Of a DNA stretch of 64,000 nt, positions 1 through 64,000 are shown piece after piece. Each line of letters starts with the position of its first letter. Within the stretch, counting starts at the first letter, position 1. This DNA comes from a virus. The notes beneath the pieces are model-generated. The model had not been told where the DNA came from. It made no database searches and saw nothing but the letters and a program-made list of their open reading frames with translations. Where the stretch lies: positions 1-64,000 of IMG/VR virus record IMGVR_UViG_3300042691_042551. One strand, written 5' to 3'. The position numbers and the translations under genes are program-made.

Positions 1-41
1 ATTTATATTTGTTTTAAGTTAAAAATTTTTATTTATAAATC

Positions 42-55
42 CTTGCCTTCGCAAG
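42..55 (-). terminator. Weak hairpin downstream of the first minus-strand genes
   Basis: A 5-bp stem (CTTGC/GCAAG) with a 4-nt loop lies downstream of the minus-strand gene ending at 83. On the minus strand it is followed by AT-rich sequence that only later contains a T-run. It may be a weak terminator; the stem is short and the call is tentative. Confidence 0.25.
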
Positions 56-82
56 TTTGCCGAACGTTAGCAGAAATAAAAA

Positions 83-244
83 TTATTCCGTGATACCTAA
101 CGCAATTTTTTGTTCTTCGGTCAATATATCGCCATATTTCTCAATTATCTCTTTTGGTGTAAGGTGTTCTATTTTCACACCAAAAATTGCTTCTTTTTGC
201 TTGTCGGTTAATGGGTCTGGATATTTAATGTTTAATTCTTCCAT
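83..244 (-). CDS. Small hypothetical protein (53 aa)
   Basis: The reading frame extends upstream to 334, but the ATG at 244 is preferred: it is preceded by A-rich sequence, as elsewhere in this genome, and the residues upstream of it look non-coding. The product is charged and helical (MEELNIKYPDP..., with two similar phrases built on 'LT.KQKEAIFGV' and 'LTEEQKIALGI'). These two 'TxxQKxAxxG' phrases suggest an internal duplication around a short helix. No family is recognised. It is the last gene of the minus-strand cluster. Confidence 0.45.
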   Translation of the reverse strand: MEELNIKYPDPLTDKQKEAIFGVKIEHLTPKEIIEKYGDILTEEQKIALGITE

Positions 245-309
245 AATAATTTTTACTATCAAATTAAATTTAGTGCTGATAAACCGCCCAGCAGGTAATA
301 GCAAATAAG

Positions 310-396
310 CTAAATGATTTGAAACCATTCCCAAATCAAAATACTTATTCCTATTGCAATCAGTATTTTTAATGTTATTTCTATTTTCTTAATCAT
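310..396 (-). CDS. Possible 28-residue single-span membrane peptide
   Basis: From the ATG at 396 the frame gives a 28-residue peptide with a lysine-bearing N-terminus (MIKKIEIT) followed by a hydrophobic stretch (LKILIAIGISILIWEWF) that could span the membrane once. The frame is open upstream to 492 but would overlap the neighbouring gene by about 75 nt. Small membrane peptides of this kind are common in phage accessory regions; nothing here proves it is translated. Confidence 0.3.
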   Translation of the reverse strand: MIKKIEITLKILIAIGISILIWEWFQII

Positions 397-415
397 CACT
401 TCATTTATGTGTAAT

Positions 416-691
416 TTAATTAAGTATTTGTTCGGTTCTCCATTCTTCTTTCCACCTAGTCCAATAAAATTGGTATGACCAACCATCATCAAAAACTTTT
501 CTTCTTGAATAATATTTTCGTTCTAATATTTTTACTCTTTTTAACCAACGAAACTTTGAGTTTATCCAAATGGGTAAAAACGCAAACAATTCACGTTGTT
601 TTGTGATATTTGTTTTTCTTACTTCGTAATCATAGTTACATTCAACATCACTCGCTTTAAATGTTTCAATAATTTTTTCTTCGTTTTCCAT
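416..691 (-). CDS. Hypothetical basic protein (91 aa)
   Basis: ATG start at 691, 2 nt after the stop of the upstream gene, which suggests one mRNA. The N-terminal 30 residues are acidic; the C-terminal half is rich in Lys, Arg, Tyr and Trp (for example WLKRVKILERKYYSRRK), which would suit nucleic-acid contact, though that is inference. No family is recognised. Confidence 0.55.
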   Translation of the reverse strand: MENEEKIIETFKASDVECNYDYEVRKTNITKQRELFAFLPIWINSKFRWLKRVKILERKYYSRRKVFDDGWSYQFYWTRWKEEWRTEQILN

Positions 692-692
692 A

Positions 693-947
693 TCAAAATT
701 TAAAAGATTCGCGTGCCTTAGTTAAAAACTCAATCATATCATCAATAGATTTTTTGCTTGTAAGTTGGGCATCATTTATAATAATTCTATCAACATAATG
801 GGATACAGTTGAGTTTTTCATATCATCATCCATTTGATCGGATTTGTATGTTTTCCATCTGCTGTACCAGGTTGTTGATTTAATTTTGCCATCTATTCCA
901 TTAGATTCTTCAATCTCATTGTTTAGATAATTGATTTGTAGTTCCAT
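693..947 (-). CDS. Hypothetical protein (84 aa)
   Basis: The frame can be read from a TTG at 971, but the ATG at 947 is preferred because it has an A-rich upstream region and removes the overlap with the gene ending at 955. The product (MELQINYLNNEIEES...) is hydrophilic and helical, with a C-terminal 'SIDDMIEFLTKARESFKF' helix. No family is recognised. It sits between two other small genes on the same strand and is probably co-transcribed with them. Confidence 0.5.
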   Translation of the reverse strand: MELQINYLNNEIEESNGIDGKIKSTTWYSRWKTYKSDQMDDDMKNSTVSHYVDRIIINDAQLTSKKSIDDMIEFLTKARESFKF

Positions 948-954
948 ATCTTTA

Positions 955-1260
955 TTAAAATGTATAGCCAAGGGCCTTTCTAACCTTTTTGCTTAAGCTT
1001 TTGCTGTATTTGTTTCCGCTTGGCACTCCTGAATATCCATTTATTCTGTCGGGTATCCATGCACCTGAAAGTACTAACTGGTCGGCAAACTTTTCAATGG
1101 TGTTTTGTAGTGAGTACATAGTTGTTTCGGGATTATCTTGTATGAATGTATTTGTGTCAGCTACAATTTTTGTCCGCAATTTTTCAAATTGTTGCTCGTG
1201 TTTTTTCATCCTTGCTGTATATTGAGCAGTTGTCATTTTTGTTTTTCTTTTGGTATTCAT
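955..1260 (-). CDS. Hypothetical protein (101 aa)
   Basis: ATG start at 1260. Lys/Arg-rich N-terminus (MNTKRKTKMTTAQYTARMKKHEQQFEKLRTK) forming a probable amphipathic helix, a central helical part, and a basic C-terminus (KYSKSLSKKVRKALGYTF). This composition would suit a small DNA- or RNA-associated protein, but no family is recognised. It is the first gene after the terminator at 1304-1335. Confidence 0.55.
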   Translation of the reverse strand: MNTKRKTKMTTAQYTARMKKHEQQFEKLRTKIVADTNTFIQDNPETTMYSLQNTIEKFADQLVLSGAWIPDRINGYSGVPSGNKYSKSLSKKVRKALGYTF

Positions 1261-1303
1261 AACAATATTATTGTTTATCTATCAATTTTACAAAAAATAG
1301 TAT

Positions 1304-1335
1304 AAAAAAAGGGCAACCTAAGCTGCCCTTTTTAA
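1304..1335. terminator. Bidirectional intrinsic terminator
   Basis: Stem GGGCA/TGCCC (1311-1315 with 1324-1328) with an 8-nt loop, flanked by an A-run on the left and T5 on the right, so it can work on both strands. On the minus strand it ends transcription of the secreted-protein gene at 1351-1716. Confidence 0.7.
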
Positions 1336-1350
1336 AATATTCTTTTTGTT

Positions 1351-1716
1351 TTATTCCCGCCTAATCTGTATTACCTGCGATGGTGAAATGCTTTTGATGC
1401 CGTAACTATTCTCATAAATACTGTAACTTGTTGAGGATTGCCCGGTACTTCGAATAATTGTAGTTGTCGGTAGAACTTCGGGTATTCCATAATTTGTTTT
1501 ATAGATCGAATATTCATTGGTTCCCGTCTTTCGAACTACTTTATCGGGCGAAATGTTCTTTAAGCCATAGGTAGTTGAGTAAATCGAGATTTCTTTTGCA
1601 TCAGACTTATCTATTGTCGTGACAATAGAGGTTTCGTCAAGGCTCTGAGCGATTACCTTGTTTTCGAACATTGCCCCCAGGGCAAGTGCGAAAAGAAAAA
1701 AGATTAACTTTTTCAT
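1351..1716 (-). CDS. Secreted triple-repeat protein (121 aa)
   Basis: The N-terminus is a clear Sec signal peptide: MKK, a hydrophobic core (LIFFLFALALGAMF), and likely cleavage near residues 20-24 (VIAQS). The mature part holds three ~30-residue repeats, each starting 'Y/ISIYxTxYGI/L' and continuing to an 'I/LxPxxVI/V' phrase, at about residues 43-65, 69-91 and 98-120. The protein should be exported to the periplasm or cell surface. It has its own downstream terminator. A secreted repeat protein from a phage could act in superinfection exclusion or receptor masking, but that is inference; I do not recognise the family. Confidence 0.7.
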   Translation of the reverse strand: MKKLIFFLFALALGAMFENKVIAQSLDETSIVTTIDKSDAKEISIYSTTYGLKNISPDKVVRKTGTNEYSIYKTNYGIPEVLPTTTIIRSTGQSSTSYSIYENSYGIKSISPSQVIQIRRE

Positions 1717-1735
1717 AAATTCAAATTTATAATAT

Positions 1736-1873
1736 CTATTCTAAATTTTCGGTATCTAAATCAAAATCTTCGCTTCCGCATCGTGGACATGATTCATAGG
1801 TTTCGTCACCATCAGTATCATCAGCCCTTTCAGGGTTGCTAAATTTGTGATTACAATTATTGCAGCAGTACAT
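1736..1873 (-). CDS. Small zinc-ribbon protein (45 aa)
   Basis: A short frame read directly from the sequence. It encodes MYCCNNCNHKF..., then CPRCGSEDFDLD, giving two CxxC knuckles (Cys4-x2-Cys7 and Cys29-x2-Cys32) separated by an acidic linker. This is the layout of a rubredoxin-like or zinc-ribbon domain binding one zinc ion. The stop lies 19 nt before the start of the next gene downstream and the start lies 3 nt from the stop of the gene upstream, so it fits tightly into the operon. Its role may be protein or nucleic-acid binding. Confidence 0.6.
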   Translation of the reverse strand: MYCCNNCNHKFSNPERADDTDGDETYESCPRCGSEDFDLDTENLE

Positions 1874-1876
1874 CGT

Positions 1877-2359
1877 TTAGATGTTTTCAGATACAAACTT
1901 GTCAAGCAATAAGAGGTTTTCTTTTATAACCTCATTAACATGCCGTGTTTTGTGAATAATTGAATATAGGTTTGTGCTGTCAACTTCATCTGTTGCCATA
2001 TTTAATGGCTCTGCAATATTGATTCCTTCTATCTTTTTGCTGATTTTGTTTGCCACTTCGGTTAACAAATATTTTACTTGTTCCGTGAGCTGATAGTTGT
2101 GGATTGCATTGCTAGTTAAATAGCCAGCTTCAAGGGTCGATTTAGAAATTTCTTTAGAAACCTCTTCAGCAACCTTAGCGTTTTGTTGATTGGTTTCAAT
2201 CTTGCTTTTAATCTGATTTGAAATTGAGTTAAGGGCAATTACTTCCTCTTCTTTAGTTACAGGAACATACCTGCTTCCTTTCAGTTTAAGGATTTGTCCT
2301 TGTTTGATTGAGTAAGCTACAGTTTCAATCTTTGCTTTTTTAGTTTTTAATTTTGCCAT
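1877..2359 (-). CDS. Hypothetical helical protein (160 aa)
   Basis: ATG at 2359, overlapping the upstream gene by 20 nt. The N-terminus is strongly basic (MAKLKTKKAKIE), followed by a short beta-like part containing 'SIKQGQILKLKGSRYVPVTKEEE' and then about 110 residues of mainly helical, coiled-coil-like sequence. No family is recognised. Position among small accessory genes gives no further clue. Confidence 0.6.
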   Translation of the reverse strand: MAKLKTKKAKIETVAYSIKQGQILKLKGSRYVPVTKEEEVIALNSISNQIKSKIETNQQNAKVAEEVSKEISKSTLEAGYLTSNAIHNYQLTEQVKYLLTEVANKISKKIEGINIAEPLNMATDEVDSTNLYSIIHKTRHVNEVIKENLLLLDKFVSENI

Positions 2360-2588
2360 TTTTTTTGTTTTTTAGGGTTTTTCTATATGCTATTTTTTCT
2401 ATTAGTGCTGTAAGCAATATTAGCGTTATAATTGATAATGAGGTTACAACATTTCTGGTTGTTTCATTCCATTGTCTAGGGGATTGCCCTGTCCATAGGT
2501 AAGCAACGTAGTAATAGGAGCATATGATAAAGATTATCAATGCACCAATAACAACATTTTCGAATTTGCTATATTTTTTATAATTCAT
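2340..2588 (-). CDS. Small two-span membrane protein (82 aa)
   Basis: Two hydrophobic segments are visible, at about residues 12-33 (VVIGALIIFIICSYYYVAYLW) and 47-66 (VVTSLSIITLILLTALIEKI), joined by a short polar loop and followed by a Lys/Asn-rich tail (KTLKNKKNGKIKN). The positive tail suggests it faces the cytoplasm, with both ends inside. It could be a holin-like or superinfection-exclusion protein, but it is far from the lysis genes at 51-53 kb, so neither role is claimed. Confidence 0.6.
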   Translation of the reverse strand: MNYKKYSKFENVVIGALIIFIICSYYYVAYLWTGQSPRQWNETTRNVVTSLSIITLILLTALIEKIAYRKTLKNKKNGKIKN

Positions 2589-2612
2589 GTGGCAATTATG
2601 CTATTATTTTTT

Positions 2613-2640
2613 AAAAAAGCAAGCGGATTTCTCCGCCTGC
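2613..2640 (-). terminator. Intrinsic terminator of the minus strand
   Basis: A 9-bp stem with one mismatch (2619-2627 with 2632-2640) and a 4-nt loop is followed on the minus strand by T6 (2613-2618). It lies directly downstream of the SSB-tailed gene at 2659-3342. Confidence 0.65.
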
Positions 2641-2658
2641 TTTAAATAGAACTATTGA

Positions 2659-3342
2659 CTAAAAGGGCAAATCATCGTTTATCGCTACTAGCGAAACCAT
2701 TTCAGATACGCCAGCAAGAGCTTCCTCAGCCATTTGTTCATTTTTGCTTTTAGCCGTGGCTGGTTCTTGTTGTGCGTTACTGGGTTCGCTTTTGGGGCGA
2801 ATATGCACTTTTCTATCATCACCCATATACAGGGTAAATGATATTTTGGAATCAGTGCTGTAAATACGCATTGGTAGTTTCATACCTTTTGCGATATTTT
2901 CCTCAATAGCCGTTTTACGATCGGTAGGTACCAGTTCGGCATAGTTTATCTTAGAGCTTTGAACAACCATAGGGGTTTTCATGTCAGCCATAAGTATTGG
3001 CCGGCCCGAATTATCTCTGGCAATTTCAAAGTCTTTGTTGGAAACATAGCACATGAACATGTATCCTTTAAGACTTTCATCACTGTAAGGGATGTATATA
3101 CCCTTTTCATGAGCGCAATACCGCTTTCCGTCAGGCTCAGCTTTGCCAGCAAAACCTTTGTGAACGTGAATGTACAAATCGGATGCGTGGATGGTACCAA
3201 TACGCTTATGCGATTCTTTGATACTTCCAATCATTTCCGTGTTTTCGGTTTTCAGTTCGATTACGGCCATGTTAGCAATTTTACCTGAGTTAAGAAATGC
3301 GAATACGGCAAAAGCCTTTTGTTTTTTTTCAGTTGTTGACAT
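2659..3342 (-). CDS. Hypothetical protein with SSB-like C-terminal tip (227 aa)
   Basis: The last residues are INDDLPF, the acidic-hydrophobic tip found at the C-terminus of single-stranded DNA-binding proteins, which recruits replication and repair partners. Upstream of the tip is a low-complexity linker (SNAQQEPATAKSKNEQ), as in SSB. The N-terminal ~180 residues are beta-rich but I cannot identify an OB fold by eye. It may be a phage ssDNA-binding or ssDNA-annealing protein. A second unrelated protein at 61734-62375 has the same tip. It is followed by its own terminator. Confidence 0.6.
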   Translation of the reverse strand: MSTTEKKQKAFAVFAFLNSGKIANMAVIELKTENTEMIGSIKESHKRIGTIHASDLYIHVHKGFAGKAEPDGKRYCAHEKGIYIPYSDESLKGYMFMCYVSNKDFEIARDNSGRPILMADMKTPMVVQSSKINYAELVPTDRKTAIEENIAKGMKLPMRIYSTDSKISFTLYMGDDRKVHIRPKSEPSNAQQEPATAKSKNEQMAEEALAGVSEMVSLVAINDDLPF

Positions 3343-3401
3343 AATTAAATTAATGGATTAAATTGTATCTATTGGTGGTTAGTGTTCTATTGGTTTTATA
3401 C

Positions 3402-3794
3402 CTAAAACTTAGGTTTTATGGTATTTACCTTTATCTCTGGCATTTCTGTTGACGGGTTTTGAGGCTGATTATCGCCAATAATGTTTTTGCTTTTATTGGT
3501 TTCAGGAGGGATATTTCCCTCTGGCGCTGATTCAACCTTATCGGGTTCATTTTTGGGATAAATGCTTTCTTTAACCTTTGTCATGTAGGTAATGTACTCC
3601 TTGTTTTGGATAACACCGTACCTTGGATAGATTAATAGAAACGTTTTTTCTACTTCCTGACGGGCTTCTTGAATTTTCTGTTCAAGAGTTTTGCCAGGAT
3701 CTTCAGAAAGCATTACTTCTACTTCCTGCTTTTCGTTTGCATAATTGGCCATTGGGATTGTGCGGCCGATGGTGATTTTTGTGATTTTGGTCAT
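3402..3794 (-). CDS. Hypothetical protein (130 aa)
   Basis: ATG at 3794. The first 70 residues look folded (ITKITIGRTIPMANYANEKQEVEVMLSE, then a helix EQKIQEARQEVEKTFLLIYP); the last 60 are Pro/Asn/Lys-rich and probably disordered. The pattern of a short beta-sheet entering an amphipathic helix recurs in Bacteroidota phages as far as I recall, but I cannot name the family. It lies upstream of the SSB-tailed gene on the same strand. Confidence 0.55.
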   Translation of the reverse strand: MTKITKITIGRTIPMANYANEKQEVEVMLSEDPGKTLEQKIQEARQEVEKTFLLIYPRYGVIQNKEYITYMTKVKESIYPKNEPDKVESAPEGNIPPETNKSKNIIGDNQPQNPSTEMPEIKVNTIKPKF

Positions 3795-3877
3795 ACCGTT
3801 TAATAAAATTAGGTATCTATTGTTTATTTATTACTGCCATATAAATAATGGCAATGCTTTTAGCCCATTACAGCTAT

Positions 3878-4330
3878 TTATTTAGCTTTGGGGGTATTAT
3901 TATCGACCTTTTGTGTTTGGCGCTGTCTTTTCATTACCAAAACACCTGTAGGCACATCATTTTTGAGCATACCCATAACAGCTTTAAAGACATTAGGGTG
4001 GACACCGATTTTAATAACCATTGCTTTTTTGAATGAATCGGTAGGTGTAAACCTCACGGGGAATCTTAGTGCGCCCATATCTTCAACGGTTGTGGAGTTA
4101 TTAGCGATATAATATCGATAACCGTAGCCTTTGGCTTGTTCTGCAGTATTAACAATACTGAGTGGGTCGTGGTAGTTGTGCTTTTCAGCAAGCATACTGA
4201 CCACTGCGCCAAGGTATTCCTTGTCTTTAAGGTACTTGTCCTTTTGCTGTTTAAGGATCATTTGTTCATGTTCATGAATCTGTGCCAGTTTAGTTTCGGC
4301 AAACGGTGTGTTTTTAACTTGATTGTTCAT
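3878..4330 (-). CDS. Hypothetical protein (150 aa)
   Basis: ATG at 4330. Residues 10-50 form a probable charged coiled coil (AQIHEHEQMILKQQKDKYLKDKEYLG). The middle contains 'GYGYRYYIANNSTTVEDMGALRFPVRF', and the C-terminus is basic and disordered. No family is recognised. Same strand and spacing as its neighbours, so probably in one transcript. Confidence 0.55.
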   Translation of the reverse strand: MNNQVKNTPFAETKLAQIHEHEQMILKQQKDKYLKDKEYLGAVVSMLAEKHNYHDPLSIVNTAEQAKGYGYRYYIANNSTTVEDMGALRFPVRFTPTDSFKKAMVIKIGVHPNVFKAVMGMLKNDVPTGVLVMKRQRQTQKVDNNTPKAK

Positions 4331-4356
4331 TGTTTTAATTAAAATTTAAAGGGTGA

Positions 4357-4749
4357 TTAATCTATCATGTATTTGGTTGGTATTCTAACGACAAGGTTGT
4401 TTATCTTGTCGCCTTTATACTCGTTTTTGACAACAAATGTGCTATTGAACTTCATAATACACTTAACTTCATCTTCACCGAAGACAACTGTGGCCCATTC
4501 AATACCAATATTGAGGTCTTTTATCAATAATGGTGTGTCACGGTCTTTACTTCTAATGGTTTTTGTAATTGTATCTATGTTTTCTCTAACAATTCTGAAT
4601 ACCTTTTCAATGGCATCATTTTTTTCCAGCTTATTTGTTCCTTTAAGTCGTTTATGTTCCGAAAGGAATTCATCGGTTATAAATTGATAGAGAGTGGCTA
4701 GGAGCATAGCATTTGCATTTGGTCCCATTGTGTTTTTAATTTCTAACAT
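4357..4749 (-). CDS. Hypothetical protein (130 aa)
   Basis: ATG at 4749. The sequence starts with a helix (MLEIKNTMGPNANAMLLATLYQFITDEFLSEHKRLKG) and ends with a beta-rich part (GIEWATVVFGEDEVKCIMKFNSTFVVKNEYK). No motif or family is recognised. It is 11 nt from the stop of the upstream gene. Confidence 0.55.
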   Translation of the reverse strand: MLEIKNTMGPNANAMLLATLYQFITDEFLSEHKRLKGTNKLEKNDAIEKVFRIVRENIDTITKTIRSKDRDTPLLIKDLNIGIEWATVVFGEDEVKCIMKFNSTFVVKNEYKGDKINNLVVRIPTKYMID

Positions 4750-4760
4750 GGTTTTAATGG

Positions 4761-5084
4761 TTAATCGTTAACAATATGGATATCTAGGAGTGTGTATTCG
4801 GTGAATACGGATCTGGAGTTAACTGTAGCTATATGGAAATACTTTTGAGGTTTTCCTATTCTATCTGTAATTTCGATAGAGGCTACTAGAATGGAATGGT
4901 TTTTACCTGCAACAGTTAGTTGTATGTATTGGTCGCTATCTTTTAAGGGATATACACCTATCCATAGTTCTATCTGTGTGTTTTTACAGCGGAAATACTG
5001 TTCACTCTTACAGGCCATAGCCCTGTCCTTTACCTGCGATAGCAGCCCTTCTGCCATTACAAGGATTAATTCTTTTGTCGTCAT
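4761..5084 (-). CDS. Hypothetical protein (107 aa)
   Basis: ATG at 5084, sharing an ATGA overlap with the stop of the upstream gene, so translation is likely coupled. The product begins with a helix (TTKELILVMAEGLLSQVKDRAMACK) and continues as beta-rich sequence. No family is recognised. Confidence 0.55.
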   Translation of the reverse strand: MTTKELILVMAEGLLSQVKDRAMACKSEQYFRCKNTQIELWIGVYPLKDSDQYIQLTVAGKNHSILVASIEITDRIGKPQKYFHIATVNSRSVFTEYTLLDIHIVND

Positions 5085-5404
5085 TTCAAACCACCCCCAT
5101 TCCCCAAGGTATCAATACCCTTTAACATAGGATGCTCCAACTCCCCCCTACTCTCCATCTCCCTCATAGTGTCAAACAAGCCCTTACCTCCCTTCTTTAC
5201 CCAATTACCCTTAGGCTCATCCATTACTACTGGATTAACTACCTTAACCCTCTTCCTGTCCTCTAACCCTTCTAAGGTAATACCAGTATCACTACGATAC
5301 AATAATGGCTTAATACGTGACCTGCGCTTTTTTGGATTAAGCTTAACCCCATCTAAACCCAGCCCTGCTGAATTCTCGATAGATACTCTGTTCAAATGCT
5401 TCAT
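5081..5404 (-). CDS. Hypothetical basic protein (107 aa)
   Basis: ATG at 5404. The product is rich in Lys, Arg, Pro and Gly (LNPKKRRSRIKPLLYRSD, VKKGGKGLFDTMREMESRG) with little hydrophobic core, so it may be disordered or bind nucleic acid. Its coding strand is unusually rich in G runs and poor in C compared with its neighbours, like the small-terminase candidate at 8524. It is the first gene of the leftward unit facing the regulator at 5528. Confidence 0.5.
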   Translation of the reverse strand: MKHLNRVSIENSAGLGLDGVKLNPKKRRSRIKPLLYRSDTGITLEGLEDRKRVKVVNPVVMDEPKGNWVKKGGKGLFDTMREMESRGELEHPMLKGIDTLGNGGGLK

Positions 5405-5465
5405 GGCATTGATGTTTATTATTTATTACGGAACTACCCGTTTACACGGCATTTAGGAAAAAAAA

Positions 5466-5508
5466 TTGGTATTGAATTCGGATGAATACCAAAAAAAGGA
5501 TATAATTG
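5466..5508 (+). promoter_or_regulatory. Dyad and candidate promoter of the XRE regulator
   Basis: A perfect 8-bp inverted repeat (TTGGTATT at 5466-5473, AATACCAA at 5485-5492) lies in the gap between the divergent genes at 5404 and 5528. It is followed by TATAATTG (5501-5508), one mismatch from the Bacteroidota -7 core TAnnTTTG. The dyad may be the operator at which the regulator controls itself and the leftward genes. On the minus strand the dyad is followed by a T-run, so it could instead be a terminator. Confidence 0.45.
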
Positions 5509-5527
5509 CTGACCAATTATAGATAAA

Positions 5528-5767
5528 ATGGAATACGGAACGATACTAAAGCAGCTACGGAAGAGTAGCGGTAAGAGCGCATCGGAGGTTGCACGTCATT
5601 GTGGGGTAACGGCCAATACGATATACAACATAGAGAAAAGCAAGGCCGATGGCTCATACGGTCTTGTGTCAAGCTATTTGTCCTGCCTTGGGTTATCACT
5701 GGTAATAGTGCCAGATACAAGTTTGGAGCTTGCAAGAAAACTAAAGATTGGAAAATCAGACACATAG
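5528..5767 (+). CDS. Cro/CI-type (XRE) helix-turn-helix regulator (79 aa)
   Basis: Residues 5-60 follow the XRE helix-turn-helix pattern: ILKQLRKSSGKSASEVARHCGVTANTIYNIEKSK, with the recognition helix around 'TANTIYNIE'. The protein is a single DNA-binding domain with a short C-terminal tail and no peptidase or ligand domain, as in Cro or plasmid-type antitoxin regulators. It is the only plus-strand gene between two leftward clusters, and has a dyad directly upstream, so autoregulation and control of the divergent genes are likely. No toxin partner is visible next to it. Confidence 0.85.
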   Translation: MEYGTILKQLRKSSGKSASEVARHCGVTANTIYNIEKSKADGSYGLVSSYLSCLGLSLVIVPDTSLELARKLKIGKSDT

Positions 5768-6058
5768 AGAGTTTTTTTGTAATGGTGTTGACTGTCCGGA
5801 ATTAGTTTTGTAGGATTGTTGGCTCAAAGGCAGCTCAAGGAGCAATACTAAGGGAGTGTTACCAACGCTTCTGGTGGGTGACAGATACACGGAGTATGCT
5901 ATTTGGATCATGGCAGCCTGTTAAATGTTATGTATGGACGCATGACACTATCCTATAACAGCCAACTCAGTTCGATTCCTGACGGGAAATGTTGGTCAGG
6001 TGTTATTCACCTGTTAGGGGTTAGGGGTGCATGACACCTTACCTGACCAATCTAATTC
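5768..6058. other. Structured non-coding stretch between convergent genes
   Basis: No credible reading frame lies in these 291 bases. They contain several dyads: GGTCAGGT (5994-6001) with ACCTGACC (6041-6048); an inner GGTG/CACC hairpin within that; a CTGTTA/TAACAG pair around 5919-5965; and a TTGgCTC/GAGCAA pair near 5821-5852. The 9-mer GCATGACAC occurs twice (5940-5948, 6029-6037). It could be a non-coding RNA, a terminator region for two converging genes, or a decayed tRNA-like region. Confidence 0.45.
5994..6048. repeat. Inverted repeat with inner hairpin
   Basis: An outer 8-bp perfect stem, GGTCAGGT with ACCTGACC, encloses a smaller GGTG/CACC stem. It lies 11 bases beyond the stop of the leftward gene at 6059-6319. 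There is no T-run, so it does not look like a classical intrinsic terminator. Confidence 0.5.
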
Positions 6059-6319
6059 TCAAACCTTCAAGGAAATGGTATTGCTGTTGTTTCTTATTGG
6101 CTTATATTCTCTACCCATTATTGAATAGGATGAATAGAATATTGTACTATTAGGTATTAAACCTAAATTGTATAATTCAGCATCAATAAGATTAGTTACT
6201 TTAGCTCTAAACCATTTTAAGGGTATATGGTCACTACAGTGACATTCTACCTGTATGGCAACCAGAGGACCGGAAAGGCCCCCTGGTTTTGTTGTTTTAG
6301 ACGTTACGGATACGTACAT
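6059..6319 (-). CDS. Hypothetical protein (86 aa)
   Basis: ATG at 6319, 2 nt after the upstream stop. Contains 'PLVAIQVECHCSDHIPLKWFRAKV', with a CHC and a nearby His that could bind metal, though the pattern matches no family known to me. It is the last gene of the leftward cluster 6059-8263. Confidence 0.5.
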   Translation of the reverse strand: MYVSVTSKTTKPGGLSGPLVAIQVECHCSDHIPLKWFRAKVTNLIDAELYNLGLIPNSTIFYSSYSIMGREYKPIRNNSNTISLKV

Positions 6320-6321
6320 GG

Positions 6322-6597
6322 CTATTTAAAATCTAATTGTTGAAGATCTTTAATTGGATAGCCATCTACTTTGACAAAGGATACCGGGCCCGAATACACG
6401 GCTGATATCTTAAGCATTTCGTCAAGGTACTTATCAAATTGGCTTTTAGAACAAACAAATGAATTGTTGTTTCTTTTGGCTAATTCAAAAGCATTACGCC
6501 TTGTTGCGGTTCCGTAAACGATTAGAGAACCTTCTTTCTTCAGGACTACCAAGTTTTCTGATGCGCCTGATTTGTTGATTACATTTATGTTTTTCAT
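6322..6597 (-). CDS. Hypothetical protein with repeated leader (91 aa)
   Basis: ATG at 6597. A mixed alpha/beta product (NLVVLKKEGSLIVYGTATRRNAFELAKRNNNSFVCSKSQFDKYL...) without a recognised family. Its start is preceded at exactly 10 nt by the shared leader hairpin of this cluster (copy A), which suggests common control with the genes at 6632, 7004 and 7931 despite unrelated protein sequences. Confidence 0.55.
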   Translation of the reverse strand: MKNINVINKSGASENLVVLKKEGSLIVYGTATRRNAFELAKRNNNSFVCSKSQFDKYLDEMLKISAVYSGPVSFVKVDGYPIKDLQQLDFK

Positions 6598-6631
6598 GAC
6601 CTATTGTGGCTTAATATGGTAAGCCTTACCA
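6598..6631 (-). promoter_or_regulatory. Leader hairpin, copy A
   Basis: On the minus strand a 15-bp dyad (6617-6631, TGGTAAG around a central base) precedes AAGCC (6608-6612), which can pair instead with GGCTT inside the dyad. The two pairings exclude each other. The AAGCC end lies 10 nt before the ATG at 6597. The same arrangement recurs at 7001, 7394 and 8264. Confidence 0.65.
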
Positions 6632-7000
6632 TTAGTTGTTTTTGTTTAATTGTGTTGATAATTCTGCTTCCCATTTATCTGTTAATACTGCAAGTTTGAA
6701 GATGCCACTGCAACCGGCTAAACGAATATGGCCTTTAATTACGCCTTGCTCTACCAATACATCAGCAATTCCTTCATTCTCTGAATAGTCTTTAATAACA
6801 AGTAGAGGAAATTCAGGATATCTGCTTTCAGATGGTGTGTCTCTCCAAATCGTTTTCCAATGATCAGGAATGTATTTGGTAATTTCCATGTAAGGTTCGT
6901 GAGTTGATAGTTCAACTGCAGTCAAACAAAATGTTTTGTTCAACAAAATGTCAAGCACTAAATAGCACTCAACGCCATTAATCATAATTGTTTTTTTCAT
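6632..7000 (-). CDS. Hypothetical protein with repeated leader (122 aa)
   Basis: ATG at 7000, starting MKKTIMINGVECYLVLDILLNKTFCLTAVEL. The TAA stop touches leader copy A of the next gene. The protein is beta-rich at its start, has a Trp-rich middle (IPDHWKTIWRDTP) and a C-terminal 'IKGHIRLAGCSGIFKLAVLTDKWEAELS'. No family is recognised. Leader copy B precedes its start and overlaps the 3' end of the upstream gene. Confidence 0.55.
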   Translation of the reverse strand: MKKTIMINGVECYLVLDILLNKTFCLTAVELSTHEPYMEITKYIPDHWKTIWRDTPSESRYPEFPLLVIKDYSENEGIADVLVEQGVIKGHIRLAGCSGIFKLAVLTDKWEAELSTQLNKNN

Positions 7001-7034
7001 GACCTATTGTGGCTTAATATGGCAAGCCTTACCA
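7001..7034 (-). promoter_or_regulatory. Leader hairpin, copy B (inside an upstream gene)
   Basis: The dyad (7020-7034) and AAGCC element (7011-7015) match copy A except for one base that keeps the pairing as G-T. Here the element also codes for the last residues (GKACHIKPQ) of the gene at 7004-7393, so the RNA structure is preserved inside coding sequence. It lies 10 nt before the ATG at 7000. Confidence 0.65.
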
Positions 7035-7393
7035 TTGTTTTTTATTCTTTCTTTAAGCTCTTTAATCCTTGTGGAATCAAAGCATTGTATAAAACCATTT
7101 TCCACATCTATTTTAATGAATGCACATGTGTAAGAGTTTAATACTCCATCTACCAATTTGATACCAAATACCTCGTTTATGAATTTAGCGTTTGATGACC
7201 ATTCACCACCATGGCCAGGTCGGTTGTTAGGGTTTTTGGACATTATTCCAAAAGTATACCAACGGAATGCACCATCCCTGTAAAATCTTAATCTAACTTC
7301 ATCTCCGTTAGGCATTTGTTTTGTAAAGTTTTCTACAAAGTATTCATTCCAGTTTGAACCAATGTAGTCATGTTTGATATCTATTTTTTTCAT
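7004..7393 (-). CDS. Hypothetical protein, TCAFIK family (129 aa)
   Basis: ATG at 7393. Residues near 90 read 'NSYTCAFIKIDVENG'; the neighbour at 7523-7837 has 'NSSTCAFIKCIMKVND' in a similar place, so the two may be distant paralogues. The first half is rich in aromatic and charged residues (VRLRFYRDGAFRWYTFGIM). The last nine codons lie within leader copy B of the next gene. No known family is recognised. Confidence 0.55.
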   Translation of the reverse strand: MKKIDIKHDYIGSNWNEYFVENFTKQMPNGDEVRLRFYRDGAFRWYTFGIMSKNPNNRPGHGGEWSSNAKFINEVFGIKLVDGVLNSYTCAFIKIDVENGFIQCFDSTRIKELKERIKNNGKACHIKPQ

Positions 7394-7427
7394 GTTTCTA
7401 TTTGGCTTGATTTGGCAAGCCTTACCA
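7394..7427 (-). promoter_or_regulatory. Leader hairpin, copy C
   Basis: The dyad (7413-7427) and AAGCC element (7404-7408) are conserved; only the loop between them differs from copies A and B. The spacing to the ATG at 7393 is again 10 nt. Confidence 0.65.
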
Positions 7428-7460
7428 TTGTTTTTTATTAACTGATAGCGACATTGCTAT

Positions 7461-7516
7461 CATTGTTCCCCTGCACTCCGCAAAGAGTGTTACAGCCATT
7501 TGGCCCAAGGGAAAAA
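7461..7516 (-). repeat. 56-bp structured repeat, copy 1
   Basis: Identical over 56 bases to 7873-7928. It can fold as a three-way junction: outer stem 7466-7470 with 7509-7513, one arm 7474-7478 with 7485-7489 (6-nt loop), and a short arm 7495-7497 with 7502-7504. It lies 6 bases beyond the stop of the gene at 7523-7837. There is no T-run on either strand that would make it an intrinsic terminator. Confidence 0.8.
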
Positions 7517-7522
7517 AGAAGA

Positions 7523-7837
7523 TTAAGAAAGCATCATAGGATTATACCTAAGTACAGTTCTTTCTTGAGGTAAAAAACCGCTAATCTCGTTTTCAACCTC
7601 TCCAACATCAACCCAATCCCCAAGGTCGATAGAATAGGTTGATGAATATTTTCTATCATTTACTTTCATAATGCATTTAATAAATGCACAAGTAGAACTA
7701 TTTGACGCAATTTCAAACCCAATGATTTCATCAGGCGGGAAAAGCTCCATAATAGAGGCAAATACTTTTTTGCCTAATTCTTTGTTGACGTAAGTTCTTA
7801 GAACCCACGATTCAATAACTGCATTAAATTGTACCAT
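7523..7837 (-). CDS. Hypothetical protein, TCAFIK family (104 aa)
   Basis: ATG at 7837. Shares 'STCAFIK' with the product of 7004-7393. N-terminal helix (VNKELGKKVFASIMELFPPDE), then beta-rich sequence with 'YSIDLGDWVDVGEVENEISGF'. Its upstream region lacks the conserved leader dyad of its neighbours but holds a weaker CCTA/TAGG hairpin about 12 nt before the ATG. It is bracketed by the two copies of the 56-bp repeat. Confidence 0.55.
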   Translation of the reverse strand: MVQFNAVIESWVLRTYVNKELGKKVFASIMELFPPDEIIGFEIASNSSTCAFIKCIMKVNDRKYSSTYSIDLGDWVDVGEVENEISGFLPQERTVLRYNPMMLS

Positions 7838-7872
7838 ATTCTAATTGTGCCTAATCAATTGGTCATAGGACA

Positions 7873-7928
7873 CATTGTTCCCCTGCACTCCGCAAAGAGT
7901 GTTACAGCCATTTGGCCCAAGGGAAAAA
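7873..7928 (-). repeat. 56-bp structured repeat, copy 2
   Basis: Identical to copy 1 at 7461-7516. It lies 2 bases beyond the stop of the gene at 7931-8263, so both copies sit just downstream of a stop codon in the direction of transcription. Flanking sequences differ, so the repeat unit has sharp edges. Confidence 0.8.
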
Positions 7929-7930
7929 CT

Positions 7931-8263
7931 TTAGTTGAAATAAGTATCAACTAAAGCTTTGTCTTGACAAGCTTTACGCAACTGGTAAACTTGCTCTTCT
8001 TTTCTTTTGCGAGCTTCTTCTTTTCTTTTGCGAGCTTTCTCAAACTTGCCAATGATTTTAATCTCTGGCGTTTCATCAGCCTTGTCAAACGCACAAAGAA
8101 TAAGAGAAACAACTACACACATAACTGATATGCCAAAGAACATGACATAATCATTACGATGTAGATTAAGAGGATGCCAACCACCAACAGGTGTAGCAAG
8201 CATTACAAGAAGCATAAGAACTACTGATACTACAAGTATCACAACGTTTCTGGTCTTTACCAT
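7931..8263 (-). CDS. Two-span membrane protein with charged tail (110 aa)
   Basis: ATG at 8263. Two hydrophobic segments, at about residues 7-27 (VVILVVSVVLMLLVMLATPVG) and 40-61 (VMFFGISVMCVVVSLILCAF), are followed by a highly charged tail (KARKRKEEARKRKEEQVYQLRK). The tail contains a seven-residue tandem duplication encoded by a 21-bp DNA repeat. The positive residues suggest the tail is cytoplasmic. Leader copy D precedes the start. Role unknown; host-takeover membrane proteins can look like this. Confidence 0.55.
   Translation of the reverse strand: MVKTRNVVILVVSVVLMLLVMLATPVGGWHPLNLHRNDYVMFFGISVMCVVVSLILCAFDKADETPEIKIIGKFEKARKRKEEARKRKEEQVYQLRKACQDKALVDTYFN
7993..8034 (-). repeat. 21-bp tandem duplication inside a gene
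   Basis: Two adjacent 21-bp units (7993-8013 and 8014-8034) differ at two or so positions and encode the repeated KARKRKEE/ARKRKEE phrase. The length is a multiple of three, so the frame is kept. Probably replication slippage. Confidence 0.7.
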
Positions 8264-8297
8264 AACTAGACATGGCTTGAGAGTGCAAGCCTTACAC
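8264..8297 (-). promoter_or_regulatory. Leader hairpin, copy D, with compensatory changes
   Basis: The dyad here (8283-8297) has outer bases GTG/CAC where copies A-C have TGG/CCA, so both arms changed and pairing was kept. The AAGCC element (8274-8278) and the 10-nt spacing to the ATG at 8263 are unchanged. This copy is the best evidence that the dyad itself is selected. Confidence 0.65.
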
Positions 8298-8460
8298 GTA
8301 AGTTTAATGGTCGAACGATGATGATGCGAGCGAGTGCGATGCCGACCGATGATCGCGAGCGCCCGTGAGTGAAAGGGGGGGGGCCGTGAAATTCGAGTGA
8401 CCCCCGGGGGGGGAGAAACCGGAAACCGAGAAGGCCCCCAAAAAGGGGGTGTAGTACCCT
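8298..8460. other. GC-rich, G-run segment before the terminase genes
   Basis: This segment is far richer in G and C than the rest of the window. It has a near-direct repeat (8316-8332 and 8347-8361, CGATGAT then GCGAGCG), G9 at 8375-8383, C5G8 at 8401-8413, and a CCCCC/GGGGG hairpin with an A5 loop at 8435-8449. No credible gene lies in it. It directly precedes the packaging genes, so a packaging (pac/cos) or origin role is possible; G-quadruplexes could form. Confidence 0.5.
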
Positions 8461-8490
8461 GTTATGCACTAGAGAAGGGCAATATATGAT

Positions 8491-8519
8491 TTTGATGTAT
8501 GTAGAATAGTATATATTTG
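8491..8519 (+). promoter_or_regulatory. Bacteroidota-type promoter of the late operon
   Basis: TTTG (8491-8494), a 17-nt spacer and TATATTTG (8512-8519) fit the TTG / TAnnTTTG consensus of Bacteroidota. The ATG of the first packaging gene follows 4 nt later, so the leader would be nearly absent. It is probably the start of the long rightward transcript. Confidence 0.65.
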
Positions 8520-8523
8520 TGGT

Positions 8524-9180
8524 ATGAGTAATTTATTAATTGGAATAGATAAGGAGGGGAAGTTAGAGGAGAATGGCTGGCGGGAGATAGCAGAGTTTAA
8601 GCAGTTGGTAATGCGTTTTGGGGATGATAGTATGCGTACATTGATATTATCGTGGGATAGTTACAGTGTAATGCGTAGGATAGTTGATGATGTAGAACGG
8701 GAAAATCGTGTAGCGAGGATGTATTTGAAGGGGGATTCAAAGCAGGTTTTGAAGAGTAAGCATTACATTGAGGCGCGGTATTTGTATCAGGCGATGAATT
8801 ATGATGTAGATTTGGATGCAAAGCAGATTTACACTGAAAAGTTGATGAACATAAACCGGCAGATTTCGAAAGTTGATGTTGTGGAGAGTACGTCAAAGTT
8901 TAATGAGTTGATAGGGATACGGGGGAAATTGGAGCAGCAGTTAAATGATTTGAATGAGAAGTTGATGAATCGGGTAATCAACAAGAGGGATTTGGGGGAA
9001 ATGGTGTTAAGTGGTATTGAGGTGTTTTACCGTAGGGCTGAAAACAATAAGAAAGAGGATGAGTTGTTTAGAAATAAAAGGGATATGGCTAGAAAGGATG
9101 CCAGGAGAATAGCAAAGGAAAAGGTTGAAGCGGAATTGGAAGGGATAATACGTAAAAACAAAAAGGATGAGTTGGTATAA
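8524..9180 (+). CDS. terS: Probable terminase small subunit (218 aa)
   Basis: Called mainly from position: first gene of the late operon, overlapping the large terminase by 14 nt. The sequence is almost all helical. The N-terminal ~70 residues could hold a small DNA-binding helical domain; residues 105-150 look like a coiled coil (NINRQISKVDVVESTSKFNELIGIRGKLEQQLNDLNEKL); the C-terminus is very basic (MARKDARRIAKEKVEAE...IRKNKKDELV). Small terminases bind the packaging site and load the large subunit. The coding strand is unusually G-rich and C-poor relative to the next gene. An unrelated helical protein cannot be excluded. Confidence 0.55.
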   Translation: MSNLLIGIDKEGKLEENGWREIAEFKQLVMRFGDDSMRTLILSWDSYSVMRRIVDDVERENRVARMYLKGDSKQVLKSKHYIEARYLYQAMNYDVDLDAKQIYTEKLMNINRQISKVDVVESTSKFNELIGIRGKLEQQLNDLNEKLMNRVINKRDLGEMVLSGIEVFYRRAENNKKEDELFRNKRDMARKDARRIAKEKVEAELEGIIRKNKKDELV

Positions 9181-11065
9181 TCCGCATGTAGAATTAATGG
9201 AAAGTGGTTATGTTCAATCACTGGAAATTGGCAGTGAGGAATGGATTAACTACTGGTCTGAGCAGATTGAAAGGTGTTTGATAGGGTATTACTCTCCTCA
9301 AATGCCGGACATATACATTGAAGGTCGATATTACTTTGTGCTAAATTTTTGCAAGGCACTAAAAAAAGATGGGTGGACGTACCCGGAGTATCGAGATTAC
9401 CAAAACGAGTATTTTGAATTTGTCGAAGATAACGATGAACTAGGCGTCAATAGCGGAATGAAAAAAGCTAGGCGCAAAGGGTTTTCGTTTTTATCCCTTA
9501 TGGGAATATTGTACTACGATATGATATTCTACAACGGTATCATAGATGGTTTGGCCGTGGGCGATGATGAAACATTGACTTCAATGAGGAGCATGCTCTG
9601 GAATCACATAGAAAAAGTCGATCCATTCTTCTCTCTCACAGCAACGATCTGGAATAAGTCAATGATAAAGTTTGGCTGGGAAGAGGAAACAGAGAGCAAA
9701 CGAAAAAACAAATTTGGCACCGGTAACGAACTTAGAATGGAATTGTTCAGCAAAAACGTTGAATTATTTAAAGGTTTGATTATGAGGCATGTGCTTTTTG
9801 AGGAAATTGGAAAGTTTGAAAAGCTGCGCATGACCTATAACGGCACTAAGGATTGTTTTAAAGACGGAGCAATAACATTTGGTACCGGAATATTTGGGGG
9901 CACTGGCGGTAACGTGGAAAAGGGTTCTAAGGATTTTATGTACATGGTTAAAAACCCTCAGAACTTCAACCTTAAATGGATGTTTGTCAAGAGCACTAAA
10001 GGCATGGTTCCGTTTATTGATGAAAACGGAAAATCATTAGAAGAGCCGGTTCCAAGAGAATTAGCAGAAAAAGTAGCAAAACTTCATAATACCTCTGTCG
10101 ATTTGGTGATGAAGGGAGCTCAAAAGTTTTGGGAAGAGCAAGAAGGATTGCTTATGTCGGCACCCGACAAAACCGAACTGTATGCGTTTTACCAAGACAA
10201 CCCAATGAAGGATGAACACATCTTTCTCAATAAAGGTTCGGGTGTTTTTAATCAGGTTTTAATAGATCATCAGTACAACAAATTAATGGATTTTTCATTG
10301 TATGAAGGTTCTATACGCGGTTCGTGGAAACTGGTTTCTAACTGGAAAGACATTTACATAAACAACGGTTATGATTGGTGTCCTGAATGTGTTGAATTTG
10401 TCGAAAATGATGATGGCCCGGTTATAATGTGGGCCAGACCAAATTTAAAAGGAACAGATATTTTTGGACTTGACCCCTATGGTCAGGAAGAAACAGTTAC
10501 GTCCGATTCAATTGGTGTTTTATACGGATTTCGATTAAAAACAGCTTCTACGCAAAGGGATAATAGAATTATTCTAAAGTATGCAGACAGGCCGGCAAAC
10601 GTAAAAGACTTTCATTATCAAGTATTGTTTTCTTTGATAGGTTATGATGCCCTTGTAGATGCTGAATCAAATGCGGCCGGTGAGTTTTTTGCATTTATGG
10701 AATTGATGAAAGCCACTAAATACCTGAAGCCAGCGCCAAAAGAGTATGATGAATTTGAAACAAAAGCCAAAAACAAATATGGCAGAAGGATGTCTCCACC
10801 GGTAAAAAAGATACTCATAGGCAAAACAGCAGAATACATTAACGAGCAAATATCGGATGTGCCCGATCCGGCACTGTTAAACGACTGGAAATACTTTGGA
10901 AGCCAAAACACTGACCATGCAATGGCGTTTGGAATGTGTCTTTTATTTGCTGACGAGCATTACTCGATTGATGGGGTACACATGAGCGACCAAGAAGAAG
11001 AGCCGGAAAGCTCGTTAATAACCTACAAAAAGATTAATGGACAAATAGTTGCAATTTTAGGTTGA
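9167..11065 (+). CDS. terL: Terminase large subunit (632 aa)
   Basis: DNA-packaging motor with ATPase and nuclease domains. Residues 96-107 (SGMKKARRKGFS) form the degenerate Walker A seen in Bacteroidota phage terminases; residues 209-213 (VLFEE) form Walker B with the catalytic Glu. The nuclease part shows three acidic sites typical of the RNase H-like fold: Asp436 (GLDPYG), Asp494/Asp498-Glu500 (DALVDAE) and Asp583 (DHAMAFG). Length is normal for the family. ATG at 9167 lies inside the end of the upstream gene, coupling their translation. It feeds DNA through the portal encoded next. Confidence 0.92.
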   Translation: MSWYNPHVELMESGYVQSLEIGSEEWINYWSEQIERCLIGYYSPQMPDIYIEGRYYFVLNFCKALKKDGWTYPEYRDYQNEYFEFVEDNDELGVNSGMKKARRKGFSFLSLMGILYYDMIFYNGIIDGLAVGDDETLTSMRSMLWNHIEKVDPFFSLTATIWNKSMIKFGWEEETESKRKNKFGTGNELRMELFSKNVELFKGLIMRHVLFEEIGKFEKLRMTYNGTKDCFKDGAITFGTGIFGGTGGNVEKGSKDFMYMVKNPQNFNLKWMFVKSTKGMVPFIDENGKSLEEPVPRELAEKVAKLHNTSVDLVMKGAQKFWEEQEGLLMSAPDKTELYAFYQDNPMKDEHIFLNKGSGVFNQVLIDHQYNKLMDFSLYEGSIRGSWKLVSNWKDIYINNGYDWCPECVEFVENDDGPVIMWARPNLKGTDIFGLDPYGQEETVTSDSIGVLYGFRLKTASTQRDNRIILKYADRPANVKDFHYQVLFSLIGYDALVDAESNAAGEFFAFMELMKATKYLKPAPKEYDEFETKAKNKYGRRMSPPVKKILIGKTAEYINEQISDVPDPALLNDWKYFGSQNTDHAMAFGMCLLFADEHYSIDGVHMSDQEEEPESSLITYKKINGQIVAILG

Positions 11066-11081
11066 TAATTTATTATTTTTG
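11049..11081 (+). promoter_or_regulatory. Candidate promoter of the portal gene
   Basis: TTG (11049-11051), 22-nt spacer and TATTTTTG (11074-11081) match the Bacteroidota pattern. The ATG of the portal gene follows 5 nt later. Confidence 0.45.
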
Positions 11082-11086
11082 AAAAC

Positions 11087-13297
11087 ATGTATGTAAGAGA
11101 CATTGAAAAAGAAAACAGGGAGCCATTGTCATCAAAGTATAATGTTTATGAAGCTCCATATACAAAAAGCAAAAAAGTAATTGGCGAGTGGGGTTATTAT
11201 GTAACTACAACAATTATGGACATGGACAAAAACTATGTTCGTACATTTGGGAAGATTGATTCTGACACACCAATTATTGCTAACCCTTTAGTTTCTTTTA
11301 TTCAACGGTTAACATCGTTTTATGACAATACGTGGTCCGGTGGAAGTCTTGACTACATGAACAAACTGTATGGAAACGATCAGGTTTTGCCAACACGGTT
11401 TATAAACTATCCGCTTATGCGCGGAAAAATTGAATGGCTTGTTGGCCGATTTGAAGGTGCGCCTATTGACATGCACATGGGAGCCATTGATGAAAAGTCG
11501 GTAGAAGACAAAGTAAACAAAGCTACACAAAAGCTTTTTTTAAAGCTTATGCTTCCATTTATTGAGAACCTTGAGCAGATTACCAAAATTGAACTTGAAC
11601 CGGACAAGACAATACCGGAAGACATTGATAAGTGGTCACGGATAACCTATAAGCAGGCGCATGAAATAATTATGAGCAAGTTGACTGAGTATAATTTTAA
11701 AAAATACTCATGGATGAATGAGCTTACTAAAGGTTTTCGAGACACAGCCTTATATGGTTTTTCTTTTTTAAGCCATGTTCCAATTAATGATGAAGACATA
11801 AAGCTAAGGAAACCAAATCTTAATAACGTAGTATTTGATTGGGGTTGCGAAAATGATTATGGCGAAGATGCCATGTATTATGGCGAAAGAAGGTACATGA
11901 CTTTATCTGAAATTCAAAGAGAATTTGTTGTTGAAAAACAGTACCTAGATGAAATCAGAAAAGAAGTTTTTCGGTCAGAAGGAGTTACTACCGATCCGTA
12001 TACGCTTACTCATGGTTTTACCACCGAAATAGAAGTTATTGATTTGCTTCATAAAGCTTCAACCATTAAGAAGGTGAAAAAGACTCCAAACAAATACATC
12101 CCGGGAAAATACATTTACAAGATACTGGCCGAAGGTGAAGAAATACCTGAATCAAAACTTAAAAAAGAAGGTTCACAAATAGTTGAAATTGAAAAATTTG
12201 ATTGGTACCGCAGTGTTTTAGTGGCGAATAAGGTTGTAGTTAAATGCGAACCGGTGTATTCTCCAAGAAAAGACGAGCAATTAACCGATGTTGTCCAGCC
12301 ATTTACAGCATTTCTATACAATCGAATTAACAGTTATAAGCCAAACGGCTTTGGCGAACTAATGGAAGCAGCCCAAGAACTGTTTAATGCATGCATGGCT
12401 TTGCTAGAACTTGAACTTGCCACTTCTCCAGGAAACGTAGTTGAGTACGATACGCGATTTAAGCCAAAAAACGTACCATTGACTAACGTATTCTATCACA
12501 TGAGAGCGAACAAGTTAATTCAGGTAGACAGATCAAAAGCCGGTTCAAATGCCGGCACAATGTTTAATCAGGTTAACCTAACTCCAAACGGGGCAACGAT
12601 TTACTTAAATGTTGCCATGTACGTAGAAAATTTTATGGATCGGTTAACCGGTATAAGCAGTTTAGCTCAGGGAAATGTACCACAAGATACTTTTGTTGGA
12701 ACGCTGCAAACCGCTATTGAGCAATCCAATTTTATAACAAAACCGCTATACACATTTTACAGAGAAGGTATAAGAAAGACTTTTAAAAATTGCTCTTGCT
12801 ACATTAAGGAAATGAACAAGGGCAAAAAGAGAAGACTTGCTCTTGTAGCTCCCGATGCCGCAATACAATATTTTGCAATAGAAGGAGATATTGCTTTTTC
12901 TGATTATGATTTCTTTTACAATGACGGGATGGAAGATGAGCAAAAACGACAAATGCTTATTAATCTCGGTCAAAATGGATTGTCGGCCGGAACCGTTACC
13001 TTTAAAACTTTGAAAGATTTGATTATGACTAAAAACATAACCGAAGTATCGGTTATGATTGATCAAGAACTTGAGAAGTTTGAACAACGTCAGCAACAAA
13101 TGCAGCAAATTCAACAACAGTTGGAAAATGCAAAAATGATGCAACCGCAAGAACTTGCTAGACTTAAAGGCGAAATTGAAATGCTTATTAAACAGCAAGT
13201 CGGCCAGACAAATAAAGAAGTTGCTCAAATTTATGCTCAGGAAAAAATGAAGGACAGAATCCTAGAGCACGAGTTGAAAAAAGGAGAAAATTTGTAA
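11087..13297 (+). CDS. Portal protein (736 aa)
   Basis: Placed directly after the large terminase and before the scaffold and capsid genes, with the length typical of crAss-like portals. A central part (about residues 400-560) has the helical stem and wing pattern (FTAFLYNRINSYKPNGFGELMEAAQELFNACMALLELELAT; later NFMDRLTGISSLAQGNVPQDT), and the C-terminus is a Gln-rich coiled coil (QRQQQMQQIQQQLENAKMMQPQ) forming the barrel. The dodecameric portal would sit at one capsid vertex and bind terminase, then the neck proteins. No catalytic function. Confidence 0.85.
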   Translation: MYVRDIEKENREPLSSKYNVYEAPYTKSKKVIGEWGYYVTTTIMDMDKNYVRTFGKIDSDTPIIANPLVSFIQRLTSFYDNTWSGGSLDYMNKLYGNDQVLPTRFINYPLMRGKIEWLVGRFEGAPIDMHMGAIDEKSVEDKVNKATQKLFLKLMLPFIENLEQITKIELEPDKTIPEDIDKWSRITYKQAHEIIMSKLTEYNFKKYSWMNELTKGFRDTALYGFSFLSHVPINDEDIKLRKPNLNNVVFDWGCENDYGEDAMYYGERRYMTLSEIQREFVVEKQYLDEIRKEVFRSEGVTTDPYTLTHGFTTEIEVIDLLHKASTIKKVKKTPNKYIPGKYIYKILAEGEEIPESKLKKEGSQIVEIEKFDWYRSVLVANKVVVKCEPVYSPRKDEQLTDVVQPFTAFLYNRINSYKPNGFGELMEAAQELFNACMALLELELATSPGNVVEYDTRFKPKNVPLTNVFYHMRANKLIQVDRSKAGSNAGTMFNQVNLTPNGATIYLNVAMYVENFMDRLTGISSLAQGNVPQDTFVGTLQTAIEQSNFITKPLYTFYREGIRKTFKNCSCYIKEMNKGKKRRLALVAPDAAIQYFAIEGDIAFSDYDFFYNDGMEDEQKRQMLINLGQNGLSAGTVTFKTLKDLIMTKNITEVSVMIDQELEKFEQRQQQMQQIQQQLENAKMMQPQELARLKGEIEMLIKQQVGQTNKEVAQIYAQEKMKDRILEHELKKGENL

Positions 13298-13319
13298 TTC
13301 ATATTTTTTTATAACTTTG
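13291..13319 (+). promoter_or_regulatory. Bacteroidota-type promoter of the scaffold/capsid genes
   Basis: TTTG (13291-13294), overlapping the portal stop codon region, a 17-nt spacer and TAACTTTG (13312-13319). The spacing equals that of the promoters at 8491 and 15985. It would allow extra expression of scaffold and capsid. Confidence 0.65.
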
Positions 13320-13334
13320 TAAAAACAAAATGTT

Positions 13335-14486
13335 ATGACCGACACAACAGATTTCGAAGAAGATTTTGGTGGAGAAGACACCAAAAATTTATTTAACAAC
13401 GATGATGGATCAGCAGCCGCATCACAAAGCAATGATTTTTCTGATGATTACATCCCTGATGAAAGATCAGAATTTCCGGATGGCATTGCTCCATTTGGCG
13501 TAGACGATACTGGAAAACCTATTATTCCTGGAAACGAAACCGAAGCTGACAAAAACAACAAAAACGAAAACACAGTTGAATTGGATGAAAACGGTAATCC
13601 GATTGAAAAGCAAAAGCCAAGCAATCAAAAAAATGATGAAGAGGTAAGTGACGAGGAGTTAGAAAAAATTGCCAGTGGAATAGTTGATGGCAAAAAACCG
13701 CAACTGCCAGAAATAACCGTTAATTCGATTGCTACCGAACTAGGTTTAAAAGCCGAAACCGGAAAAGAAATTACTCTTGAACAAATCAATTCTGAAATCA
13801 AGCGTTTAAAAGAAATAAACACTGAGGAAGAAGACGAGATTAAAGAGTTTAAGCGATACAAAATTGCTAATCCGGAAGCGACATTGCAATCATTTGCTGA
13901 AGAACTGATTTCACCTGCCTCAAAGTTATTAAACTTAGGTAACGAAGCCGTGTATGCAGCATATTTAAAATCAAAAGATCCGTCAATGACTGACGATGCA
14001 ATTCGTTATGAGGTTGAACTTGCTGTAAAAGACGGAACACTGGAAGAGAAAGTAAAAGAACCGGTGTCTATTCTTCAGCAGCGTGATTTATCGCACAAGT
14101 CGGCCATTAATCAAAAAAAGCAAGACAAAATTAACGAGTACAACCAAACCGTCCTAAAAAACAGACAGCAAATGCTTTCTTCATTAAAAGAAAAGCCGGA
14201 AGTTTTTGAGGGCATGTTTAAATTGAAAAATTCAGATATCAAGGCTATATTAGAATCATCAGCTTCGGCAAGTGTAGAACAGGCGATCAAAGATCACCGT
14301 ACATACGCAGAAGTTGCTTATTTTTTGAAAAACCGTTCCGAAATTATCAAAGTAATCAAAGACAATGGCTTTGAAGATGGTAAAGGTATGGTAATCGAGA
14401 AAATGGCCAACGATAAACCAAATATACCAAGGCGAAGCTCCGCGCCTAGGGACCAGTTTAATATAACTGAGGATGAATGGGGCTAA
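13335..14486 (+). CDS. Acidic scaffold-like head protein (383 aa)
   Basis: ATG at 13335. The first ~120 residues are acidic and low-complexity (TTDFEEDFGGEDTKNLFNNDDGSAAASQSND..., NGNPIEKQKPSNQKNDEEVSDEELEK), and the rest is helical with coiled-coil stretches (EINSEIKRLKEINTEEEDEIKEFKRYKI). This composition and the position between portal and major capsid protein are typical of phage scaffolding proteins, which guide capsid assembly and are then lost. No protease gene is seen beside it. Confidence 0.65.
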   Translation: MTDTTDFEEDFGGEDTKNLFNNDDGSAAASQSNDFSDDYIPDERSEFPDGIAPFGVDDTGKPIIPGNETEADKNNKNENTVELDENGNPIEKQKPSNQKNDEEVSDEELEKIASGIVDGKKPQLPEITVNSIATELGLKAETGKEITLEQINSEIKRLKEINTEEEDEIKEFKRYKIANPEATLQSFAEELISPASKLLNLGNEAVYAAYLKSKDPSMTDDAIRYEVELAVKDGTLEEKVKEPVSILQQRDLSHKSAINQKKQDKINEYNQTVLKNRQQMLSSLKEKPEVFEGMFKLKNSDIKAILESSASASVEQAIKDHRTYAEVAYFLKNRSEIIKVIKDNGFEDGKGMVIEKMANDKPNIPRRSSAPRDQFNITEDEWG

Positions 14487-14512
14487 TCATCAACCAATAA
14501 AAAAAATTTCTC

Positions 14513-15916
14513 ATGATACAAGTAACCAAAGGAAAGTATGGCAAAGCTAATATTCGCCAAAATGCTTTAGTAGAAAACGCACTTGAAAAGCCTGCTGTTT
14601 ACAGCACAATGATGCGTATTCGTTCACAATACGGTTTTACCTACCTAACAGAAGGTACCGGCCGTGTTAAAATGTTTGACACTCAGCAAACTGAGTGGGG
14701 CAACAACAAAATCGAATGGTTTTTAAAAGCTCCGGGTGAGCGCCCAGCTACAGTTGCAGGTGCAATCGTTGCCGGTTCGGGAACATTCAAGTTTACTCTC
14801 CCTGTAAACGAAGGACACCTGAACAAAAACGAAGTAGTACGTTTTGAAAACGGATACCTTGCTATGATTATGTCAGAAGCACAAGGTTCTGGACCATATT
14901 ACTACAATTTTGAAATCATCAATGTTGATGAAGCAACCACAAACCGACTCACTGTAACCAGTGCAGACATTCCGGCCGGTTCTCAAATCAGCATTTACTC
15001 AAATCTTTACGAAGAAAAATCACGCGAATCAGCCGGCACTGTTAGCTATCCTGATAAATACGCTCAATACCTGTCTATTCACAGACGCGGTTTGACTATT
15101 TCCGGATCAGCTCTTGCCAACGTAGCTTGGGTAACTAACACAAAAGGTACTCAGTCGTTGTGGTATTTCGAAAGCGAAGATGAAGTTGAAAAACAAATGC
15201 TTTCTCACATGGATCGCTGGCGTTTATACGGCCGTAATACAATCGGTCCTGATGGAAAACCGTTCTTAAGCCTTGGTGGTAAACCAATTTGGGCTGGTGA
15301 CGGACTTTTTGCACAAATCGAAGGTATAAATGACTGGTCATTCTCGGATGATTCAGCTATTAACCGTAACAACCTTGCTGATTACATCAGCCACCTTGCA
15401 ACCAAAGCAAATGACTTTGATGGCAACGAATGGGTTGTAATGACCGGTTCTCGTGGTGCAGTATTGTTCCATAAGTATTTTGAAAGCTCGGTTATCGAAA
15501 ACGGTAACACTACCTACAACATCCAAACCGGAAAACCAATTACAATGGGTGGTAACTTTACCAGCTATCAAATTGGAACAAACAAAATCCGTTTGGTTCG
15601 CGCAGCAGTATTTGATGATGAAAACATACACTCAAAACGTGATGCTAATGGCTACTTGATGGAATCAAGCCGTATGGTATTCATGAATATGGGTAAAATT
15701 GACAATGAGTCAAACATCATGATTGCTGTTCGTAAATCCGCATACGGAAATCGCGGCCTGATTAAAAAGTACATCCCAGGAATGGTTGATCCATTCAACA
15801 TTAAAATGGGAGCTACTGCAATGAATTCAGGTGACGGATTTGACGTAGAATGGTTGAGCGAATCAGGTGTTGTGGTTAAAAATCCATTTGCTTGCGGTCA
15901 GTGGATGCGTAAGTAA
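14513..15916 (+). CDS. Major capsid protein (467 aa)
   Basis: Called from position (after portal and scaffold), its own promoter and terminator, and a strongly adapted coding sequence. The product has a basic N-terminus (MIQVTKGKYGKANIRQNALVENAL), a long beta-rich part with 'EKSRESAGTVSYPDKYAQYLSIHRRGLTISGSALANVAWV', and a C-terminal domain ending 'NPFACGQWMRK', consistent with the HK97-type fold known for crAss-like capsids, although the fold cannot be proven by eye. About 450-500 residues is usual for this group. Confidence 0.8.
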   Translation: MIQVTKGKYGKANIRQNALVENALEKPAVYSTMMRIRSQYGFTYLTEGTGRVKMFDTQQTEWGNNKIEWFLKAPGERPATVAGAIVAGSGTFKFTLPVNEGHLNKNEVVRFENGYLAMIMSEAQGSGPYYYNFEIINVDEATTNRLTVTSADIPAGSQISIYSNLYEEKSRESAGTVSYPDKYAQYLSIHRRGLTISGSALANVAWVTNTKGTQSLWYFESEDEVEKQMLSHMDRWRLYGRNTIGPDGKPFLSLGGKPIWAGDGLFAQIEGINDWSFSDDSAINRNNLADYISHLATKANDFDGNEWVVMTGSRGAVLFHKYFESSVIENGNTTYNIQTGKPITMGGNFTSYQIGTNKIRLVRAAVFDDENIHSKRDANGYLMESSRMVFMNMGKIDNESNIMIAVRKSAYGNRGLIKKYIPGMVDPFNIKMGATAMNSGDGFDVEWLSESGVVVKNPFACGQWMRK

Positions 15917-15927
15917 TAGAAAAGACT

Positions 15928-15951
15928 ACAAGCCGTTGCTGATTGGCTTGT
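15928..15951 (+). other. Hairpin downstream of the capsid gene
   Basis: A perfect 7-bp stem ACAAGCC/GGCTTGT with a 10-nt loop lies 12 nt beyond the capsid stop codon, just before the terminator. It may protect the abundant capsid mRNA from 3' decay. Confidence 0.45.
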
Positions 15952-15966
15952 CGGTCAAAACACAAA

Positions 15967-15987
15967 GGGGGGCTTCGGCCCCTTTTT
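15967..15987 (+). terminator. UUCG-loop intrinsic terminator after the capsid gene
   Basis: Stem GGGGC/GCCCC (15969-15973 with 15978-15982) closed by a TTCG tetraloop and followed by T5. The capsid transcript should end here; a new promoter follows at once, so downstream neck genes are transcribed separately. Confidence 0.85.
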
Positions 15988-16013
15988 GTTTTTTACAATA
16001 AATCATATATTTG
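15985..16013 (+). promoter_or_regulatory. Bacteroidota-type promoter of the neck/tail genes
   Basis: TTTG (15985-15988), a 17-nt spacer and TATATTTG (16006-16013). It overlaps the T-run of the capsid terminator. It also fixes the start of the next gene at 16035, since an alternative TTG start at 16011 would lie inside the promoter. Confidence 0.65.
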
Positions 16014-16034
16014 TGTACTAATAAAAAACAGTTT

Positions 16035-16877
16035 ATGGCCGTACAGCAAAAAAAACAAGATCCTGAATCAGTAAGAATACAGGACCTTTCTATTCCAGAC
16101 AAAGAATACCCAATTACAGCAAAAAAGGTAATTGACAGGTCTAAGTCAGTTGTAAAAATTTATGATTTTATCGGGCCGGATGGCAAGGTAAAAGAAAAAG
16201 AACTGAAAGCACTTGGTAAAGTCAAGCTTGAGTACTTAAAAAACAAGCGTAAATTCAATCAGCAGCGTTTTTCATCTTACTATGATCCTGACAGAAATTT
16301 TGTTTGGGGTTCTTATTTAGATGCAGAAAAAACCGAACTCCGTTCGTATCTAATTGACAAAACAGAAAAAACACTTGATTTATCAAAAGAAACTGATTAC
16401 AAAATGTTTTTGGCGTTCATGACTGAGCCATTTGTTATGGGTTCGCTTAATCAAAGGGATGTTGCAATCTGGAAAGTAATTTGCATCACAGAAAAAGCAA
16501 AAGAAGACTACGAAAAATCGGACAACATAATTACTGCCACAAGTGCACTTCGCGATTTGACTGATGTTCAGATTAAAAACCTGGGCATTGTTCTTGGTTT
16601 GATAGCTTTTGAATCAATGGACAAAAAAGAGCAAATCACTATGCTGGCTAAAATTGCCGTAGAAAACCCTGAATCTATCCTTAAAGCAATCAAAAACGAA
16701 GATGCTGAGATTATCCTACTACTTGATCAGGCAAAACGCTCTGGAGTAATTGTAGAAGATGCTGGCATATTCAAATATGAGCGATATGAGCTCGGAACTA
16801 CATCGGAGCAAGCTATCCGCTTTTTGAAAAAGAATGAGAACGTAGCAAACCTAATCCGAAGCGAAATAACCGAATAA
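16035..16877 (+). CDS. Virion-associated hypothetical protein (280 aa)
   Basis: The ATG at 16035 is chosen over the TTG at 16011 because the latter overlaps the promoter core. The product (MAVQQKKQDPESVRIQDLSIPDKEYPITAKKV...) is charged, mainly helical, with no recognised domain; the middle part contains 'FVWGSYLDAEKTELRSYLIDKTEKTLDL'. Its place between capsid and neck genes suggests a head-associated or head-completion role. It begins the third transcription unit of the late module. Confidence 0.65.
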   Translation: MAVQQKKQDPESVRIQDLSIPDKEYPITAKKVIDRSKSVVKIYDFIGPDGKVKEKELKALGKVKLEYLKNKRKFNQQRFSSYYDPDRNFVWGSYLDAEKTELRSYLIDKTEKTLDLSKETDYKMFLAFMTEPFVMGSLNQRDVAIWKVICITEKAKEDYEKSDNIITATSALRDLTDVQIKNLGIVLGLIAFESMDKKEQITMLAKIAVENPESILKAIKNEDAEIILLLDQAKRSGVIVEDAGIFKYERYELGTTSEQAIRFLKKNENVANLIRSEITE

Positions 16878-16880
16878 GAC

Positions 16881-17516
16881 ATGACAACCCTCGAAATGAT
16901 AAACCAGTTTAATACACTGAAGGATCTTTATCAAGCACCATACTATGATAATGACGATATCATTTTGTTTTTAAACCGGGCTATTGAGTCGAGGGTTGAT
17001 TCATATTATCCGCGAGAAAACGAACCTACTTTGGAAGGTTCATTTGGTCAATCACAGCGTTCCTTAGACGGAATACATACTTTAATTAAATCGACCACAA
17101 CGGGTTTAAATGCTGGCGGAACAGAATTTCACAAAAGGGCAAAGGCATACGTTGAATTACCAGAAGATTACAGGCATTTTGAAACAATTGAAATAGACTT
17201 CCCACCATACCCTAAAAAAATAACGGTAAAAGGTTTTGATGAAATTAATCAGGTTTTTGCTGATCCGTTTAGCACCCCGAACAATAGTTCAAATGTTTAC
17301 CTAGTTTGGCATGCAGGCAAAATTTTAATTTTTTCTCAAACGGTTCCTGCGGAAATCAATTTGATTTATTGTAAGAATCCGGAAATCATATCATTAAGTC
17401 AAGATTGTGATTTGCCTATTCTTGAGCATAGAAATGTTGTTGAGATTGCCGTAAAAATGGCAATAGGCATAGCAGAAGAAACAGATAGAGCAAAACTTAC
17501 ACCTTTGATTAAATAA
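16881..17516 (+). CDS. Neck/ring-type head-tail connector (211 aa)
   Basis: Starts 3 nt after the upstream stop. It opens with a helical part (TLEMINQFNTLKDLYQAPYYDNDDIILFLNRAIESRVD) and continues beta-rich with 'YVELPEDYRHFETIEIDFPPYPKKITV', ending in a helix (HRNVVEIAVKMAIGIAEETDRAKL). Helix, beta-sandwich, helix with the phrase 'IILFLNRA' is the pattern of the ring or connector proteins that form the crAss-like neck. The next gene overlaps its stop codon. Confidence 0.6.
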   Translation: MTTLEMINQFNTLKDLYQAPYYDNDDIILFLNRAIESRVDSYYPRENEPTLEGSFGQSQRSLDGIHTLIKSTTTGLNAGGTEFHKRAKAYVELPEDYRHFETIEIDFPPYPKKITVKGFDEINQVFADPFSTPNNSSNVYLVWHAGKILIFSQTVPAEINLIYCKNPEIISLSQDCDLPILEHRNVVEIAVKMAIGIAEETDRAKLTPLIK

Positions 17517-18178
17517 TGAACCTAACACTCGAAAAAATACGTCAAACGTTCATAAATACCTATCAAGCTGGGTATGATAAAGAAGACAGAAAGCTTCAGA
17601 ACAATTTTATTGATGAATTGATATATCAGGCCCGCGCAGCATTAATTCAAAATGATGCTAAATACCATGAACAGTGCTTGCAAAGAAAGGTTTATGATAT
17701 TACCAAAATTGCCGAACCTAACAGCATATACTACACAACTCCAATTGAAACCATAAACCAAACCCGAAATGGCGCTGGCATATTCATTGTAAAGCCAATA
17801 TCATCTTCTAAAAGAGCTGAGGTTCCATTTGAGTTAATGACAATAATCAAGTTTTTTCAGGCTAAATACGACCGTATAACTAAAAACAAGACTAAGGTGG
17901 CAATATCAGGCAACACTATGTTTTTGAGGTTTCCGCCATTGTATGCAGATGTTAAGCAAATCGAGGTTCACGCAATATTTTACAATCCGTTTGCGGTAAT
18001 TGACTTTTCAGAATCATCACCATTTCCATTTTCTTCTGGCAACATATCTGTATTGATTGAAACAATGTACAATATTTACTTGCAAAAAATATCGCAGTCA
18101 AATGATACACGAAACGACTCTGCTGAAAAAATTAAAAGTTTGCCAGAAGTTCCACAAAGACAGCAACAGCAAGAGTAG
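17516..18178 (+). CDS. Neck/ring-type structural protein (220 aa)
   Basis: ATG at 17516 overlaps the upstream stop (TAATGA), so translation is coupled. N-terminal helices (LEKIRQTFINTYQAGYDKEDRKLQNNFIDELIYQARAALI), then beta-rich sequence with 'ISGNTMFLRFPPLYADVKQIEVHAIFYNPF', and a C-terminal Gln-rich end (PEVPQRQQQQE). Together with its neighbours it probably forms one of the stacked neck rings. Assignment rests on position and pattern. Confidence 0.55.
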   Translation: MNLTLEKIRQTFINTYQAGYDKEDRKLQNNFIDELIYQARAALIQNDAKYHEQCLQRKVYDITKIAEPNSIYYTTPIETINQTRNGAGIFIVKPISSSKRAEVPFELMTIIKFFQAKYDRITKNKTKVAISGNTMFLRFPPLYADVKQIEVHAIFYNPFAVIDFSESSPFPFSSGNISVLIETMYNIYLQKISQSNDTRNDSAEKIKSLPEVPQRQQQQE

Positions 18179-18200
18179 GTTTTTTGAAACTGCTGTTTTA

Positions 18201-18734
18201 ATGTATTTTGGTAGAAAGTCCAAGAATATTGAAATAAAAGAATACTGCACTGCAGTAACCAATAAAGAGCTTTATCAGATACTTAAAGCCAACAATCCAA
18301 AAATCTTAAAAAAGAACGGCAAGCTAATTACCTATGCCGAATTTAACCGGCACATAAACCAGTACATATCTGTTGTAAAAGACAGTGTTGTTTCTGGCTA
18401 TCCAATGATGCTTCCTTATTTTGGAGCTATTGGAATGGCCATGGAAGAAGTTAAAAAAACAGTTCCCAAAACAAAAACATTGCCCTGGAAAAACAGAAAG
18501 TTTGTTTTGGTGCCTAGACCAATAGTAATGCACACAGATTACGCAACAAACAGGCAAATATCCCCTTTAATTAACACGCTAGGCTTTTCTATAAAATTTA
18601 AGAATATTAACGAAAACGAAATAATTAATCGATATTTGAAAGACAAATCTGTATTTAATTTAACCGGTCCGTACATGTATCGATACGCAAGAAGAATAAA
18701 AAATGGAACTTACACAGAAAATATCGCTTCCTGA
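18201..18734 (+). CDS. Neck/ring-type structural protein (177 aa)
   Basis: The frame is open from 18057, but the ATG at 18201 (MYFGRKSKNIEIKEYCTAV...) avoids a 120-nt overlap with the previous gene and begins where sequence becomes protein-like. The product is basic, with 'MMLPYFGAIGMAMEEVKKTVPKTKTLPWKNRKFVLVPRPIV'. It overlaps the next gene by 32 nt. Likely a neck component by position. Confidence 0.55.
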   Translation: MYFGRKSKNIEIKEYCTAVTNKELYQILKANNPKILKKNGKLITYAEFNRHINQYISVVKDSVVSGYPMMLPYFGAIGMAMEEVKKTVPKTKTLPWKNRKFVLVPRPIVMHTDYATNRQISPLINTLGFSIKFKNINENEIINRYLKDKSVFNLTGPYMYRYARRIKNGTYTENIAS

Positions 18735-19380
18735 GGCTATTTATTTAGCTTTTGATGAAATGAATGAGCAAAGGTTTATAACCTATTTGCGGTACGCTCA
18801 AAGAGCAATAGAAAACTTTGGTGTTTATCCAATACTTGTTACAAAAGAAGAGAAACACACAATTAAACAAGGTCGATTTACTCCAATACCGGATTATTTT
18901 TACATTCGATCTGTTTCTGTAAATGGAATAAAGGCCATTATCTCAAACGAGCAATCATCAATACAAGGTCTTGGCTATCCATCATCACAGAGAGAGTATT
19001 TGTACACTGTAGAAGATGGAAACGTGCTTTTTGAAAAACAGGCAAGAGAGTTTTTAGAAAACCAGCAAGCCGATGTTGATTACCGTGTATTTGATAGAAA
19101 TAGCGAAGGAGACATATTGGTACCTATCCAAATGCAAGAATGCATTATATGGTTTATTCGAAAAGAAGAAGCCTATAAACGGTACATGGCATCCAATGGC
19201 CGAGAAGGAAGAGGTTTGTACAACGATAGCAACAGCCAATGGTTAATATCACGTACTGAAGCGCTAAATGATATAGAAACGCCATCAGAGGATGAAATTG
19301 CTTTGATATCAATGATTTGGAAAACAAAAAGTCCATTAAACTATGGACGAGGCTATCGAGATTTTAATAAGATTCACTAA
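18703..19380 (+). CDS. Neck/adaptor-type structural protein (225 aa)
   Basis: Begins with the helical phrase typical of small head-completion or adaptor proteins (ISLPEAIYLAFDEMNEQRFITYLRYAQRAIENFGVYP), then beta-rich, then helices containing 'ECIIWFIRKEEAYKRYMASNGREG'. It ends at the base where the tail hub gene begins. It should bridge portal and hub. Assigned by pattern and position only. Confidence 0.6.
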   Translation: MELTQKISLPEAIYLAFDEMNEQRFITYLRYAQRAIENFGVYPILVTKEEKHTIKQGRFTPIPDYFYIRSVSVNGIKAIISNEQSSIQGLGYPSSQREYLYTVEDGNVLFEKQAREFLENQQADVDYRVFDRNSEGDILVPIQMQECIIWFIRKEEAYKRYMASNGREGRGLYNDSNSQWLISRTEALNDIETPSEDEIALISMIWKTKSPLNYGRGYRDFNKIH

Positions 19381-22300
19381 TGGAAAAAAGTCAAGACGCT
19401 TTTAGCAAAATGGACATGGACATTAACGAGTCCAATATGTCTACAAACCAAGGTGTTTACAAATACAGTAAAAACGGAAAAATATTTAACAGTGGCGATG
19501 GAAATTTTCAGTGGGTTTGCGATGATGGCTCTGTCTTTGCATTTAAAATACCACATATTCAAACCAATGTTATTCCAGAAAAAAAAGCTATAATTAACGT
19601 GTACCCTATACATGGAGGATCAACCGGTTATGTAAATGATACAGTTGGTAGCTACACAAAAAGATTTAGGTTAAAATTTTACATCAATAGTATTTTGTCT
19701 GGTACTGTAGATGTTCAATCATCATACATAGGAACGCCAGTTTTAAAATCTAATTTTCGAGTAACTGTACAGTTTACTAATTTTGGTGGATATAGTGGAA
19801 CACATCAAATTGATGGTGCTCCGGGTTCAGTTTCATTTGAAAGGCTTATTTGTCAAAGATTTAAAACCATTTTTGATGCAAATTTAACAACAGCACAAAA
19901 GCAAGGAATAACGGTATTAGCTAAAAAGCACGGAATACGTCCTGATGAATCTGATTTTGTACCAGAACTTGAAACGATAGATGTTGCTTTTAATGACTAT
20001 ACGTGGTTTTTAGAGTTTACCCAAAACGATGTAACAAAAAATCTTGAAATTGAAACTACAGTTTATGGTTCTTTAAATGGCGAAGTTATTAATGTGTTTG
20101 GCTGGGGAACTGGTTCTGTTAATGGATCAAGTGTAAAGTTTCCTTGTTCAGCTCCATATCCGGTACCGGGAACTAATCAAAAAAACAAAACATACGGTAC
20201 ACCAAAACCAGAAGGAAAAGCAATATATCTAAAACAAGGAAAATATTATTATGTAAGCTCAGGAGACGTTGTATTGTCTTCACCTGACCATCCAACCAGA
20301 AATCAATGGGATGGAGCCAAATATTCTGTATTGTATCCACAACCAATAACAATAGAAGGAACTTTATTTTTTTTGGGAGACACAGATTCAAAAGACTATT
20401 CAGGTTTGTCTAACAATGCTGAGATAATAGAATGTAATCCTATTACATACGCCTTTGCAATACCTGTTCAAGACAATTTTCCTACGGTTACAATAAACCC
20501 AATGCCAATTGAAATAGTCCATTACTATCGCTATTCTCACAATATTGGTGTTGTTTTTTGTATAGCTGGATACAATGAAAGATTTTTGATATACAAAATC
20601 GATTATTCTAACTTTAATAATCCTATTTTAACAAAGCTTTTAGACAGCGATACTCCTTTAGATTGGACTTTTGAAAACCCAATTATTAAAGTAGATTCAA
20701 GATCTGAGTCTGATGAAAACGCTTTTTTGTTTTGGTGTTCTGAAAAAGGACATTTAAGAAGCCTTAACATTAATACTCCGGTAACTGAAGATATTGATTT
20801 TCAAACAAGAATTTACAAACCTGTTAATTTTGGCAAAATACAAGTTTCAAATGTGTTTCGATCTGGTGGAATGTTGCTTGCTGGTGCTTATCAATATGCT
20901 TATCAGTTATCTATTGATGGTGTTAATTGGACAAGATGTTCTTCTCATACCAATGCTATTCATATTGGCTCTGGCAAAAAATACATTGAAACAGTTAATG
21001 AAGAAACAGCCACATCAACATTTCCGATGCCGGTTCCAACAAATGATCCAAGCTATAAAGGATTTCCTGCCGGCACAAAAACAACACAATCAATTGAAGT
21101 TAGAATAACCGGAATAGATAGAAGGTACAAGTTTTTACGAATTTATTCTATTGAAGCAATATCTGGTAGCGGCCAATATGGAAGTGCGGTTGTTAACATG
21201 ATACACGAAGGACAACTAGAATCAAAAGACTATTATGAATTTAATAAAATTCATACTGGAATAAATGAGGTTTTAAAAGGTGGTTTAAATGTATCTGAAG
21301 TAACAAAGCCCTATTTTGTGCCATACAACATTAAATCGTTTTGTTTTAACAACAACAGGCTAATAATTAGCGGATATGAGGAGTTTCAGTCAATTGTTAC
21401 TGAACAAGAAAAAAACTTGTTGCTTCATGAAACAAAACCAGCATGCAAATACATAGGAACAGATATAACGGCAAGCGATACCGTTAATAACGGGCATAAA
21501 AATTGGTTTAACCAGCAATGGTATAGAAGTCTTCAAATAAACGAAGAATATGAATATGCTTGGGTTTTTGAAGATGAATATGGTAATCATACAGAACCAA
21601 TTCCGGTTATTAAATATACTGTCCCTTTTCATAGAACAAGAACAAAACAAAACTGGTTTGATTTTTTAGCTTTGAGCGTAAACCCTGTAGAAGAAGAACA
21701 TGATTATTATTATGGTCCCGGGGTAAAGGAATATTTAAACGCAGCATATCATTTTTGGGCTCAAGGGTTTTATTTAAAAATGACTGGTTCTTTTCCGTCT
21801 TGGGCTAAAAAAGCAAAACTTGTTCAAAAGCAAAAAAGTCAAATACGCGATCAAAGATATTGGGCTATTGACGAAGAAATATTTACTGAGAACAAAAGAC
21901 TTTGTTTTGTACCAGATTTTTATGGCTACAATTCATTTAGAAAAGATTCATTGTCGATAGGTGATGAGGTTGAGACTTTTTTAAGGAAAGACGAGTTTAT
22001 ACCATCTACTAGAAGAAAGATTGCTGGTAGTTATACTCCTTCAGATGTTTTTGCGGTTGTTAGAAACATTGGGTCTATTGAAGAAACAGCTAGTGAATTC
22101 GTGCCCGGTTCATTTTACGCTTATTTTTTCAATATAAAAGAAAAGATAACTAAGGTTTCTATTAAAGATTACTTTAATACTCCTTTTAAATCTAGACTTT
22201 TTTATGTTTATGGTTTAGGTTCAGAAACAAATTTATCGTTATGCCAAATCATAAAAAAAGAAGAACCATCGACTGAAACCGGCAAAGTTTTATTTGTTGA

Positions 22301-24416
22301 CACCGGATATGAAATTGATTTAAATTATAAGTATGACGGCCTTTTCCAATCTTTTTATGGAGGCGATTGTTTTTCTGGAAATGTTACAAAACCAATACAG
22401 TATCCAAGTAGCTACAACGATAATACGTCTGGAAATGATTGTGAGTTTTATTACATGCCTGTATTAAGCAGGTTTAATTATGCAATGGGCAATGAGGGCT
22501 GGTTTGTCACAGCAGGTCAATTTGAACCAGATTATGCAAAGACAACCATAAACAGAGACTACGGCACAATAAATAGTTGGTTAAAGCATATAATCATAAA
22601 GGACGATTTCCTAAAAGAAAAAACTAAGTTTTTTACTCAAATAGCCTGGTCGTCTCCAAAAGAACCAAACTCTTTATTTAATCCATTTACAACAATATTG
22701 GCAAACAATTTTGTTGACCTTACAGCAACTTTTGGAAACATAACCTCAATAGAGGATTATTATGGCAATCTCTATGTTTTTTTTGAGCGTGGTTTGGTAA
22801 TACTTTATCCAAGCGATAAAGAACTAATAAACACTAGTGCTGGCACTACAATATCCGTTGGAGATGGAAGTTATCTCATTTCTAGAGAAGAAAATATTTC
22901 CAATATAAAGGGAACAACAAGTCATGTATTAAAAACAGATAAAGGAGTTTATTTTTACGATCCATATTCTGGAAGCTTTTGCATAACAACCGAAAAAGAA
23001 CCAGCAGACCTTTCATTGATTTCCGGAGGAAAAGGTTTTTTTGATAAAAGAATATCAAAAACGGTAAACCGTACAAAACACATAGGTTATTGGCTTTCTT
23101 ACAATAGTAGAAGTGGTGAAGTATTAGCAACATTATCAACTAAAATAAGTGAGGACACAGAGTTTATAGCTACTACAATATCCGGTATTATTTATTTAGC
23201 TGTAAAAATTAAATCTGAATTGCTAAAAAAAGGAGAAAAAGTAATTTTAAATACAACTACAACCAAATTTATTGGTACAGTAACAGATATTGTAGTGTTG
23301 TCCGGAGTTAAGTGTTATTTGATAGGAAACATATTTAGATCAAACATTTTACAAACCGTTGCCGAATCTTTTACGGTATATAGACTATGTACTTTGACAA
23401 CTGCGGTTTTTGATATTGAACAAATAGTTTTTGATGAAAATCTTAAATCTTTTGAATCTTTATCTGATAAACTGTCTGTTGGCTCTGAAAATGCATTTAC
23501 AAACCAAGTTTTTGTACCACTGTTCAATAACAATGAAATTCACTATGAAACAAAAGAATTAACGACTATCTATCAGTCAGGTAGTGTTTTGCCATCATTT
23601 CGATATTCGGATCCATACTCAACATTAATGTTTTCTAATGCTGGCCAAGTATTCTTTAACATAAAAAATCCTATTGTTCCTCTTCCAAATGAGAATCCTA
23701 TAGTTCGCGGATCTGTACAGGGTAGCACATCTGGAGTACAGAATGGAACATTGTTTATGGTTTCTAAAAAAGACTTTGTGTTTTTTAAAGGGTACGAATA
23801 CAAAATAGTTGCAACAGTAAACATTTCCGGTTCTGTTTTAGGCCAAATAGCTTTACAACCACACAGAGAGTTTGCTGACTTTATAAATGTGTTTACTGAA
23901 GACAATTATAACTTAATCAATGGTGCAAAAACAATAACCTTTGAGTTTGAGGCTCTTCAAACCTTCGAAAGTCCATTGTGTCTGTACCAAAAAACAAGTT
24001 CAAACAGTTTAATTACTGCTCTTTTAATAGAAATTACTGAATTTACTTCAATCTGTAGGCCTCAAGCAGAGTTACATGTAGTATTAAATTCAACTAAAGG
24101 AGCTTTAGAAAGTAAGGTGTTAAATCCTAACTCTGACCAGTTTGTATATGACAATGGAGTTATAACTGGTTCTTCAGTAGAAGCAGATTTATCTGTTCAG
24201 GTAAACTCACCACAAATAAACGAGGATGTAACTGTTAATGAAGAAATTATCAAAAAAAGGCTTAATGAGTACCGGTTTTCCGTGCCTTATTATGTCGATG
24301 TAGCAGGCAAACAAAGGGTTCGGGGAATATTTGTTACCGTAAAGTATAAATTCAAAAACTATCTACGTAAATTTGCTATACAATCAGTAAAACACACATA
24401 TAGAAAATCTTCATAA
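19380..24416 (+). CDS. Tail hub/muzzle-type protein (1678 aa)
   Basis: A very large, almost entirely beta-rich protein following the neck genes, as the muzzle or hub gene does in crAss-like phages. It is rich in short beta repeats (for example GNFQWVCDDGSVFAFKIPHIQTN, SNVFRSGGMLLAGAYQYAYQLSIDGVNWTRCSS), resembling tail tubular or stem proteins with propeller-like modules. The N-terminal 'TNQGVYKYSKNGKIFNSGDGNF' and the C-terminal basic end (RKFAIQSVKHTYRKSS) look like assembly contacts. It probably forms the short tail tube that retains and releases the cargo proteins. The exact ring identity cannot be set by eye. Confidence 0.65.
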   Translation: MEKSQDAFSKMDMDINESNMSTNQGVYKYSKNGKIFNSGDGNFQWVCDDGSVFAFKIPHIQTNVIPEKKAIINVYPIHGGSTGYVNDTVGSYTKRFRLKFYINSILSGTVDVQSSYIGTPVLKSNFRVTVQFTNFGGYSGTHQIDGAPGSVSFERLICQRFKTIFDANLTTAQKQGITVLAKKHGIRPDESDFVPELETIDVAFNDYTWFLEFTQNDVTKNLEIETTVYGSLNGEVINVFGWGTGSVNGSSVKFPCSAPYPVPGTNQKNKTYGTPKPEGKAIYLKQGKYYYVSSGDVVLSSPDHPTRNQWDGAKYSVLYPQPITIEGTLFFLGDTDSKDYSGLSNNAEIIECNPITYAFAIPVQDNFPTVTINPMPIEIVHYYRYSHNIGVVFCIAGYNERFLIYKIDYSNFNNPILTKLLDSDTPLDWTFENPIIKVDSRSESDENAFLFWCSEKGHLRSLNINTPVTEDIDFQTRIYKPVNFGKIQVSNVFRSGGMLLAGAYQYAYQLSIDGVNWTRCSSHTNAIHIGSGKKYIETVNEETATSTFPMPVPTNDPSYKGFPAGTKTTQSIEVRITGIDRRYKFLRIYSIEAISGSGQYGSAVVNMIHEGQLESKDYYEFNKIHTGINEVLKGGLNVSEVTKPYFVPYNIKSFCFNNNRLIISGYEEFQSIVTEQEKNLLLHETKPACKYIGTDITASDTVNNGHKNWFNQQWYRSLQINEEYEYAWVFEDEYGNHTEPIPVIKYTVPFHRTRTKQNWFDFLALSVNPVEEEHDYYYGPGVKEYLNAAYHFWAQGFYLKMTGSFPSWAKKAKLVQKQKSQIRDQRYWAIDEEIFTENKRLCFVPDFYGYNSFRKDSLSIGDEVETFLRKDEFIPSTRRKIAGSYTPSDVFAVVRNIGSIEETASEFVPGSFYAYFFNIKEKITKVSIKDYFNTPFKSRLFYVYGLGSETNLSLCQIIKKEEPSTETGKVLFVDTGYEIDLNYKYDGLFQSFYGGDCFSGNVTKPIQYPSSYNDNTSGNDCEFYYMPVLSRFNYAMGNEGWFVTAGQFEPDYAKTTINRDYGTINSWLKHIIIKDDFLKEKTKFFTQIAWSSPKEPNSLFNPFTTILANNFVDLTATFGNITSIEDYYGNLYVFFERGLVILYPSDKELINTSAGTTISVGDGSYLISREENISNIKGTTSHVLKTDKGVYFYDPYSGSFCITTEKEPADLSLISGGKGFFDKRISKTVNRTKHIGYWLSYNSRSGEVLATLSTKISEDTEFIATTISGIIYLAVKIKSELLKKGEKVILNTTTTKFIGTVTDIVVLSGVKCYLIGNIFRSNILQTVAESFTVYRLCTLTTAVFDIEQIVFDENLKSFESLSDKLSVGSENAFTNQVFVPLFNNNEIHYETKELTTIYQSGSVLPSFRYSDPYSTLMFSNAGQVFFNIKNPIVPLPNENPIVRGSVQGSTSGVQNGTLFMVSKKDFVFFKGYEYKIVATVNISGSVLGQIALQPHREFADFINVFTEDNYNLINGAKTITFEFEALQTFESPLCLYQKTSSNSLITALLIEITEFTSICRPQAELHVVLNSTKGALESKVLNPNSDQFVYDNGVITGSSVEADLSVQVNSPQINEDVTVNEEIIKKRLNEYRFSVPYYVDVAGKQRVRGIFVTVKYKFKNYLRKFAIQSVKHTYRKSS

Positions 24417-24417
24417 A

Positions 24418-24882
24418 ATGGATTACAGAGGTCAATTTATGTCTGGGGCCGGTGGCCAAAAAATACAAGGTATTCAGCAATATGTTGGCGAATTTCAAAA
24501 GGCTAATGAAACAGATAGTTACGGCTTTGGAGAAGGAGCAATAGATGTATTAACTTCTACTGGATCTTGGGCCGGAACTGGCGCATCAATAGGAACTGCA
24601 ATAGGTGGTCCTGTGGGTACAGCAGTAGGAGCCGTTGGTGGTGCTGTTGTAGGACTTGGAATTGGTTTATACAATGCTTTTAAATCCGATGCAGAATCAG
24701 AAAAGCAACAAGCCGCGGCAAAAGAATATAACGCCAAAATGGAAGCTGAACGACTTCAAAAAAACGCATTGATAAAAACTCAAAATGAAATGCTTATAGA
24801 CCAGTTTGAGTCAAAAACGCAACAAGAAAATTTAGCTGCTTATAAAATGGCAGCATCTACTCCAAACTATCAATTTGTATAA
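24418..24882 (+). CDS. Cargo/ejection protein with glycine-zipper segment (154 aa)
   Basis: Residues 53-83 form a glycine-zipper membrane segment (GASIGTAIGGPVGTAVGAVGGAVVG...), as in ejected phage proteins that form a channel in the host envelope. The rest is helical and polar. It starts 1 nt after the hub stop and is followed by two further small cargo-type proteins and the giant polymerase protein, the order seen in crAss-like genomes. Confidence 0.65.
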   Translation: MDYRGQFMSGAGGQKIQGIQQYVGEFQKANETDSYGFGEGAIDVLTSTGSWAGTGASIGTAIGGPVGTAVGAVGGAVVGLGIGLYNAFKSDAESEKQQAAAKEYNAKMEAERLQKNALIKTQNEMLIDQFESKTQQENLAAYKMAASTPNYQFV

Positions 24883-24884
24883 AA

Positions 24885-25760
24885 ATGACTAATAAGAAGA
24901 AAAAAGATGAACCGATAGAAACTATTTTAGAATCTCAGGATCAATCAATAACGTCTTTATTTGATAACCTTAATAAAGACATGGGAAAAAGATCAACTTC
25001 TGCTATAATTGGTGGAACAAAGGGTTTATTGGATTTTGGTTTGGGTTTGTATGGTTTATTCAAAGATGATAACATTGGCGCTCCAGCGTATGAATCTACT
25101 TATCAAACAAGCAATGTGTTGCCAGCATTACGTGATAGGGCAATGATGGAAGCTTTTTCCGGTAAAGATGATTATGCTGCTCGCATACGCGCGAGAAATC
25201 AAAGAGATATGGCTGTTCAGTCAGCAATTAACCGTTCCGGTGGTAGCCGTGCATTTGTTCAATCTAATGTGGCTGCAGCCGATGATGTATTTAATCTTGG
25301 AAATCTTAGCATTGATAAAGAAATGGAAGCAGCAAGAATTAATGCATTAAATACTGCAGGAAACCTTGAAAATCTTGTTATTCAAGACAAGCTGAATAAA
25401 ATGAAAGATATGCAGTATTCAAATGAGGACAAATACAGAAAGCTTATGGCTGAAATTACGCTTGATAGAGAAAATCGTCAAGGTGCCATGGGCATGATGT
25501 CTTCCGGTTTAAATGATGTTGCTCAAGCAGCTTCAATGGAAGATATGTGGGGTAAAAATGGAACGATGAAGCAAATTCAGCTTGCAAATTTGATGTTATC
25601 TGCTAAAAAAGCAGGCGTAGACTTATTTGGAGGAGAAAAACAATCGACTTTTGTGTTGGGTCCGGTTGATACTGGTATGAATCACACTCCTATGGAAAAT
25701 CCAGCTAATGTGTTTCTTTTTGGCCGTAATGGAGAGTGGGTTTCAACAAAAAAAAATTAA
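24885..25760 (+). CDS. Cargo-type virion protein (291 aa)
   Basis: Basic, low-complexity N-terminus (MTNKKKKDEPIETILESQDQ), then a short hydrophobic Gly-rich stretch (IIGGTKGLLDFGLGLYGLF, about residues 41-60), then long helices (SAINRSGGSRAFVQSNVAAADDVFNLG...). The layout resembles an internal virion protein carried in the capsid or tail and ejected with DNA. No enzymatic motif is seen. Confidence 0.6.
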   Translation: MTNKKKKDEPIETILESQDQSITSLFDNLNKDMGKRSTSAIIGGTKGLLDFGLGLYGLFKDDNIGAPAYESTYQTSNVLPALRDRAMMEAFSGKDDYAARIRARNQRDMAVQSAINRSGGSRAFVQSNVAAADDVFNLGNLSIDKEMEAARINALNTAGNLENLVIQDKLNKMKDMQYSNEDKYRKLMAEITLDRENRQGAMGMMSSGLNDVAQAASMEDMWGKNGTMKQIQLANLMLSAKKAGVDLFGGEKQSTFVLGPVDTGMNHTPMENPANVFLFGRNGEWVSTKKN

Positions 25761-25772
25761 AAAACAATAACT

Positions 25773-27170
25773 ATGGTTGATTTTGGAAATTTATACGCTG
25801 GAAACCTTAACAAAGGTTCACAAGAGCAAAAATTTAATTGGGAAGCACTTCAGAAAAACAAATTATTAGAGCTCGAAGCATTTAATCAACAGCTTGCAAG
25901 AGAAAACGCCTTTCAAGATCAGGAAAGAGCCGTAATGCAAGATATATGGAAAAACCTTGCTGAAACACTAAAAGAAAGTAACGGTTTTCTTGCCGGCAAT
26001 GCAAAGGAATTTAAAAACGTTTACGAACAAAAAAAACAAGAGTTATTTAAACATATGTCTAATTATACGTCTGTACAAGCTTTTATGGCTTCTGATGGCG
26101 TATCTCATTTGACAAAGTTTACTGAAGATGTATTAACTGACCAGTCTTTTAAAAACGGGATTCAAACAGCAAAAAGCTACGAAGCCTATCAAAAATCGAT
26201 TTTAGAAGGAAAAACAGCACATAAATTAGTAATGACAAGTGACGGAGATCCTTTGGGAGCTGATAATGCATTTAGAGATGTTATATCTGGAGAATCATCA
26301 AAAGGTATTCAATACAGAGGTTCACTTAGCAATAATGTTGATGTACCACCACCAATTGCCGGTGAAAAAGATGAATACTATACATTTGAAGAAATTAGTC
26401 AAATTGCAACTGTACAAAATCCTCAATTTTTTGATCAGGAATTTAAAGACGAAATGAATAAAGTAATTCAGTCTGGAAAAGGAAAATCAAACAGTCCATT
26501 TCTCAAACGATTTAAAGATCCAAACTATGACATTAGAAGACGTGAAAGTGATGCTGATGCTGAATTAAAAAGAGCACAAGCAAATTATTACAATGCTCGT
26601 CCGTCAGCAGGTGGCGGTGGTGGTGGAAATCCATTAACTACTCAAAAAATTCCAGGCATAACAACTACAAAAGTATCAAGCGAAAAAAATGAAAATGGTG
26701 TAGAAGTAAAAGCAGAAAGAACCGTAAATAGTGTTACTCAAGTTTCTGGATTTATTACTTTAAACGAAAATGGATCCGTAAATAGCATTTTAAATACTAT
26801 AGATCTTGCAAATACAGGAAATTCACTGCTTCCATCTTATACTAGATTGGTTGATGAAGCTATTAGATTTTCTTCTTTTACAACAGAAGAATATTCAGTT
26901 GGTGAAATTGGTGGCAAAAAGGTTAGTTATTTAAAAAATGTAAACTTGGATGAATTTAAAAGAAAACTTTTTAAAGGAATTACCGATAAAAGAGAATCCT
27001 TGTATTTAACTCCTGACGAATCAGCTGCTATGAAAGTTGGTGTTGAAGAATATATTGCCCATTTACAACGTGAAAGAGCTGCGGGAAGAAACACTGGTAT
27101 ATTACTTGGAGTTTGGGACCCTCAATCTAATCGAGTAGAAGGATTTGCTAACGAAAGAAGAATTGAATAA
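25773..27170 (+). CDS. Cargo-type virion protein (465 aa)
   Basis: Predominantly helical and polar; residues 10-90 look like a coiled coil (KGSQEQKFNWEALQKNKLLELEAFNQQLARENAFQDQERAV), followed by mixed sequence, a Gly/Ser-rich linker (SAGGGGGGN, about residues 276-284) and a beta-rich C-terminal part. The linker separates two domains. It ends 2 nt before the giant gene and probably travels with it into the host. Confidence 0.6.
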   Translation: MVDFGNLYAGNLNKGSQEQKFNWEALQKNKLLELEAFNQQLARENAFQDQERAVMQDIWKNLAETLKESNGFLAGNAKEFKNVYEQKKQELFKHMSNYTSVQAFMASDGVSHLTKFTEDVLTDQSFKNGIQTAKSYEAYQKSILEGKTAHKLVMTSDGDPLGADNAFRDVISGESSKGIQYRGSLSNNVDVPPPIAGEKDEYYTFEEISQIATVQNPQFFDQEFKDEMNKVIQSGKGKSNSPFLKRFKDPNYDIRRRESDADAELKRAQANYYNARPSAGGGGGGNPLTTQKIPGITTTKVSSEKNENGVEVKAERTVNSVTQVSGFITLNENGSVNSILNTIDLANTGNSLLPSYTRLVDEAIRFSSFTTEEYSVGEIGGKKVSYLKNVNLDEFKRKLFKGITDKRESLYLTPDESAAMKVGVEEYIAHLQRERAAGRNTGILLGVWDPQSNRVEGFANERRIE

Positions 27171-27172
27171 TA

Positions 27173-30100
27173 ATGGAAACTGGAGACCCTAAAAAACAAA
27201 AAGCTCAACAGGTAAAACAAGAAGTTATTGAAAACTCACCTGAATTGCAAGATGCATTGCATGGACTTAATACAGCTCAAAAAAGAAAAGATGATGTATT
27301 AGCCAATAAAATTGATCAGGTGTGGAAACCTATTGAGCGTTCCGATAAAGAAATAGCTGAAGCTTATAAACGTGCACCGGAACCAATAAGTCCTGATGAA
27401 CAAGAAGTTGAACTAAGAAATAAAGAAAGTATAGCTTTTTTGTTAAAGGCTAAATACGGCTATAAAAATGATGCTGTAATATTAAGTCTTGCTGAAAAAG
27501 CTATGCGTTATCCGGAATTTAAAAACAAGATAATTTCTCATAAAAGCTTAGTCCAATTACAGGCAGAAGAAGATGCTGCTAAATACGAGCTTAATGAAAG
27601 CATGAAAAAAGCACAATCTGGGTTTAATGCATCATTAGCCGCAAGCGGTGAAACTACTGAAGACTTTAGATTGCAAGACGAACAAATAGTAACAGCTAGA
27701 CAAAAATACGATAAAGCAAAATCTATAAAATCTGCTTATGAAGATGCTATAAGAAGAGATCCGGCATTTGTTGAAAAGCAAAAGTTTGATTTAATGCGTT
27801 CTTTGATAGATGTGGATATGAAATATAGACAATCTATTGCAAACAATGCTATTCGCAAAATAGGTGGACCAGATAAAGCAATAGAAGTTACTGAGGCCAA
27901 TTCTCAATACAATTACTTGCTTCAAGAACAACAAAAAGCTGAATCGCTACTTCAAGATCCAAATTATCCAGCCGAGAAAAAACCTAAGCTAGAAAAATAT
28001 TTAAACGAGCAACTACCAATACTTATTAAGCAAAAAGAAGATCAGTTACGAAAATTTGGTAACGTATCGGAAGAGGTAAAAAAACTGGAAGATGCAAGTA
28101 AAACTGCTATTGAATCTTATCAAACCATAAAAGAGGTGTTAAATGAAAGTCCCGAAACCTTAAAAAGCAATAAGGAAATTGCACTTAGGTTAATGGATAG
28201 AGCTAAAACAATAGTAACTACAGGTGGTGTACAAGAATTAGTTATACCAGATTTAGGCAAAAGTTTTGGTTTGTCGTTTGCCGGAACCATAGTTGACATG
28301 GGTGAGTTTTTTACAGGAAAAACATCTGTAGGGGATTTTATAAAAAGAGAAATTGGCATAAATGAACAAATCACCGAAAAAGAATGGGGTGGAGGCAAAT
28401 GGATGGTTAATATTGCTTCCGCAGCAGGTGCGACTGCTCCATATTTAATATTAGGAGGTATTGGTGGTGGGGCAAGAGCTGCAACAGCAAAAATGCTAAC
28501 TGCTAGGTTTGCAACCAATATTGGAGGAAAAATAGCAAAAGCCGGTGTTAACTATTTAACAAACACGCTATTATCGCCAGCAACTTATGGATCCCTTGCC
28601 GGTGTGTATACAAATTCATTTGATCAAGAGTTTTCCAATTTAATCTTAGCCGGTAAATCACCTGAAGAATCATATAACATTGCAAGCAAAAAAGCTACTG
28701 CTGATGCGGTAGTTAACGTAATTTCTGAAGGTATATTTGACGAGGCCAGTGTAATTTTTAAAGGTAGTGGAGTAAACCAATGGATTGCAAAAACTGGTTT
28801 TGGTCAATTTTTGCAAGAGTCAAATGTATTGGATGCTATGTCAAAAGGAAAATACGGTATGGCTCAAGAACTTGGCAAACGTGTATTTAACTCATGGGCC
28901 AGCGAAACTTTAGAAGAAGTTGTTGCTATGGGTGGCGAATCATACAACAAACACATGGTTAATATTCTTGCTCAGCAAGAAATTTACAAGGATATATTAC
29001 CTACAATGCATGAAGTAGGTGTAATGTTAGGTTCTGTATTGCTTACTACCGGAGCTATGACTATGGCTAATCGTGGAAAGTCCATAGATATAGAACTTGC
29101 TGAAATGTCAAAATCTGGTTATGATAAGGCTGTAAGAGGGTTTAAAACCTTAGTTGATACGGGTGTATATAGCGAAGAAGAAGTTAAACCGTATATGGAT
29201 AAACTACAGCGCTATTCAAATTTATCTATGGCTATGGCTAGAAACGCTTTGCCGGAAGATATTGTAAAATACGATAACCTATTAAATCAGCAAGAAGAGC
29301 TCAAAAAAAACATGAGCAATCCATCTATATCACTTGGAGAGAAAAATCGCTTACAGTTTGAGATAAATAGCATTGAGGCGCAAAAAAATGAGCTTTTTCA
29401 ACAAGCCGTTGTCAACAGTGTTGAAAAAGAGATAAGTGACAAAATAGAAGCTAAAAACAAAAGTTTTATTGAAAACAATAAAAAACAAGTTGAAAAAATA
29501 AAAGCCGAAAGTAACCAAAAGGGTGCAACAAAAGAAGAGCAAGCAGCTTTAAACTATCTTGAATCAACCACCAATAACGTATCTGAGGAAGCAAAAAAAA
29601 ACGGACTTCTTTCATCTTCTATTACTAATGTAAATAGTTCTATCGCTCAAACCGAAGAACAGTTACAAAAAGAAGAAAACTTACTGAAACAGTTAAAGCA
29701 GGAAAAAAATGAACGTGGCGTAGCCGCGCAAGAAGAAAAGGTTGCTGAAGTAAAGAATCAACTTGATAACTTAAATCAGGTAGCCGTTGGTTTAAAAAGC
29801 TTGCAATCTGCACAAGAAGCAAAAGTGGGTGATGGTTTAGCCGCTAGGGGTAAATCTACTACTACTGGAACAGTAAAACCTTCATCTGAGGTTGAAAAAA
29901 CTATTCAAGAAAAAAACCAAGCCAAACCAATAACAAAAGCTGAAGAAGCTACAAAAATGCCTGAATTTCAGGAACTATTAGCATCTTACAAAACCGAAGG
30001 ATTAACCAAAGAACAGGTAAGGCAAAGGCTAATTGACCAATTTGGCGATAACATGTCGGGTAAAGAATTTTCAAAACTTGAACAGAGTTTGAATAATTAT

Positions 30101-33100
30101 GATGTGGCCCCTGCTCAAACTGCTAAAGAAAATGCTCCTCAGCAGCCTCAAGGAAAACAATTTGCCGCCAGTCCTGCAGCAACTAAAACATCAAACTTTT
30201 ATAGCAAAACAAACGGAAATACTATAAAGGTTGAAACTCAGGAAGATGGAACAAAACAAGTTGTTGAAATAGACCAAAAAACTAAAAAAGAAGTTAAACG
30301 TACTTCTGTACCTGAAGCGCAATCAAAAAAATCTGATTTTGAAATAGCTTCAGAAATTACTGGTCAAAAGCTAGACAAGCAATTTACCGGTAAAACCAAA
30401 AAAACAGCTAAAAAAAGCGATAGTGAATATGTTGCTGAAGCCAAAAAAACTTTAGGTGAAAATGTGCAAGAAAGCGATATAGCCGAATATGTAAGAAAAA
30501 AAATTGCTTCTGGCGAGTTGGATATGAAAACAGCAAAACGAGTAAGCACGGCTTTAAAAAATGCCTTTCTAGATAAAAAGGGAAAAGCTAGACAAGCTCG
30601 CGGAAGAAAAAACCAAGAAGAGGAAGCAAAAGCCGAAGAACAACGCAAAAAAGAAGTAAATGACCTTATTGAGCAAGCTGAAAGCGCAAGAGAAACCATA
30701 AGACAAGCTAATCAGTTGCAAGAAGTGTTTCAAGAAGCAACACAAGAAAGTGTAGTACAGTCTGACACTCATGAAGCTGCAGTCGAAGCTGAAACTGCCA
30801 AAACCAAGGCTAATGGTATAGGAAGCCTGAGCAAAAAAGAAATAATGCTCATGAACATCAAAAACATAACAGGAAAGGTGTTTAGTGGCGTTATGGGTTT
30901 TCACAAACAAGCAATGGTTGATGGCAAATTTGTTGAAGAATCATACAAACGGGTTCAAGAGATGATTTATGAACAGTTTAAATCATTAATGATGAACAAG
31001 TTTGATCTGGACTTGACCACATACGAAAGAAATGAAGAAGGATATCTACTGTTTGACGAAAACGATGAAAACGTAGAAGCATTAACTGAAATGAATCGAG
31101 TATTGAGTGTGTTTGATCCCAACGTGGCAGAAATACTACTTGAATCGATTGACGATACCGCCAAAGTGTTTGGCGAAAAAGGGGCTAATTTTCACGCCCT
31201 TATAAAACACGCTATTTCTGAATTGGGTAAAAGTTATGGCTTTCCTAATTATGCAGCAATAGAAGAATCGGTAGAAGATGCAGAGGTTCTCGAGCATACC
31301 GCAGAAATACTAGAGTCAGGAGAAAGCATTTTGCAGGAAGTTATTGACAAGGAAATGAACAGTAAAGCTGTCAAGTCCGCAGAAGCTATTGCAAAACTTG
31401 CTCATGCTGTTTTTCTTCAAAAAGCCAAGAACGCTAATGTAAACGTAAGCATTAACCCGGACTATTCGTTATCGTTTTTGATGCCATTGTTTAAGGGAGT
31501 CAACGGACAATCGAGAACGATAACGGACGTGTTGAATTATATTCAAGCAAGATTAGCTAGCGAAAACCATCCTATAAATGATACTCAGGGAAGATTGCTT
31601 ATGGAGTCTATCGGCCAGGTTTTGTACGATTTGCAAAACAAAATGTATGAACAAACCGATGGTATCAATGAGTTGAAACAAAATCCAATGACTATGACCT
31701 TTATAGAGCGTTCATTGTCAAGTATTTTTAATTCTCAGATAAGTGATGTTTATGCCACTTATTTGTCTGCAAAAGGCAAGGTATCTGTATATGTTGCCAA
31801 CCGAGACAAAATTAAAAAAGACGTAATTTCTCAAATACGATCTGAAGTACGGAATTTTGTTCAGTCTATATATGCCGTTTCTGATTTAGAAGGTGGCCAA
31901 AGACGTTCTCGCTTTATACAAGCTATTGCAAAAGTAAGAATGAATATAGACAATCCCGAATCTGTATTATTTGCTGGTGACGAAGTTTTATTGGCAATGG
32001 GTAACGAGTATCCATACATTAAAGATATTTTAACAAGGAAACTTGATGCCATAAGAAACACAACAGTAAAATCTCCAACACAAGTAGAAGAGGTTGGAAG
32101 ATACATTTTAATGCTCAGTTCACCACAAGCTGCAAATCTGGAAAGTAATCCAATGATTGAGCAAATGGCTTTTGAGCAAATAGCTAACTCTGAAAAAATA
32201 TTTGGCAAAATATCTCAAAGCCAGTATTGGTCAAATCGGTTAAGCCAAAATCAAAGCGCTGTAAAAAGGCCCAATAGAATGTCAAGTTCTATTTCTGAAG
32301 CAAAAGCAGAGGCACTAAACAACAAGAAAAAACCTACTGAAGATGCTCAGAAAAACGATATGGACGATTCTGTAAATGTCGTAACCAATTCAAAAAACAG
32401 AAATTTTGGTTCCGAAGGTTCAGATCGAAAGGCTCGACTAAGCAAAAACCCGCTTGTAGCAATTAAGTCAATAGCCAAAAACTTATCTGTAACCATGTTA
32501 GGCGAGTTTTCTATTGAAAAGGGAAAAACTATTGCTTTAAAAGCTGAAAAAATGTCAAGGGAAATGGTACATTTAGCTAAGATTGCTATGTTTTACCAAA
32601 CCAAAAACTTTGGCAAGTACGGGTATGGTGTAATTGATCAAGTAAGTGATTCTCCAAGAATACACATGATTAATGGTGCACGTATACAGTTAAATGGTGA
32701 AAACAAGTTTGTATTTGCCGGTGATGTAAAATATCCAGGAAGTTTGATTGAAGATGGCTCTTTGCTTCTTGATGCCGTTCAAACTGCGGTTATGAAAGCA
32801 AAAGAAATGTTTCCGGGAATTACCATTAAACAAATGGAACAGCATATACCGTCATTCTACAAGATTGATGGTACCGGAAAAGTAACATATAATCCAACAG
32901 CACTTGAAAATGAAGCTTTTAAGTCATTTAACGACTACATTAAGGCTAAAAGTAAAATGTACTATGATCCTAAAGCCGGAGATTCAATAGCCAAAACAGA
33001 AAGGGCTTATAAAGCAATACTTGAAGCAACAAAAGAACTTTACTATGCTAATGACTACAAGACAGGTAAAGAAAACTTTGAGAAGAAGATTGCCTTTATT

Positions 33101-36100
33101 AAAAACAACCGAGATATGGAGGTTACTAAAGGAATGTCCGATTTCGCGAAGAATTTAATTGACAATGATCAAATTGTCGAATGGTCTAAGAAAAAGAAAG
33201 GAAACTTTAAAAACTTCTTCAAAGAATTTGTTGCAAACGAAGAGTTTAATCGATTTTATGCAAATCAGTATGTCCGCGGTGATTTAGAAAGCTACATGAA
33301 CCTTGACCCGGATAATGTTTTTGTTCGTTCAAAAATGATAACAGCTCCAGGTATAGGTGTAAACGTAGATTTACCAATGCGATACATGATTTTGGATAAA
33401 AATCTGTACAATGGAAGCGACAAAATAATGCTTGATGTAAACGGAAATCAGGTGCCTTGGGTACCAAATGATGGTGTTATGTTTTTGTCTGAAGGTGCTG
33501 GAAACGTAATTACTGCAGGTGTTGGTCCGCATCATGGATACAGAGGAACATTTAAGTATGCTATGCACTCGGTAAATGACCAAAACGTAGCTACTTCTCA
33601 TAAAGGTATGCAGATAGTATTGACAAAGAAGCTGGCAGAATCAAATCCGGCTTTAATGTCAATATATAACATGATGAAGGAAAACAACTTGGATGCGGTA
33701 CTTGACCATTCAGCAGAAAAAATAGGTGCTGAAAAAAGAACCAAAGCCGGATGGAACGAAAGCGGTGTAACTCTTGAAGAAGCCCCTATTGTGCATACAG
33801 CCAATTTTGGGGATATTTATGTTCAACTTTCGGTTTCTGAAAACCAAAAAGGAATGTGGTCGAAGGATTCTGACCAAAAAAACAGACAAACGCCATTGTA
33901 TGCCGGTAGCAGCGAACAGGGTATTGAGTACGTAAACAAGATTCAAAACTTTATAGCGAACAGAATAAAAAGTGGAGTATTTAACTCTGCGCAACGAAGC
34001 GCAAGGTTTAACAAGTTAATGAATAATTACAGGTTCAGTACTGAAGAAAACAAACAAGAAGCCAAAGATGAACTTATTAGCTACTTAAAAAGAAAATCTA
34101 AAAGAGAACCACTATCTGTAAGGGAAAAATACAACCAAATTATCAGCAGGATAGAAACAGGTTATGTATTTGAGTACGATGATGGATTATTGTATCAAGT
34201 TCACGCATCAACTTTTAGGGAAGGTATGTCAAATAGAATGGAATCGTTTTATATGGCATTGACCTCACCATTGCTTGGCAAAGAACAACCAAAGTACAGA
34301 TTAGAAGATCGCCCAGGTTTTTCAGAAGTTGTATTGCCGGCAAAAATGAAAGAATTGCTTAGCGATTATGCAGATAATGATGGTAACTATTGGGTAACTG
34401 GTGTGAAAATACCATATAACAACTCCGCTACTCAGCTACGAGCAAAAGTAATTTTTGACGAAAGTTTGGATGATAACGGTTCCAATGTTATTCCACCGGC
34501 AGAATTTTACGCCTTGTCCAACTCAGATAATGACGGAGATAGACTATTTATCTTTCCAATGCATCCAAATCCGGAAAATATAGTTTCGCCTTTAAAAGAG
34601 TTTGGAATTAACATAGATGAAAACACAACATTTGACTCATTATTAAGCGAATACACTACAAAATCTCAAGAAGATGATTGGAATGGTCCTTCGTTTGACT
34701 ACGTATCTATGTTGTATGAAGATTACCTTGCTGCTAAAGAACTGGAATACAACGGAAAGTTGTTTAACGATGTAGCTTTTGCTCAGCAAATGGCTGTTCA
34801 GTCAAATGACGTTAATGTGTTTCTGTCAGTTGTGGAATCTGAAGGTTATAAAACTAAAACCAAAAACACGTCTTCAAATGAGGGCCAATTACAACGCGTT
34901 ACAGAAAAGAATTTTTCTGCTGGTGGTATTGGCACTGCAGCATCATATATCCGTTCTATATCTCAATTTATTCAGCTTGGAATGGATTACGGATTGCGTG
35001 TAGCAATGAGATCTTCACGATCAAAGCCGTATTTGTTTAATTTCAACAATGAGGTATTTGATCCGGCTGTTATGGAAACTGTTCCTACGTTAAATCAAAA
35101 ACCGATTAATATAAGGGATATTGAAAGTCAAGCAGTTCAAAAAGCTATTGCCAACAATCCAGATTATGCAAATCTCACCCCTGATTTACAAGAAAATCTT
35201 GTAAGTAATGAAAGAAATAAGCTATTGCAAGAACTTGAATCATTGGTTGAGGAAGAATCAATGCTTAATACGCAAAACGCGACTTCTCAAATACTGCAGG
35301 TTTATGTGGATGCTGTTAAAAAAGGTTATTTGAATAAGGTTGGACTAAATAATCAGAATATGCAGGTGTTTATACACCTTGCAACAAGATTAGGGCTCAA
35401 CGAGAAAGTTCCGGGCCAAGGCATAAGAATGGCTTTAAGACTTGTTAATCAGCCTATTGTTAAAAAGTATTTTGAACTGACTGAGTACAATCCAATGATT
35501 CAGGATCAATACTCCCAGAGAGATTACGAGTTAATTGATAAACTAAAGAAAAATCTGGCCGAACTGGTACCTAACGATATGCAAAACAACATCAATACCC
35601 TTGATGTGAACCTAAACGCATTAAAAAATGAGTACAATGGAAAGCATATACAAGATACTGAATACAATACTGAAAATCAACTTATAGGTGACTATGCGTT
35701 GGCGCAAATTGAAGCCATAAAAGCACTGGAATCTTTACTTGATATACAAGCTGCGGTAAGTCCGTACAGTTTAAATTCTAAGAAGTTTTCAGAAGTTCCT
35801 ACGACAATAGAAGAAGCAAGGACATTTATCCATGAAATGGAAAAATATCAGGCATTAGCTACCGATGAAGAGGTTAAGGCGACATTGAAAAAAATAGAAA
35901 ATGCTCAAAGGACTGGTAAAAATGCAAACCTTGTAATTTCGGAAATGCTGCAAAACAATGGCCGGTATTCAAGTCCAATGGTATTTAATGTTCGAAATGA
36001 TGCAGACAATTACCAAAGGCTTGTAAATTCATACGAATTTTTAAAGCAACTGAACGACAAATCAGGTCCATTATACGAAAAAGAAAAAGGCAAATATATT

Positions 36101-39100
36101 GAAGCTGGCTTTAGCGAAAGCGCTATTAGTGATATGCTCAATAATCTAGCTAAGATACATACTAACATGTTGCTAACCGGTAACATGCACGTTTTTGAAA
36201 ACCAGGAAATGTTTGCTAAAGCTGAAGGTTATTTTATGATGATGGCTTCAATAGCAGATTCAAATACTGCTTACGATTCCAAAAACAACAAAATGGTTTT
36301 TGATTTTATGTCAAGGTTGTTTCCAAGAGCCGGCAAAATGTTTCACAAGTTAGTTGGTAAGTTTCAAGAAGGATACAACAGACAAATATTACAAGAGGTA
36401 TTAAGCCAAAAAGTAATGCTTTCTGAAAATCAGAAAAAAGACTTCAGCTATGCAATGTCTAAAATACTGAAGGTTTTGTTTGAAAATAAACAATACTTTT
36501 CCGGTAACTTATTTTTGAATAACCTTGAAATTCAAACATTTGAGGACAAAAACATACTACCAATACGAGTAGAATCAGACGGTTCTGCAGTATACATTGA
36601 CAAACATTATGTCCTTGAAGATGGAATATTTAAGCAGGCTAATCTTGTTCCAATAAACAAGTTGACAGATGCTATCATTTTTAATGATGTGCTTAAAACA
36701 GATCCACTAAGAGCGTTTTTAGACGTTATACTTGGCAATCAGATATTGTCCGAAAACATAATGTTTGATGAAACAAGAAAGCGTTTTGTCAATAAAAAAA
36801 CAGGGTATATTTACGGAAGTGAGAAAAACACACAAGCATCTGATGTAAAAGATTCTGAACGCATATTTACTGCTGGTACCACATCTGTACCCGAATACAG
36901 AGAGGCTTTAATATCGTTGGCCAGTGATATTTTTGGAACCATCAGGCAATCTAGCTTAGAAGGTATTGAGAACGAAAGCACAGAAACCATGTGGAATTGG
37001 GCAGCAATGATGTATTTTGACAAAAACGAAAACCAAAGGTTATCTCCAAGATACAATACGCCTCAAAACGAAGAAATAACTTTAAGCCAAAATGGACGTG
37101 TGACTTTTAGCCAAGAGCAATTAAAGGATATAGCCAATGGAATATCTACTTTGTTTGATGGATTGAATAACATACGGTACAATGCAAATGGTGAAGCAAT
37201 TGGAACTATTGCAGATGCTATACGGTATGAATTGGAATCAAATCAAATCGATGAAGGGTTTCTTTCGGAAGATATTATATCCAATCCGAACGCCTGGTTA
37301 CTTTATTTTTCAAATAACAATACATACCCTCAGGTAGAAAAATTACTAGGTATTCTCAAAGCTGATAATGAAGAAAATCATGCTAATATTAGGAGTTTGA
37401 TTAACGAAAACTTTCTGGGCTATGACATGATAAGCTTTGCCAAAAACTCAATAAAAACAATACTTAATAATCCTACACTTACTCAATTTTATGATCAAGC
37501 TATGATTTCTCAAATGAAAAGCGATGATCCTAAAGCACAAAGTATTGCCAAAAGACACGAGTTTTTCCATACTAAGTTAGATAACGGACAAATAGTGCTT
37601 TATAAACGAGTTCAAGCCGGGTATACAGAAACAAAGAATTTCTTTGGTCGTTTTCAAAAAGTACCAAACTACAAATACATTGCCATTGGTAGATACAGTT
37701 CTAATGGTGAAGTAGAACGGTCAATGTTTACCAATGGTCGCCTTGAAAGCAGTGTTGATGGCGTATTGCAATTACTAACCCAAGAAGGTGTTCATAATTT
37801 AGATTACGATAGCGCGATTAAGAAAATAAGCGAGATAATATACGGTTCATCTTCTGGAAGTATTGATACTGTTGGTTTTCTAGCTGATATTCAGAAAAAG
37901 TTTGAAACTCTCAAATCGGAAAAATTCAAGAAAATACGCGGTTATAACCACCCCGAGTTTTTTGATATGATGATTTCAGAGTTTGAGCAAGCCGTTGTAA
38001 AAGGAATATACGATAACAAAGGCGATGTGTTTAAAGATACTAAGGCTCAGCTATTGCTTCAAACAATCAGAGCAATAAGAAGTGTAAAACAGGCAAATGA
38101 TAAACTGTTTGTAAACAACAACTTTGTTATTGACAATGCTGAATTTACCGAAATAACCAATGCTCCTATTGACTCTCAAAACACAAGAGAAAAGGCAAGA
38201 CGTGCAACTAATCGAGTATGGCAACGTAATGCCGAATCTCAAACATTATCTGCATTTGACATAGCCAGAAACATTGTAGAAACATTAAAAGGAAACGTTT
38301 CTACCACTAGAAGCAAATCATTGTTTGAGTATTTGGAGGTGAAAAGCAAAGGAAACAAAGGAAGAAGAATTGCACAAAGCACTTCAGCCGGTTCCGGACC
38401 TAAAATGTTTTCTAACGTCAACGATATGATTGACTTGTTTCAGGCTCAGCTTAATGGAAATCCATTATTAGGTAGCGTAGCTAAGTTTTTAAAAGAACAA
38501 GTGGGTGGAATACCGGTATCTGTTGTTGACAATCAAGAATTTGAAGCATTGGAACAAAGCATATTTGGAACAACCGGTACCGCAAGAGCCATTTACATAC
38601 CAAGCCAAAGACAGATTGTATTCAATGGAGATAGAAGTTCATTAGACGCTCCTGAGCTTATTATTCACGAAGCGTTTCACGCATTTACTAATGCAGCTAT
38701 TAATGACCCTAACAATGTTGATTTAAGAAACGACATGGTAGAGTTAAGAAACGTAGTGTTTAACTCAAATTACCGATTAAACACTACTAACCCAATGGCC
38801 GTGCAAACCCTTAATGACATATTTGCCGATCCAAACCTTGATGAATTTGGTCAAATGGAAGAAATTATATCAGAAATGTTTTCTGATAAAACTGGCCAGA
38901 TGCAAGCTTTATTGAACAACATTAGGGTTGGTCAGGGTACTCTTGAACAATATAAAGGTGAAAACAAAACTTTATTTGGTAAAATACTCGATACGATATC
39001 AAAATATCTTGCAAAAATGGGAATTGGTAAAAACACCGATTCAGTACGTCAAGTCCTTGAAAACATATTGACAACGTACGAAGATATAATGACATATGAA

Positions 39101-42100
39101 AAAGCAATGCCTCAGCATGTTACATCAAATATATACGAGTACAACGGGAGGACATTTGTAAATAGCAATCAACTTGTTAACGATAACTACGGTGTTAACC
39201 AAAACACAATGGAAACCATTGCTAACGATATGGGTATTAGCATAGGCAGAATCATCAAAATGGCTGAAGATTTAGATACTGCATCCGATTTTTTGCATCA
39301 GTTTGTAATGGATAATGTTCTTGGAAGAAACTCAAACCACAATAGAACTGAAGCAAAAAGAATGATGGCCGGCTTTAATTCAAATGTTGTAAACAACATA
39401 CCAGATGATATTATGCGTCTGTTTGATTCAAAAATGAACGGTTGGACTATTGATGAAGATTTATCTCAAGGATCTTACTTCTCAACCGGCATGATGGTTT
39501 CTGGAAACAACAACATTGTTTCTTTCAATAATCAAGGGGATGTAAAAGTAACCAGTATTGGGGCTTCATTTAAAGAAAGCGATTATTCAGTTTATGATAC
39601 TCAAAGTCCTATTTTAAACGCAAAAGCTGCTCATAAACAAAAACTTATGATGAAGGCTGCAATACAAGGTGTGTTTTTAGAAGGTCAGGGCTATCCGGTA
39701 AAAAAACTTGAAATTATTGTTGCTGAAGCCAATGGTGTAGTTGGTGGGGCCGAAGCTATTGAAATGACAATGGATGAAGCAAGAAGTATTGTAAGAGCTT
39801 ATGTTATTGACAAGGTTGCAGATCGCATGGGCGCTTTTGAAGCAATGCCAATAAGTAATGAGGACTTTATGAAAAATCCTCAGAACATATATGGCAATTA
39901 TTACATTGATAAAGCCTTATCTGCATTACGCGATATTACCGATGAAGATAGAGAAGCACTTCGCCAGGGTTTTAAAAAGAATACAATGGTTAGTCTTGGC
40001 AATGTGGACCTAGAAGCTCAGGTATCGCTTTATGAGCAATCGTATAATAACGTAAAAGCATTGCTAAAAAGCGGAAGTATTGAAAACATGACTGAAAAGG
40101 ACATGATTGAATTGCTGGGTGACATTAAGCATTTAGAAAGAATGAGTGATGATGCTGATGTTTCCGGGATAAAATCAATCTTAAATGGCATTACCGATGT
40201 AATACTGATGCAGCGAGAGGGAAATACCTTAAAAGAGTCAATAGCTATATCAAAAGCATCTAATGTTACAGACATCGCTCAGTGGATTCCTTCCATTACC
40301 AATTCACTTCAAACCTTAAACCTTGGAGTTAACACGTCCGAAATAACAGATACCATTGCTCACTCAATCGAAGAAAATCAGAATGAAGCACAAGATTTTC
40401 AAACCAAATTGAGAAAAGCAGCCATAGAAGCTGTTAAGTCAAGAAATGTTCGTTTTGCTAAAGCAAGAGCGACCTTGAACAAATACTATTTGAGCGATAA
40501 TCCATTAGAGAAAGCTTTTCAAAGATTAACGGTGCCTTATTATGGTTCGGTTCAAACTACACGGCTTAAATCTCTTAGCGAAGCTTCAGTTGACTTAGCA
40601 AATGGAAACATTACTCAGGCAGAATATGAGTTATTGCAGTTAGTAAATGGTTTTTATCAAAAAAACGCAAGATACATATACAATAACAAGGGTGTCAACC
40701 ATGGTGGTTTATCATCTGAAGGTGCAGCTATATTTGAAACTCCGGCAAACGATAGACAATTCTTCTTACCATACTACCCAAGCAAAGTATTTGAACGGTA
40801 TAAAAACAAACCAAAAGCATTTGCTGCATTGGCTTCTTACTGGCATAATTTCAGAAATAACAGTTCTGAATTACAGAATGTTAAGTTAGATTCATACGAG
40901 TTTCGGGATGCAAACGGTTCTTTAGTTCGCGTATTTAAAAACAGTACAGTACGTGAGATAATGAAAGAAATGGAGGATTTGGAAAGAAAAGAAGGTGAAT
41001 TAAGAAGGATTGCTTTCCAACGAAACCCAAATGCAGTATTGCCACAGGCCAAGTATTCAACAGAAAAAGCAATTAAAAACCTATACGATGCTGCTATTAA
41101 AGCGGATAAAGGTAAAAATGCACAAAACCAAAGCAAACAGCAACAACACACAATGACGTTGCCGGGCATGGTTCGAACTAAAGAAAACGTAGCTAATGGA
41201 AACATGTTTTCAAATCTGATGAATTATTCCGGTGAGGTTTATAAAGCAAAAGCACTAGTTGAATCAAGGGGTGCGTATTCAATATTGGACATACTTGCAG
41301 CAAACTTAAACCTGAATGAAATCCGAAACTATATTGATTGGGATGAACGCGTTAGATTGCTAAAACAGAAATACAAAGAAGATAAACACGAGTTTATACA
41401 TCAAGTAGCTCGTTTTGCTTCTTCAATGGCCAGATATGCACAACTTGCATTTAAGATACCAAATGCTATGTTTGACTTTGCAGCAACATCATTAAGTGCT
41501 GCTACGGCAATGGACGGCATTACAAAAGAAGATAAACTTGCTTGGGCCAAATACATTGGGAACGCATCATTTGTAAATTATCCATTCGCTGTAATGAAGC
41601 TTGTCTATAATTTTCATGAAATACGCGATATAGCATTGGCTTTTGGGTTGTTTAATCATAGAGATTACTCTACAAGAAAAAAATCACCATTAGGGCTTGT
41701 AAAAGGGGCTATGTTATTAAACTACTGGCTATCTGGCAATATACCCAGGTTGGTATTTTTGGCCGATCAATTAACACTAAAAGATCTCAAGAACATACAA
41801 AATATCACTCAAACCAATAAAACTGGCGAATGGCTAAGTTTTCTTACCGGGCAACGTGAAAAACGCGATATACTGAAAGGTTTAGATAAACAAACCCTTA
41901 CAAATGTAAGGCGTGCATTAGATCGGACTGAAAATGAATTAGGTAAATTTAGAAATTCAACGGAACGTATTTATTTGTCAAATGGCACTATTTCAGCATT
42001 TATGCAGTACAAGTCGTGGGCACCAGATTTAATATGGGCGCGTTTTGGTGGAGAGTATAAAACAAACGGTGTAACTTACATGGGTAGATACAGAGCTTTG

Positions 42101-42631
42101 GCCAAAATGATAAATGGTACTATGCCTGATAATATGTCACAACAAGAGAAGAACAAATACATAATACAGGCTACAAATGGTATTGCCATGACCTCATTGA
42201 TGGTTTACATACTTGCACAACCGGTAGATTCTGGGGATGATGATGAAGAAAAATACAGGAATTTATTTGAGAAAATTATGGTTCAGTATCTATTTTTAAG
42301 CCCAAAGAGTATTATACAAGCAGCTTCCCGTTCATTGCCGGCAATCGGTTGGATGGCCGATGTTTATTACAATGGATGGAAAATACTCTCACAAAAAGAA
42401 GAATTATACCAAAAAAACTCAGGTAGAAACTCCAAAACCCAATATAAGAAAGGAGATAGCAAAAACGTAAGAGCTTTTGTCAAAACATTACCAGGAAACG
42501 CGTTGTATGTAGATAAACTAAGTAATGAAATAAACGCTATGAGGAGACAATCAAGTAGCGGATCTGGCTTTGGTGATTTTGGAGGCGACTTCGGTGGAGA
42601 TTTTGGAGGCGATTTTGGAGGTGGATTTTAA
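27173..42631 (+). CDS. Giant virion protein with RNA-polymerase and metallopeptidase motifs (5152 aa)
   Basis: One uninterrupted frame, about a quarter of the window. Residues 2452-2456 are DNDGD inside 'YALSNSDNDGDRLFIFP', matching the Mg-binding DxDGD loop of two-barrel RNA polymerases; about 350 residues earlier, 'NDGVMFLSEGAG' (2099) and 'SHKGMQIVLTKK' (2142-2153) look like the lysine-bearing partner barrel, and 'GGIGTAAS' (2583) follows, as in crAss-like virion polymerases. Residues 3832-3836 are HEAFH, a zincin metallopeptidase motif, with 'EEIISEM' downstream as possible third ligand. Hydrophobic stretches lie near residues 420-490 and in the last 700 residues; the C-terminus is a repeated GDFG tail. 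Expected role: carried in the particle, ejected, and used to transcribe early genes. Domain edges are inferred. Confidence 0.8.
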   Translation: METGDPKKQKAQQVKQEVIENSPELQDALHGLNTAQKRKDDVLANKIDQVWKPIERSDKEIAEAYKRAPEPISPDEQEVELRNKESIAFLLKAKYGYKNDAVILSLAEKAMRYPEFKNKIISHKSLVQLQAEEDAAKYELNESMKKAQSGFNASLAASGETTEDFRLQDEQIVTARQKYDKAKSIKSAYEDAIRRDPAFVEKQKFDLMRSLIDVDMKYRQSIANNAIRKIGGPDKAIEVTEANSQYNYLLQEQQKAESLLQDPNYPAEKKPKLEKYLNEQLPILIKQKEDQLRKFGNVSEEVKKLEDASKTAIESYQTIKEVLNESPETLKSNKEIALRLMDRAKTIVTTGGVQELVIPDLGKSFGLSFAGTIVDMGEFFTGKTSVGDFIKREIGINEQITEKEWGGGKWMVNIASAAGATAPYLILGGIGGGARAATAKMLTARFATNIGGKIAKAGVNYLTNTLLSPATYGSLAGVYTNSFDQEFSNLILAGKSPEESYNIASKKATADAVVNVISEGIFDEASVIFKGSGVNQWIAKTGFGQFLQESNVLDAMSKGKYGMAQELGKRVFNSWASETLEEVVAMGGESYNKHMVNILAQQEIYKDILPTMHEVGVMLGSVLLTTGAMTMANRGKSIDIELAEMSKSGYDKAVRGFKTLVDTGVYSEEEVKPYMDKLQRYSNLSMAMARNALPEDIVKYDNLLNQQEELKKNMSNPSISLGEKNRLQFEINSIEAQKNELFQQAVVNSVEKEISDKIEAKNKSFIENNKKQVEKIKAESNQKGATKEEQAALNYLESTTNNVSEEAKKNGLLSSSITNVNSSIAQTEEQLQKEENLLKQLKQEKNERGVAAQEEKVAEVKNQLDNLNQVAVGLKSLQSAQEAKVGDGLAARGKSTTTGTVKPSSEVEKTIQEKNQAKPITKAEEATKMPEFQELLASYKTEGLTKEQVRQRLIDQFGDNMSGKEFSKLEQSLNNYDVAPAQTAKENAPQQPQGKQFAASPAATKTSNFYSKTNGNTIKVETQEDGTKQVVEIDQKTKKEVKRTSVPEAQSKKSDFEIASEITGQKLDKQFTGKTKKTAKKSDSEYVAEAKKTLGENVQESDIAEYVRKKIASGELDMKTAKRVSTALKNAFLDKKGKARQARGRKNQEEEAKAEEQRKKEVNDLIEQAESARETIRQANQLQEVFQEATQESVVQSDTHEAAVEAETAKTKANGIGSLSKKEIMLMNIKNITGKVFSGVMGFHKQAMVDGKFVEESYKRVQEMIYEQFKSLMMNKFDLDLTTYERNEEGYLLFDENDENVEALTEMNRVLSVFDPNVAEILLESIDDTAKVFGEKGANFHALIKHAISELGKSYGFPNYAAIEESVEDAEVLEHTAEILESGESILQEVIDKEMNSKAVKSAEAIAKLAHAVFLQKAKNANVNVSINPDYSLSFLMPLFKGVNGQSRTITDVLNYIQARLASENHPINDTQGRLLMESIGQVLYDLQNKMYEQTDGINELKQNPMTMTFIERSLSSIFNSQISDVYATYLSAKGKVSVYVANRDKIKKDVISQIRSEVRNFVQSIYAVSDLEGGQRRSRFIQAIAKVRMNIDNPESVLFAGDEVLLAMGNEYPYIKDILTRKLDAIRNTTVKSPTQVEEVGRYILMLSSPQAANLESNPMIEQMAFEQIANSEKIFGKISQSQYWSNRLSQNQSAVKRPNRMSSSISEAKAEALNNKKKPTEDAQKNDMDDSVNVVTNSKNRNFGSEGSDRKARLSKNPLVAIKSIAKNLSVTMLGEFSIEKGKTIALKAEKMSREMVHLAKIAMFYQTKNFGKYGYGVIDQVSDSPRIHMINGARIQLNGENKFVFAGDVKYPGSLIEDGSLLLDAVQTAVMKAKEMFPGITIKQMEQHIPSFYKIDGTGKVTYNPTALENEAFKSFNDYIKAKSKMYYDPKAGDSIAKTERAYKAILEATKELYYANDYKTGKENFEKKIAFIKNNRDMEVTKGMSDFAKNLIDNDQIVEWSKKKKGNFKNFFKEFVANEEFNRFYANQYVRGDLESYMNLDPDNVFVRSKMITAPGIGVNVDLPMRYMILDKNLYNGSDKIMLDVNGNQVPWVPNDGVMFLSEGAGNVITAGVGPHHGYRGTFKYAMHSVNDQNVATSHKGMQIVLTKKLAESNPALMSIYNMMKENNLDAVLDHSAEKIGAEKRTKAGWNESGVTLEEAPIVHTANFGDIYVQLSVSENQKGMWSKDSDQKNRQTPLYAGSSEQGIEYVNKIQNFIANRIKSGVFNSAQRSARFNKLMNNYRFSTEENKQEAKDELISYLKRKSKREPLSVREKYNQIISRIETGYVFEYDDGLLYQVHASTFREGMSNRMESFYMALTSPLLGKEQPKYRLEDRPGFSEVVLPAKMKELLSDYADNDGNYWVTGVKIPYNNSATQLRAKVIFDESLDDNGSNVIPPAEFYALSNSDNDGDRLFIFPMHPNPENIVSPLKEFGINIDENTTFDSLLSEYTTKSQEDDWNGPSFDYVSMLYEDYLAAKELEYNGKLFNDVAFAQQMAVQSNDVNVFLSVVESEGYKTKTKNTSSNEGQLQRVTEKNFSAGGIGTAASYIRSISQFIQLGMDYGLRVAMRSSRSKPYLFNFNNEVFDPAVMETVPTLNQKPINIRDIESQAVQKAIANNPDYANLTPDLQENLVSNERNKLLQELESLVEEESMLNTQNATSQILQVYVDAVKKGYLNKVGLNNQNMQVFIHLATRLGLNEKVPGQGIRMALRLVNQPIVKKYFELTEYNPMIQDQYSQRDYELIDKLKKNLAELVPNDMQNNINTLDVNLNALKNEYNGKHIQDTEYNTENQLIGDYALAQIEAIKALESLLDIQAAVSPYSLNSKKFSEVPTTIEEARTFIHEMEKYQALATDEEVKATLKKIENAQRTGKNANLVISEMLQNNGRYSSPMVFNVRNDADNYQRLVNSYEFLKQLNDKSGPLYEKEKGKYIEAGFSESAISDMLNNLAKIHTNMLLTGNMHVFENQEMFAKAEGYFMMMASIADSNTAYDSKNNKMVFDFMSRLFPRAGKMFHKLVGKFQEGYNRQILQEVLSQKVMLSENQKKDFSYAMSKILKVLFENKQYFSGNLFLNNLEIQTFEDKNILPIRVESDGSAVYIDKHYVLEDGIFKQANLVPINKLTDAIIFNDVLKTDPLRAFLDVILGNQILSENIMFDETRKRFVNKKTGYIYGSEKNTQASDVKDSERIFTAGTTSVPEYREALISLASDIFGTIRQSSLEGIENESTETMWNWAAMMYFDKNENQRLSPRYNTPQNEEITLSQNGRVTFSQEQLKDIANGISTLFDGLNNIRYNANGEAIGTIADAIRYELESNQIDEGFLSEDIISNPNAWLLYFSNNNTYPQVEKLLGILKADNEENHANIRSLINENFLGYDMISFAKNSIKTILNNPTLTQFYDQAMISQMKSDDPKAQSIAKRHEFFHTKLDNGQIVLYKRVQAGYTETKNFFGRFQKVPNYKYIAIGRYSSNGEVERSMFTNGRLESSVDGVLQLLTQEGVHNLDYDSAIKKISEIIYGSSSGSIDTVGFLADIQKKFETLKSEKFKKIRGYNHPEFFDMMISEFEQAVVKGIYDNKGDVFKDTKAQLLLQTIRAIRSVKQANDKLFVNNNFVIDNAEFTEITNAPIDSQNTREKARRATNRVWQRNAESQTLSAFDIARNIVETLKGNVSTTRSKSLFEYLEVKSKGNKGRRIAQSTSAGSGPKMFSNVNDMIDLFQAQLNGNPLLGSVAKFLKEQVGGIPVSVVDNQEFEALEQSIFGTTGTARAIYIPSQRQIVFNGDRSSLDAPELIIHEAFHAFTNAAINDPNNVDLRNDMVELRNVVFNSNYRLNTTNPMAVQTLNDIFADPNLDEFGQMEEIISEMFSDKTGQMQALLNNIRVGQGTLEQYKGENKTLFGKILDTISKYLAKMGIGKNTDSVRQVLENILTTYEDIMTYEKAMPQHVTSNIYEYNGRTFVNSNQLVNDNYGVNQNTMETIANDMGISIGRIIKMAEDLDTASDFLHQFVMDNVLGRNSNHNRTEAKRMMAGFNSNVVNNIPDDIMRLFDSKMNGWTIDEDLSQGSYFSTGMMVSGNNNIVSFNNQGDVKVTSIGASFKESDYSVYDTQSPILNAKAAHKQKLMMKAAIQGVFLEGQGYPVKKLEIIVAEANGVVGGAEAIEMTMDEARSIVRAYVIDKVADRMGAFEAMPISNEDFMKNPQNIYGNYYIDKALSALRDITDEDREALRQGFKKNTMVSLGNVDLEAQVSLYEQSYNNVKALLKSGSIENMTEKDMIELLGDIKHLERMSDDADVSGIKSILNGITDVILMQREGNTLKESIAISKASNVTDIAQWIPSITNSLQTLNLGVNTSEITDTIAHSIEENQNEAQDFQTKLRKAAIEAVKSRNVRFAKARATLNKYYLSDNPLEKAFQRLTVPYYGSVQTTRLKSLSEASVDLANGNITQAEYELLQLVNGFYQKNARYIYNNKGVNHGGLSSEGAAIFETPANDRQFFLPYYPSKVFERYKNKPKAFAALASYWHNFRNNSSELQNVKLDSYEFRDANGSLVRVFKNSTVREIMKEMEDLERKEGELRRIAFQRNPNAVLPQAKYSTEKAIKNLYDAAIKADKGKNAQNQSKQQQHTMTLPGMVRTKENVANGNMFSNLMNYSGEVYKAKALVESRGAYSILDILAANLNLNEIRNYIDWDERVRLLKQKYKEDKHEFIHQVARFASSMARYAQLAFKIPNAMFDFAATSLSAATAMDGITKEDKLAWAKYIGNASFVNYPFAVMKLVYNFHEIRDIALAFGLFNHRDYSTRKKSPLGLVKGAMLLNYWLSGNIPRLVFLADQLTLKDLKNIQNITQTNKTGEWLSFLTGQREKRDILKGLDKQTLTNVRRALDRTENELGKFRNSTERIYLSNGTISAFMQYKSWAPDLIWARFGGEYKTNGVTYMGRYRALAKMINGTMPDNMSQQEKNKYIIQATNGIAMTSLMVYILAQPVDSGDDDEEKYRNLFEKIMVQYLFLSPKSIIQAASRSLPAIGWMADVYYNGWKILSQKEELYQKNSGRNSKTQYKKGDSKNVRAFVKTLPGNALYVDKLSNEINAMRRQSSSGSGFGDFGGDFGGDFGGDFGGGF

Positions 42632-42643
42632 ATAAGAAACAAT

Positions 42644-42651
42644 TAATTTTG
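42644..42651 (+). promoter_or_regulatory. Candidate -7 element before the tail genes
   Basis: TAATTTTG fits TAnnTTTG and lies 11 nt before the ATG at 42663, in the only gap after the giant gene. No TTG is placed at a normal distance upstream, so the promoter is weak or needs an activator. Confidence 0.35.
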
Positions 42652-42662
42652 AAAGAAAAAAA

Positions 42663-43256
42663 ATGGCATTAGGAAAATTAGAATTATCAATAGCTCAACC
42701 GACACTTGAAGAAATGCAATTTCGGGATACCACCCCAATAAATGATTTGGAAGGTTGGGCAATTCCACCAGCAACAGTTGGAACGGATATTACTCTTTAT
42801 GATGGCTATAAAATAGAGTTAGAGCATCATGAAGTAGGCCCTTTTGGTCAATTAATCTTTAATGAAGATTTAAAACCAAACATTTTTGATCAGCCTAAGT
42901 CAATACTAATTGAAGATTGGCCGGATCCAGATGTATCTTCATTGGAAAAATATCCTGATGGCATTTACATTTTAAAGTACAACCCAAGAATTGGTGGCGT
43001 TGATGCATTACCTCAACCGTTTCAAACAATATTGCTGGCTTGCCCGGCATGTATGATAGAATACGGAAAACTCCTGATTAAGTACAAAAAGCTTGAATAT
43101 GGTTCTCAAAAAGAAAGACTAATGAACATCCTCAATAAGTTTCGAGTAGCTTTTGATGTGTGTCAAAATGAGGTGCTTTTAGACCAATATACCAGTTCAT
43201 GTGAAAGTTATAAAACGCTAGTTAACATACTTGCAGAAGCAAAAGGAGAATACTAA
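42663..43256 (+). CDS. Hypothetical tail-associated protein (197 aa)
   Basis: ATG at 42663. The first 120 residues are beta-rich and acidic (FRDTTPINDLEGWAIPPATVGTDITLYDG, then ILIEDWPDPDVSSLEKYPDGIYILKYN); the last 70 are helical with two Cys (LLACPACMIEYGKLLIKYKKLEYG). Beginning with an Ig-like part and ending with helices, it may link the tail to the fibres. It overlaps the next start by one base. Confidence 0.55.
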   Translation: MALGKLELSIAQPTLEEMQFRDTTPINDLEGWAIPPATVGTDITLYDGYKIELEHHEVGPFGQLIFNEDLKPNIFDQPKSILIEDWPDPDVSSLEKYPDGIYILKYNPRIGGVDALPQPFQTILLACPACMIEYGKLLIKYKKLEYGSQKERLMNILNKFRVAFDVCQNEVLLDQYTSSCESYKTLVNILAEAKGEY

Positions 43257-43510
43257 TGGCCTATTTAAGAACAGAAGCACAAAAAACATCAGCCTGGCAA
43301 TCAATAATGCTGGGCTTTTCTGGTTTATACAATACCATTAAGTCGGCTAATGAAATGCAGGCAAACCATGATAACTATGAGGAGCACCTTATACTTATTA
43401 GCCACCTTATGTTTTTTAGGGAGCGAGGGCTTGCATACTTTACTGAAGAACAAGAAAATGAAATGTTGGACTATTTTTTAGACGTAGCAATTTATGGGGC
43501 AAATAATTAA
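43256..43510 (+). CDS. Hypothetical small protein (84 aa)
   Basis: Starts at the stop codon of the previous gene (TAATGG) and overlaps the next by 17 nt, so the three are translated together. All helical (AWQSIMLGFSGLYNTIKSANEMQANHDNYEEHLILISHLMFF). No family is recognised; the tight overlaps suggest it works with the collar protein that follows. Confidence 0.55.
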   Translation: MAYLRTEAQKTSAWQSIMLGFSGLYNTIKSANEMQANHDNYEEHLILISHLMFFRERGLAYFTEEQENEMLDYFLDVAIYGANN

Positions 43511-44651
43511 TAGTACATTCAAATTTGGTTTCCAATTAACCTCTATCAAGCTAGAACCAAAGATAGTAAGGGAACGTCAAGTATTGAGCACTCGATTTGA
43601 TGGGCTTAAGCTATTTGAATTTAACATAGGGTCTTACAGTACTACCGTTAACAACATATTAAGAAGAATTGGTGAAATCTGGTTTACTTCTGAAGATGTT
43701 GCAGATGATGATGAAAACATGGTATGCGATGGACGTTATTTGGATCCTATCGAATATCCTGAGCTTTTTGATATGATTGGTTACTCGTTTGGTCAAGACG
43801 GAGATTTGTACATGATACCGGATTTAAGAAAGCGATCACCAGTTGGTTCCGGTTCTGGTTGGCTAGTAGGTCAAAAACAAGGTTCGGCCCAACAAAACGT
43901 ATCGCATAACCACAATGTAAGTGTTGAAATTAGTTCTCACGTAGCGGATATAACTGGGTTTGAAAATCTTTCATTTACCGTATCTGAAGAAGTATTTAGT
44001 TTTACGCAAGAATTAACTGGTAATTTAATCTTAAACGATGTTATACCATTAACATTAAACTATTCGCAAACAGGAACAGATTGGAATACTATTGACAATG
44101 GGTATTACGAGCTAAACCCAAACATAACAGTTCAAATGGCTTTATCAACGCCATTAACTAGTCCAATAGATCAACACTCTGGAACATTAACCGAATCACC
44201 GGCACACGCTCATGCAATTAATCCAAATTATACTCAAGTCAATCCACATGATGGTGGATCTTCAGTTGATGTAGTTACTTATCCTATGCCTGATACTGAT
44301 ATTTATGCAGTTGTATTAGATGCATCCGCTATTAACAATCACAGCGATATATCAATAGATGCAGAACACAATCATACTGTTTTAGTAGACACAATCATTA
44401 TTGATGCTACTCATACGCACACTGGAACTGCCAGTGGTGATTTAGTCCTTGACTATTCAATACCACAAAATTTTGGAAGCATTGACTTATATTACTCTCA
44501 TAATCACACAATTAATGTAACAGAAACCGGAACCGGTTTAAGTTCGGATATTGAAAATCATACAGCTATAGCTATTGCGGAAGCTGAAGATTTGTTAGTA
44601 AATTTGTACCACCCCGTAACAGTATTTAAAGCCTTAATAAGATACAAATGA
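43494..44651 (+). CDS. Tail collar-domain fibre protein, His-rich (385 aa)
   Basis: Residues 79-125 match the phage tail collar domain: 'VCDGRYLDPIEYPELFDMIGYSFGQDG' then 'YMIPDLRKRSPVGSG'. The C-terminal half has repeated HxH pairs (SHNHN, AHAHA, EHNHT, THTHT, SHNHT) in a beta-rich context, resembling needle tips where histidines bind iron or another metal. The protein is probably a short trimeric fibre or tip for receptor binding. It overlaps its upstream and downstream neighbours slightly. Confidence 0.8.
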   Translation: MGQIINSTFKFGFQLTSIKLEPKIVRERQVLSTRFDGLKLFEFNIGSYSTTVNNILRRIGEIWFTSEDVADDDENMVCDGRYLDPIEYPELFDMIGYSFGQDGDLYMIPDLRKRSPVGSGSGWLVGQKQGSAQQNVSHNHNVSVEISSHVADITGFENLSFTVSEEVFSFTQELTGNLILNDVIPLTLNYSQTGTDWNTIDNGYYELNPNITVQMALSTPLTSPIDQHSGTLTESPAHAHAINPNYTQVNPHDGGSSVDVVTYPMPDTDIYAVVLDASAINNHSDISIDAEHNHTVLVDTIIIDATHTHTGTASGDLVLDYSIPQNFGSIDLYYSHNHTINVTETGTGLSSDIENHTAIAIAEAEDLLVNLYHPVTVFKALIRYK

Positions 44652-44890
44652 AAGAACCAGAAGTATTTGTAAATCATTTTTTTGTAAGCTTTTATTATGA
44701 AAAGATGATATTGGGTTTTATTAAAGTTTGTCGCTTTGGTAACGAATACATAGCTATTACTTCTCCAGCCGAAATAAAAATTATTGATCGAATACGGCTT
44801 AACGAGTTTGAAAAGAAACTTTCTAAACCGTACAAGAATGCAAAAATTGTTTCCTGGAATCACATCATATCAACGAAAAAAGCAAAATGA
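44648..44890 (+). CDS. Hypothetical small protein (80 aa)
   Basis: ATG overlaps the collar gene stop (ATGA). Basic C-terminus (LNEFEKKLSKPYKNAKIVSWNHIISTKKAK). No family is recognised; it lies between two fibre-type genes and may be a fibre assembly factor, which is inference. Confidence 0.5.
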   Translation: MKEPEVFVNHFFVSFYYEKMILGFIKVCRFGNEYIAITSPAEIKIIDRIRLNEFEKKLSKPYKNAKIVSWNHIISTKKAK

Positions 44891-45243
44891 CAAAAGACTT
44901 TGATTTTATATTGGAAAACAAAATAATAGAAGGTACAACACTGGAGCCTTTGGTCATAGATTATTTTGAAAATAACCTACCGGTTTCGGTTGCTGCTGTA
45001 GAAAATATTGAATTTGTGTTTTCTAGGGAGCAAGGCGTTATTGAATCTTCTCTGTACATGAGCAAGCAAAATAACACTGTAACTCTTCCGGGAACACCTA
45101 CAAACCGTTTTCAAAGCACTCAAAAACTGGCAAATGCAAAACCCGGTAAATACCTAATAACCATATACATTAAATTTAGTAGTATAAAAGCAGAAGCCTT
45201 AAGGGGTTACATGGAAATAATACCAAGAAGTAAAAACACATGA
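44887..45243 (+). CDS. Baseplate/fibre-type beta protein (118 aa)
   Basis: A small all-beta protein: 'ENKIIEGTTLEPLVIDYFENNLPVSVAAVENIEFVFSRE', later 'AKPGKYLITIYIKFSS'. The order 'entry strand, acidic loop, two-strand hairpin, KPGKY' resembles the N-terminal Ig-like domain of phage baseplate-upper or fibre-attachment proteins. ATG overlaps the upstream stop and its own stop overlaps the next start, so it is coupled to the tail-fibre gene. Confidence 0.5.
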   Translation: MTKDFDFILENKIIEGTTLEPLVIDYFENNLPVSVAAVENIEFVFSREQGVIESSLYMSKQNNTVTLPGTPTNRFQSTQKLANAKPGKYLITIYIKFSSIKAEALRGYMEIIPRSKNT

Positions 45244-47576
45244 CAATTCAAGTAAACATAACCAAAACCGAAAAGCTCATTAATGCCAATGTTTATAAAG
45301 GTATTCCGGGCAAGTCAGCTTATGAAATAGCTGTTGATAATGGTTTTGTTGGAACTGAAGCCGATTGGCTTAACTACATTGCATCTGATCCAATATTTAG
45401 CGCGTCACCCGCGTTTGCTATAACCAATACCCAAATATCAAATTGGAATACAGCTTTTTCTTGGGGAAACCATGCATCAGTAGGCTATTTAACTTCAGAA
45501 TCAGATCCAATATATACAGCTTCAAGTTGGTATGGAACTACAAACAATAGTTCTAATTGGGATACTGCTTATGGCTGGGGAGATCATTCGTTGTACAATT
45601 ATTTGACTTCAACAGGAAGTTATGCAGACCCAATATGGTTAACTTCATTAGACTGGAGTAAAATTATCAATGCACCGGCTTTTATAACGGGTAATCAAAC
45701 TATAACCTTATCCGGAGCCATAACAGGAAGCGGAACAACAGCAATAACTACAGATATTACTAATGCGGCAGTAACGTATGCTAAAATACAGAATGTAGCA
45801 GCTAATTCGTTTCTTGCCAATATTACAGCAAGTGCAGCATCGGTTCAGGCTATAGCAACGAATAGAATACCCTTGTTTTCGTCAGCTATAACTGGCACAC
45901 CTTCAGCAACTACATTTTTAAGAGGTGATGGTACGTGGGCTACTCCTGCTGGCGGTGGTGGAAGTTCGTGGTTAATAGGTGGTAATACATTAACAGGCAC
46001 ATCTAAATTTGGTTCAACATCTAACCATACTATTGAGTTTATTGTCAATAATCAAAACAGGTTAATAATAAACCCCACAACTTCAACTCAATTAATTGAT
46101 GGTTTAAAAATAACTAACGCAAATACAGGTTTTTTTGGACTTGTAATTGAAGGAGCCCAGGCGGGAGCATTTATAAATCCAAGAGACGGTGGTTGGCATA
46201 CGTTAGTAATGAGAGCCGATGTAGACGGTAGGGGTTTTTTAATTTTAGAAAATGCAGGTTCTGCAACTAATTTTTCTGTAAAAGGCTTAGATATAACTGT
46301 ACAATCAAATACCAACAACATTCAATCATACGATGATGTAAGTATAGGAACTACAAGGCCGTTTAATATAAATCCATTAGGTGGTTATGTAGGAATAAAT
46401 CTTGGTAATACCGTTATACCCGCTGCTCAATTAGAAATAAGAGGTTCTGGCAATACAGATTCTACTTCAGCATTAATTGTTAAAAACGATAGCAACACCG
46501 AAACGTTAAGGGTTTATGATGATGGCCACGTTCAAGTAGGTTATGCCGGAGTTGAACCGTCAGCTATTTTTGCGGCAAATTCAACCACAAGAGGCTTTCT
46601 ATTTCCTCGACTATACGGTACGGATGCCGAATCTATATCTTTTCCGGCTGACGGTTTAACTGTATATGTCACTCTCGGAAATGGTGCAACCATAAATAGT
46701 ACAGGTTGGTGGGGTTATGATGGATCTACAAGTTCTTGGGTTAAGATTAATGGTGGAGGTAGTGGAAGTTCTATAACCTTGCAAACAAATGGTACAAATA
46801 ATGGAAATCAAACTTTATTAAACTTACAGGGCGCAGGAATTACTATTACGGATGATACTACAGGAAATATAAGTTTTTCACCTGACCCGTATAGTATAAT
46901 TTTAAACAATGGAAATACTATAGGCCAAACAGTAACTTTAGGAACCCTGGACGCACACTCTGTAGATATTATTGCAAATAATTTTGCTGTAGTTCGAGTC
47001 ATTCCGGACTTAATTCTGAATGAATACATTGTAAGTATTAAGGGTTCTTTATGGATTGAACAACAGGCAGGCGCAACAACCGAAAAATTTTTAAACATAG
47101 AATCTACTACCGGAGCTCTTATTGAAGGATACGGTGGAACTCAAAACATAGTTTCTATTGGTAGTTTTGTTACTACAAATGCTGAAGATTGTGCGGCATT
47201 TATCATAGAATCTACCGATAGAGGCTTTTTAATGAGTCGAATGTCAGGTACAAGCATTGAAGCCATAAGCAACCCAATAGGAGGTTTAACTGTTTATTGC
47301 AATAACGGAAACGGCACTACTGTCAATACTACTGGATGGTGGGGTTATAACGGAACAACTTGGGAAAAAATAAACGCTGCTGGCGGAGGGGGAACAACAA
47401 CTAATTCTATCTCATTTGATAATACAGGCTTAGGTGATGTTTCGGGAACTTCATTTGACGGTTCGGCAGCAAAAACAATAAGCTACAATACAATCGGAGC
47501 TAACAAAGAAATAACTTCTGGAACAGCGGCACCAACCGGTGGTTCAGATGGTGATATATATATTCAGTATGTTTAA
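45240..47576 (+). CDS. Tail fibre with repeated modules (778 aa)
   Basis: Starts with the common fibre phrase 'SAYEIAVDNGFVGTEADWLNYI' (residues 24-46). Two repeats 'SNWNTAFSWGNH' and 'SNWDTAYGWGDH' each lead into 'YLTS...DPI'. Two later modules share 'RGFL...GLTVY...TGWWGY', at about residues 450-505 and 660-715. The Thr/Ser/Gly/Asn-rich beta-solenoid composition and length fit a trimeric fibre shaft. Module duplication is typical of host-range evolution. Receptor unknown. Confidence 0.75.
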   Translation: MTIQVNITKTEKLINANVYKGIPGKSAYEIAVDNGFVGTEADWLNYIASDPIFSASPAFAITNTQISNWNTAFSWGNHASVGYLTSESDPIYTASSWYGTTNNSSNWDTAYGWGDHSLYNYLTSTGSYADPIWLTSLDWSKIINAPAFITGNQTITLSGAITGSGTTAITTDITNAAVTYAKIQNVAANSFLANITASAASVQAIATNRIPLFSSAITGTPSATTFLRGDGTWATPAGGGGSSWLIGGNTLTGTSKFGSTSNHTIEFIVNNQNRLIINPTTSTQLIDGLKITNANTGFFGLVIEGAQAGAFINPRDGGWHTLVMRADVDGRGFLILENAGSATNFSVKGLDITVQSNTNNIQSYDDVSIGTTRPFNINPLGGYVGINLGNTVIPAAQLEIRGSGNTDSTSALIVKNDSNTETLRVYDDGHVQVGYAGVEPSAIFAANSTTRGFLFPRLYGTDAESISFPADGLTVYVTLGNGATINSTGWWGYDGSTSSWVKINGGGSGSSITLQTNGTNNGNQTLLNLQGAGITITDDTTGNISFSPDPYSIILNNGNTIGQTVTLGTLDAHSVDIIANNFAVVRVIPDLILNEYIVSIKGSLWIEQQAGATTEKFLNIESTTGALIEGYGGTQNIVSIGSFVTTNAEDCAAFIIESTDRGFLMSRMSGTSIEAISNPIGGLTVYCNNGNGTTVNTTGWWGYNGTTWEKINAAGGGGTTTNSISFDNTGLGDVSGTSFDGSAAKTISYNTIGANKEITSGTAAPTGGSDGDIYIQYV

Positions 47577-47581
47577 TAAAA

Positions 47582-47749
47582 ATGAATGTTGAAATAATTA
47601 AAAATGAAGAGGTCAAGGAAAACCCAAATTATATAACTTGCGAGCAAGGCGAGTTTAACGAAACAGAATTTGTACTATGTAAAGAAAAAACGGAGTCTAG
47701 AGATAATACAGTAATGTTTTTGGCTTCACAAATTAAAGATAACACATGA
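47582..47749 (+). CDS. Small hypothetical protein (55 aa)
   Basis: Read directly from the sequence between two fibre genes. It starts 6 nt after the fibre stop and its TGA overlaps the next ATG (ATGA). The product (MNVEIIKNEEVKENPNYITCEQGEF...) is acidic with two Cys. No family is recognised; it could be a fibre chaperone, but nothing in the sequence shows this. Confidence 0.55.
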   Translation: MNVEIIKNEEVKENPNYITCEQGEFNETEFVLCKEKTESRDNTVMFLASQIKDNT

Positions 47750-49887
47750 AAGTAGCATTTGAACAAGTATTTAATGGCTCATTAGAGCAAGTTGCAATTG
47801 GTGGAAGCTATGATGCAACAAAAATTAATCGAGGAAAGCATACAGGACAATTTAATTTAGGCTCAGGTGCTATTGATAAATTTGTAGGCCCTGCTCCGTT
47901 AGGGGTTGGTAATTTAGCTGAAAGTTCTTTGGCTATACCGTCTTTATTTATCCACCCTATAAAAATTACAGATGATTTGTTTTGGGTATTCGGCTCGGAC
48001 GGAGCTACAGCAGCAGCAACAAGAAGGGTTCAATTATGGACTTGGGTACCTTCAACAAATACCTATACTTTTATAGGTGCAATTACTTGTACATTTCCAA
48101 CAGCTACTAACCATACTGTAAGAGGTATTCGTGCTATTCTTGAAAATTACACTACAGGTACCGTAAGCGTTAGCGGAACGGGCGTAACAGGTTCAGGAAC
48201 AAGTTGGAATACGGGTTTATCCGTAGGTTCACGCATTGGCTTTGGTTCAACAAATCCAAATAACATAACCACTTGGTATCAAATATCAGCTATTAACTCG
48301 GACACATCTATTACGTTAACCGGGTCAGCAGGTACAATTTCAGCCGGTACACCGTACGTTATACAAGATTTAATGATTATACAAGCAACTACCAATGCAA
48401 CAGCAACTAACGGTGGTTTATTTATCACTAAAGGACTTCAATATGCCGATTTTACAAACCCGGCTACGGCTATTCCCGCAGCTACAACTGTTGATAAAAT
48501 CAAAGCAACTTATTGGTTACGTGATGCCGCAACAATAACTAATACCGTAATTGGTGGTTGTGCAATAGGGGATAGAGATTCTTGGACACAACAATACGTG
48601 TATGCAGGAAACGGGGCCGCAACTTCGTTAGTACTATACCGATATAATATACGCGCAGCATTAACTCCAACAGCCGGTGGTTTTACTTTAACCGGTACTG
48701 ATATAGTAATTACGGGTGCTCAAACCGTAACTGGTAACATATCTCAAGCAAATAATGGAAGAGTAGCAACATTACAACACGGAGCAGGTAGTGGAGTTTC
48801 TTCTTTGTATATGTTTACCGCATCGCGTATATTAAGAATACCATTGTCAAGTATAATAAATGGAAGTACAACTTTTGTGGCTGATTCAATGTCTGAAGTA
48901 CCCCCAGGAAGTGCAAACACTAACTTAGCCACTACAACATTTACCTCTTTAGACATCGCAGGTTCTTTAGATAAATTGGTCATAACGGGTACTGCATCTA
49001 ACGCACCGTCTTTGTACATTACTGACTACTATACCGGTGGTCAACAAATAGATAGACGGGCTGGTTCAAGTACATCGCAATTGGTGTCTTCACTTCGAGA
49101 CACTGATTCCCCAGTATTTGTTCACTACGTTGCAACGAATACTCCTTTTGTATGGGTTGAGGATGGTTGGTTATTTTGGCTTTATGCCCAGGCTACAACC
49201 ACAACTTTAAATGCTTTTACTGCATACCCTTTAGCAGCCGATTTAGATTTTCAGGCTGATGTTAACAACCGAATAATTTTACCAAAAATAACTTTGGGCG
49301 CAACACCGGCTAAATTATATCGAGTATGCACAACAAGCGTTGGTAACATAGGTGATCATACAATGGGTGTATCGCCCGATATGTACAAATTACAAGCTCG
49401 TACTTCAGGAATAGATGATAATACAGGTTCTTGGACTGATGTAGCTGAAAATGGAGATTTATCAGGATTAGGTACACCATCAACAATTCAATTTGCCCTA
49501 CAATTTAGAACAGCCGGAATAATGATGTTACCGGCTCGTGTATTGAGTTTGGCATTGATATATGAAACTGATGATGCTTTACCTTCACAATACCGTTGGA
49601 ATTATGCAGACTTTAATACCTCAAATGGAACATTTGCTTGGGTACAGTCTACTTTATTTGGAGCTACTCCCGGAGTCCACACAATCAATATTTACAGAGC
49701 TGATACAAATGCGCTTGTACTAACACAAGCAAGTAGTGGAACTACTAATGGTACTTTTGAAAATTGGAATGGAACTGCTTGGGTTTCCGGTATAGGTGCA
49801 GATACAGTTGGTCGCAGAAGAAGGTTTGTGCCATCGGGTTCATTACCAGGCTCCGTTGATTTGTACGCTAAAATAACTGTTGCTTAA
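47746..49887 (+). CDS. Fibre/propeller-type virion protein (713 aa)
   Basis: Almost all beta-strand, rich in Thr, Ser, Gly and Ala. Residues 140-200 hold an Ig-like phrase common in phage fibres (TGTVSVSGTGVTGSGTSW ... ISAINSDTSITLTGSAG). Other parts repeat blocks of 'TAAATRRVQLWTW' or 'ATSLVLYRYNIRAA' type, suggesting a propeller. It may be a receptor-binding or fibre-tip protein. It is coupled to the 55-residue gene upstream and overlaps the next gene by one base. Confidence 0.6.
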   Translation: MKVAFEQVFNGSLEQVAIGGSYDATKINRGKHTGQFNLGSGAIDKFVGPAPLGVGNLAESSLAIPSLFIHPIKITDDLFWVFGSDGATAAATRRVQLWTWVPSTNTYTFIGAITCTFPTATNHTVRGIRAILENYTTGTVSVSGTGVTGSGTSWNTGLSVGSRIGFGSTNPNNITTWYQISAINSDTSITLTGSAGTISAGTPYVIQDLMIIQATTNATATNGGLFITKGLQYADFTNPATAIPAATTVDKIKATYWLRDAATITNTVIGGCAIGDRDSWTQQYVYAGNGAATSLVLYRYNIRAALTPTAGGFTLTGTDIVITGAQTVTGNISQANNGRVATLQHGAGSGVSSLYMFTASRILRIPLSSIINGSTTFVADSMSEVPPGSANTNLATTTFTSLDIAGSLDKLVITGTASNAPSLYITDYYTGGQQIDRRAGSSTSQLVSSLRDTDSPVFVHYVATNTPFVWVEDGWLFWLYAQATTTTLNAFTAYPLAADLDFQADVNNRIILPKITLGATPAKLYRVCTTSVGNIGDHTMGVSPDMYKLQARTSGIDDNTGSWTDVAENGDLSGLGTPSTIQFALQFRTAGIMMLPARVLSLALIYETDDALPSQYRWNYADFNTSNGTFAWVQSTLFGATPGVHTINIYRADTNALVLTQASSGTTNGTFENWNGTAWVSGIGADTVGRRRRFVPSGSLPGSVDLYAKITVA

Positions 49888-50183
49888 TGAGTTATCAACT
49901 AACTTTTGGAAGTAATGAAACTATTCTTATAAGGGATAAGGGTACTGCTAATTCAGTATTAAACTTTGTTAATAGCGAAAATACCGTAGGAAAAAACGTG
50001 ACAGCTTTACCTACAGTATTTCTTTTTCAATTATTAAACTATATTCAGTTTCCATTAGGGGTAAGTTCAATAGTTTGGCTTAAAGTATCAGGAGTTTGGA
50101 AACAAGGTATTGTTTGGATAAAGCAAGGTGGTGTATGGAAACAAGGCACAACTTACATAAAAGAATCTGGGCAATGGAAATAA
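49887..50183 (+). CDS. Small protein with W-K-x-GGVWKQG repeats (98 aa)
   Basis: ATG overlaps the stop of the fibre gene. The last 40 residues are three short repeats: VWLKVSGVWKQGI, VWIKQGGVWKQGT and TYIKESGQWK. The Trp-Lys-Gly pattern resembles short beta-hairpin repeats in carbohydrate-binding or fibre-tip proteins. The first half is beta-rich. It may be a fibre cap or adhesin; no family is certain. Confidence 0.55.
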   Translation: MSYQLTFGSNETILIRDKGTANSVLNFVNSENTVGKNVTALPTVFLFQLLNYIQFPLGVSSIVWLKVSGVWKQGIVWIKQGGVWKQGTTYIKESGQWK

Positions 50184-50195
50184 ATACAATTTTAT

Positions 50196-50203
50196 TATTT
50201 TTG
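50196..50203 (+). promoter_or_regulatory. Candidate -7 element before the lysis-region genes
   Basis: TATTTTTG (50196-50203) sits 4 nt before the ATG at 50208, in the gap after the fibre genes. It fits TAnnTTTG but has no clear upstream TTG at the usual spacing. Confidence 0.4.
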
Positions 50204-50207
50204 AACT

Positions 50208-50501
50208 ATGCTAGTAATAACCGGAACAATTAAAAACCCCAATTTGCCAAATATGGAAGTTAAAAATCCACATTTGAGAATCACTCCAATATTTTTACCG
50301 TTTGGGAAATTAAAAGTGGATGTTCAAGCGTTTATTGGCAAAAACATTCTGTTTAGCTATAGCAAAGACATTGATGCAAATAGCCTACAATACCTAAAGT
50401 CTGAGGCTAATTTGTACACAGCAGTAATTAAATCAATCGAAAACCTGTTAATTTTGGAACTTCAAAACAATAATCCATCAATAACAATTACTCAATTATG
50501 A
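50208..50501 (+). CDS. Hypothetical small protein (97 aa)
   Basis: Starts just after a promoter-like element. Mixed sequence (VITGTIKNPNLPNMEVKNPHLRITPIFLPFGKLKVDVQAFIGK) without recognised domain. Overlaps the next gene by 4 nt. It may belong to the virion or to the lysis region; nothing decides. Confidence 0.5.
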   Translation: MLVITGTIKNPNLPNMEVKNPHLRITPIFLPFGKLKVDVQAFIGKNILFSYSKDIDANSLQYLKSEANLYTAVIKSIENLLILELQNNNPSITITQL

Positions 50502-50839
50502 AGATCAATTTACTACAACCAATCTTAGATTTTGAAGGTGTCCAATATGTTGAACCTGTATATGATATGGTCGATGATAAACCAATCAAAGTTCGAGAGG
50601 TAAGGCTGGACCTAAAAACAATAATCATGCGCGGCTTAAACCATCTTCCAAAGGATAAGGAAATTAGCCCGGAAACAATTTATGATCGCGGAAAGTTAAT
50701 ATCAAAGGTTCGTTCTAATGATGAAGTAGATTTATCTGCAAAACAAATTGAGGAAATTAAAAAATGCGTTGCTAAAATAACCAGTCCGTTTGTAACCTTT
50801 CAGGTTTGGGAAATGCTAGACAAAGAACCTAATGACTGA
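50498..50839 (+). CDS. Hypothetical protein (113 aa)
   Basis: ATG overlaps the previous stop. Contains 'KINLLQPILDFEGVQYVEPVYDMVDD' and a helix with 'AKQIEEIKKCVAKITSPFVTFQVWEML'. The head of the sequence and the final helices resemble small tail-assembly chaperone-type proteins, but this is a weak impression. Overlaps the next gene by one base. Confidence 0.5.
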   Translation: MKINLLQPILDFEGVQYVEPVYDMVDDKPIKVREVRLDLKTIIMRGLNHLPKDKEISPETIYDRGKLISKVRSNDEVDLSAKQIEEIKKCVAKITSPFVTFQVWEMLDKEPND

Positions 50840-51483
50840 TGGAAACCGGAATTTTTGAAATAGTAGAAAAACTCGCTATCGGAGCTGCTGCATTTATCTA
50901 CTTTTTAGATAGAATATTTCGTAGTCTTAAAGACAAAAAACAATCAAAAGCTATTGGTGAAATTCAAAAGTCAATAGTAAAGCCTGAGAAGTCTATTTGC
51001 CAAACGTCCGAACAAGTAATTGCTATTGATAGGATATGCAATGAAATAGTAGGTTATTTTTCTGACAGGCCGATTGCTTCAGTTTTGTTATGGCAATTCA
51101 ACAATGGTAGTTATTCCGGTGCTAACTTTTCTTACAAGTTTGCATCTTGCGTTGGTGAAGCTGTTTCACCAGGAAGGGAAAGAACTAGAAAACATTTGCA
51201 AAATCGGCCAATGTATGACTATTCGATTCTTTTGGTTGATATTAAAAATACTGAAGAAAAACAGTTATTTTACAATTACAATAGTTATCCATCTAGCATT
51301 ATTTCAACAGAAATGCATACTCGCGGCATATTTAGCTGCATTGAAACTGCACTGTCTGATAATTTAGACAAGGGTTTGCTATCTGTATCTTTTTATACTG
51401 AATGCGATATTTATTCGGATGATTTTGAATATTTGAAAATTTGTGCTTCTCGTATTTATAGCATACTTTCGAATAATATTTAA
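50839..51483 (+). CDS. Membrane-anchored protein with GAF-like sensor part (214 aa)
   Basis: The N-terminal ~30 residues include a hydrophobic segment (IGAAAFIYFLDRIFRSLKDKK) that could anchor the protein. Residues 55-210 show alternating helix and strand with 'ASVLLWQFNNGSYSGANFSYKFAS' and 'GLLSVSFYTECDIYSDDFEYLKICASRI', a pattern like GAF-type small-ligand domains, though this is a tentative fold guess. It lies directly before the holin-like gene, so a role in lysis timing is possible but unproven. Confidence 0.5.
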   Translation: METGIFEIVEKLAIGAAAFIYFLDRIFRSLKDKKQSKAIGEIQKSIVKPEKSICQTSEQVIAIDRICNEIVGYFSDRPIASVLLWQFNNGSYSGANFSYKFASCVGEAVSPGRERTRKHLQNRPMYDYSILLVDIKNTEEKQLFYNYNSYPSSIISTEMHTRGIFSCIETALSDNLDKGLLSVSFYTECDIYSDDFEYLKICASRIYSILSNNI

Positions 51484-51489
51484 TGTATT

Positions 51490-51792
51490 ATGGATTCAAT
51501 AGAAACAATTTTTAATCAGGTATTGATGTATCTTGATGTTCCTTACTGTTTAGTTGTAGTTCTTTTGTCTTATGCTTTAAGAAATGTTTTGGCATCTATG
51601 CTGGAGTATTTTCGTTTTCCGGAAAAGCATTCAAGGACTTTTGCCGTTTTAATCCTAGCAACTGTAATTGCTCTAATTTGGCACTTTTTTATTGGTTCAG
51701 ACCTAGTAAAACTGTTTGTTTCTTATTCGGCCACTACTACTCTTTACGAACTATTTTTAAAACACATATCAAAGGATTTAATATATGGCTAA
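51490..51792 (+). CDS. Holin-like membrane protein (100 aa)
   Basis: At least two hydrophobic segments (residues 18-36, YCLVVVLLSYALRNVLASM; residues 48-66, TFAVLILATVIALIWHFFI) with a third weak one, and a short polar C-terminus, at the usual holin length. It directly precedes the amidase and overlaps it by 8 nt, the standard holin-endolysin order. It would form lesions in the inner membrane to release the endolysin. Confidence 0.65.
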   Translation: MDSIETIFNQVLMYLDVPYCLVVVLLSYALRNVLASMLEYFRFPEKHSRTFAVLILATVIALIWHFFIGSDLVKLFVSYSATTTLYELFLKHISKDLIYG

Positions 51793-52339
51793 TGGCATTA
51801 AAGAAATCTACCTGATAGCAGGTCACTCAAACGGTGATCCCGGAGCTATTGGAGTGAAAAAAACCAAAGAAGCAGACTTAACTAAAGAACTTCGCGATTT
51901 AGTGGCCCAGCGACTAAAACTTAAAAACGTACCGGTGGTAACAGACGATGATCGGCTGTCGCTTTCTCAGGTATTGAGTTCGATAAAAAGCACTGAACAG
52001 GATATTGTATGTGATATTCATTTTAATGCTAGTGAAAACCCTAAGGCTAACGGTGTTGAAGTTTTGATACCCGGCCGGCACACAACCAAAGAAAGAACTG
52101 GGGCCCTTAGAATACTTACAGGTATTACTGCAGCAACCGGCTTGCGTTCAAGGGGTGTAATTACCGAATTGCAATCTCACCGTGGTTCATTAGGGGTAAT
52201 GCGAGAGTCAGGTTCAAACTTTTTGATTGAGGTATGTTTTATATCCAACCAAAATGATTTTGAGGTTTACCACCAAAAAAAGACTGCTGTTGCCGATAGC
52301 ATTGCTGATTCTCTTTTACAAATCTACAATGAGCTATGA
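51785..52339 (+). CDS. N-acetylmuramoyl-L-alanine amidase endolysin (184 aa)
   Basis: Amidase_3-type zinc amidase that cuts the bond between N-acetylmuramate and the peptide stem. Zinc ligands and catalytic Glu are visible: His14 (IAGHSNGDPG), Glu29 (KEADLT), His79 (CDIHFNAS), and catalytic Glu149 (FLIEVCFI). There is no signal peptide, so it depends on the holin for export, and no separate cell-wall-binding domain. Length is normal for a single-domain endolysin. Confidence 0.9.
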   Translation: MANGIKEIYLIAGHSNGDPGAIGVKKTKEADLTKELRDLVAQRLKLKNVPVVTDDDRLSLSQVLSSIKSTEQDIVCDIHFNASENPKANGVEVLIPGRHTTKERTGALRILTGITAATGLRSRGVITELQSHRGSLGVMRESGSNFLIEVCFISNQNDFEVYHQKKTAVADSIADSLLQIYNEL

Positions 52340-52689
52340 GCCAGCTACACAAACTAATTATTTTTGTTGTTATTGCGTCTATTGTTCTTTTTCTTCTATT
52401 TTGGGTTAATGATCCACCTAAAGAAGAAACCGAAATAAACCTTGGAGAATACCATATTGCTCTACTAATGGCCCAGAAATACAAAGAACAGGCCGATTCA
52501 TTTCAAAACTTATATTTAACTACAGATTATGGAAAAGATTCTATTGTTTACAGGACTAAAAAAATATTCATTAATTCTCAGTATTTGCCTGCTGATTCCA
52601 GCGTTAAGTTACTCGCAGAAATTTTTGCCGAAGTTGACAGTATTAGGGAAAGATACCAAAGCGATAGCGCTTTCGGTTCACGATGGTAA
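52336..52689 (+). CDS. Inner-membrane spanin-like protein (117 aa)
   Basis: ATGA overlap with the endolysin gene. An N-terminal hydrophobic segment (residues 5-23, KLIIFVVIASIVLFLLFWV) is followed by a periplasmic, mainly helical part (YHIALLMAQKYKEQADSFQNLYL). This is the shape of an inner-membrane spanin (Rz-like), which bridges the periplasm for outer-membrane disruption. Its last 161 nt overlap the next gene in another frame, as in Rz/Rz1 pairs. Confidence 0.6.
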   Translation: MSQLHKLIIFVVIASIVLFLLFWVNDPPKEETEINLGEYHIALLMAQKYKEQADSFQNLYLTTDYGKDSIVYRTKKIFINSQYLPADSSVKLLAEIFAEVDSIRERYQSDSAFGSRW

Positions 52690-52966
52690 CAATGTTATCG
52701 GACTTCATTCTCTATACACTGGTTTAAAAATGTATTCTGATAGCCTAGAAAAGCAATACTTAAACTGCCGGCTTGAGTCTACATCATTAAGGCTTTCATT
52801 AAACTTTTGCGATACAGCCAGACAAGAAGCTTTTGAATACTTTTCGCGCTGCAAAGAAGTAAATCAAAAGTTAAACACTGAAAATCATAAACTTAAAAAA
52901 ACTAACGTAATTTTGAAGTATATTCTTGGTGGAAGTTTACTACTTAATTTTATATTTGTATTGTAA
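52529..52966 (+). CDS. Spanin-like partner with signal peptide and C-terminal span (145 aa)
   Basis: The ATG at 52529 lies inside the upstream gene in a different frame. The N-terminus looks like a signal sequence (KKYSLILSICLLIPALSYSQ), the middle is helical, and the last 20 residues are hydrophobic (YILGGSLLLNFIFVL). N- and C-terminal hydrophobic ends resemble unimolecular spanins, although no lipobox Cys is clear. With the previous gene it probably forms the outer-membrane-disrupting step of lysis. Confidence 0.5.
   Translation: MEKILLFTGLKKYSLILSICLLIPALSYSQKFLPKLTVLGKDTKAIALSVHDGNNVIGLHSLYTGLKMYSDSLEKQYLNCRLESTSLRLSLNFCDTARQEAFEYFSRCKEVNQKLNTENHKLKKTNVILKYILGGSLLLNFIFVL
52926..52958 (+). 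promoter_or_regulatory. Bacteroidota-type promoter inside the spanin gene end
   Basis: TTG (52926-52928), 22-nt spacer and TATATTTG (52951-52958), overlapping the end of the spanin-like gene. It would serve the two small genes at 52982-53447. Confidence 0.45.
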
Positions 52967-52981
52967 AAATACAAGTATATT

Positions 52982-53275
52982 ATGAAATTATCTGAATTAA
53001 CAACTAACCTTTTAGAAGAAAACAAAGTAATCCGCAGATCAAATCATGATTGGATTCAAAACGATAAATTTGTTTTTCCGGGCAGATTAAGAGAAATATT
53101 ATTGGCTCCTGAAGTCATTCAGATATGTCAAAACAAAAAAGCACTGATATACTCAAAAGAAGTAACCTTGTTCATCAATGAAAATGGAAAAATCCGCGTG
53201 TGGCAACCTACACAATACGATATAGTAGCAAATGATTGGGAATACGTCCATACAGGTGAATCAGCGTTGGGTTAA
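52982..53275 (+). CDS. Hypothetical protein (97 aa)
   Basis: ATG at 52982 after a promoter-like element. Contains 'MKLSELTTNLLEENKVIRRSNHDWIQNDKFVFPGRL', a start resembling small regulatory or DNA-modification-associated phage proteins, but no family is certain. Overlaps the next frame by 44 nt. Confidence 0.5.
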   Translation: MKLSELTTNLLEENKVIRRSNHDWIQNDKFVFPGRLREILLAPEVIQICQNKKALIYSKEVTLFINENGKIRVWQPTQYDIVANDWEYVHTGESALG

Positions 53276-53447
53276 TGTGCACGATAATATCATTCGCGAA
53301 ATCACTTATATTTACGAATCTGCTAACAAAAAAGAAGTTTTAATTAAAATGGTTAGGTTATCAGATAAAAATGTTGCAACTTTGAAGCTGTCCCAGTTTG
53401 AAGACATGGTAAAGCTTGGTTGTTTTACTCTTTACACTGGTGGATAG
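53232..53447 (+). CDS. Hypothetical protein (71 aa)
   Basis: ATG at 53232, inside the previous gene; a GTG at 53277 would avoid the overlap. The protein (WVNVHDNIIREITYIYESANKKEVLIKMVRLSDKNVATLKLSQFEDM) has the look of a small SH3-like or RNA-binding barrel (DUF-type), without a secure family. It ends 10 nt before the terminator of the late operon and its 3' end overlaps the convergent primase gene by 16 nt. Confidence 0.45.
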   Translation: MIGNTSIQVNQRWVNVHDNIIREITYIYESANKKEVLIKMVRLSDKNVATLKLSQFEDMVKLGCFTLYTGG

Positions 53448-54487
53448 TGTCGAAAAGGCGGCTTAACGGCCGCTTTTTTTTTGATCACCGGTTCAATTTT
53501 AGCAAATCGCCATCCAGACTTAGTAGGACCAAATTCATAAACAATAGTAGACTGTATCTGCATTAAACGCCACATTGGGCCAAAATTTGGTTTAGGTGGC
53601 AACTGGCATTTTTTTATGAAGGTATACACTTCATCTTTAGTCCATTCTTTGTCAGCACAATCCCAGCCTTTGGGCAAGCTTTTAGTAATCGGTATAATCA
53701 TTATTTTACGCTCAATAATGTGCTGTATGTGCAGCATTGCATTAAGCCCTTGTACATCGTTATCCGGCCACTGAAGAATTGACCTATCTTTTATTGGCGA
53801 CCAGTCAGTATTATGCACAGCATTGGTGCCACCGATCCATGTTGTTACTACTAACTTTTCTGAACCAATTATTTTCTGAAGGTGATCAGCGCATTTTTCG
53901 CCTTCTACAATGATAATTTTGGCTTCTTTGTACTTTTCTATTAAGTCAAGGTTATATAACGGCCTAGGCAAAGAAAACCCCATAAAACGCCATTCTTGTT
54001 TATTTCCATTGGTTGCATATACGTAGGGCATTATTTCTTTTCCTTCTGGAGTATCAAACCGGCATATATACCCGTAGCTTTTTCCTTCTTTGGTTTTATA
54101 CACCCAAACTTTTGATGGTTTACCATACATGTAATGATTAATTGACTTTACCGGAGATGGTGGAACACACTGTATCCAGTCAGGAGTCTTTTTTTCGATT
54201 ACTTTTTTTTCAAATTTAGGTCCGCTTATGTTATTGCCGGTTATTTCTCTGCAGGCATCAACAAAAGAACTGTTTGTATAGTCCATCACAAACTTGATGG
54301 TATCTCCACCCCATCCGCATGCAAAGCACTTGGCTATGTGCTTGGTTGAATTAATCTTCAATGACGGTTTAGTATCAGAGTGGAATGGACAGATAGATTG
54401 GTATTGAGATCCTTTTTTGCGTACATCTAGATATCGGCCAATTACCTGCTCAATTGGATATGAAGATAAAATTTGCTTAGCATCCAT
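53432..54487 (-). CDS. DnaG-type primase (351 aa)
   Basis: N-terminal CHC2-type zinc finger: Cys33-Pro-Phe-His36 and Cys54-x2-Cys57 (CPFH...CFAC). The central TOPRIM part has Glu195-Gly-Glu197 (VEGEKCADHL) and Asp242-Asn-Asp244 (WPDNDVQG), metal-binding for primer synthesis. It lacks the long C-terminal helicase-binding part of bacterial DnaG, as do many phage primases. It makes RNA primers for the fork driven by the DnaB-type helicase at 62571. Its stop overlaps the convergent late gene. Confidence 0.9.
   Translation of the reverse strand: MDAKQILSSYPIEQVIGRYLDVRKKGSQYQSICPFHSDTKPSLKINSTKHIAKCFACGWGGDTIKFVMDYTNSSFVDACREITGNNISGPKFEKKVIEKKTPDWIQCVPPSPVKSINHYMYGKPSKVWVYKTKEGKSYGYICRFDTPEGKEIMPYVYATNGNKQEWRFMGFSLPRPLYNLDLIEKYKEAKIIIVEGEKCADHLQKIIGSEKLVVTTWIGGTNAVHNTDWSPIKDRSILQWPDNDVQGLNAMLHIQHIIERKIMIIPITKSLPKGWDCADKEWTKDEVYTFIKKCQLPPKPNFGPMWRLMQIQSTIVYEFGPTKSGWRFAKIEPVIKKKAAVKPPFRHYPPV
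53457..53482 (+). terminator. Late-operon terminator inside the convergent primase gene
   Basis: Stem GCGGC/GCCGC (53458-53462 with 53469-53473) with a 6-nt loop, then T9. It ends the 45-kb rightward late module 10 nt after the last stop and lies inside the 3' end of the primase coding sequence, so it is also translated on the other strand. Confidence 0.85.
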
Positions 54488-54561
54488 TGATTTTTTAAAT
54501 TTATATCTACATTTGCAATTATCCGTTGCGTTAGGCAGCTAGTTTTTTCATCTTGATTTTA

Positions 54562-54591
54562 CCCCTAGGCTAATAACCTGGGGGTTTTTTT
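54562..54591 (+). terminator. Terminator-like hairpin oriented against the genes
   Basis: Stem CCCCTAGG/CCTGGGGG (54562-54569 with 54577-54584, one G-T pair), loop of 7, then T7 on the plus strand. It lies between two minus-strand genes, so as written it would stop antisense transcripts. On the minus strand the T-run is poor. Confidence 0.55.
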
Positions 54592-54967
54592 ATACCTTTT
54601 CCCATTTATTTGTCTTTATGTTAAGCGTATATCGGTCAATAGTGTTTTCGTTAATCTTAACCTCGATATTGTAAAAATCAATACGATAAACGACAATGAA
54701 AAAGTTGTTTTCACCAATAGCGCCCATGTTAAACAACAGTTCTTCAGTATCTATTACTTTGCCTTGAAATGGCATTTCTTCGGGAAATAAACCAAAGAAG
54801 TTTGTTTTTTGCATTGGAAAAAGCGTTTCTACACCGACAAATACAGGCGCTCGACTTACCATTTTGGCTAAAAAATCAGGAACCTCGTTTTCTTTTACAA
54901 TGTAGCATTCGATTGTAGTTTCGGATGATTCATCTACGAGAACTACTTGTTTTGTGAAGTTATTCAT
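54590..54967 (-). CDS. Hypothetical protein (125 aa)
   Basis: The ATG at 54967 is preferred over a TTG at 54976 that would lie in the upstream SNF2 gene; it follows the SNF2 stop by one nt. The product is beta-rich (VVLVDESSETTIECYIVKENEVPDFLAKMVS, later FFIVVYRIDFYNIEVKINENTIDRY). No family is recognised. It lies between SNF2 and primase genes and may be part of the replication module. Confidence 0.55.
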   Translation of the reverse strand: MNNFTKQVVLVDESSETTIECYIVKENEVPDFLAKMVSRAPVFVGVETLFPMQKTNFFGLFPEEMPFQGKVIDTEELLFNMGAIGENNFFIVVYRIDFYNIEVKINENTIDRYTLNIKTNKWEKV

Positions 54968-54968
54968 G

Positions 54969-57149
54969 TTATTCAAATTTAAAATCTTCTTCTATTGGGG
55001 TTTCATCTGTTATATCTGATGAAGTTTTAAGGAATATATCTACTCCAAACTGTTGATGCATTAACTCAGCAAATATGTTTACGTTTCGTTTTGCGTAATC
55101 TTCAGAACCAGTTGCAGCGTTTGACATGTTTCTTTTGCTTTCTATCAACTCAAATATCTTTTCATCAATAGTTTCGGGAGCTATAAAGTAATACGCGTTT
55201 ACCGTGCTTAATTGGCCGTTTCTATGCGCTCTGTCCTCAGCTTGATCATGTTGCGCAGCGGTCCAGTCTAGCTCTGCAAATACAACATTGGAACATACGT
55301 CTTGAAGTCCATCAATACCAGTTGAGGCAGCTCTAATTGATAAGATGATATTCATTTCATTTTGCTGCTGTTGGAATCGCTCAATCATGGTTTGCCGCAT
55401 TTTAGTTTCTGTTTCACCAGTTATTTTTAGAGAACAGTCTAGTTTTTTAGACAGTTCATCAATTATTGCTCGGTGGTGAGCAAAGATGATAACCTTTTCC
55501 CCGTTTTCGTTCATGTTTTTTACAAACTCAATCATACCTTCTATTCTTCCTGTAGCAGCAATCTTCTTTAAGTGATTGATTTTTGTAATAAATTCAGCTC
55601 TCAATATTTTTCTAGCTTGCTCGGCCGTCATTTTAAGCTTTTCATTAAGATAGTCTACAAACTGCTTATTGGCCATATTATAGAGCTCGCGATTTTCGAT
55701 GTCAATATTGATGATTTGCCGTATTTTCTCAGGCAATTCTTTTTGAACGTCAATCTTCATTCTTCTAACCATGCATGTTGATCTTAACTTCATCTGCAAT
55801 TCATCCAGATTTTTACCCGTGTTTTTAGGGCCAACGTACCGACTTAAGAACTTTGGCTTTGTTTCTGCTTTTAAGTACCCTAAAACGTATAGCTGAGGTA
55901 TTAATTCTGCTGGCTGGTTTATCACTGGCGTTCCCGTCAACAAATAGCGGTATTCTTTATTTTCAGATAGCTCTTTTACTATTTTGTACCGTTGAGTTTT
56001 TTCGTCTTTAATGTAATGGCTTTCATCCACTATTATTGACTTAAACATGTGTTTTGCTTTCAACATCTTTTTGGCGTTGTTGTACGAGCAAATGATTACA
56101 TCAGCTTTGTTGGAGTACTCACCATATACGCTAGCGGTAATGTGTGTAAACTTTGTCCATTCTTTCTTCCAGTTATAAACCACTGATTTTGGACATATAA
56201 CTATGCAAGGAAAAGCGTTTTCATGTAGCACACAAGCAATGGCTTGAACTGTTTTACCCAAACCCATTTCATCGGCAAACAATACCCTTTTTTTGGTAGT
56301 TCCATACTTTATGCCGGCTTTTTGATACGGATATGGCTCCAACTTCATATTTTCAATTTGAAACTCTTCACCGGCTTGTAGTGAGGCAATAACCGATTCT
56401 CTGTCACCGTACCATTGATACATTAAGTCTGAATGCAAGGTTATGTCGTGTTGCATTACAAACTCTTTTACTTTATTTTCTAAAGCTTTTGCTTGCCCTT
56501 CGTGGCCCATTATTGTAGGATTAACATACCATAGTTTATTGGTTGCATCCCATCCGGTTTCCATGGATATAGCCTTAAAAGTTTCTTTAAATGCGTCTTT
56601 TAGGTTAAATGGTATTATGAAATAAAAGATTGAATATTCTACGTCACCTCTAGTCATAGTAGATTCTTTCCATACCTGTTTTTCTATGCCTTTCATTCTT
56701 AGCCGTACTATCTCTTCGTTTCTGTTTAACTCCTTATGGCCTATTACAATATCAATAGTGGATGTTTTATCGGCTTTTTCTGAGTACCATTCTTCAAGCG
56801 AGTATCGCTTTATTTTTTTGAAATAGTCTTTTACAGCTTTTGCAAGGTTGCTCAACTCTTCCGGCTTTACTTTATCGTCATAGTTTGGCTCAAGGCCTGT
56901 AAGAAAAGAATTAACTTCTTGAACTTCTTTGTACTGTATTCCGCTTACTAGCTCTACTCTTGCAATATTGAAGCCTTTTTTTCTTTTACTGGCATATATT
57001 AGCTGTTCAATAGTTGATTCCGATATCATATTGCCATGAGGTCGGAGTATGCTTTCAACGTATAGCAAATCTCTTATTGGTTCTTGATACTCTTTGTCTA
57101 GTTTATCAATTAAAACTTCAATATTTTCGTTAATTCTTACTCGATTCAT
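54969..57149 (-). CDS. SNF2-family DNA translocase/helicase (726 aa)
   Basis: ATP-driven DNA translocase. Motif I is 'FADEMGLGKTVQ' with Lys299-Thr300; motif II is DESH at 375-378 (IIVDESHYIKD); motif III-like 'LLTGTPVIN' follows; motif VI is about 633-644 (QAEDRAHRNGQ). The first ~270 residues are a helical and beta N-terminal part of unknown role. SNF2 proteins of this type occur in crAss-like and other phage replication modules and could remodel forks or displace host proteins. The gene lies directly downstream of the PRTRC set. Confidence 0.9.
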   Translation of the reverse strand: MNRVRINENIEVLIDKLDKEYQEPIRDLLYVESILRPHGNMISESTIEQLIYASKRKKGFNIARVELVSGIQYKEVQEVNSFLTGLEPNYDDKVKPEELSNLAKAVKDYFKKIKRYSLEEWYSEKADKTSTIDIVIGHKELNRNEEIVRLRMKGIEKQVWKESTMTRGDVEYSIFYFIIPFNLKDAFKETFKAISMETGWDATNKLWYVNPTIMGHEGQAKALENKVKEFVMQHDITLHSDLMYQWYGDRESVIASLQAGEEFQIENMKLEPYPYQKAGIKYGTTKKRVLFADEMGLGKTVQAIACVLHENAFPCIVICPKSVVYNWKKEWTKFTHITASVYGEYSNKADVIICSYNNAKKMLKAKHMFKSIIVDESHYIKDEKTQRYKIVKELSENKEYRYLLTGTPVINQPAELIPQLYVLGYLKAETKPKFLSRYVGPKNTGKNLDELQMKLRSTCMVRRMKIDVQKELPEKIRQIINIDIENRELYNMANKQFVDYLNEKLKMTAEQARKILRAEFITKINHLKKIAATGRIEGMIEFVKNMNENGEKVIIFAHHRAIIDELSKKLDCSLKITGETETKMRQTMIERFQQQQNEMNIILSIRAASTGIDGLQDVCSNVVFAELDWTAAQHDQAEDRAHRNGQLSTVNAYYFIAPETIDEKIFELIESKRNMSNAATGSEDYAKRNVNIFAELMHQQFGVDIFLKTSSDITDETPIEEDFKFE

Positions 57150-57444
57150 CAGTTTTGATTTTTTTTATGTTTCTACTTTCCTTGCGCTCCCAGTCTTTTC
57201 TGTTTTTTTGAATGATGTCTAGAGCGTGTTTTACCTCTAACTTATTGTTTACGTCAGCGATACGATACATTATGTTGTCAAATAAATTAGTTGTTCCATG
57301 AATGTGAAACGCTTTTTTTTGTTCCCGGCTAATTCTTATCGAGTAACCGCTTGGAAACTTTACTTCACAACCTTGAATCAATAGAGAAATCAATGTTGGG
57401 TTTTTGTAGAGCTTAGTTTTCTTTTTTGTCATAATTTTTGGCAT
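57130..57444 (-). CDS. Hypothetical basic protein (104 aa)
   Basis: The frame opens with a TTG at 57456 that falls in a promoter-like TAGATTTG, so an ATG at 57444 (or 57432) is preferred. The product has a Lys-rich start (MPKIMTKKKTKLYKNP), a beta-rich middle (VKFPSGYSIRISREQKKAFHIHG) and a basic disordered end. It overlaps the SNF2 start by 20 nt. No family is recognised; it is probably co-expressed with SNF2. Confidence 0.5.
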   Translation of the reverse strand: MPKIMTKKKTKLYKNPTLISLLIQGCEVKFPSGYSIRISREQKKAFHIHGTTNLFDNIMYRIADVNNKLEVKHALDIIQKNRKDWERKESRNIKKIKTDESSKN

Positions 57445-57471
57445 AAAACTCGTCAAATCTATACTTTTTTT

Positions 57472-57912
57472 TTATAATACACCTTCATCTCTCATACTAT
57501 AGTAATTATCTTCAGTAATTATTAAGCTATCAAGCAATTCTATATCTAGTAACGCAAGAGCAGCTTTTATTTTACTTGACAATTTTTTGTCAGTATCACT
57601 AGGGTTTTTGTTACCGGATGGATGATTGTGTGCTACAATAACGCTTGATGCATGCGAAAGCAAAGCTGTTTGAGCAATCATTTTTATATCTGCAGTCGTA
57701 TAATCTGTAGCACCGCTACTATGTTTGTGTATAGCAATTACACGATTTGCCCGGTTTAATGCTATTACTAGAAACTCTTCACGCCATAGCATTGTATCTG
57801 AGTTGAAATAATTCCGTATTACCTTGGCTGTATCATCTGAAGATTTTACTATGTATTTTTCGTCTGTTTTGTTTTTCCACTTTACTGTTATTTCGATTTC
57901 TGGGAGTACCAT
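57472..57912 (-). CDS. radC: RadC-type JAB/MPN metalloprotease-like protein (146 aa)
   Basis: A JAB/MPN domain with the RadC signature: Glu45/Glu46 (WREEFLVIAL), His95-x-His97 (AHNHPSG), Ser105 and Asp108 (NPSDTD), the JAMM zinc set. In PRTRC cassettes a JAB protein (protein A) accompanies the ThiF enzyme and is thought to cut or process the ubiquitin-like partner. RadC proteins also occur alone in phages and mobile DNA, so this could instead be an independent RadC. Its start overlaps the ThiF gene by 25 nt, tying it to the set. Confidence 0.85.
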   Translation of the reverse strand: MVLPEIEITVKWKNKTDEKYIVKSSDDTAKVIRNYFNSDTMLWREEFLVIALNRANRVIAIHKHSSGATDYTTADIKMIAQTALLSHASSVIVAHNHPSGNKNPSDTDKKLSSKIKAALALLDIELLDSLIITEDNYYSMRDEGVL

Positions 57913-58619
57913 AATTTTTGAATTTTTAATGTTTTACTATTGATAAATGCACCGTACCAATCGGTTTTATTATCGTTGAATAGAGACCAAACTAATTTGC
58001 CGGCTACTAATGCAACAAACTTATTAATCATTAAATCTTGCCTTTCTAATGCTTCTGCCAGTGAGCAGCTATTTCTGTTTTTTCTATCTACTTTGGTTTT
58101 TAAGTCGGGGTTAAAGTCAAATATTGACTTTGTGTTTTCAGCTTTTAATAGTACCTGGCCGGTTTCTTTGTCATTGCCGGTATCAAGCCACCCAAATAGT
58201 CTATTTTGTTCTATGTAATGAGGATTCATTGCTAATAGACTGTCGGCAAATATTCTAGGCTTTATTCTATCTGTACAGGTAATTATTAAGTTTGGATATT
58301 CTCTATAGCTTTTCTCGCTAAACAAGTTTGGGCTACTTTCCCATTTGTAACCATAAAATCGGTTAATTCGTTCTATCGTTACTTCGGCTTTGTTTCTACC
58401 AATATCTTGTTCGTTGAATAGTTGCCTACCAAAATTTGCTTCAGTCACTACATCTGGATCCATCGCAGCTACTTTTATACCCTTTTTACCTAGCTTTATA
58501 AGGGCATGGTTGATTCTGGCCAACTCCTGCAATAGCATTGAACCGGTGCCACCGCAACCAGCTACAAGTATCTTGGTTTGGTGTATGTCTCTTAAAACAT
58601 ATTTTTTTAGATTTTCCAT
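57888..58619 (-). CDS. PRTRC-type ThiF/E1 activating enzyme (243 aa)
   Basis: E1-like adenylating fold: GCGGTG at 21-26 (VAGCGGTGSML) for ATP, then Asp54 (AAMDPDVV), Asn62, Arg65 and Lys77 in the adenylation site, and Asp117 (TCTDRIK). The PRTRC-type phrase 'NSCSLAEALERQDL' carries Cys185, a candidate thioester cysteine. The enzyme would adenylate the C-terminal glycine of the ubiquitin-like protein at 60241-60450. The gene overlaps protein B upstream by 13 nt and the JAB gene downstream by 25 nt. Confidence 0.85.
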   Translation of the reverse strand: MENLKKYVLRDIHQTKILVAGCGGTGSMLLQELARINHALIKLGKKGIKVAAMDPDVVTEANFGRQLFNEQDIGRNKAEVTIERINRFYGYKWESSPNLFSEKSYREYPNLIITCTDRIKPRIFADSLLAMNPHYIEQNRLFGWLDTGNDKETGQVLLKAENTKSIFDFNPDLKTKVDRKNRNSCSLAEALERQDLMINKFVALVAGKLVWSLFNDNKTDWYGAFINSKTLKIQKLWYSQKSK

Positions 58620-59242
58620 TTTCTTTTTACCAATAATTCTATTGGAAACTCTTTTTTACCTAGGAGTTTTCCATATTTTGATGTGCTTAGTTTAGTCTTA
58701 TTTGTAAAATGAGTGAATATTGAGTTTTCAAAAACGCATGATTCAACTTCTTTTATGATCTCAGCAATGTTTTGTTTTTTCTTAGGTTCTGCATTTCCAA
58801 AGCAAAATGTATCAGAATTATTAGGGATAGGTCCATAATAGTAGTTTTCTTCACCGCATTCGGCCACAATTTCTAAAATGAATAATTTGGTGTTGTATTT
58901 CCAAATTAGGTCAGGTACCGGATACATTCCAGATTCAATGCCCATATCTACATCAAAATACATCTGTCTTTGTCCTTTTGAGGTTTTCCACCATAATGTG
59001 CATCCATTTCCTTTTGCATTAATTTTTATGAGGTTTTGAGGAATATCTCCTTCTAGTACGGTATTTTCTTCCTTTTTAAGCAATTCAGCAGCATACTTTT
59101 CAAAAGATGAAAGATCTACTGGTTTACCAGCAGATAATTTGCCATCTATAATTCTTCTTTCTTCTATTAATGTTTCATTACCCAAATTAGATCCATAGAA
59201 TATTAAGGCTTTACTTGGTACGTATTTTTTATCGAATTGCAT
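58607..59242 (-). CDS. PRTRC protein B, E2-like (211 aa)
   Basis: Matches the PRTRC B pattern: N-terminal 'PSKALIFYGSNLGNETLIEERRIIDGKLSAGKPVDL', middle 'LWWKTSKGQRQMYFD', and a C-terminal 'PIPNNSDTFCFGNAEP' with Cys147, which lies where E2-like family members carry a conserved cysteine. PRTRC B has been proposed to adopt an E2-like conjugation fold. It overlaps protein F by 40 nt and ThiF by 13 nt. Function is inferred from family resemblance read by eye. Confidence 0.75.
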   Translation of the reverse strand: MQFDKKYVPSKALIFYGSNLGNETLIEERRIIDGKLSAGKPVDLSSFEKYAAELLKKEENTVLEGDIPQNLIKINAKGNGCTLWWKTSKGQRQMYFDVDMGIESGMYPVPDLIWKYNTKLFILEIVAECGEENYYYGPIPNNSDTFCFGNAEPKKKQNIAEIIKEVESCVFENSIFTHFTNKTKLSTSKYGKLLGKKEFPIELLVKRKWKI

Positions 59243-60162
59243 AAATTAAAGATTATTTCATCATTGATTAAAGCACATACTTTATCATGATAATCTTCTA
59301 TTTTTACTTTTTTTTCAGGTGTATAAAGATTTCCAACAAGCTTGCTTCCACACATTCCAAAGCCCTCTTCGTGTGATCTAATCTGACTTATTATTTCTTG
59401 TTCTTGCGGTCCATCATCTCTTACAAAAACGTAAGTTAGCGATTCATGTATTGATTCTTCCGAATTTTTTATTGCAAATCCAGCCTGCAGATAAACATTC
59501 TTATAAACCAATTCCAAAACTTTACAAAGCCATTCATATAGTTTAGCTGATTTTACCAATTTAATTTGATCAGAAAACTCTTTTATCGTGCATGGTATTT
59601 TAGGACTAGCAATGTACTTTTTTTTAATAAGTTGCGAATAATACATACTTGCAGCCTTTTTTTCTTCTATAGTAGTTGCGGAAGATAGATTATCATAGTA
59701 TATTTCTTTGGTATAGTCTGCAAAAACATTATCGCTCATGCTATAAAAACCCATTCTTTCAAATATCCATAATGCCATTCTAATTGCTTTGCTATCGGGC
59801 AATCTCATATCTAAGCTTAGTATTGGACCGATTCTTACAATGTGAGGCCTTATTTCAAGTTCTTGGCTAACAGTGATAAGCAGTTCATAGTCAGATTCAA
59901 TAATATCAAAATCGCCTATTTTTTGGTGTGTTAAATCAATTAATTTGGAAATAGCCTCTTGTCGATTCTTGCACTGTTCAAAATCAGTATGCTTTATAAA
60001 TCGATTTTTCAGAGCAATGTTATACAAGATTTCAAGTTTATCGATTGATATGTCTTTTTCTGAATTTATTTCTATTTCATACTTTGGCCTTATGGTAATG
60101 TGCTCGGTAAGCAATCTTTCGCTGTTTCTTTTTGGTCTTCGAACTCCCTGTATGTTTGCCAT
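59203..60162 (-). CDS. Probable PRTRC protein F (319 aa)
   Basis: Lies where PRTRC F stands, directly before protein B and overlapping it by 40 nt. The length (~320-370) fits the family. N-terminus basic (MANIQGVRRPKRNSERLLTEH), the rest mainly helical with a late 'HEEGFGMCGSKLVGNLYTP'. Its biochemical role is unknown. Because the sequence is less distinctive than that of C, E, B and ThiF, the name rests mostly on position. Confidence 0.6.
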   Translation of the reverse strand: MANIQGVRRPKRNSERLLTEHITIRPKYEIEINSEKDISIDKLEILYNIALKNRFIKHTDFEQCKNRQEAISKLIDLTHQKIGDFDIIESDYELLITVSQELEIRPHIVRIGPILSLDMRLPDSKAIRMALWIFERMGFYSMSDNVFADYTKEIYYDNLSSATTIEEKKAASMYYSQLIKKKYIASPKIPCTIKEFSDQIKLVKSAKLYEWLCKVLELVYKNVYLQAGFAIKNSEESIHESLTYVFVRDDGPQEQEIISQIRSHEEGFGMCGSKLVGNLYTPEKKVKIEDYHDKVCALINDEIIFNLCNSIKNTYQVKP

Positions 60163-60196
60163 TTTTTAAGCCGTTTTTTAACTTTAATTAAACTAA

Positions 60197-60224
60197 AAAA
60201 GCGAGGAGTTTCCCCCTCGCTTTT
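60197..60224 (-). terminator. Terminator splitting the PRTRC set
   Basis: A perfect 10-bp stem AAAAGCGAGG/CCTCGCTTTT (60197-60206 with 60215-60224) with an 8-nt loop; on the minus strand it is followed by T6. It lies 17 nt after the stop of the ubiquitin-like gene (protein C) and before protein F, so E-C mRNA can end here while F-B-ThiF-JAB expression is reduced or starts separately. Confidence 0.8.
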
Positions 60225-60240
60225 CTTTCTATTGTTACTT

Positions 60241-60450
60241 TTAGCCATTGGTACCCATTTTTGTTTTTATCTCGTAGATAAGCAGTTCCTCGGTTGAGTT
60301 CTTTGAGCGTTGTATAGCTGCAGAAATAAACTCGGGATACTGGTTTGAATAAAATTCTATCACCTGATAAGGCGTTGCGGTCGGGTCCGGATCCGGGAGA
60401 GTTTTATTATCATAGATAAACTCTCGTTTGATAGATTGTACTTTTAGCAT
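60241..60450 (-). CDS. PRTRC protein C, ubiquitin-like (69 aa)
   Basis: Small beta-grasp protein of the PRTRC C family, recognised by 'VQSIKREFIYDNKTLPDPDPTATPYQVIEFYSNQYPEFISAAIQ'. The sequence ends in glycine (KTKMGTNG, Gly69), which the ThiF enzyme could adenylate and conjugate. It starts 2 nt after protein E and is followed by a terminator. Small size and C-terminal Gly fit a ubiquitin-like modifier; conjugation has not been shown here. Confidence 0.85.
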   Translation of the reverse strand: MLKVQSIKREFIYDNKTLPDPDPTATPYQVIEFYSNQYPEFISAAIQRSKNSTEELLIYEIKTKMGTNG

Positions 60451-60452
60451 AA

Positions 60453-60899
60453 TTAAAACAAGGTTGGAGTTTCTACTGCTTTTGGTTTTGCTATTTCGGC
60501 TGATGAATCAGTTTCTTCTGCATTATCTTCTTCTTCTTCTTCTTCTTCTATTTTTTGCAAACTAGCGTTTGATGTTGCCGGTTTAGATGGTTGTTTAGGG
60601 TTTCTTTTCTTTTGAAGCTTGTCTTTTTCAGCTTGATCAATTTGGCGAAGGATTTTAATGTTTTCCTCAATGTTGGAAACAATTCCTTTTACCTCGTTGA
60701 TTTTGTCTTTGTTTAGCACGCTAAAAAACTCACTGTCAAGTTCATCTATTGTACCGCTAATAACGATAGGTTCAAAAGCTTTTTCTTTACTTTCAAGCAC
60801 TATCATTACTGATACTTTCTCATTGATTTTTGCAATAGTCATGTTTAGTTTGCCCGCTTCCATTAGCGGCAATACTTGGCTGAAAAAATTAGTTGTCAT
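60453..60899 (-). CDS. PRTRC protein E (148 aa)
   Basis: Follows the PRTRC E pattern: 'NFFSQVLPLMEAGKLNMTIAKINEKVSVMIV', then 'PIVISGTIDELDSEFFSVL', then a helical part and an acidic low-complexity end (EEEEEEDNAEETDSSAE). Role unknown; in the family it always accompanies protein C and may be its partner or substrate. It directly follows the nuclease gene at 60902 and precedes protein C by 2 nt. Confidence 0.8.
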   Translation of the reverse strand: MTTNFFSQVLPLMEAGKLNMTIAKINEKVSVMIVLESKEKAFEPIVISGTIDELDSEFFSVLNKDKINEVKGIVSNIEENIKILRQIDQAEKDKLQKKRNPKQPSKPATSNASLQKIEEEEEEEDNAEETDSSAEIAKPKAVETPTLF

Positions 60900-60901
60900 T
60901 G

Positions 60902-61441
60902 TTATTTATTTAAGCTTTCTATGAACTGTTCTAGCGTATAGACAGTGTAGTTTATTTTTTTATTTCTACCGGTAGGAGTCAGCAAATACTTTTTAGGCGT
61001 AAAAGTGCTCTTAAATAGCTTTGTGGGCTGTACTAGATTAACAAATAGCCCGTAATTGGCCATCAACCATTTTCTATTGAGAGAGTTTAACCTGGTCATG
61101 TTGTGATGATCGTACTCCGGCTTTACTTCAAAAATGCAGGGAGTGCCCTCTTTTGTTTGAAGGAACATGTGCTTTTCCCACTTTTGACCATTCTTTGCTA
61201 CAAATACACCATAAGCCTTTTCCGTAAACTCTATTTCAGCATCAGGCGTATATACGTGTTGCTCTAGTATTGTTTGAACTTCTAAAACAACACCTTTTTT
61301 GCTTTGCCGTTCATATTGACGGGCAAAACCACCGGTAAGTGCATATGTTTTGGGAGCTTCCCAAGATTTAATATAACCGGCTTCTTTTAGTTCTTCTATC
61401 CACCAAGAGAACCATATTTCTTCATTACTTTTAAACTCCAT
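60902..61441 (-). CDS. PD-(D/E)xK nuclease (179 aa)
   Basis: The active-site pattern is visible: Glu near residue 7-8, Asp67 in 'YTPDAEIEF' and Glu105-x-Lys107 in 'CIFEVKPEYD', separated by a typical strand. This layout resembles TnsA-type and phage endonuclease-I-type enzymes, which cut double-stranded DNA or branched intermediates. It overlaps the next gene upstream by 11 nt and lies directly before protein E. Use in recombination, packaging or host-DNA degradation is possible. Confidence 0.7.
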   Translation of the reverse strand: MEFKSNEEIWFSWWIEELKEAGYIKSWEAPKTYALTGGFARQYERQSKKGVVLEVQTILEQHVYTPDAEIEFTEKAYGVFVAKNGQKWEKHMFLQTKEGTPCIFEVKPEYDHHNMTRLNSLNRKWLMANYGLFVNLVQPTKLFKSTFTPKKYLLTPTGRNKKINYTVYTLEQFIESLNK

Positions 61442-61706
61442 CGATTGATTTCATTATGTTTTCTATTGGTTGTTCGTATATTAATGTGATTTTTGATACG
61501 TTGAATGGCGAAGATTGGCGGTTTCTGAATAGGTAAATAGCCGAAGGATTATCTTTTTCATCGTATTTTTCCTTAATGATATTAACCAGTTTGTTTTCGT
61601 ATTGAATATAATCTGCTTGATTAACAATCAATTCATCAGCATCAAATATGAACTCGTATTCCCTTGATATGTTTGTTTCAGTCTTGTTTATTTCTTTTAT
61701 GTGCAT
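61431..61706 (-). CDS. Hypothetical protein (91 aa)
   Basis: ATG at 61706, directly after a terminator-like hairpin. Beta-alpha pattern (EIN..ETNISREYEFIFDADELIVNQADYIQYENKLVNIIKEKYDEKDNP). No family is recognised. It overlaps the nuclease gene by 11 nt and may be its accessory protein. Confidence 0.5.
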   Translation of the reverse strand: MHIKEINKTETNISREYEFIFDADELIVNQADYIQYENKLVNIIKEKYDEKDNPSAIYLFRNRQSSPFNVSKITLIYEQPIENIMKSIDGV

Positions 61707-61713
61707 AAAACAA

Positions 61714-61731
61714 AAGGGGCTTTCGCCCCTT
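61714..61731 (-). terminator. GNRA-loop hairpin before the 61706 gene
   Basis: Stem AAGGGGC/GCCCCTT closed by a GAAA loop on the minus strand, then a T-rich tract that contains the start of the next gene. It ends the SSB-tailed transcript or attenuates expression of the genes downstream. Confidence 0.65.
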
Positions 61732-61733
61732 GA

Positions 61734-62375
61734 TTAGAATGGTAAATCATCTTCAGGCAATACCTTTGGAATATCCTGAATTGTGTTGAATACCGGAGCA
61801 TTCATTTTTGGTTCGGGATGGTGCTGGTTTTGCTGTGCATTTCCACCTGACTCTTTTTCTGAAGACAATTCAGCAGTGTAGTTTTTGATAACTTTGTTTA
61901 GTCCTGATTGTTCTAGCATCATTGCCATTGTTTCTTCAGTGTATAGCGCAAGAGCTGAACTGAAGGAATGACCAGCCGGAATACCTTCAACTGACATTCT
62001 CTGAATGGCAATATCGGTAGCAGCAATAGTAAGCTTTACCTTATTGTTGCAGATCAGGTCTAATTTGCTGTACTTACTCGAACCGGAGTATCCACCAGGC
62101 TTATATCCATTTGATGGTTTTTGTTCATTTACCGGCTTATAGACAATATTGGTGTATTGTCCATTCTGGCGAACACTTCTCTCAAACTTGGTTTCTACCC
62201 CTACGGTAAACTTATTACACGTTGAAGATGTAGAATGCCATTCACCGGTTTCTGTGCCGTTGTTATACTGCATTGTAATTGAATGGACGTAAATTGTGCC
62301 ACCCATCTTTGATTGGTAGCTTTTTTTGGCTTCTGTGATTTCGGTTGGTGTACCTGTTAGAATTGTTGGTGTCAT
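61734..62375 (-). CDS. SSB-tailed replication protein (213 aa)
   Basis: The C-terminus (LPEDDLPF) is the SSB-type interaction tip, following a Gln/His/Pro-rich linker. The N-terminal part is beta-rich (GGTIYVHSITMQYNNGTETGEWHS...) and could be an OB-fold or an annealing protein; the fold is not certain. Its place next to the DnaB helicase, nuclease and SNF2 genes supports a role in coating or annealing single strands. A second SSB-tailed protein is encoded at 2659-3342. Confidence 0.7.
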   Translation of the reverse strand: MTPTILTGTPTEITEAKKSYQSKMGGTIYVHSITMQYNNGTETGEWHSTSSTCNKFTVGVETKFERSVRQNGQYTNIVYKPVNEQKPSNGYKPGGYSGSSKYSKLDLICNNKVKLTIAATDIAIQRMSVEGIPAGHSFSSALALYTEETMAMMLEQSGLNKVIKNYTAELSSEKESGGNAQQNQHHPEPKMNAPVFNTIQDIPKVLPEDDLPF

Positions 62376-62377
62376 AA

Positions 62378-62560
62378 TTAAAAATTGGTATTTGTATCTA
62401 GTTCTTCTATTAATATTTTAGCTACTGCTTCTGGAGTTACTCCAAACGGGCTACAATATTCACCATAATTTTCGGTTTTCAAAACTATTTTATTGTGACT
62501 GTTTACAAAAATACCAGTTATAATATCGGTAGATATACACTGTATTTTGTTATCTTTCAT
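62378..62560 (-). CDS. Hypothetical small protein (60 aa)
   Basis: The frame opens at 62638 inside the helicase gene, but the ATG at 62560 (MKDNKIQCISTDIITGIF...) avoids the overlap. Product has no recognised domain (GVTPEAVAKILIEELD at the end). It may be a helicase-associated factor; nothing decides. Confidence 0.45.
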   Translation of the reverse strand: MKDNKIQCISTDIITGIFVNSHNKIVLKTENYGEYCSPFGVTPEAVAKILIEELDTNTNF

Positions 62561-62570
62561 TCCATAAATT

Positions 62571-63980
62571 TTAGAATGGTGCAATATGTCCAGGGATTGG
62601 CATAAAATTGCTGTCATTTTCTTCTTCAGAGTACTCATTTGATGAATTATTAAATCTTCTATTTAGTTCTATTGATAGCTCGTTTTCTGCTATTTGTGGA
62701 TCTTCTATGTAGGCAAACGCTTTTTGCCACGTCATTTTCTTGGTAAAAGGACTTCCACCACGAAACTTCTTGAAGATAAACATTATTTTGTCTTGGTCCT
62801 CAGGGGCAACATCTACTTTATCTTTGTAGTAATCTGGTCGAAATAAAAAACAAACCATGTCGGCATCCTGTTCCAATGAACCAGAATCACGCAAATCTTC
62901 CAAATCGGGTATAAAGTCTTCTATTTTAGCCTTTTTGTTATCTGTTCTCTTGGTTATCCTAGATAGTTGAGATAAAGCAATAATTGGCACATCAAGCTTT
63001 TTTGCTAGTCTTTTTAGACGTTGTGATACGTTGCCTACCTTCTCATTCATATTGTTGCCGTTTCCGCCTGTAATGAGTTGCAAATAGTCAATTACTATGA
63101 TTTTTACTCCTTTGTTGATTACTAAGGCTTCGGTTTTGGTTTCAATATCGTCTATCGAGTATATGTTGTCTATCAAATGACCGTGCTCGGGCATCGTTTT
63201 ACAGACCATTTGAAACAATCTCATTTCTTCTTCGCTAAAAGCGCCAGCCGTAATCTTGTTAAGATTAGTATGGTTTATCGCTGAGAATATCCGCTTTATG
63301 ATTTCGGATGAACGCATTTCCAAAGAGAAAAAAGCAAATGGTATTGAACTTTTAAATAGGTAGTTTTGGATCATTGATACAACACATGCAGTTTTGCCCA
63401 TCCCGGGCCGTCCGGCTATAAGTATCAAATTAGTCTTTCCCCAACCACCTGTATGCTGATCTATTGATAAAAAACCGGTAGATACGCCAGGCGTTCTTCC
63501 TTTTTCCTTGTTTATCCTTTCTTCTTCAGCTATTTGCTTTGCAATGGTCCTTGTATCTGTTGGTGTTATGTTCTTTAGTTCAATCATTTCATCAAGCTTT
63601 CCACGTATTCCATTTATCCACTCAAATACATCTTCATTTGATTTATTAGCATTTACCATTGCAAATGCTGTGCTTAGTAGGTCTTTTGCATGAACTTCTA
63701 TTGAGAGTTCTTTTAACAATCTTGTCTCTTTTACAATGAGTTGTTGGCTTTTTTGCTCAAGATAATACTCTTGTATCTTAGCAATTTTTGAAGGTACTAT
63801 TTTTTCAAGAACTTTGTCCTTTTTTAACCATAACAACAATAGTTCGGGAGAGTCAATAACTGTGGCCGATTTGTACGCATTTACAATGGAACTAAAGATA
63901 AGCCTGTTTTCTTCATCTGAAAAATCAGTTTCTTTTATGTACTGAAGTATTTTCAGGTAATTCTCTTCCGATGTTATCAT
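62571..63980 (-). CDS. dnaB: Replicative DNA helicase, DnaB type (469 aa)
   Basis: RecA-like C-terminal helicase domain with Walker A at 193-197 (GRPGMGKT), Walker B near 297-302 (IIVIDYLQLI), and later 'DLRDSGSLEQDADMVCFLFRPDYY', the standard DnaB motifs. The N-terminal ~170 residues are a short helical domain, with an acidic C-terminal end (EEENDSNFMPIPG). It forms a hexamer that unwinds DNA ahead of the primase at 53432. Start at 63980, just inside the window end. Confidence 0.92.
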   Translation of the reverse strand: MITSEENYLKILQYIKETDFSDEENRLIFSSIVNAYKSATVIDSPELLLLWLKKDKVLEKIVPSKIAKIQEYYLEQKSQQLIVKETRLLKELSIEVHAKDLLSTAFAMVNANKSNEDVFEWINGIRGKLDEMIELKNITPTDTRTIAKQIAEEERINKEKGRTPGVSTGFLSIDQHTGGWGKTNLILIAGRPGMGKTACVVSMIQNYLFKSSIPFAFFSLEMRSSEIIKRIFSAINHTNLNKITAGAFSEEEMRLFQMVCKTMPEHGHLIDNIYSIDDIETKTEALVINKGVKIIVIDYLQLITGGNGNNMNEKVGNVSQRLKRLAKKLDVPIIALSQLSRITKRTDNKKAKIEDFIPDLEDLRDSGSLEQDADMVCFLFRPDYYKDKVDVAPEDQDKIMFIFKKFRGGSPFTKKMTWQKAFAYIEDPQIAENELSIELNRRFNNSSNEYSEEENDSNFMPIPGHIAPF

Positions 63981-64000
63981 GCTTGAAATTACCTTTAATT

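What the first reader, a model, noticed from the sequence alone, without database searches (positions are those of the whole stretch)
6598..8297. Four genes share a switch-like leader hairpin at a fixed 10-nt distance from the ATG
Leaders at 6598, 7001, 7394 and 8264 hold a 15-base dyad and an AAGCC element that can instead pair with GGCTT inside the dyad. The AAGCC end is exactly 10 nt from each ATG. In copy D both arms of the dyad changed (TGG/CCA to GTG/CAC), a compensatory change. One copy lies inside coding sequence. The proteins are not alike, so the element itself is being kept or spread. It could be a translational switch or operator.
Basis: seen in the sequence. Interest (0 to 1): 0.76.

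Follow-up and report, generated by a model that had tools for sequence, protein, structure and literature searches.

The report
Palindrome before early crAss-like phage genes
A short mirror-image DNA sequence sits at a nearly fixed distance before several early genes of a crAss-like bacteriophage and is kept in its one known relative while the genes behind it change, so it is probably a control site for early genes, but the proposed RNA on/off switch is not supported.

Summary
Four minus-strand leaders carry a 15-nt dyad (NNGYAA-GRC-TTRCNN) and an AAGCC exactly 10 nt before the ATG. One copy overlaps the 3' end of a gene, and copy D shows the compensated arm change. The window is a crAss-like phage. 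Its only detectable relative (L033; capsid protein 73%, terminase 71%) has two orthologous leaders. There the dyad survives with further compatible changes (GTG/CAC to CTG/CAG; T.G to C-G). The competing GGCTTR/YAAGCC pairing is broken in both (AAACC; AAACA), so the two-state switch is not supported as a conserved feature. The dyad is confined to the first genes of the early block and was not found in known phages. Both phages carry Bacteroidota-type promoters before structural genes (9/49) but none before early/replication genes (0/82). Both encode a Cro/CI-type regulator beside the early block and a DxDGD RNA-polymerase-like motif in a giant ORF. Best reading: a lineage-specific, start-proximal palindromic control site acting on early transcription, as promoter element for the phage polymerase or operator for the regulator. 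An RNA hairpin acting on translation is the main rival. No binding factor is shown.

The parts
6598..6631 (-). Leader A: dyad 6617-6631 (TGGTAAGGCTTACCA), AAGCC 6608-6612, 10 nt, then the ATG of ORF 6322-6597
7001..7034 (-). Leader B: dyad 7020-7034, AAGCC 7011-7015; overlaps the 3' end of ORF 7004-7393, whose stop is 3 nt before the ATG of ORF 6632-7000
7394..7427 (-). Leader C: dyad 7413-7427, AAGCC 7404-7408; orthologue of C' in L033 (2183-2226), joined in the window to the N-terminal remnant of a gene that is full length in L033
8264..8297 (-). Leader D: dyad 8283-8297 (GTGTAAGGCTTGCAC), AAGCC 8274-8278; first gene of the leftward block; orthologue D' in L033 (3280-3313)
8298..8400 (.). 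G+C-rich non-coding stretch upstream of leader D, conserved in the relative
8492..8519 (+). Bacteroidota-type promoter (TTG-N17-TATATTTG) of the rightward structural block, divergent from leader D
5528..5767 (+). Cro/CI-type HTH regulator (79 aa), orthologue in L033 1135-1422; candidate dyad-binding protein (inferred)
34526..34540 (+). DNDGD motif (residue 2452 of the 5152-aa ORF 27173-42631), kept in the relative; RNA-polymerase active-site-like motif of a putative virion RNA polymerase
7931..8263 (-). ORF behind leader D, small membrane protein by its two hydrophobic stretches
7004..7393 (-). ORF behind leader C, no family match
6632..7000 (-). ORF behind leader B, no family match
6322..6597 (-). 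ORF behind leader A, no family match

Best explanation
The element is a lineage-specific palindromic control site placed 16-19 nt before the start codons of the first genes of the early (leftward) block of a crAss-like phage. It most likely acts on the DNA, at initiation of early transcription: either as part of the promoter read by the phage's own virion-type RNA polymerase, or as an operator for the phage's Cro/CI-type regulator encoded at the other end of the early block. Shown: the sites, their position, conservation with compensatory change, confinement to the early block, absence of host-type promoters in that block, presence of the regulator gene and of an RNA-polymerase-like motif. Inferred: that the block is transcribed early, that the site acts on transcription, and which protein reads it.
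For: Six copies in two phages, all in the first about 2 kb of the block that opens away from the structural genes. In phi14:2 a similarly organised early operon is transcribed by the virion RNA polymerase (as reported in PMC8375218). TTG-N17..24-TAnnTTTG promoters lie before 9/49 structural genes but 0/82 early/replication genes of the two phages (Fisher p = 9e-5), so the early block probably uses other start signals. The D leader is among the best conserved DNA of the early region. Both phages keep an HTH_3-type regulator on the opposite strand next to the block. Both keep NSDNDGDR in a giant ORF. The dyad hairpin is weak as RNA (-2.7 to -5.4 kcal/mol) and in copies C and D a different hairpin is 3.5-4 kcal/mol more stable, which does not trouble a DNA site.
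Against: No binding or transcription data. The outer two pairs differ between copies yet stay complementary (TG/CA, GT/AC, CT/AG), which fits pairing within a single strand better than sequence recognition of a duplex; by chance about 0.02-0.055. The distance to the ATG is nearly fixed, which a promoter does not require. No comparable hairpin recurs in the early leaders of phi14:2 or crAss001. The recognition helices of the two regulators differ (TANT against SVPA) although the dyad core is the same.
Confidence: 0.45

Rival explanations
1. RNA-level control: the dyad folds as a hairpin with a 3-nt loop in the mRNA leader and is bound by a protein, or shields the 5' end, to control translation or stability of each early gene.
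For: Sense-strand pairing is kept in all six copies, T.G pairs included; outer pairs change in a compensated way; near-fixed distance of 19 nt from dyad to ATG in five of six copies.
Against: The hairpin is weak and is not the most stable fold in copies C and D; copy B lies inside translated sequence; no Rfam match.
Confidence: 0.3
2. Two-state RNA switch: the dyad hairpin alternates with a GGCTTR/YAAGCC hairpin, or the two combine as a pseudoknot.
For: Both pairings are possible in all four window copies, with R/Y covariation in the sixth pair; in A and B the predicted ensemble holds both folds.
Against: The second pairing is broken in both orthologous leaders (D' AAACC, C' AAACA) without partner change and is no better than shuffles (241/500). 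Neither state covers the ATG.
Confidence: 0.08
3. The element is a passive repeat: copies spread with duplicated or shuffled gene cassettes and mark recombination joints, without regulatory function.
For: The region is mosaic: identical 56-nt repeats, a truncated N-terminus (MIAMSLSVNK) in the window of a gene that is full length in L033, and a block shared between different genes. A and B leaders are near identical.
Against: D/D' and C/C' are orthologous and the dyad is kept with compensated changes while neighbours diverge; nearly fixed distance to the ATG.
Confidence: 0.12

Closest known systems
N4 virion RNA polymerase early promoters (PMC4496689)
   Same: Early genes; small hairpin with 3-nt loop; fixed core and variable stem pairs that stay complementary; polymerase carried in the virion.
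   Different: N4 uses a T7-like polymerase and a template-strand hairpin with a GC-rich heptamer. Here pairing is best on the non-template strand, the loop is G-R-C, and the polymerase motif is of the two-barrel type. Start sites unknown.
Start-associated and extended start-associated sequences of cluster K mycobacteriophages (PMC3203893)
   Same: Repeated element just upstream of start codons of different non-structural genes, about half with an inverted repeat; kept while genes differ.
   Different: Different sequence; SAS contains a Shine-Dalgarno core 3-7 bp from the start; ESAS uses paired 17-bp repeats with a spacer.
Inverted-repeat operators of Aca HTH regulators (PMC9410906)
   Same: Small phage genes, an HTH regulator nearby, inverted repeats upstream of the genes.
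   Different: Aca sites lie in host-type core promoters in front of an acr-aca operon; here no host-type promoter is present, the regulator is on the opposite strand, and binding is untested.

Membership tests
RNA two-state switch / riboswitch | Two mutually exclusive pairings, both conserved in relatives | tested here: not met
   Dyad conserved; alternative pairing broken in both orthologues
RNA two-state switch / riboswitch | Match to a described RNA family | tested here: not met
   No Rfam match at gathering threshold; only a sub-threshold match elsewhere at E = 0.26
N4-type hairpin promoter | Hairpin with 3-nt loop, fixed core and variable complementary stem | tested here: met
N4-type hairpin promoter | Hairpin on the template strand | tested here: not met
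   Four of six copies have an A.C mismatch on the template strand and were predicted unfolded there (RNA parameters)
N4-type hairpin promoter | Transcription starts at a fixed distance, driven by the virion polymerase | not testable with these tools
   No transcript data; only a DxDGD motif in a giant ORF, no profile match
Cluster K SAS/ESAS | 13-bp GGGATAGGAGCCC with Shine-Dalgarno core 3-7 bp from the start | tested here: not met
   No such sequence in any of the six leaders
Cro/CI-type regulator with palindromic operator | HTH regulator gene near the controlled genes | tested here: met
   window 5528-5767, L033 1135-1422
Cro/CI-type regulator with palindromic operator | Operator in the regulator's own promoter | tested here: inconclusive
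   Degenerate GTAAAACTTGC about 30 nt before the L033 regulator, none in the window, where other palindromes occur
Cro/CI-type regulator with palindromic operator | Protein binds the site | not testable with these tools
   needs a binding assay
crAss-like phage (carrier of the element) | crAss-type terminase, portal, capsid and muzzle proteins | tested here: met

The most novel reading that the evidence does not exclude
Probability: 0.12. Interest if true: 0.8.

Novelty: new variant of a known kind. Interest (0 to 1): 0.42.

Why it matters
I found no described promoter signals for virion RNA polymerases of crAss-like phages in the held papers (the primary phi14:2 paper was not held). A short, sharply defined, conserved site in front of the early genes of two crAss-like phages gives a concrete sequence to test for polymerase, regulator or RNA-level control, together with a candidate regulator gene.

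Tried and rejected
(1) Two-state switch and H-type pseudoknot: the second helix is lost in the relative. (2) The 27 viral contigs matching AAGGCTTGCCNNATNAAGCC: none has several copies, and the matches recur as a few near-identical sequences that look like coding sequence. (3) Eight of nine contigs matching the wider dyad pattern: 0/8 have both outer pairs complementary; the ninth is the relative. (4) Wider distribution: distant blastn of leader C against known phages gave only two weak unrelated hits. (5) Further relatives: scans with TerL, MCP and a TerL segment found only L033; GTDB genomes gave none. (6) Recurrent hairpin leaders in phi14:2 and crAss001 early blocks: none seen. (7) I first read leader C as a clean insertion relative to L033; the full comparison shows instead that most of a gene is missing in the window. 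(8) tRNA explanation of the 56-nt repeats: no tRNA found. (9) Homology of gene A with the gene behind C', suspected by eye: no BLASTP alignment.

Full report
What the window is. The window is part of a 72,690-base IMG/VR virus record. Terminase, portal and capsid proteins match PHROG families of those kinds and ORF 19380-24416 matches the Pfam crAss muzzle protein PF25731. The closest named phages for terminase, portal and capsid are mostly crAss-like, at about 21-28% identity, so this is a divergent crAss-like phage. Structural genes run rightward from 8524; the block starting at 8263 runs leftward.

Observation. The four leaders are as described, on the minus strand. In gene sense: A TGGTAAGGCTTACCA-TATT-AAGCC-N10-ATG; B TGGTAAGGCTTGCCA-TATT-AAGCC-N10-ATG; C TGGTAAGGCTTGCCA-AATC-AAGCC-N10-ATG; D GTGTAAGGCTTGCAC-TCTC-AAGCC-N10-ATG. 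Three of the four contain a T.G pair. A weight matrix separates the copies (20.3-25.7) from all other sites in both phages (at most 14.6, apart from the same sites read on the other strand).

Relative. A scan with the capsid protein found one relative, L033 (contig IMGVR_UViG_3300034061_005646, 65,154 bases; capsid 73%, terminase 71%). No other was found in IMG/VR or GTDB genomes. It has two orthologous leaders: D' CTGTAAGGCTTGCAG-ACTC-AAACC-N10-ATG and C' TGGCAAGACTTGCCA-AATTAAACAAAATAAA-ATG. D and D' precede the first genes of the block in both phages; C and C' follow the same gene, which in the window is reduced to its first codons (MIAMSLSVNK). The D leader is 82% identical over about 130 positions with the match ending at the ATG, whereas the D proteins, both small and hydrophobic and alike in pattern by eye, give no BLASTP alignment.

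Dyad against alternative pairing. On the alignment of six leaders (A3) the dyad is paired in 36/36 cells, with two pairs changed on both sides and a covariation score of 0.489 against 0.186 in shuffles (1/500 reach it). With only six related sequences this is suggestive, not proof; a simple estimate of the outer-pair complementarity by chance is 0.02-0.055. The alternative helix GGCTTR/YAAGCC is paired in 89% of cells, no better than shuffles (241/500), and is broken in C' and D'. This removes the main support for a conserved switch. In the window copies the second hairpin taken alone is the more stable one as RNA (-5.5 to -6.9 against -2.8 to -3.4 kcal/mol), so an RNA role of the first hairpin would be disturbed by it, most of all in C and D; a duplex-DNA role would not.

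Context. The dyad occurs nowhere else in either phage, and known phages gave no match beyond two weak unrelated hits. Bacteroidota-type promoters TTG-N17..24-TAnnTTTG lie within 90 nt upstream of 6/29 structural genes of the window phage and 3/20 of the relative, but of 0/46 and 0/36 early or replication genes (Fisher p = 9e-5; a few stray ORFs on the other strand were left out, one of which, in the replication block, has such a match). The TAnnTTTG consensus is that of Bacteroides (papers listed). A rightward copy sits at 8492, just before the structural block. So the early block probably uses other signals. In crAss001 early genes form a separate module, and in phi14:2 a similarly organised operon is transcribed by the giant virion RNA polymerase (PMC8375218). 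Here the 5152-aa ORF has NSDNDGDRLFI, kept in the relative as NSDNDGDRIFI, comparable with SDFDIDK in the phi14:2 protein; no profile or sequence match confirms it, so the polymerase assignment is an inference. Both phages also have a Cro/CI-type regulator on the opposite strand at the far end of the early block (window 5528-5767, L033 1135-1422, 39% identical over 56 residues).

Mechanism. The simplest account is a DNA control site for early transcription, as promoter element or operator. Against a plain duplex operator, the outer pairs vary but stay complementary, which resembles the N4 promoter rule that non-conserved stem bases need only keep the hairpin (PMC4496689). Against an N4-like template hairpin, four of six copies pair poorly on the template strand, and no such hairpin recurs in phi14:2 or crAss001. 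An RNA hairpin acting on translation is the main rival and is favoured by the G.U pairs and the near-fixed distance to the ATG. I put the DNA reading at 0.45 and the RNA reading at 0.3.

A post hoc observation: TTAAA[AC]C lies within 40 nt before 8/29 early genes of phi14:2 but 3/96 others. It resembles the TYAARCC that follows the dyad. The motif was chosen after looking, so this is only a lead.

Verdict. A real, conserved, lineage-specific start-proximal palindrome; probably regulatory; not shown to be a switch; binding factor unknown.

Noticed in passing
window 7461-7516 and 7873-7928 (minus strand); L033 3032-3086: A 56-nt sequence, identical in both window copies and about 95% kept in the relative, follows stop codons of early genes and folds as a three-way junction (-21 to -23 kcal/mol); no Rfam or tRNA match. 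Possibly a terminator or processing element.
   Followed up: partly
window 8300-8400; L033 3314-3420: G+C-rich non-coding stretch with long G/C runs in an A+T-rich phage, conserved between two metagenomes, between the divergent blocks; could be a promoter region, terminator or origin.
   Followed up: partly
both phages, structural against early blocks: Bacteroidota-type promoters precede structural genes (9/49) but no early or replication genes (0/82).
   Followed up: yes
window 7431-7463 and 8039-8080; L033 2222-2785: Mosaic early genes: the N-terminus of an L033 gene is left as a 13-codon ORF ending in dyad C, and another block of it (ADETPEIKIIGK) is in gene D of the window.
   Followed up: partly
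window 34526-34540 in ORF 27173-42631: DNDGD RNA-polymerase-like motif in a 5152-aa ORF without any profile match; kept in the relative.
   Followed up: partly
L045/L046 (phi14:2), early leaders: TTAAA[AC]C within 40 nt of the start in 8/29 early genes against 3/96 others; a possible early signal, chosen post hoc.
   Followed up: partly
L033 2770-2830 (minus strand): A stem with a T-arm-like hairpin (CTCGGTTCGACTCCGAG) between early genes, at about the place where the window has its second 56-nt repeat; not called as tRNA.
   Followed up: no

What the first reader, a model, noticed from the sequence alone, without database searches (positions are those of the whole stretch)
27173..42631. 5152-residue virion protein combining two-barrel RNA polymerase and zincin motifs
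A single frame of 15.5 kb carries DNDGD (residues 2452-2456) with a lysine-bearing partner region about 350 residues earlier, as expected for a virion RNA polymerase of the crAss-like type, plus HEAFH (3832-3836), hydrophobic stretches and a repeated GDFG tail. crAss-like polymerases I know of are well below 3000 residues, so this looks like a fusion of polymerase with cargo and peptidase parts, possibly self-processed.
Basis: partly seen in the sequence, partly recalled or inferred. Interest (0 to 1): 0.84.

Follow-up and report, generated by a model that had tools for sequence, protein, structure and literature searches.

The report
Giant fused crAss-like phage RNA polymerase
This very large gene of an uncultured crAss-like bacterial virus encodes the virus's own RNA polymerase joined to a metalloprotease-like domain and a partner protein in one chain; giant polymerases of this kind are already known from crAss-like phages, so it is a divergent, fully fused member of a known family.

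Summary
The 5152-aa frame, DNDGD (2452-2456), HEAFH (3832-3836) and the GDFG tail are exactly as described. The window is a crAss-like phage (capsid, tail rings and muzzle match Pfam crassvirus models). A second IMG/VR record encodes a colinear 5135-aa relative (34% identity) with both motifs.

The polymerase reading is right. Residues 1952-2852 match 78 crAss-like RNA polymerase cores by profile comparison (Prob 98.5, E 3.7e-15; reversed control 0.1). DNDGD falls on the catalytic DxDxD column, and K2144, K2183, D2713 and K2716 fall on near-invariant columns. An AlphaFold2 model places DNDGD in a double-psi barrel, and its best PDB match is 6VR4, the phi14:2 virion polymerase.

The surprise is not supported. 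The premise that these polymerases are well below 3000 residues is wrong: cr7_1 gp32 has 5443 aa, a review gives up to ~6000, and 4000-5300-aa frames were common among 50 records. The zincin matches the one in phi14:2 g065 and Fpv1 gp33. The C-terminus matches the gp49/g065 partner, so the gene fuses proteins separate in phi14:2. Two other IMG/VR records carry the same full fusion.

Virion location, activity and self-processing were not tested. The N-terminal ~1800 residues remain unexplained.

The parts
27173..42631 (+). 5152-aa giant protein: crAss-like virion-type RNA polymerase fused with a zincin-type domain and a gp49/g065-type partner
   Evidence: single ORF; colinear 5135-aa relative in L009 at 34% identity
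33026..35728 (+). RNA polymerase core, residues 1952-2852
   Evidence: hhalign against 78 crAss-like RNAP cores: Prob 98.5, E 3.7e-15; reversed control Prob 0.1
33599..33736 (+). second-barrel (DPBB-B-like) lysine region HKGMQIVLTK ... SAEKIGAEK, with K2144 and K2183
   Evidence: aligned to lysines kept in 72 of 73 relatives each
34178..34567 (+). double-psi beta-barrel (DPBB-A) carrying the catalytic motif, residues about 2336-2465
   Evidence: VIA-align: model 315-444 to p97 N-domain double-psi barrels (Z about 9, rmsd about 2.2 over about 85 residues) and to cellular beta'/Rpb1 chains
34526..34540 (+). DNDGD, predicted Mg2+-binding DxDxD motif, residues 2452-2456
   Evidence: aligned to D/D/D invariant in 73 of 73 relatives; ProJPt-Bp1 gp17 has the same DNDGD
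35276..35338 (+). conserved VDAVKKGYLN block with D2713 and K2716, equivalent of VDxAKDPYI in relatives (bridge-helix/trigger-loop side inferred)
   Evidence: D 72/73, K 65/73; hhalign
38276..39178 (+). zincin-type metallopeptidase-like domain with HEAFH 3832-3836 and candidate third ligand in MEEIISEMFSD 3895-3905
   Evidence: hhalign against six downstream zincin domains: Prob 89, E 2.3e-6; reversed 0.2
41327..42508 (+). C-terminal gp49/g065-type RNAP-associated protein region, residues 4719-5112
   Evidence: hhalign Prob 92, E 6.5e-7; reversed and seven other pieces at most 1.0
27173..32572 (+). N-terminal about 1800 residues, no detectable relative apart from the sibling
   Evidence: no hits to N-terminal parts of other giants; no convincing Pfam or PHROGs match
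19380..24416 (+). muzzle (tail tip) protein, synteny marker upstream
   Evidence: Pfam crAss_MUZ E 2.2e-32
24418..27170 (+). three ORFs (154 aa with Gly-zipper similarity, 291 aa, 465 aa) between muzzle and giant, in the place of cargo proteins; same layout as cr7_1 gp29-gp31
   Evidence: position only for the 291 and 465 aa ORFs

Best explanation
The ORF is the virion RNA polymerase of a divergent crAss-like phage, with the block that is split into g066 and g065 in phi14:2 fused into one chain. Most likely it is made late, packaged with the DNA near the portal, ejected in partly unfolded form through the muzzle-capped tail ahead of or with the DNA, and refolds to transcribe early genes. The active site is formed by the barrel with DNDGD (Mg2+) and the partner barrel with K2144/K2183. 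The C-terminal gp49/g065-type part travels with it as the associated subunit. The zincin domain lies near the junction that is a gene boundary in phi14:2 and cr7_1, so it may separate the polymerase from the partner or act on the host envelope. Shown here: homology of core, zincin and C-terminus, barrel fold and synteny. Inferred: packaging, ejection, early transcription, and any cleavage.
For: Profile match to crAss-like RNAP cores, E 6.8e-10 with 8 references and 3.7e-15 with 78 sequences, controls near zero. Of 27 residues invariant among 7 RNAPs, 18 are kept (chance about 2e-9 under a simple binomial). MAFFT places the three aspartates and two lysines in near-invariant columns. AlphaFold2 core model pLDDT 63.9; Foldseek top PDB hit 6VR4, E 3.5e-5, prob 1.00, the only one at E<=0.001; VIA Z 11.8 over 488 residues, QDE-1 next; the named BFVD hits at E<=0.001 are all but one from crAss-like phages and include phi14:2, cr50_1 and cr111_1 polymerase-type proteins. 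Zincin and C-terminus match the g065/gp49 gene product. Gene order muzzle, Gly-zipper ORF, two ORFs, giant equals cr7_1. Related proteins gp47, gp49 and gp50 are in phiCrAss001 virions by mass spectrometry (PMC10172136).
Against: No plain-sequence match to any annotated phage or PDB chain; homology rests on profiles and one moderate-confidence model whose alignment already contained crAss-like polymerases. The second motif position is DNDGD rather than DFDxD, and K after the motif is R. The N-terminal ~1800 residues match nothing outside the sibling. No virion or activity data exist for this phage.
Confidence: 0.9

Rival explanations
1. A polyvalent or tape-measure-like ejection protein whose DNDGD is a calcium-binding or chance motif, with no polymerase activity.
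For: D.DGD is expected 0.04 times per protein of this make-up, so not impossible by chance. Giant phage tape-measure proteins also carry metallopeptidase domains (PMC10770324). BLAST finds no polymerase.
Against: Colinear profile match over ~735 columns, 18 of 27 invariant polymerase residues kept, fold match to 6VR4 and QDE-1.
Confidence: 0.04
2. A self-processed polyprotein: the zincin cuts the chain into polymerase, partner and N-terminal cargo during head maturation.
For: The zincin lies close to where phi14:2 and cr7_1 have a gene boundary (HEIMH near residue 245-251 of the separate downstream protein), so a cut nearby would restore the split products.
Against: In P23-45 a 5002-aa polymerase fusion is present full size in virions (PMC10770324). 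Phages with separate genes keep the zincin although nothing needs separating. No cleavage site was testable.
Confidence: 0.3
3. The zincin acts on the host or envelope after ejection (for example on envelope proteins), not on the phage chain.
For: Metallopeptidase domains are described as characteristic of many tape-measure proteins (PMC10770324); the domain is retained in separate-gene phages.
Against: No substrate is known; the match is to a domain class without tested function.
Confidence: 0.4

Closest known systems
Cellulophaga phage phi14:2 g066 (virion RNAP, PDB 6VR4) with g065
   Same: Same polymerase core with invariant residues; top fold match; zincin at N-terminal side of g065 and gp49-type C-terminus in the same order
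   Different: Separate genes of 2180 and 1421 aa; DFDID instead of DNDGD; no BLAST-level similarity
Flavobacterium phage Fpv1 gp33 (4401 aa) and gp34 (1596 aa)
   Same: Polymerase motif followed by zincin (HEVIH 4179) in one giant protein
   Different: gp49-type partner (gp34) still a separate gene
CrAss-like phage cr7_1 gp32 (5443 aa) and gp33 (1945 aa)
   Same: Giant polymerase gene, larger than this one; same gene order after the muzzle; downstream zincin HEIMH
   Different: Has an extra upstream zincin (HEAWH 2426), uses TAG as a sense codon, partner is a separate gene
IMG/VR 3300018414_000007 (L108, 5006 aa) and 3300022894_000002 (L107, 5005 aa)
   Same: Polymerase, downstream zincin and gp49-type C-terminus in a single ORF
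   Different: Keep DFDVD/DYDID; L107 also has an upstream zincin; the window and its sibling sit on a long branch apart in the core tree
Azobacteroides phage ProJPt-Bp1 gp17 (3481 aa)
   Same: Identical DNDGD variant of the catalytic motif in a crAss-like polymerase
   Different: Shorter, other regions not fused
Thermus phage P23-45 gp96 (5002-aa tape measure-vRNAP)
   Same: Giant virion protein joining a two-barrel RNAP with a metallopeptidase domain (PMC10770324)
   Different: Tail tape measure of a long-tailed phage, polymerase at the N-terminus, another phage group

Membership tests
crAss-like virion RNA polymerase | Catalytic DxDxD motif in the family's sequence context | tested here: met
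   D2452, D2454, D2456 aligned to D in 73 of 73 relatives; flanks SNSDNDGDRLFI against GSDFDIDKLF
crAss-like virion RNA polymerase | Two double-psi barrels in one chain, second barrel with catalytic lysines | tested here: met
   First barrel: model 315-444 matches double-psi barrels. Second barrel: whole core matches 6VR4 932-1684, lysines K2144/K2183 conserved; second barrel rests on the same moderate-confidence model
crAss-like virion RNA polymerase | Profile similarity over the whole core | tested here: met
   Prob 98.5, E 3.7e-15, controls 0.1-6.3
crAss-like virion RNA polymerase | Genome context: crassvirus structural block with muzzle followed by cargo and polymerase genes | tested here: met
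crAss-like virion RNA polymerase | Present in the virion and transcribes early genes | not testable with these tools
   no isolate; shown for phi14:2 and by mass spectrometry for phiCrAss001
zincin metallopeptidase | HExxH plus third zinc ligand in a zincin fold | tested here: inconclusive
   HEAFH and downstream EEIISEM align to the phi14:2 g065-type domain (Prob 89, E 2.3e-6); no fold predicted, no Pfam hit
gp49/g065 RNAP-associated protein | C-terminal domain of the family | tested here: met
   Prob 92, E 6.5e-7, controls at most 1.0
order Crassvirales | Crassvirus capsid, ring and muzzle proteins | tested here: met
   Crass_capsid 1.2e-37, rings 1 and 3/4 above cut-off, ring 2 below cut-off, muzzle 2.2e-32

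The most novel reading that the evidence does not exclude
A single-chain, self-cleaving transcription block: the zincin, sitting near the ancestral g066/g065 boundary, releases the polymerase from its partner during maturation or after ejection, in a lineage that also carries the DNDGD form of the catalytic motif.
Probability: 0.15. Interest if true: 0.6.

Novelty: new member of a known kind. Interest (0 to 1): 0.3.

Why it matters
It extends crAss-like virion polymerases to a lineage that plain sequence search cannot link to any described phage, and it shows the polymerase, zincin and gp49-type partner in one reading frame, which fits the view that they act as one delivered unit. The placement of the zincin near a gene boundary gives a testable idea about its role, for which I found no published function in crAss-like phages. 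It is otherwise an expected protein for this phage group.

Tried and rejected
Direct searches (Pfam, PHROGs, tblastn in phages, PDB phmmer and two-row profile) found no relative of the polymerase core. Six viral scans with core, capsid, portal, motif-region and muzzle queries gave only one close relative, the sibling; the first found nothing and the portal scan added four distant hits at about 20% identity, not followed. A genome-contig scan found none. A first AlphaFold2 job with a two-row alignment was useless (pLDDT 37.8) and is not used. I first thought the zincin order was swapped relative to cr10_1; rejected, because crAss-like phages have two zincin positions and the window carries the downstream one. 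N-terminal homology to other giants was looked for and not found. Assembly chimera rejected by the colinear sibling. Stop-codon reassignment is not needed here, unlike cr6_1, cr7_1 and cr52_1.

Full report
What is there. The frame 27173-42631 (+) is a single 5152-aa ORF and all motif coordinates in the finding are exact. The window lies in a 72,690-base IMG/VR virus record. Its structural block is that of a crAss-like phage: terminase (PHROG 6681), P22-type portal, crassvirus capsid, ring proteins and muzzle. The giant follows the muzzle after three smaller ORFs.

An independent relative. Capsid search gave one close relative, IMGVR_UViG_3300034061_005646. Its record holds a 5135-aa frame colinear with the window's over its whole length at 34% identity, highest around the polymerase motifs. 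Close relatives otherwise seem rare: five other viral scans returned no other close one.

Polymerase test. BLAST, Pfam, PHROGs and PDB sequence searches saw nothing. The context of DNDGD (PPAEFYALSNSDNDGDRLFI) resembles that of known crAss-like polymerases (LPDEFTARTGSDFDIDKLFL in cr10_1, LPSEITTLSGSDFDVDKLYI in phiCrAss001 gp50), and ProJPt-Bp1 gp17 has DNDGD itself. Profile comparison of window plus sibling with eight reference cores gave Prob 96.6, E 6.8e-10; the reversed profile and three non-overlapping pieces gave at most 0.5, while a piece starting at 1001 that overlaps the core gave 81.8. With 78 sequences the core gave Prob 98.5, E 3.7e-15, reversed 0.1, other pieces 0.1-6.3. Of 27 residues invariant among seven polymerases, 18 are kept, against 15% identity overall. 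A separate MAFFT alignment of 75 rows puts D2452, D2454, D2456 on 73/73 D columns, K2144 and K2183 on 72/73 K, Q2218 on 70/73 Q and D2713 on 72/73 D.

Fold. AlphaFold2 on window residues 2022-2782 with those 75 rows gave pLDDT 63.9, pTM 0.60, about 70-95 near the motif. The rows include crAss-like polymerases, so this is not fully independent of the profile result. Foldseek's only PDB match at E<=0.001 is 6VR4, the phi14:2 virion RNAP (E 3.5e-5, prob 1.00, TM 0.31 on the query). VIA-align gives Z 11.8 over 488 residues to 6VR4, then QDE-1 and plant RDR2 at about 10. Model 315-444, which holds DNDGD at 431-435, matches double-psi barrels of p97 N-domains and cellular RNAP large subunits (that the p97 N-domain holds a double-psi barrel is my own knowledge).

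Zincin and C-terminus. The HEAFH region matches the zincin that sits in phi14:2 g065, Fpv1 gp33, cr7_1 gp33 and three metagenomic relatives (Prob 89, E 2.3e-6, reversed 0.2), including a candidate third ligand in EEIISEM. It matches the upstream gp47-type zincin poorly (Prob 5). Residues 4719-5112 match the C-terminus of the gp49/g065 family (Prob 92, E 6.5e-7; controls at most 1.0), almost to the end of both proteins. So the window gene joins what phi14:2 encodes as g066 and g065. Whether its N-terminus corresponds to g067 was not shown.

Is it unusual? No. cr10_1 gp32, cr50_1 gp59, Fpv1 gp33 and cr7_1 gp32 have 4460, 4774, 4401 and 5443 aa. A review gives up to about 6000 aa (PMC10136315). 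Among 50 IMG/VR records the polymerase frame was commonly 4000-5339 aa. Of eight longer ones read in full, two (L107, L108; 5005 and 5006 aa) also carry the downstream zincin and the gp49-type C-terminus in one frame. A fast tree puts window and sibling on a long branch of their own.

How it likely works. By relation to phi14:2 and phiCrAss001, whose homologs are virion proteins, the chain is most likely packaged, ejected partly unfolded and active on early genes. That is inference. The role of the zincin is open: self-cleavage near an ancestral gene boundary and action on the host are both compatible with what I saw.

Noticed in passing
window 57472-60899 (-): A PRTRC-type ubiquitin-like cassette in this phage: RadC/JAB, PRTRC ThiF/E1 (NCBIfam 1.2e-57), E2-like PRTRC_B (2.4e-9, below cut-off), PRTRC_C (3.1e-14) and PRTRC_E (8.4e-11). 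The ThiF has relatives in only 3 of 50,697 phage records and was not found in the sibling fragment.
   Followed up: partly
L107 (G016, 5005 aa), L108 (G042, 5006 aa): Other IMG/VR crAss-like records with polymerase, zincin and gp49-type partner in one frame; L107 has two zincin motifs, upstream and downstream of the polymerase.
   Followed up: partly
L024 (cr7_1 gp32 and gp33), L019 (cr6_1), L025 (cr52_1): The polymerase-block genes contain 26-148 in-frame stop codons that vanish when TAG is read as glutamine, whereas the window's giant needs no recoding.
   Followed up: partly
window 37556-37570 and 41387-41401 (residues 3462-3466 and 4739-4743 of the giant): Two further HExxH matches; the first is roughly matched in the sibling (HEYVH at 3467) but gave no zincin profile match, so it is probably not a protease site.
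   Followed up: partly
window 42510-42631 (residues about 5113-5152): The GDFG repeat tail lies beyond the conserved C-terminus and is not shared by the sibling, which ends in SSSGVYGGY; it looks like a lineage-specific extension.
   Followed up: no

What the first reader, a model, noticed from the sequence alone, without database searches (positions are those of the whole stretch)
57472..60899. Phage-borne ubiquitin-like (PRTRC) conjugation set inside the replication module
Six adjacent minus-strand genes read as PRTRC protein E, protein C (69 aa, ubiquitin-like, ending in Gly), protein F, protein B (E2-like with Cys147), ThiF/E1 (GCGGTG, Cys185) and a RadC-type JAB peptidase, with overlaps of 13-40 nt between most of them. 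PRTRC sets are known from plasmids and conjugative elements; a near-complete set in a lytic-type phage next to SNF2, nuclease, SSB-tailed and DnaB genes is unusual. It may modify replication, host or defence proteins. The ParB and actin-like members are not seen here.
Basis: partly seen in the sequence, partly recalled or inferred. Interest (0 to 1): 0.88.

Follow-up and report, generated by a model that had tools for sequence, protein, structure and literature searches.

The report
Phage ubiquitin-like cassette near replication genes
A phage carries a set of genes for attaching a ubiquitin-like protein to other proteins; the same set turns out to be common in phages, and hints (neighbouring sliding-clamp genes and a clamp-binding-like tail on one member) suggest that it works at the DNA replication machinery, much as ubiquitin acts on PCNA in our own cells.

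Summary
In detail: six minus-strand genes at 57472-60899 form a PRTRC cassette. Profiles assign ThiF (E1), C (Ubl), E and the E2-D-like B; the JAB is RadC-type, not PRTRC A; 'protein F' is identified by position only. The record is a genuine phage without ParB, PRTRC D or integrase matches.

I found no paper describing this.

Two new clues point to the sliding clamp. In 15 of 20 surveyed viral records holding a clamp gene, it lies directly upstream of E (two more at or inside the cassette). E proteins of phages, ICEs and plasmids carry tails with [STDNQG][LMI]F (58 of 72; 9 expected), often C-terminal (window: TPTLF), resembling the clamp-binding motif QLxLF.

Best reading: a Ubl-conjugation cascade tethered to clamp-bound replication proteins. 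E1/E2/Ubl chemistry is well supported by sequence; the clamp target is inference, and the window phage itself encodes no detectable clamp.

The parts
60453..60899 (-). PRTRC protein E (148 aa): N-terminal domain, acidic low-complexity linker, C-terminal ...ETPTLF
   Evidence: TIGR03741 41.8 bits over cut-off, Pfam PRTRC_E 1e-14; tail motif enrichment in the family
60241..60450 (-). PRTRC protein C, ubiquitin-like modifier (69 aa) ending in the conserved Gly69
   Evidence: TIGR03738 over cut-off, Prok_Ub 2.5e-16; 118 of 121 unextended C proteins end in Gly
59203..60162 (-). Positional protein F (319 aa), fast-diverging; homology to PRTRC F not shown
   Evidence: no family match; an ORF over 200 aa sits between C and B in 152 of 155 loci; hhalign to the Bacteroidota-type F family only 36% probability
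58607..59242 (-). PRTRC protein B, E2-D-like (211 aa); catalytic candidate Cys147, also His178
   Evidence: Prok-E2_D 1.7e-10 over cut-off; Cys147, Pro138, Asn141, Gly149 invariant, His178 at least 90% in 59-60 relatives
57888..58619 (-). PRTRC ThiF, E1-like (243 aa): GCGGTG nucleotide loop, Cys185 in NSCSLAEAL
   Evidence: TIGR03736 1.2e-57; invariant columns
57472..57912 (-). RadC-type JAB metalloprotease-like domain (146 aa), HNHPSGNKNPSDTD
   Evidence: PF04002 1.2e-35, solved relative 2qlc; JAMM motif
60090..60248 (-). 52-aa ORF filling the C-F gap, doubtful gene
   Evidence: no family match
54969..57149 (-). SNF2-type helicase, flanking replication module
   Evidence: PF00176 1.8e-35, phrog_62 3.6e-107
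62571..63980 (-). DnaB-like helicase, flanking replication module (the longer frame starts beyond the window)
   Evidence: PF03796 2.2e-65
53432..54487 (-). CHC2 zinc-finger primase-like protein, flanking replication module
   Evidence: PF01807 1.9e-23

Best explanation
A phage-encoded ubiquitin-like conjugation cascade of the PRTRC kind that is delivered to the replication machinery. ThiF adenylates the C-terminal Gly69 of C (via its GCGGTG loop) and takes it as a thioester on Cys185; it passes to Cys147 of the E2-like B; the amide is then formed on a target protein. E acts as a tether: its tail motif (TPTLF here; QTSLF, QNSLF, PSLF, LDLF elsewhere) docks on the sliding clamp, the phage's own where it has one and presumably the host's in this phage. 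The targets are then the clamp or clamp-bound polymerases and repair proteins, a prokaryotic analogue of PCNA modification. In this phage a RadC-type JAB could remove the modifier. Shown by sequence: family membership, invariant catalytic residues, conserved gene order, terminal Gly, clamp adjacency in relatives, tail motif of E. Inferred: enzymatic activity, clamp binding, identity of the targets, role of RadC and of F.
For: Family matches; invariant ThiF Cys185 and B Cys147; the Gly terminus of C kept in 118 of 121 unextended C proteins, while 31 of 34 viral cassettes with a type-A JAB have C extended by 48-100 aa after GTKG and no A-minus cassette does, as expected if the Gly end matters and A can expose it. 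A sliding-clamp gene lies directly upstream of E (gap -10 to 109 nt) in 15 viral records, just upstream of an E-like ORF in L040 and inside the cassette in L013; in fecal phage clone L004 the clamp overlaps the ThiF stop by 4 nt. By record, 17 of the 20 with a clamp have it at the cassette. Tail of E: [STDNQG][LMI]F in 58 of 72 non-redundant E proteins against 9.1 expected (maximum 16 in 500 shuffles); [LMI][FY] within the last 3 residues in 26 of 72 against 28 of 518 neighbouring proteins, Fisher p 3e-12. Clamp-binding motif definition and frequent C-terminal position: PMC11139829.
Against: The window phage has no detectable clamp and its motif TPTLF lacks the Gln of the canonical motif; canonical Q..[LM][FL] is only moderately enriched (12 of 72 vs 3.2 expected). 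Fisher and adjacency counts are not corrected for shared ancestry. The AlphaFold model of window B (pLDDT 86) gave no PDB fold match at E<=0.001, so an E2 fold was not confirmed structurally. RadC linkage recurs in only two other loci. I found no biochemistry for any PRTRC set.
Confidence: 0.42

Rival explanations
1. The cassette is a real Ubl-conjugation system, but it targets host defence, nucleoid or other proteins (counter-defence or host takeover); its place among replication genes reflects early expression only.
For: Phages keep host-takeover genes beside early replication genes (own knowledge); ThiF resembles E1s of bacterial anti-phage systems (PADLOC E1-E2; Cap2 structures).
Against: The same cassette is on plasmids and ICEs, where counter-defence is less obviously the common need; it does not explain the clamp linkage or the tail of E.
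Confidence: 0.25
2. ThiF and C carry out sulfur transfer or small-molecule or peptide modification (ThiS/MoaD/MccB-like), not protein conjugation.
For: ThiF family chemistry is shared with ThiF, MoeB and MccB.
Against: Nearly always coupled to a B protein with an invariant Cys and, in many, to a JAB; no sulfur-donor gene seen beside the cassette in the window.
Confidence: 0.1
3. The RadC-type JAB is an unrelated replication/repair accessory gene that merely follows ThiF, and the conjugation set here is JAB-less like that of other Bacteroidota-type phages.
For: No JAB within 10 kb in nearly all A-minus loci; RadC linked only in the window, L044 and L090.
Against: It overlaps ThiF by 25 nt, and in three separate loci a RadC JAB sits at or near a cassette that lacks PRTRC A.
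Confidence: 0.45
4. The enriched [S/D/T]LF tail of E binds something other than the clamp.
For: Short motif; SSB, a helicase or a cassette protein could be the partner; the Gln is often missing.
Against: Match to clamp-motif positions 4-5, C-terminal placement as in Pol II and Pol IV, and clamp adjacency of E.
Confidence: 0.35

Closest known systems
PRTRC cassette of plasmids and ICEs (NCBIfam TIGR03734-TIGR03742)
   Same: E, C, F-position, B, ThiF in the same order; conserved Cys and Gly
   Different: no ParB, no PRTRC D; PRTRC A absent and a RadC JAB beside ThiF instead; F not recognisable; on a phage
Iyer, Burroughs and Aravind 2006 operon class 6d (PMC1779556): Ub-like, JAB, E1, E2-like, alpha-helical protein
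   Same: Ubl with terminal Gly, E1, E2-like with conserved Cys and a His C-terminal to it (His178 here), fast-diverging fifth protein
   Different: the JAB of class 6d has an extra N-terminal domain; ours is RadC-type. The table row for 6d names bacteria, not phages
Burkholderia phage BgVeeders33 (OK665841) cassette
   Same: phage-borne E-C-F-B-ThiF
   Different: has PRTRC A and a C protein extended by 62 aa after GTKG; annotated only as hypothetical proteins and a dinucleotide-utilizing enzyme
Bacterial antiviral Ubl systems (Bil, CBASS Cap2)
   Same: E1/E2 with Ubl or E1-E2 with JAB logic
   Different: other E2 families and gene order; encoded by hosts against phages (own knowledge; PMC10097602 for CBASS)
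PCNA ubiquitylation/SUMOylation
   Same: proposed analogy only: a modifier delivered at the sliding clamp
   Different: no homology claimed; clamp modification untested here

Membership tests
PRTRC system | ThiF of TIGR03736 | tested here: met
   195 bits vs cut-off 144.75
PRTRC system | protein C, TIGR03738 | tested here: met
   52.8 vs 45.95 bits
PRTRC system | protein E, TIGR03741 | tested here: met
   41.8 vs 37.95 bits
PRTRC system | protein B, TIGR03737 | tested here: inconclusive
   E 2.4e-9 but 36.9 bits, below cut-off 131.45; Pfam Prok-E2_D over cut-off; 26% identity with BgVeeders33 B, same invariant Cys
PRTRC system | protein F, TIGR03742 | tested here: not met
   no match even at E 10; position only
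PRTRC system | protein A, TIGR03735 (JAB) | tested here: not met
   no PRTRC_A match; RadC instead
PRTRC system | ParB-related protein, TIGR03734 | tested here: not met
   no match in 72,690 bp
PRTRC system | actin-like protein D, TIGR03739 | tested here: not met
   no match in 72,690 bp
Iyer class 6d | E2-like with conserved Cys and a conserved His C-terminal to it | tested here: met
   Cys147 invariant, His178 at least 90%; definition
Iyer class 6d | JAB with N-terminal alpha+beta domain | tested here: not met
   RadC-like JAB only, 146 aa
E2 (UBC) fold | structural similarity to solved E2s | tested here: inconclusive
   helix, strands, PxxN...C, helix order in the model, but no Foldseek PDB hit at E<=0.001
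clamp-binding motif | Q-phi-x-[L/M]-[F/L] | tested here: inconclusive
   window TPTLF lacks the Gln and the aliphatic position 2; family-level enrichment of the xLF core is strong
Ubl conjugation system | covalent adducts of the modifier | not testable with these tools
   needs biochemistry

The most novel reading that the evidence does not exclude
PRTRC cassettes are clamp-directed ubiquitin-like conjugation systems of mobile replicons: E is a clamp-binding adaptor that delivers the modifier to the beta-type sliding clamp or its clients, an independent prokaryotic counterpart of PCNA ubiquitylation that many phages carry to control their own or the host's replisome.
Probability: 0.3. Interest if true: 0.92.

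Novelty: new variant of a known kind. Interest (0 to 1): 0.74.

Why it matters
PRTRC was named from gene neighbourhoods and, as far as I could find, has no tested function. Finding it in many phages, beside the sliding clamp, and with a clamp-motif-like tail on E gives a concrete, cheap hypothesis for what it does. If right, ubiquitin-like control at the sliding clamp exists in bacteria and phages; a 2024 review notes that modifications of the beta-clamp have hardly been explored (PMC11139829).

Tried and rejected
Close relatives by single-protein scans of viral contigs with window ThiF, C and F: none. DNA similarity to phage records: none. Fold searches: the F-family model (L033, pLDDT 85) has no PDB match at E<=0.001 and one in BFVD, an uncharacterised phage protein; window B has none in PDB. 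Claim that Bacteroidota-type phages acquired the set several times: not supported, AU test p 0.127. Link between C extension and JAB A as independent events: at most one of 4-5 independent pairs informative. phrog_2 was not counted as a terminase marker because it rings in 11 of 14 control genomes. The 2024 Bil papers are not held in the library.

Full report
1. What is there. The six minus-strand ORFs are present at the stated coordinates. ThiF, C and E exceed their NCBIfam PRTRC cut-offs; B matches TIGR03737 weakly but exceeds the Pfam Prok-E2_D cut-off; the JAB is a RadC-type domain; F matches nothing. Overlaps are F/B 40, B/ThiF 13 and ThiF/RadC 25 nt; E and C are 2 nt apart, C and F 78 nt. 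In PHROGs, C, B, E and F have no significant family match.

2. Where it is. The window is part of a 72,690-bp linear IMG/VR record. It is a phage: terminase large subunit phrog_6681 3.4e-57, portal, major head protein, tail and endolysin genes. The cassette lies among SNF2, a CHC2 primase-like gene and DnaB, with an SMC/RecF-like ATPase further on. No integrase, ParB or PRTRC D was found; that fits, but does not prove, a lytic phage.

3. Catalytic residues. ThiF keeps its glycine loop and Cys185 invariant among six diverse relatives. B keeps Pro138, Asn141, Cys147 and Gly149 invariant and His178 nearly so in 59-60 relatives; Iyer et al. 2006 described this Cys plus downstream His for their operon class 6d (PMC1779556). 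C ends in Gly in 118 of 121 relatives without an extension.

4. How common. A profile scan found 182 IMG/VR contigs (80 fetched) and 456 genome contigs encoding a PRTRC-type ThiF; tblastn found 379 plasmid records and three GenBank phage records. Two large phage groups appear: Burkholderiales-type, E-C-F-B-A-ThiF, with BgVeeders33 as a GenBank example whose six proteins all pass their cut-offs; and Bacteroidota-type, E-C-F2-B-ThiF without a JAB. Host groups are read from the organisms of related genome contigs and are inference for the contigs themselves. At least 16 of 49 surveyed viral records also carry a terminase over a Pfam cut-off or of phrog_6681; many records are fragments, so this is a floor. 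In the ThiF tree the window is a long, deep branch of unsure place. I found no paper that reports PRTRC in phages; this rests on an open-access library only.

5. JAB and precursor. PRTRC A (HSHx...SxxD) accompanies the Burkholderiales-type phages; there C runs 48-100 aa beyond the GTKG end in 31 of 34 cases, with differing extensions, whereas no A-minus cassette has an extension. This looks like a ubiquitin-precursor arrangement, but few independent changes support it, and A also occurs with unextended C. A RadC JAB beside an A-less cassette occurs in the window, L044 and L090.

6. The clamp. A recurrent neighbour of about 377 aa upstream of E is a DNA polymerase III beta-type sliding clamp. 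It ends within -10 to +109 nt of E in 15 viral records, and lies at or inside the cassette in L040 and L013; in three more records it is elsewhere. In the divergent fecal phage clone L004 the clamp overlaps the ThiF stop by 4 nt. The window record has no clamp match.

7. The tail of E. After the conserved N-terminal region, E proteins are low-complexity and end, or nearly end, in motifs such as QTSLF, QNSLF, QSSLF, QPQLF, QLSLL, PSLF, KSLF, LDLF, VDMY and, in the window, TPTLF. [STDNQG][LMI]F is found in 58 of 72 non-redundant tails against 9.1 expected; C-terminal placement is enriched at p 3e-12 over neighbouring proteins (ancestry not corrected). The known clamp-binding motif is Q-phi-x-[L/M]-[F/L], often C-terminal, with strong demands on the last residue and a Gln that helps but is dispensable (PMC11139829). 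Q-containing forms are fewer (12 of 72 vs 3.2). That E binds the clamp is therefore a well-motivated inference, not shown.

8. Mechanism and verdict. The chemistry (ThiF Cys185, B Cys147, C Gly69) is strongly suggested; the target is proposed to be the clamp or its clients; RadC as deconjugase is open.

Noticed in passing
L003:11782-12171 and 31 other viral loci: Ubl C fused in frame to varied 48-100 aa extensions after GTKG, only where a PRTRC A JAB is present; looks like a processed precursor.
   Followed up: partly
L033:2365-3498 (F-position protein family of Bacteroidota-type cassettes): Confident AlphaFold model (pLDDT 85, pTM 0.81) with no PDB fold match at E<=0.001: possibly a new fold.
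   Followed up: partly
window 27173-42631: A single 5,152-aa ORF in the structural half of the phage, unexplained.
   Followed up: no
L002:9098-9928 (window record beyond 64000): 276-aa protein that by eye resembles a Cas4/RecB-type nuclease (Cys-rich C-terminus); no Pfam match.
   Followed up: no
L015:12984-15059 and relatives: Downstream of several phage cassettes, a 691-aa fusion of amidoligase, phage DAM-like and GNAT-like domains.
   Followed up: no
window 61734-62375: 213-aa protein with an acidic DDLPF tail like that of SSB; no family match.
   Followed up: no
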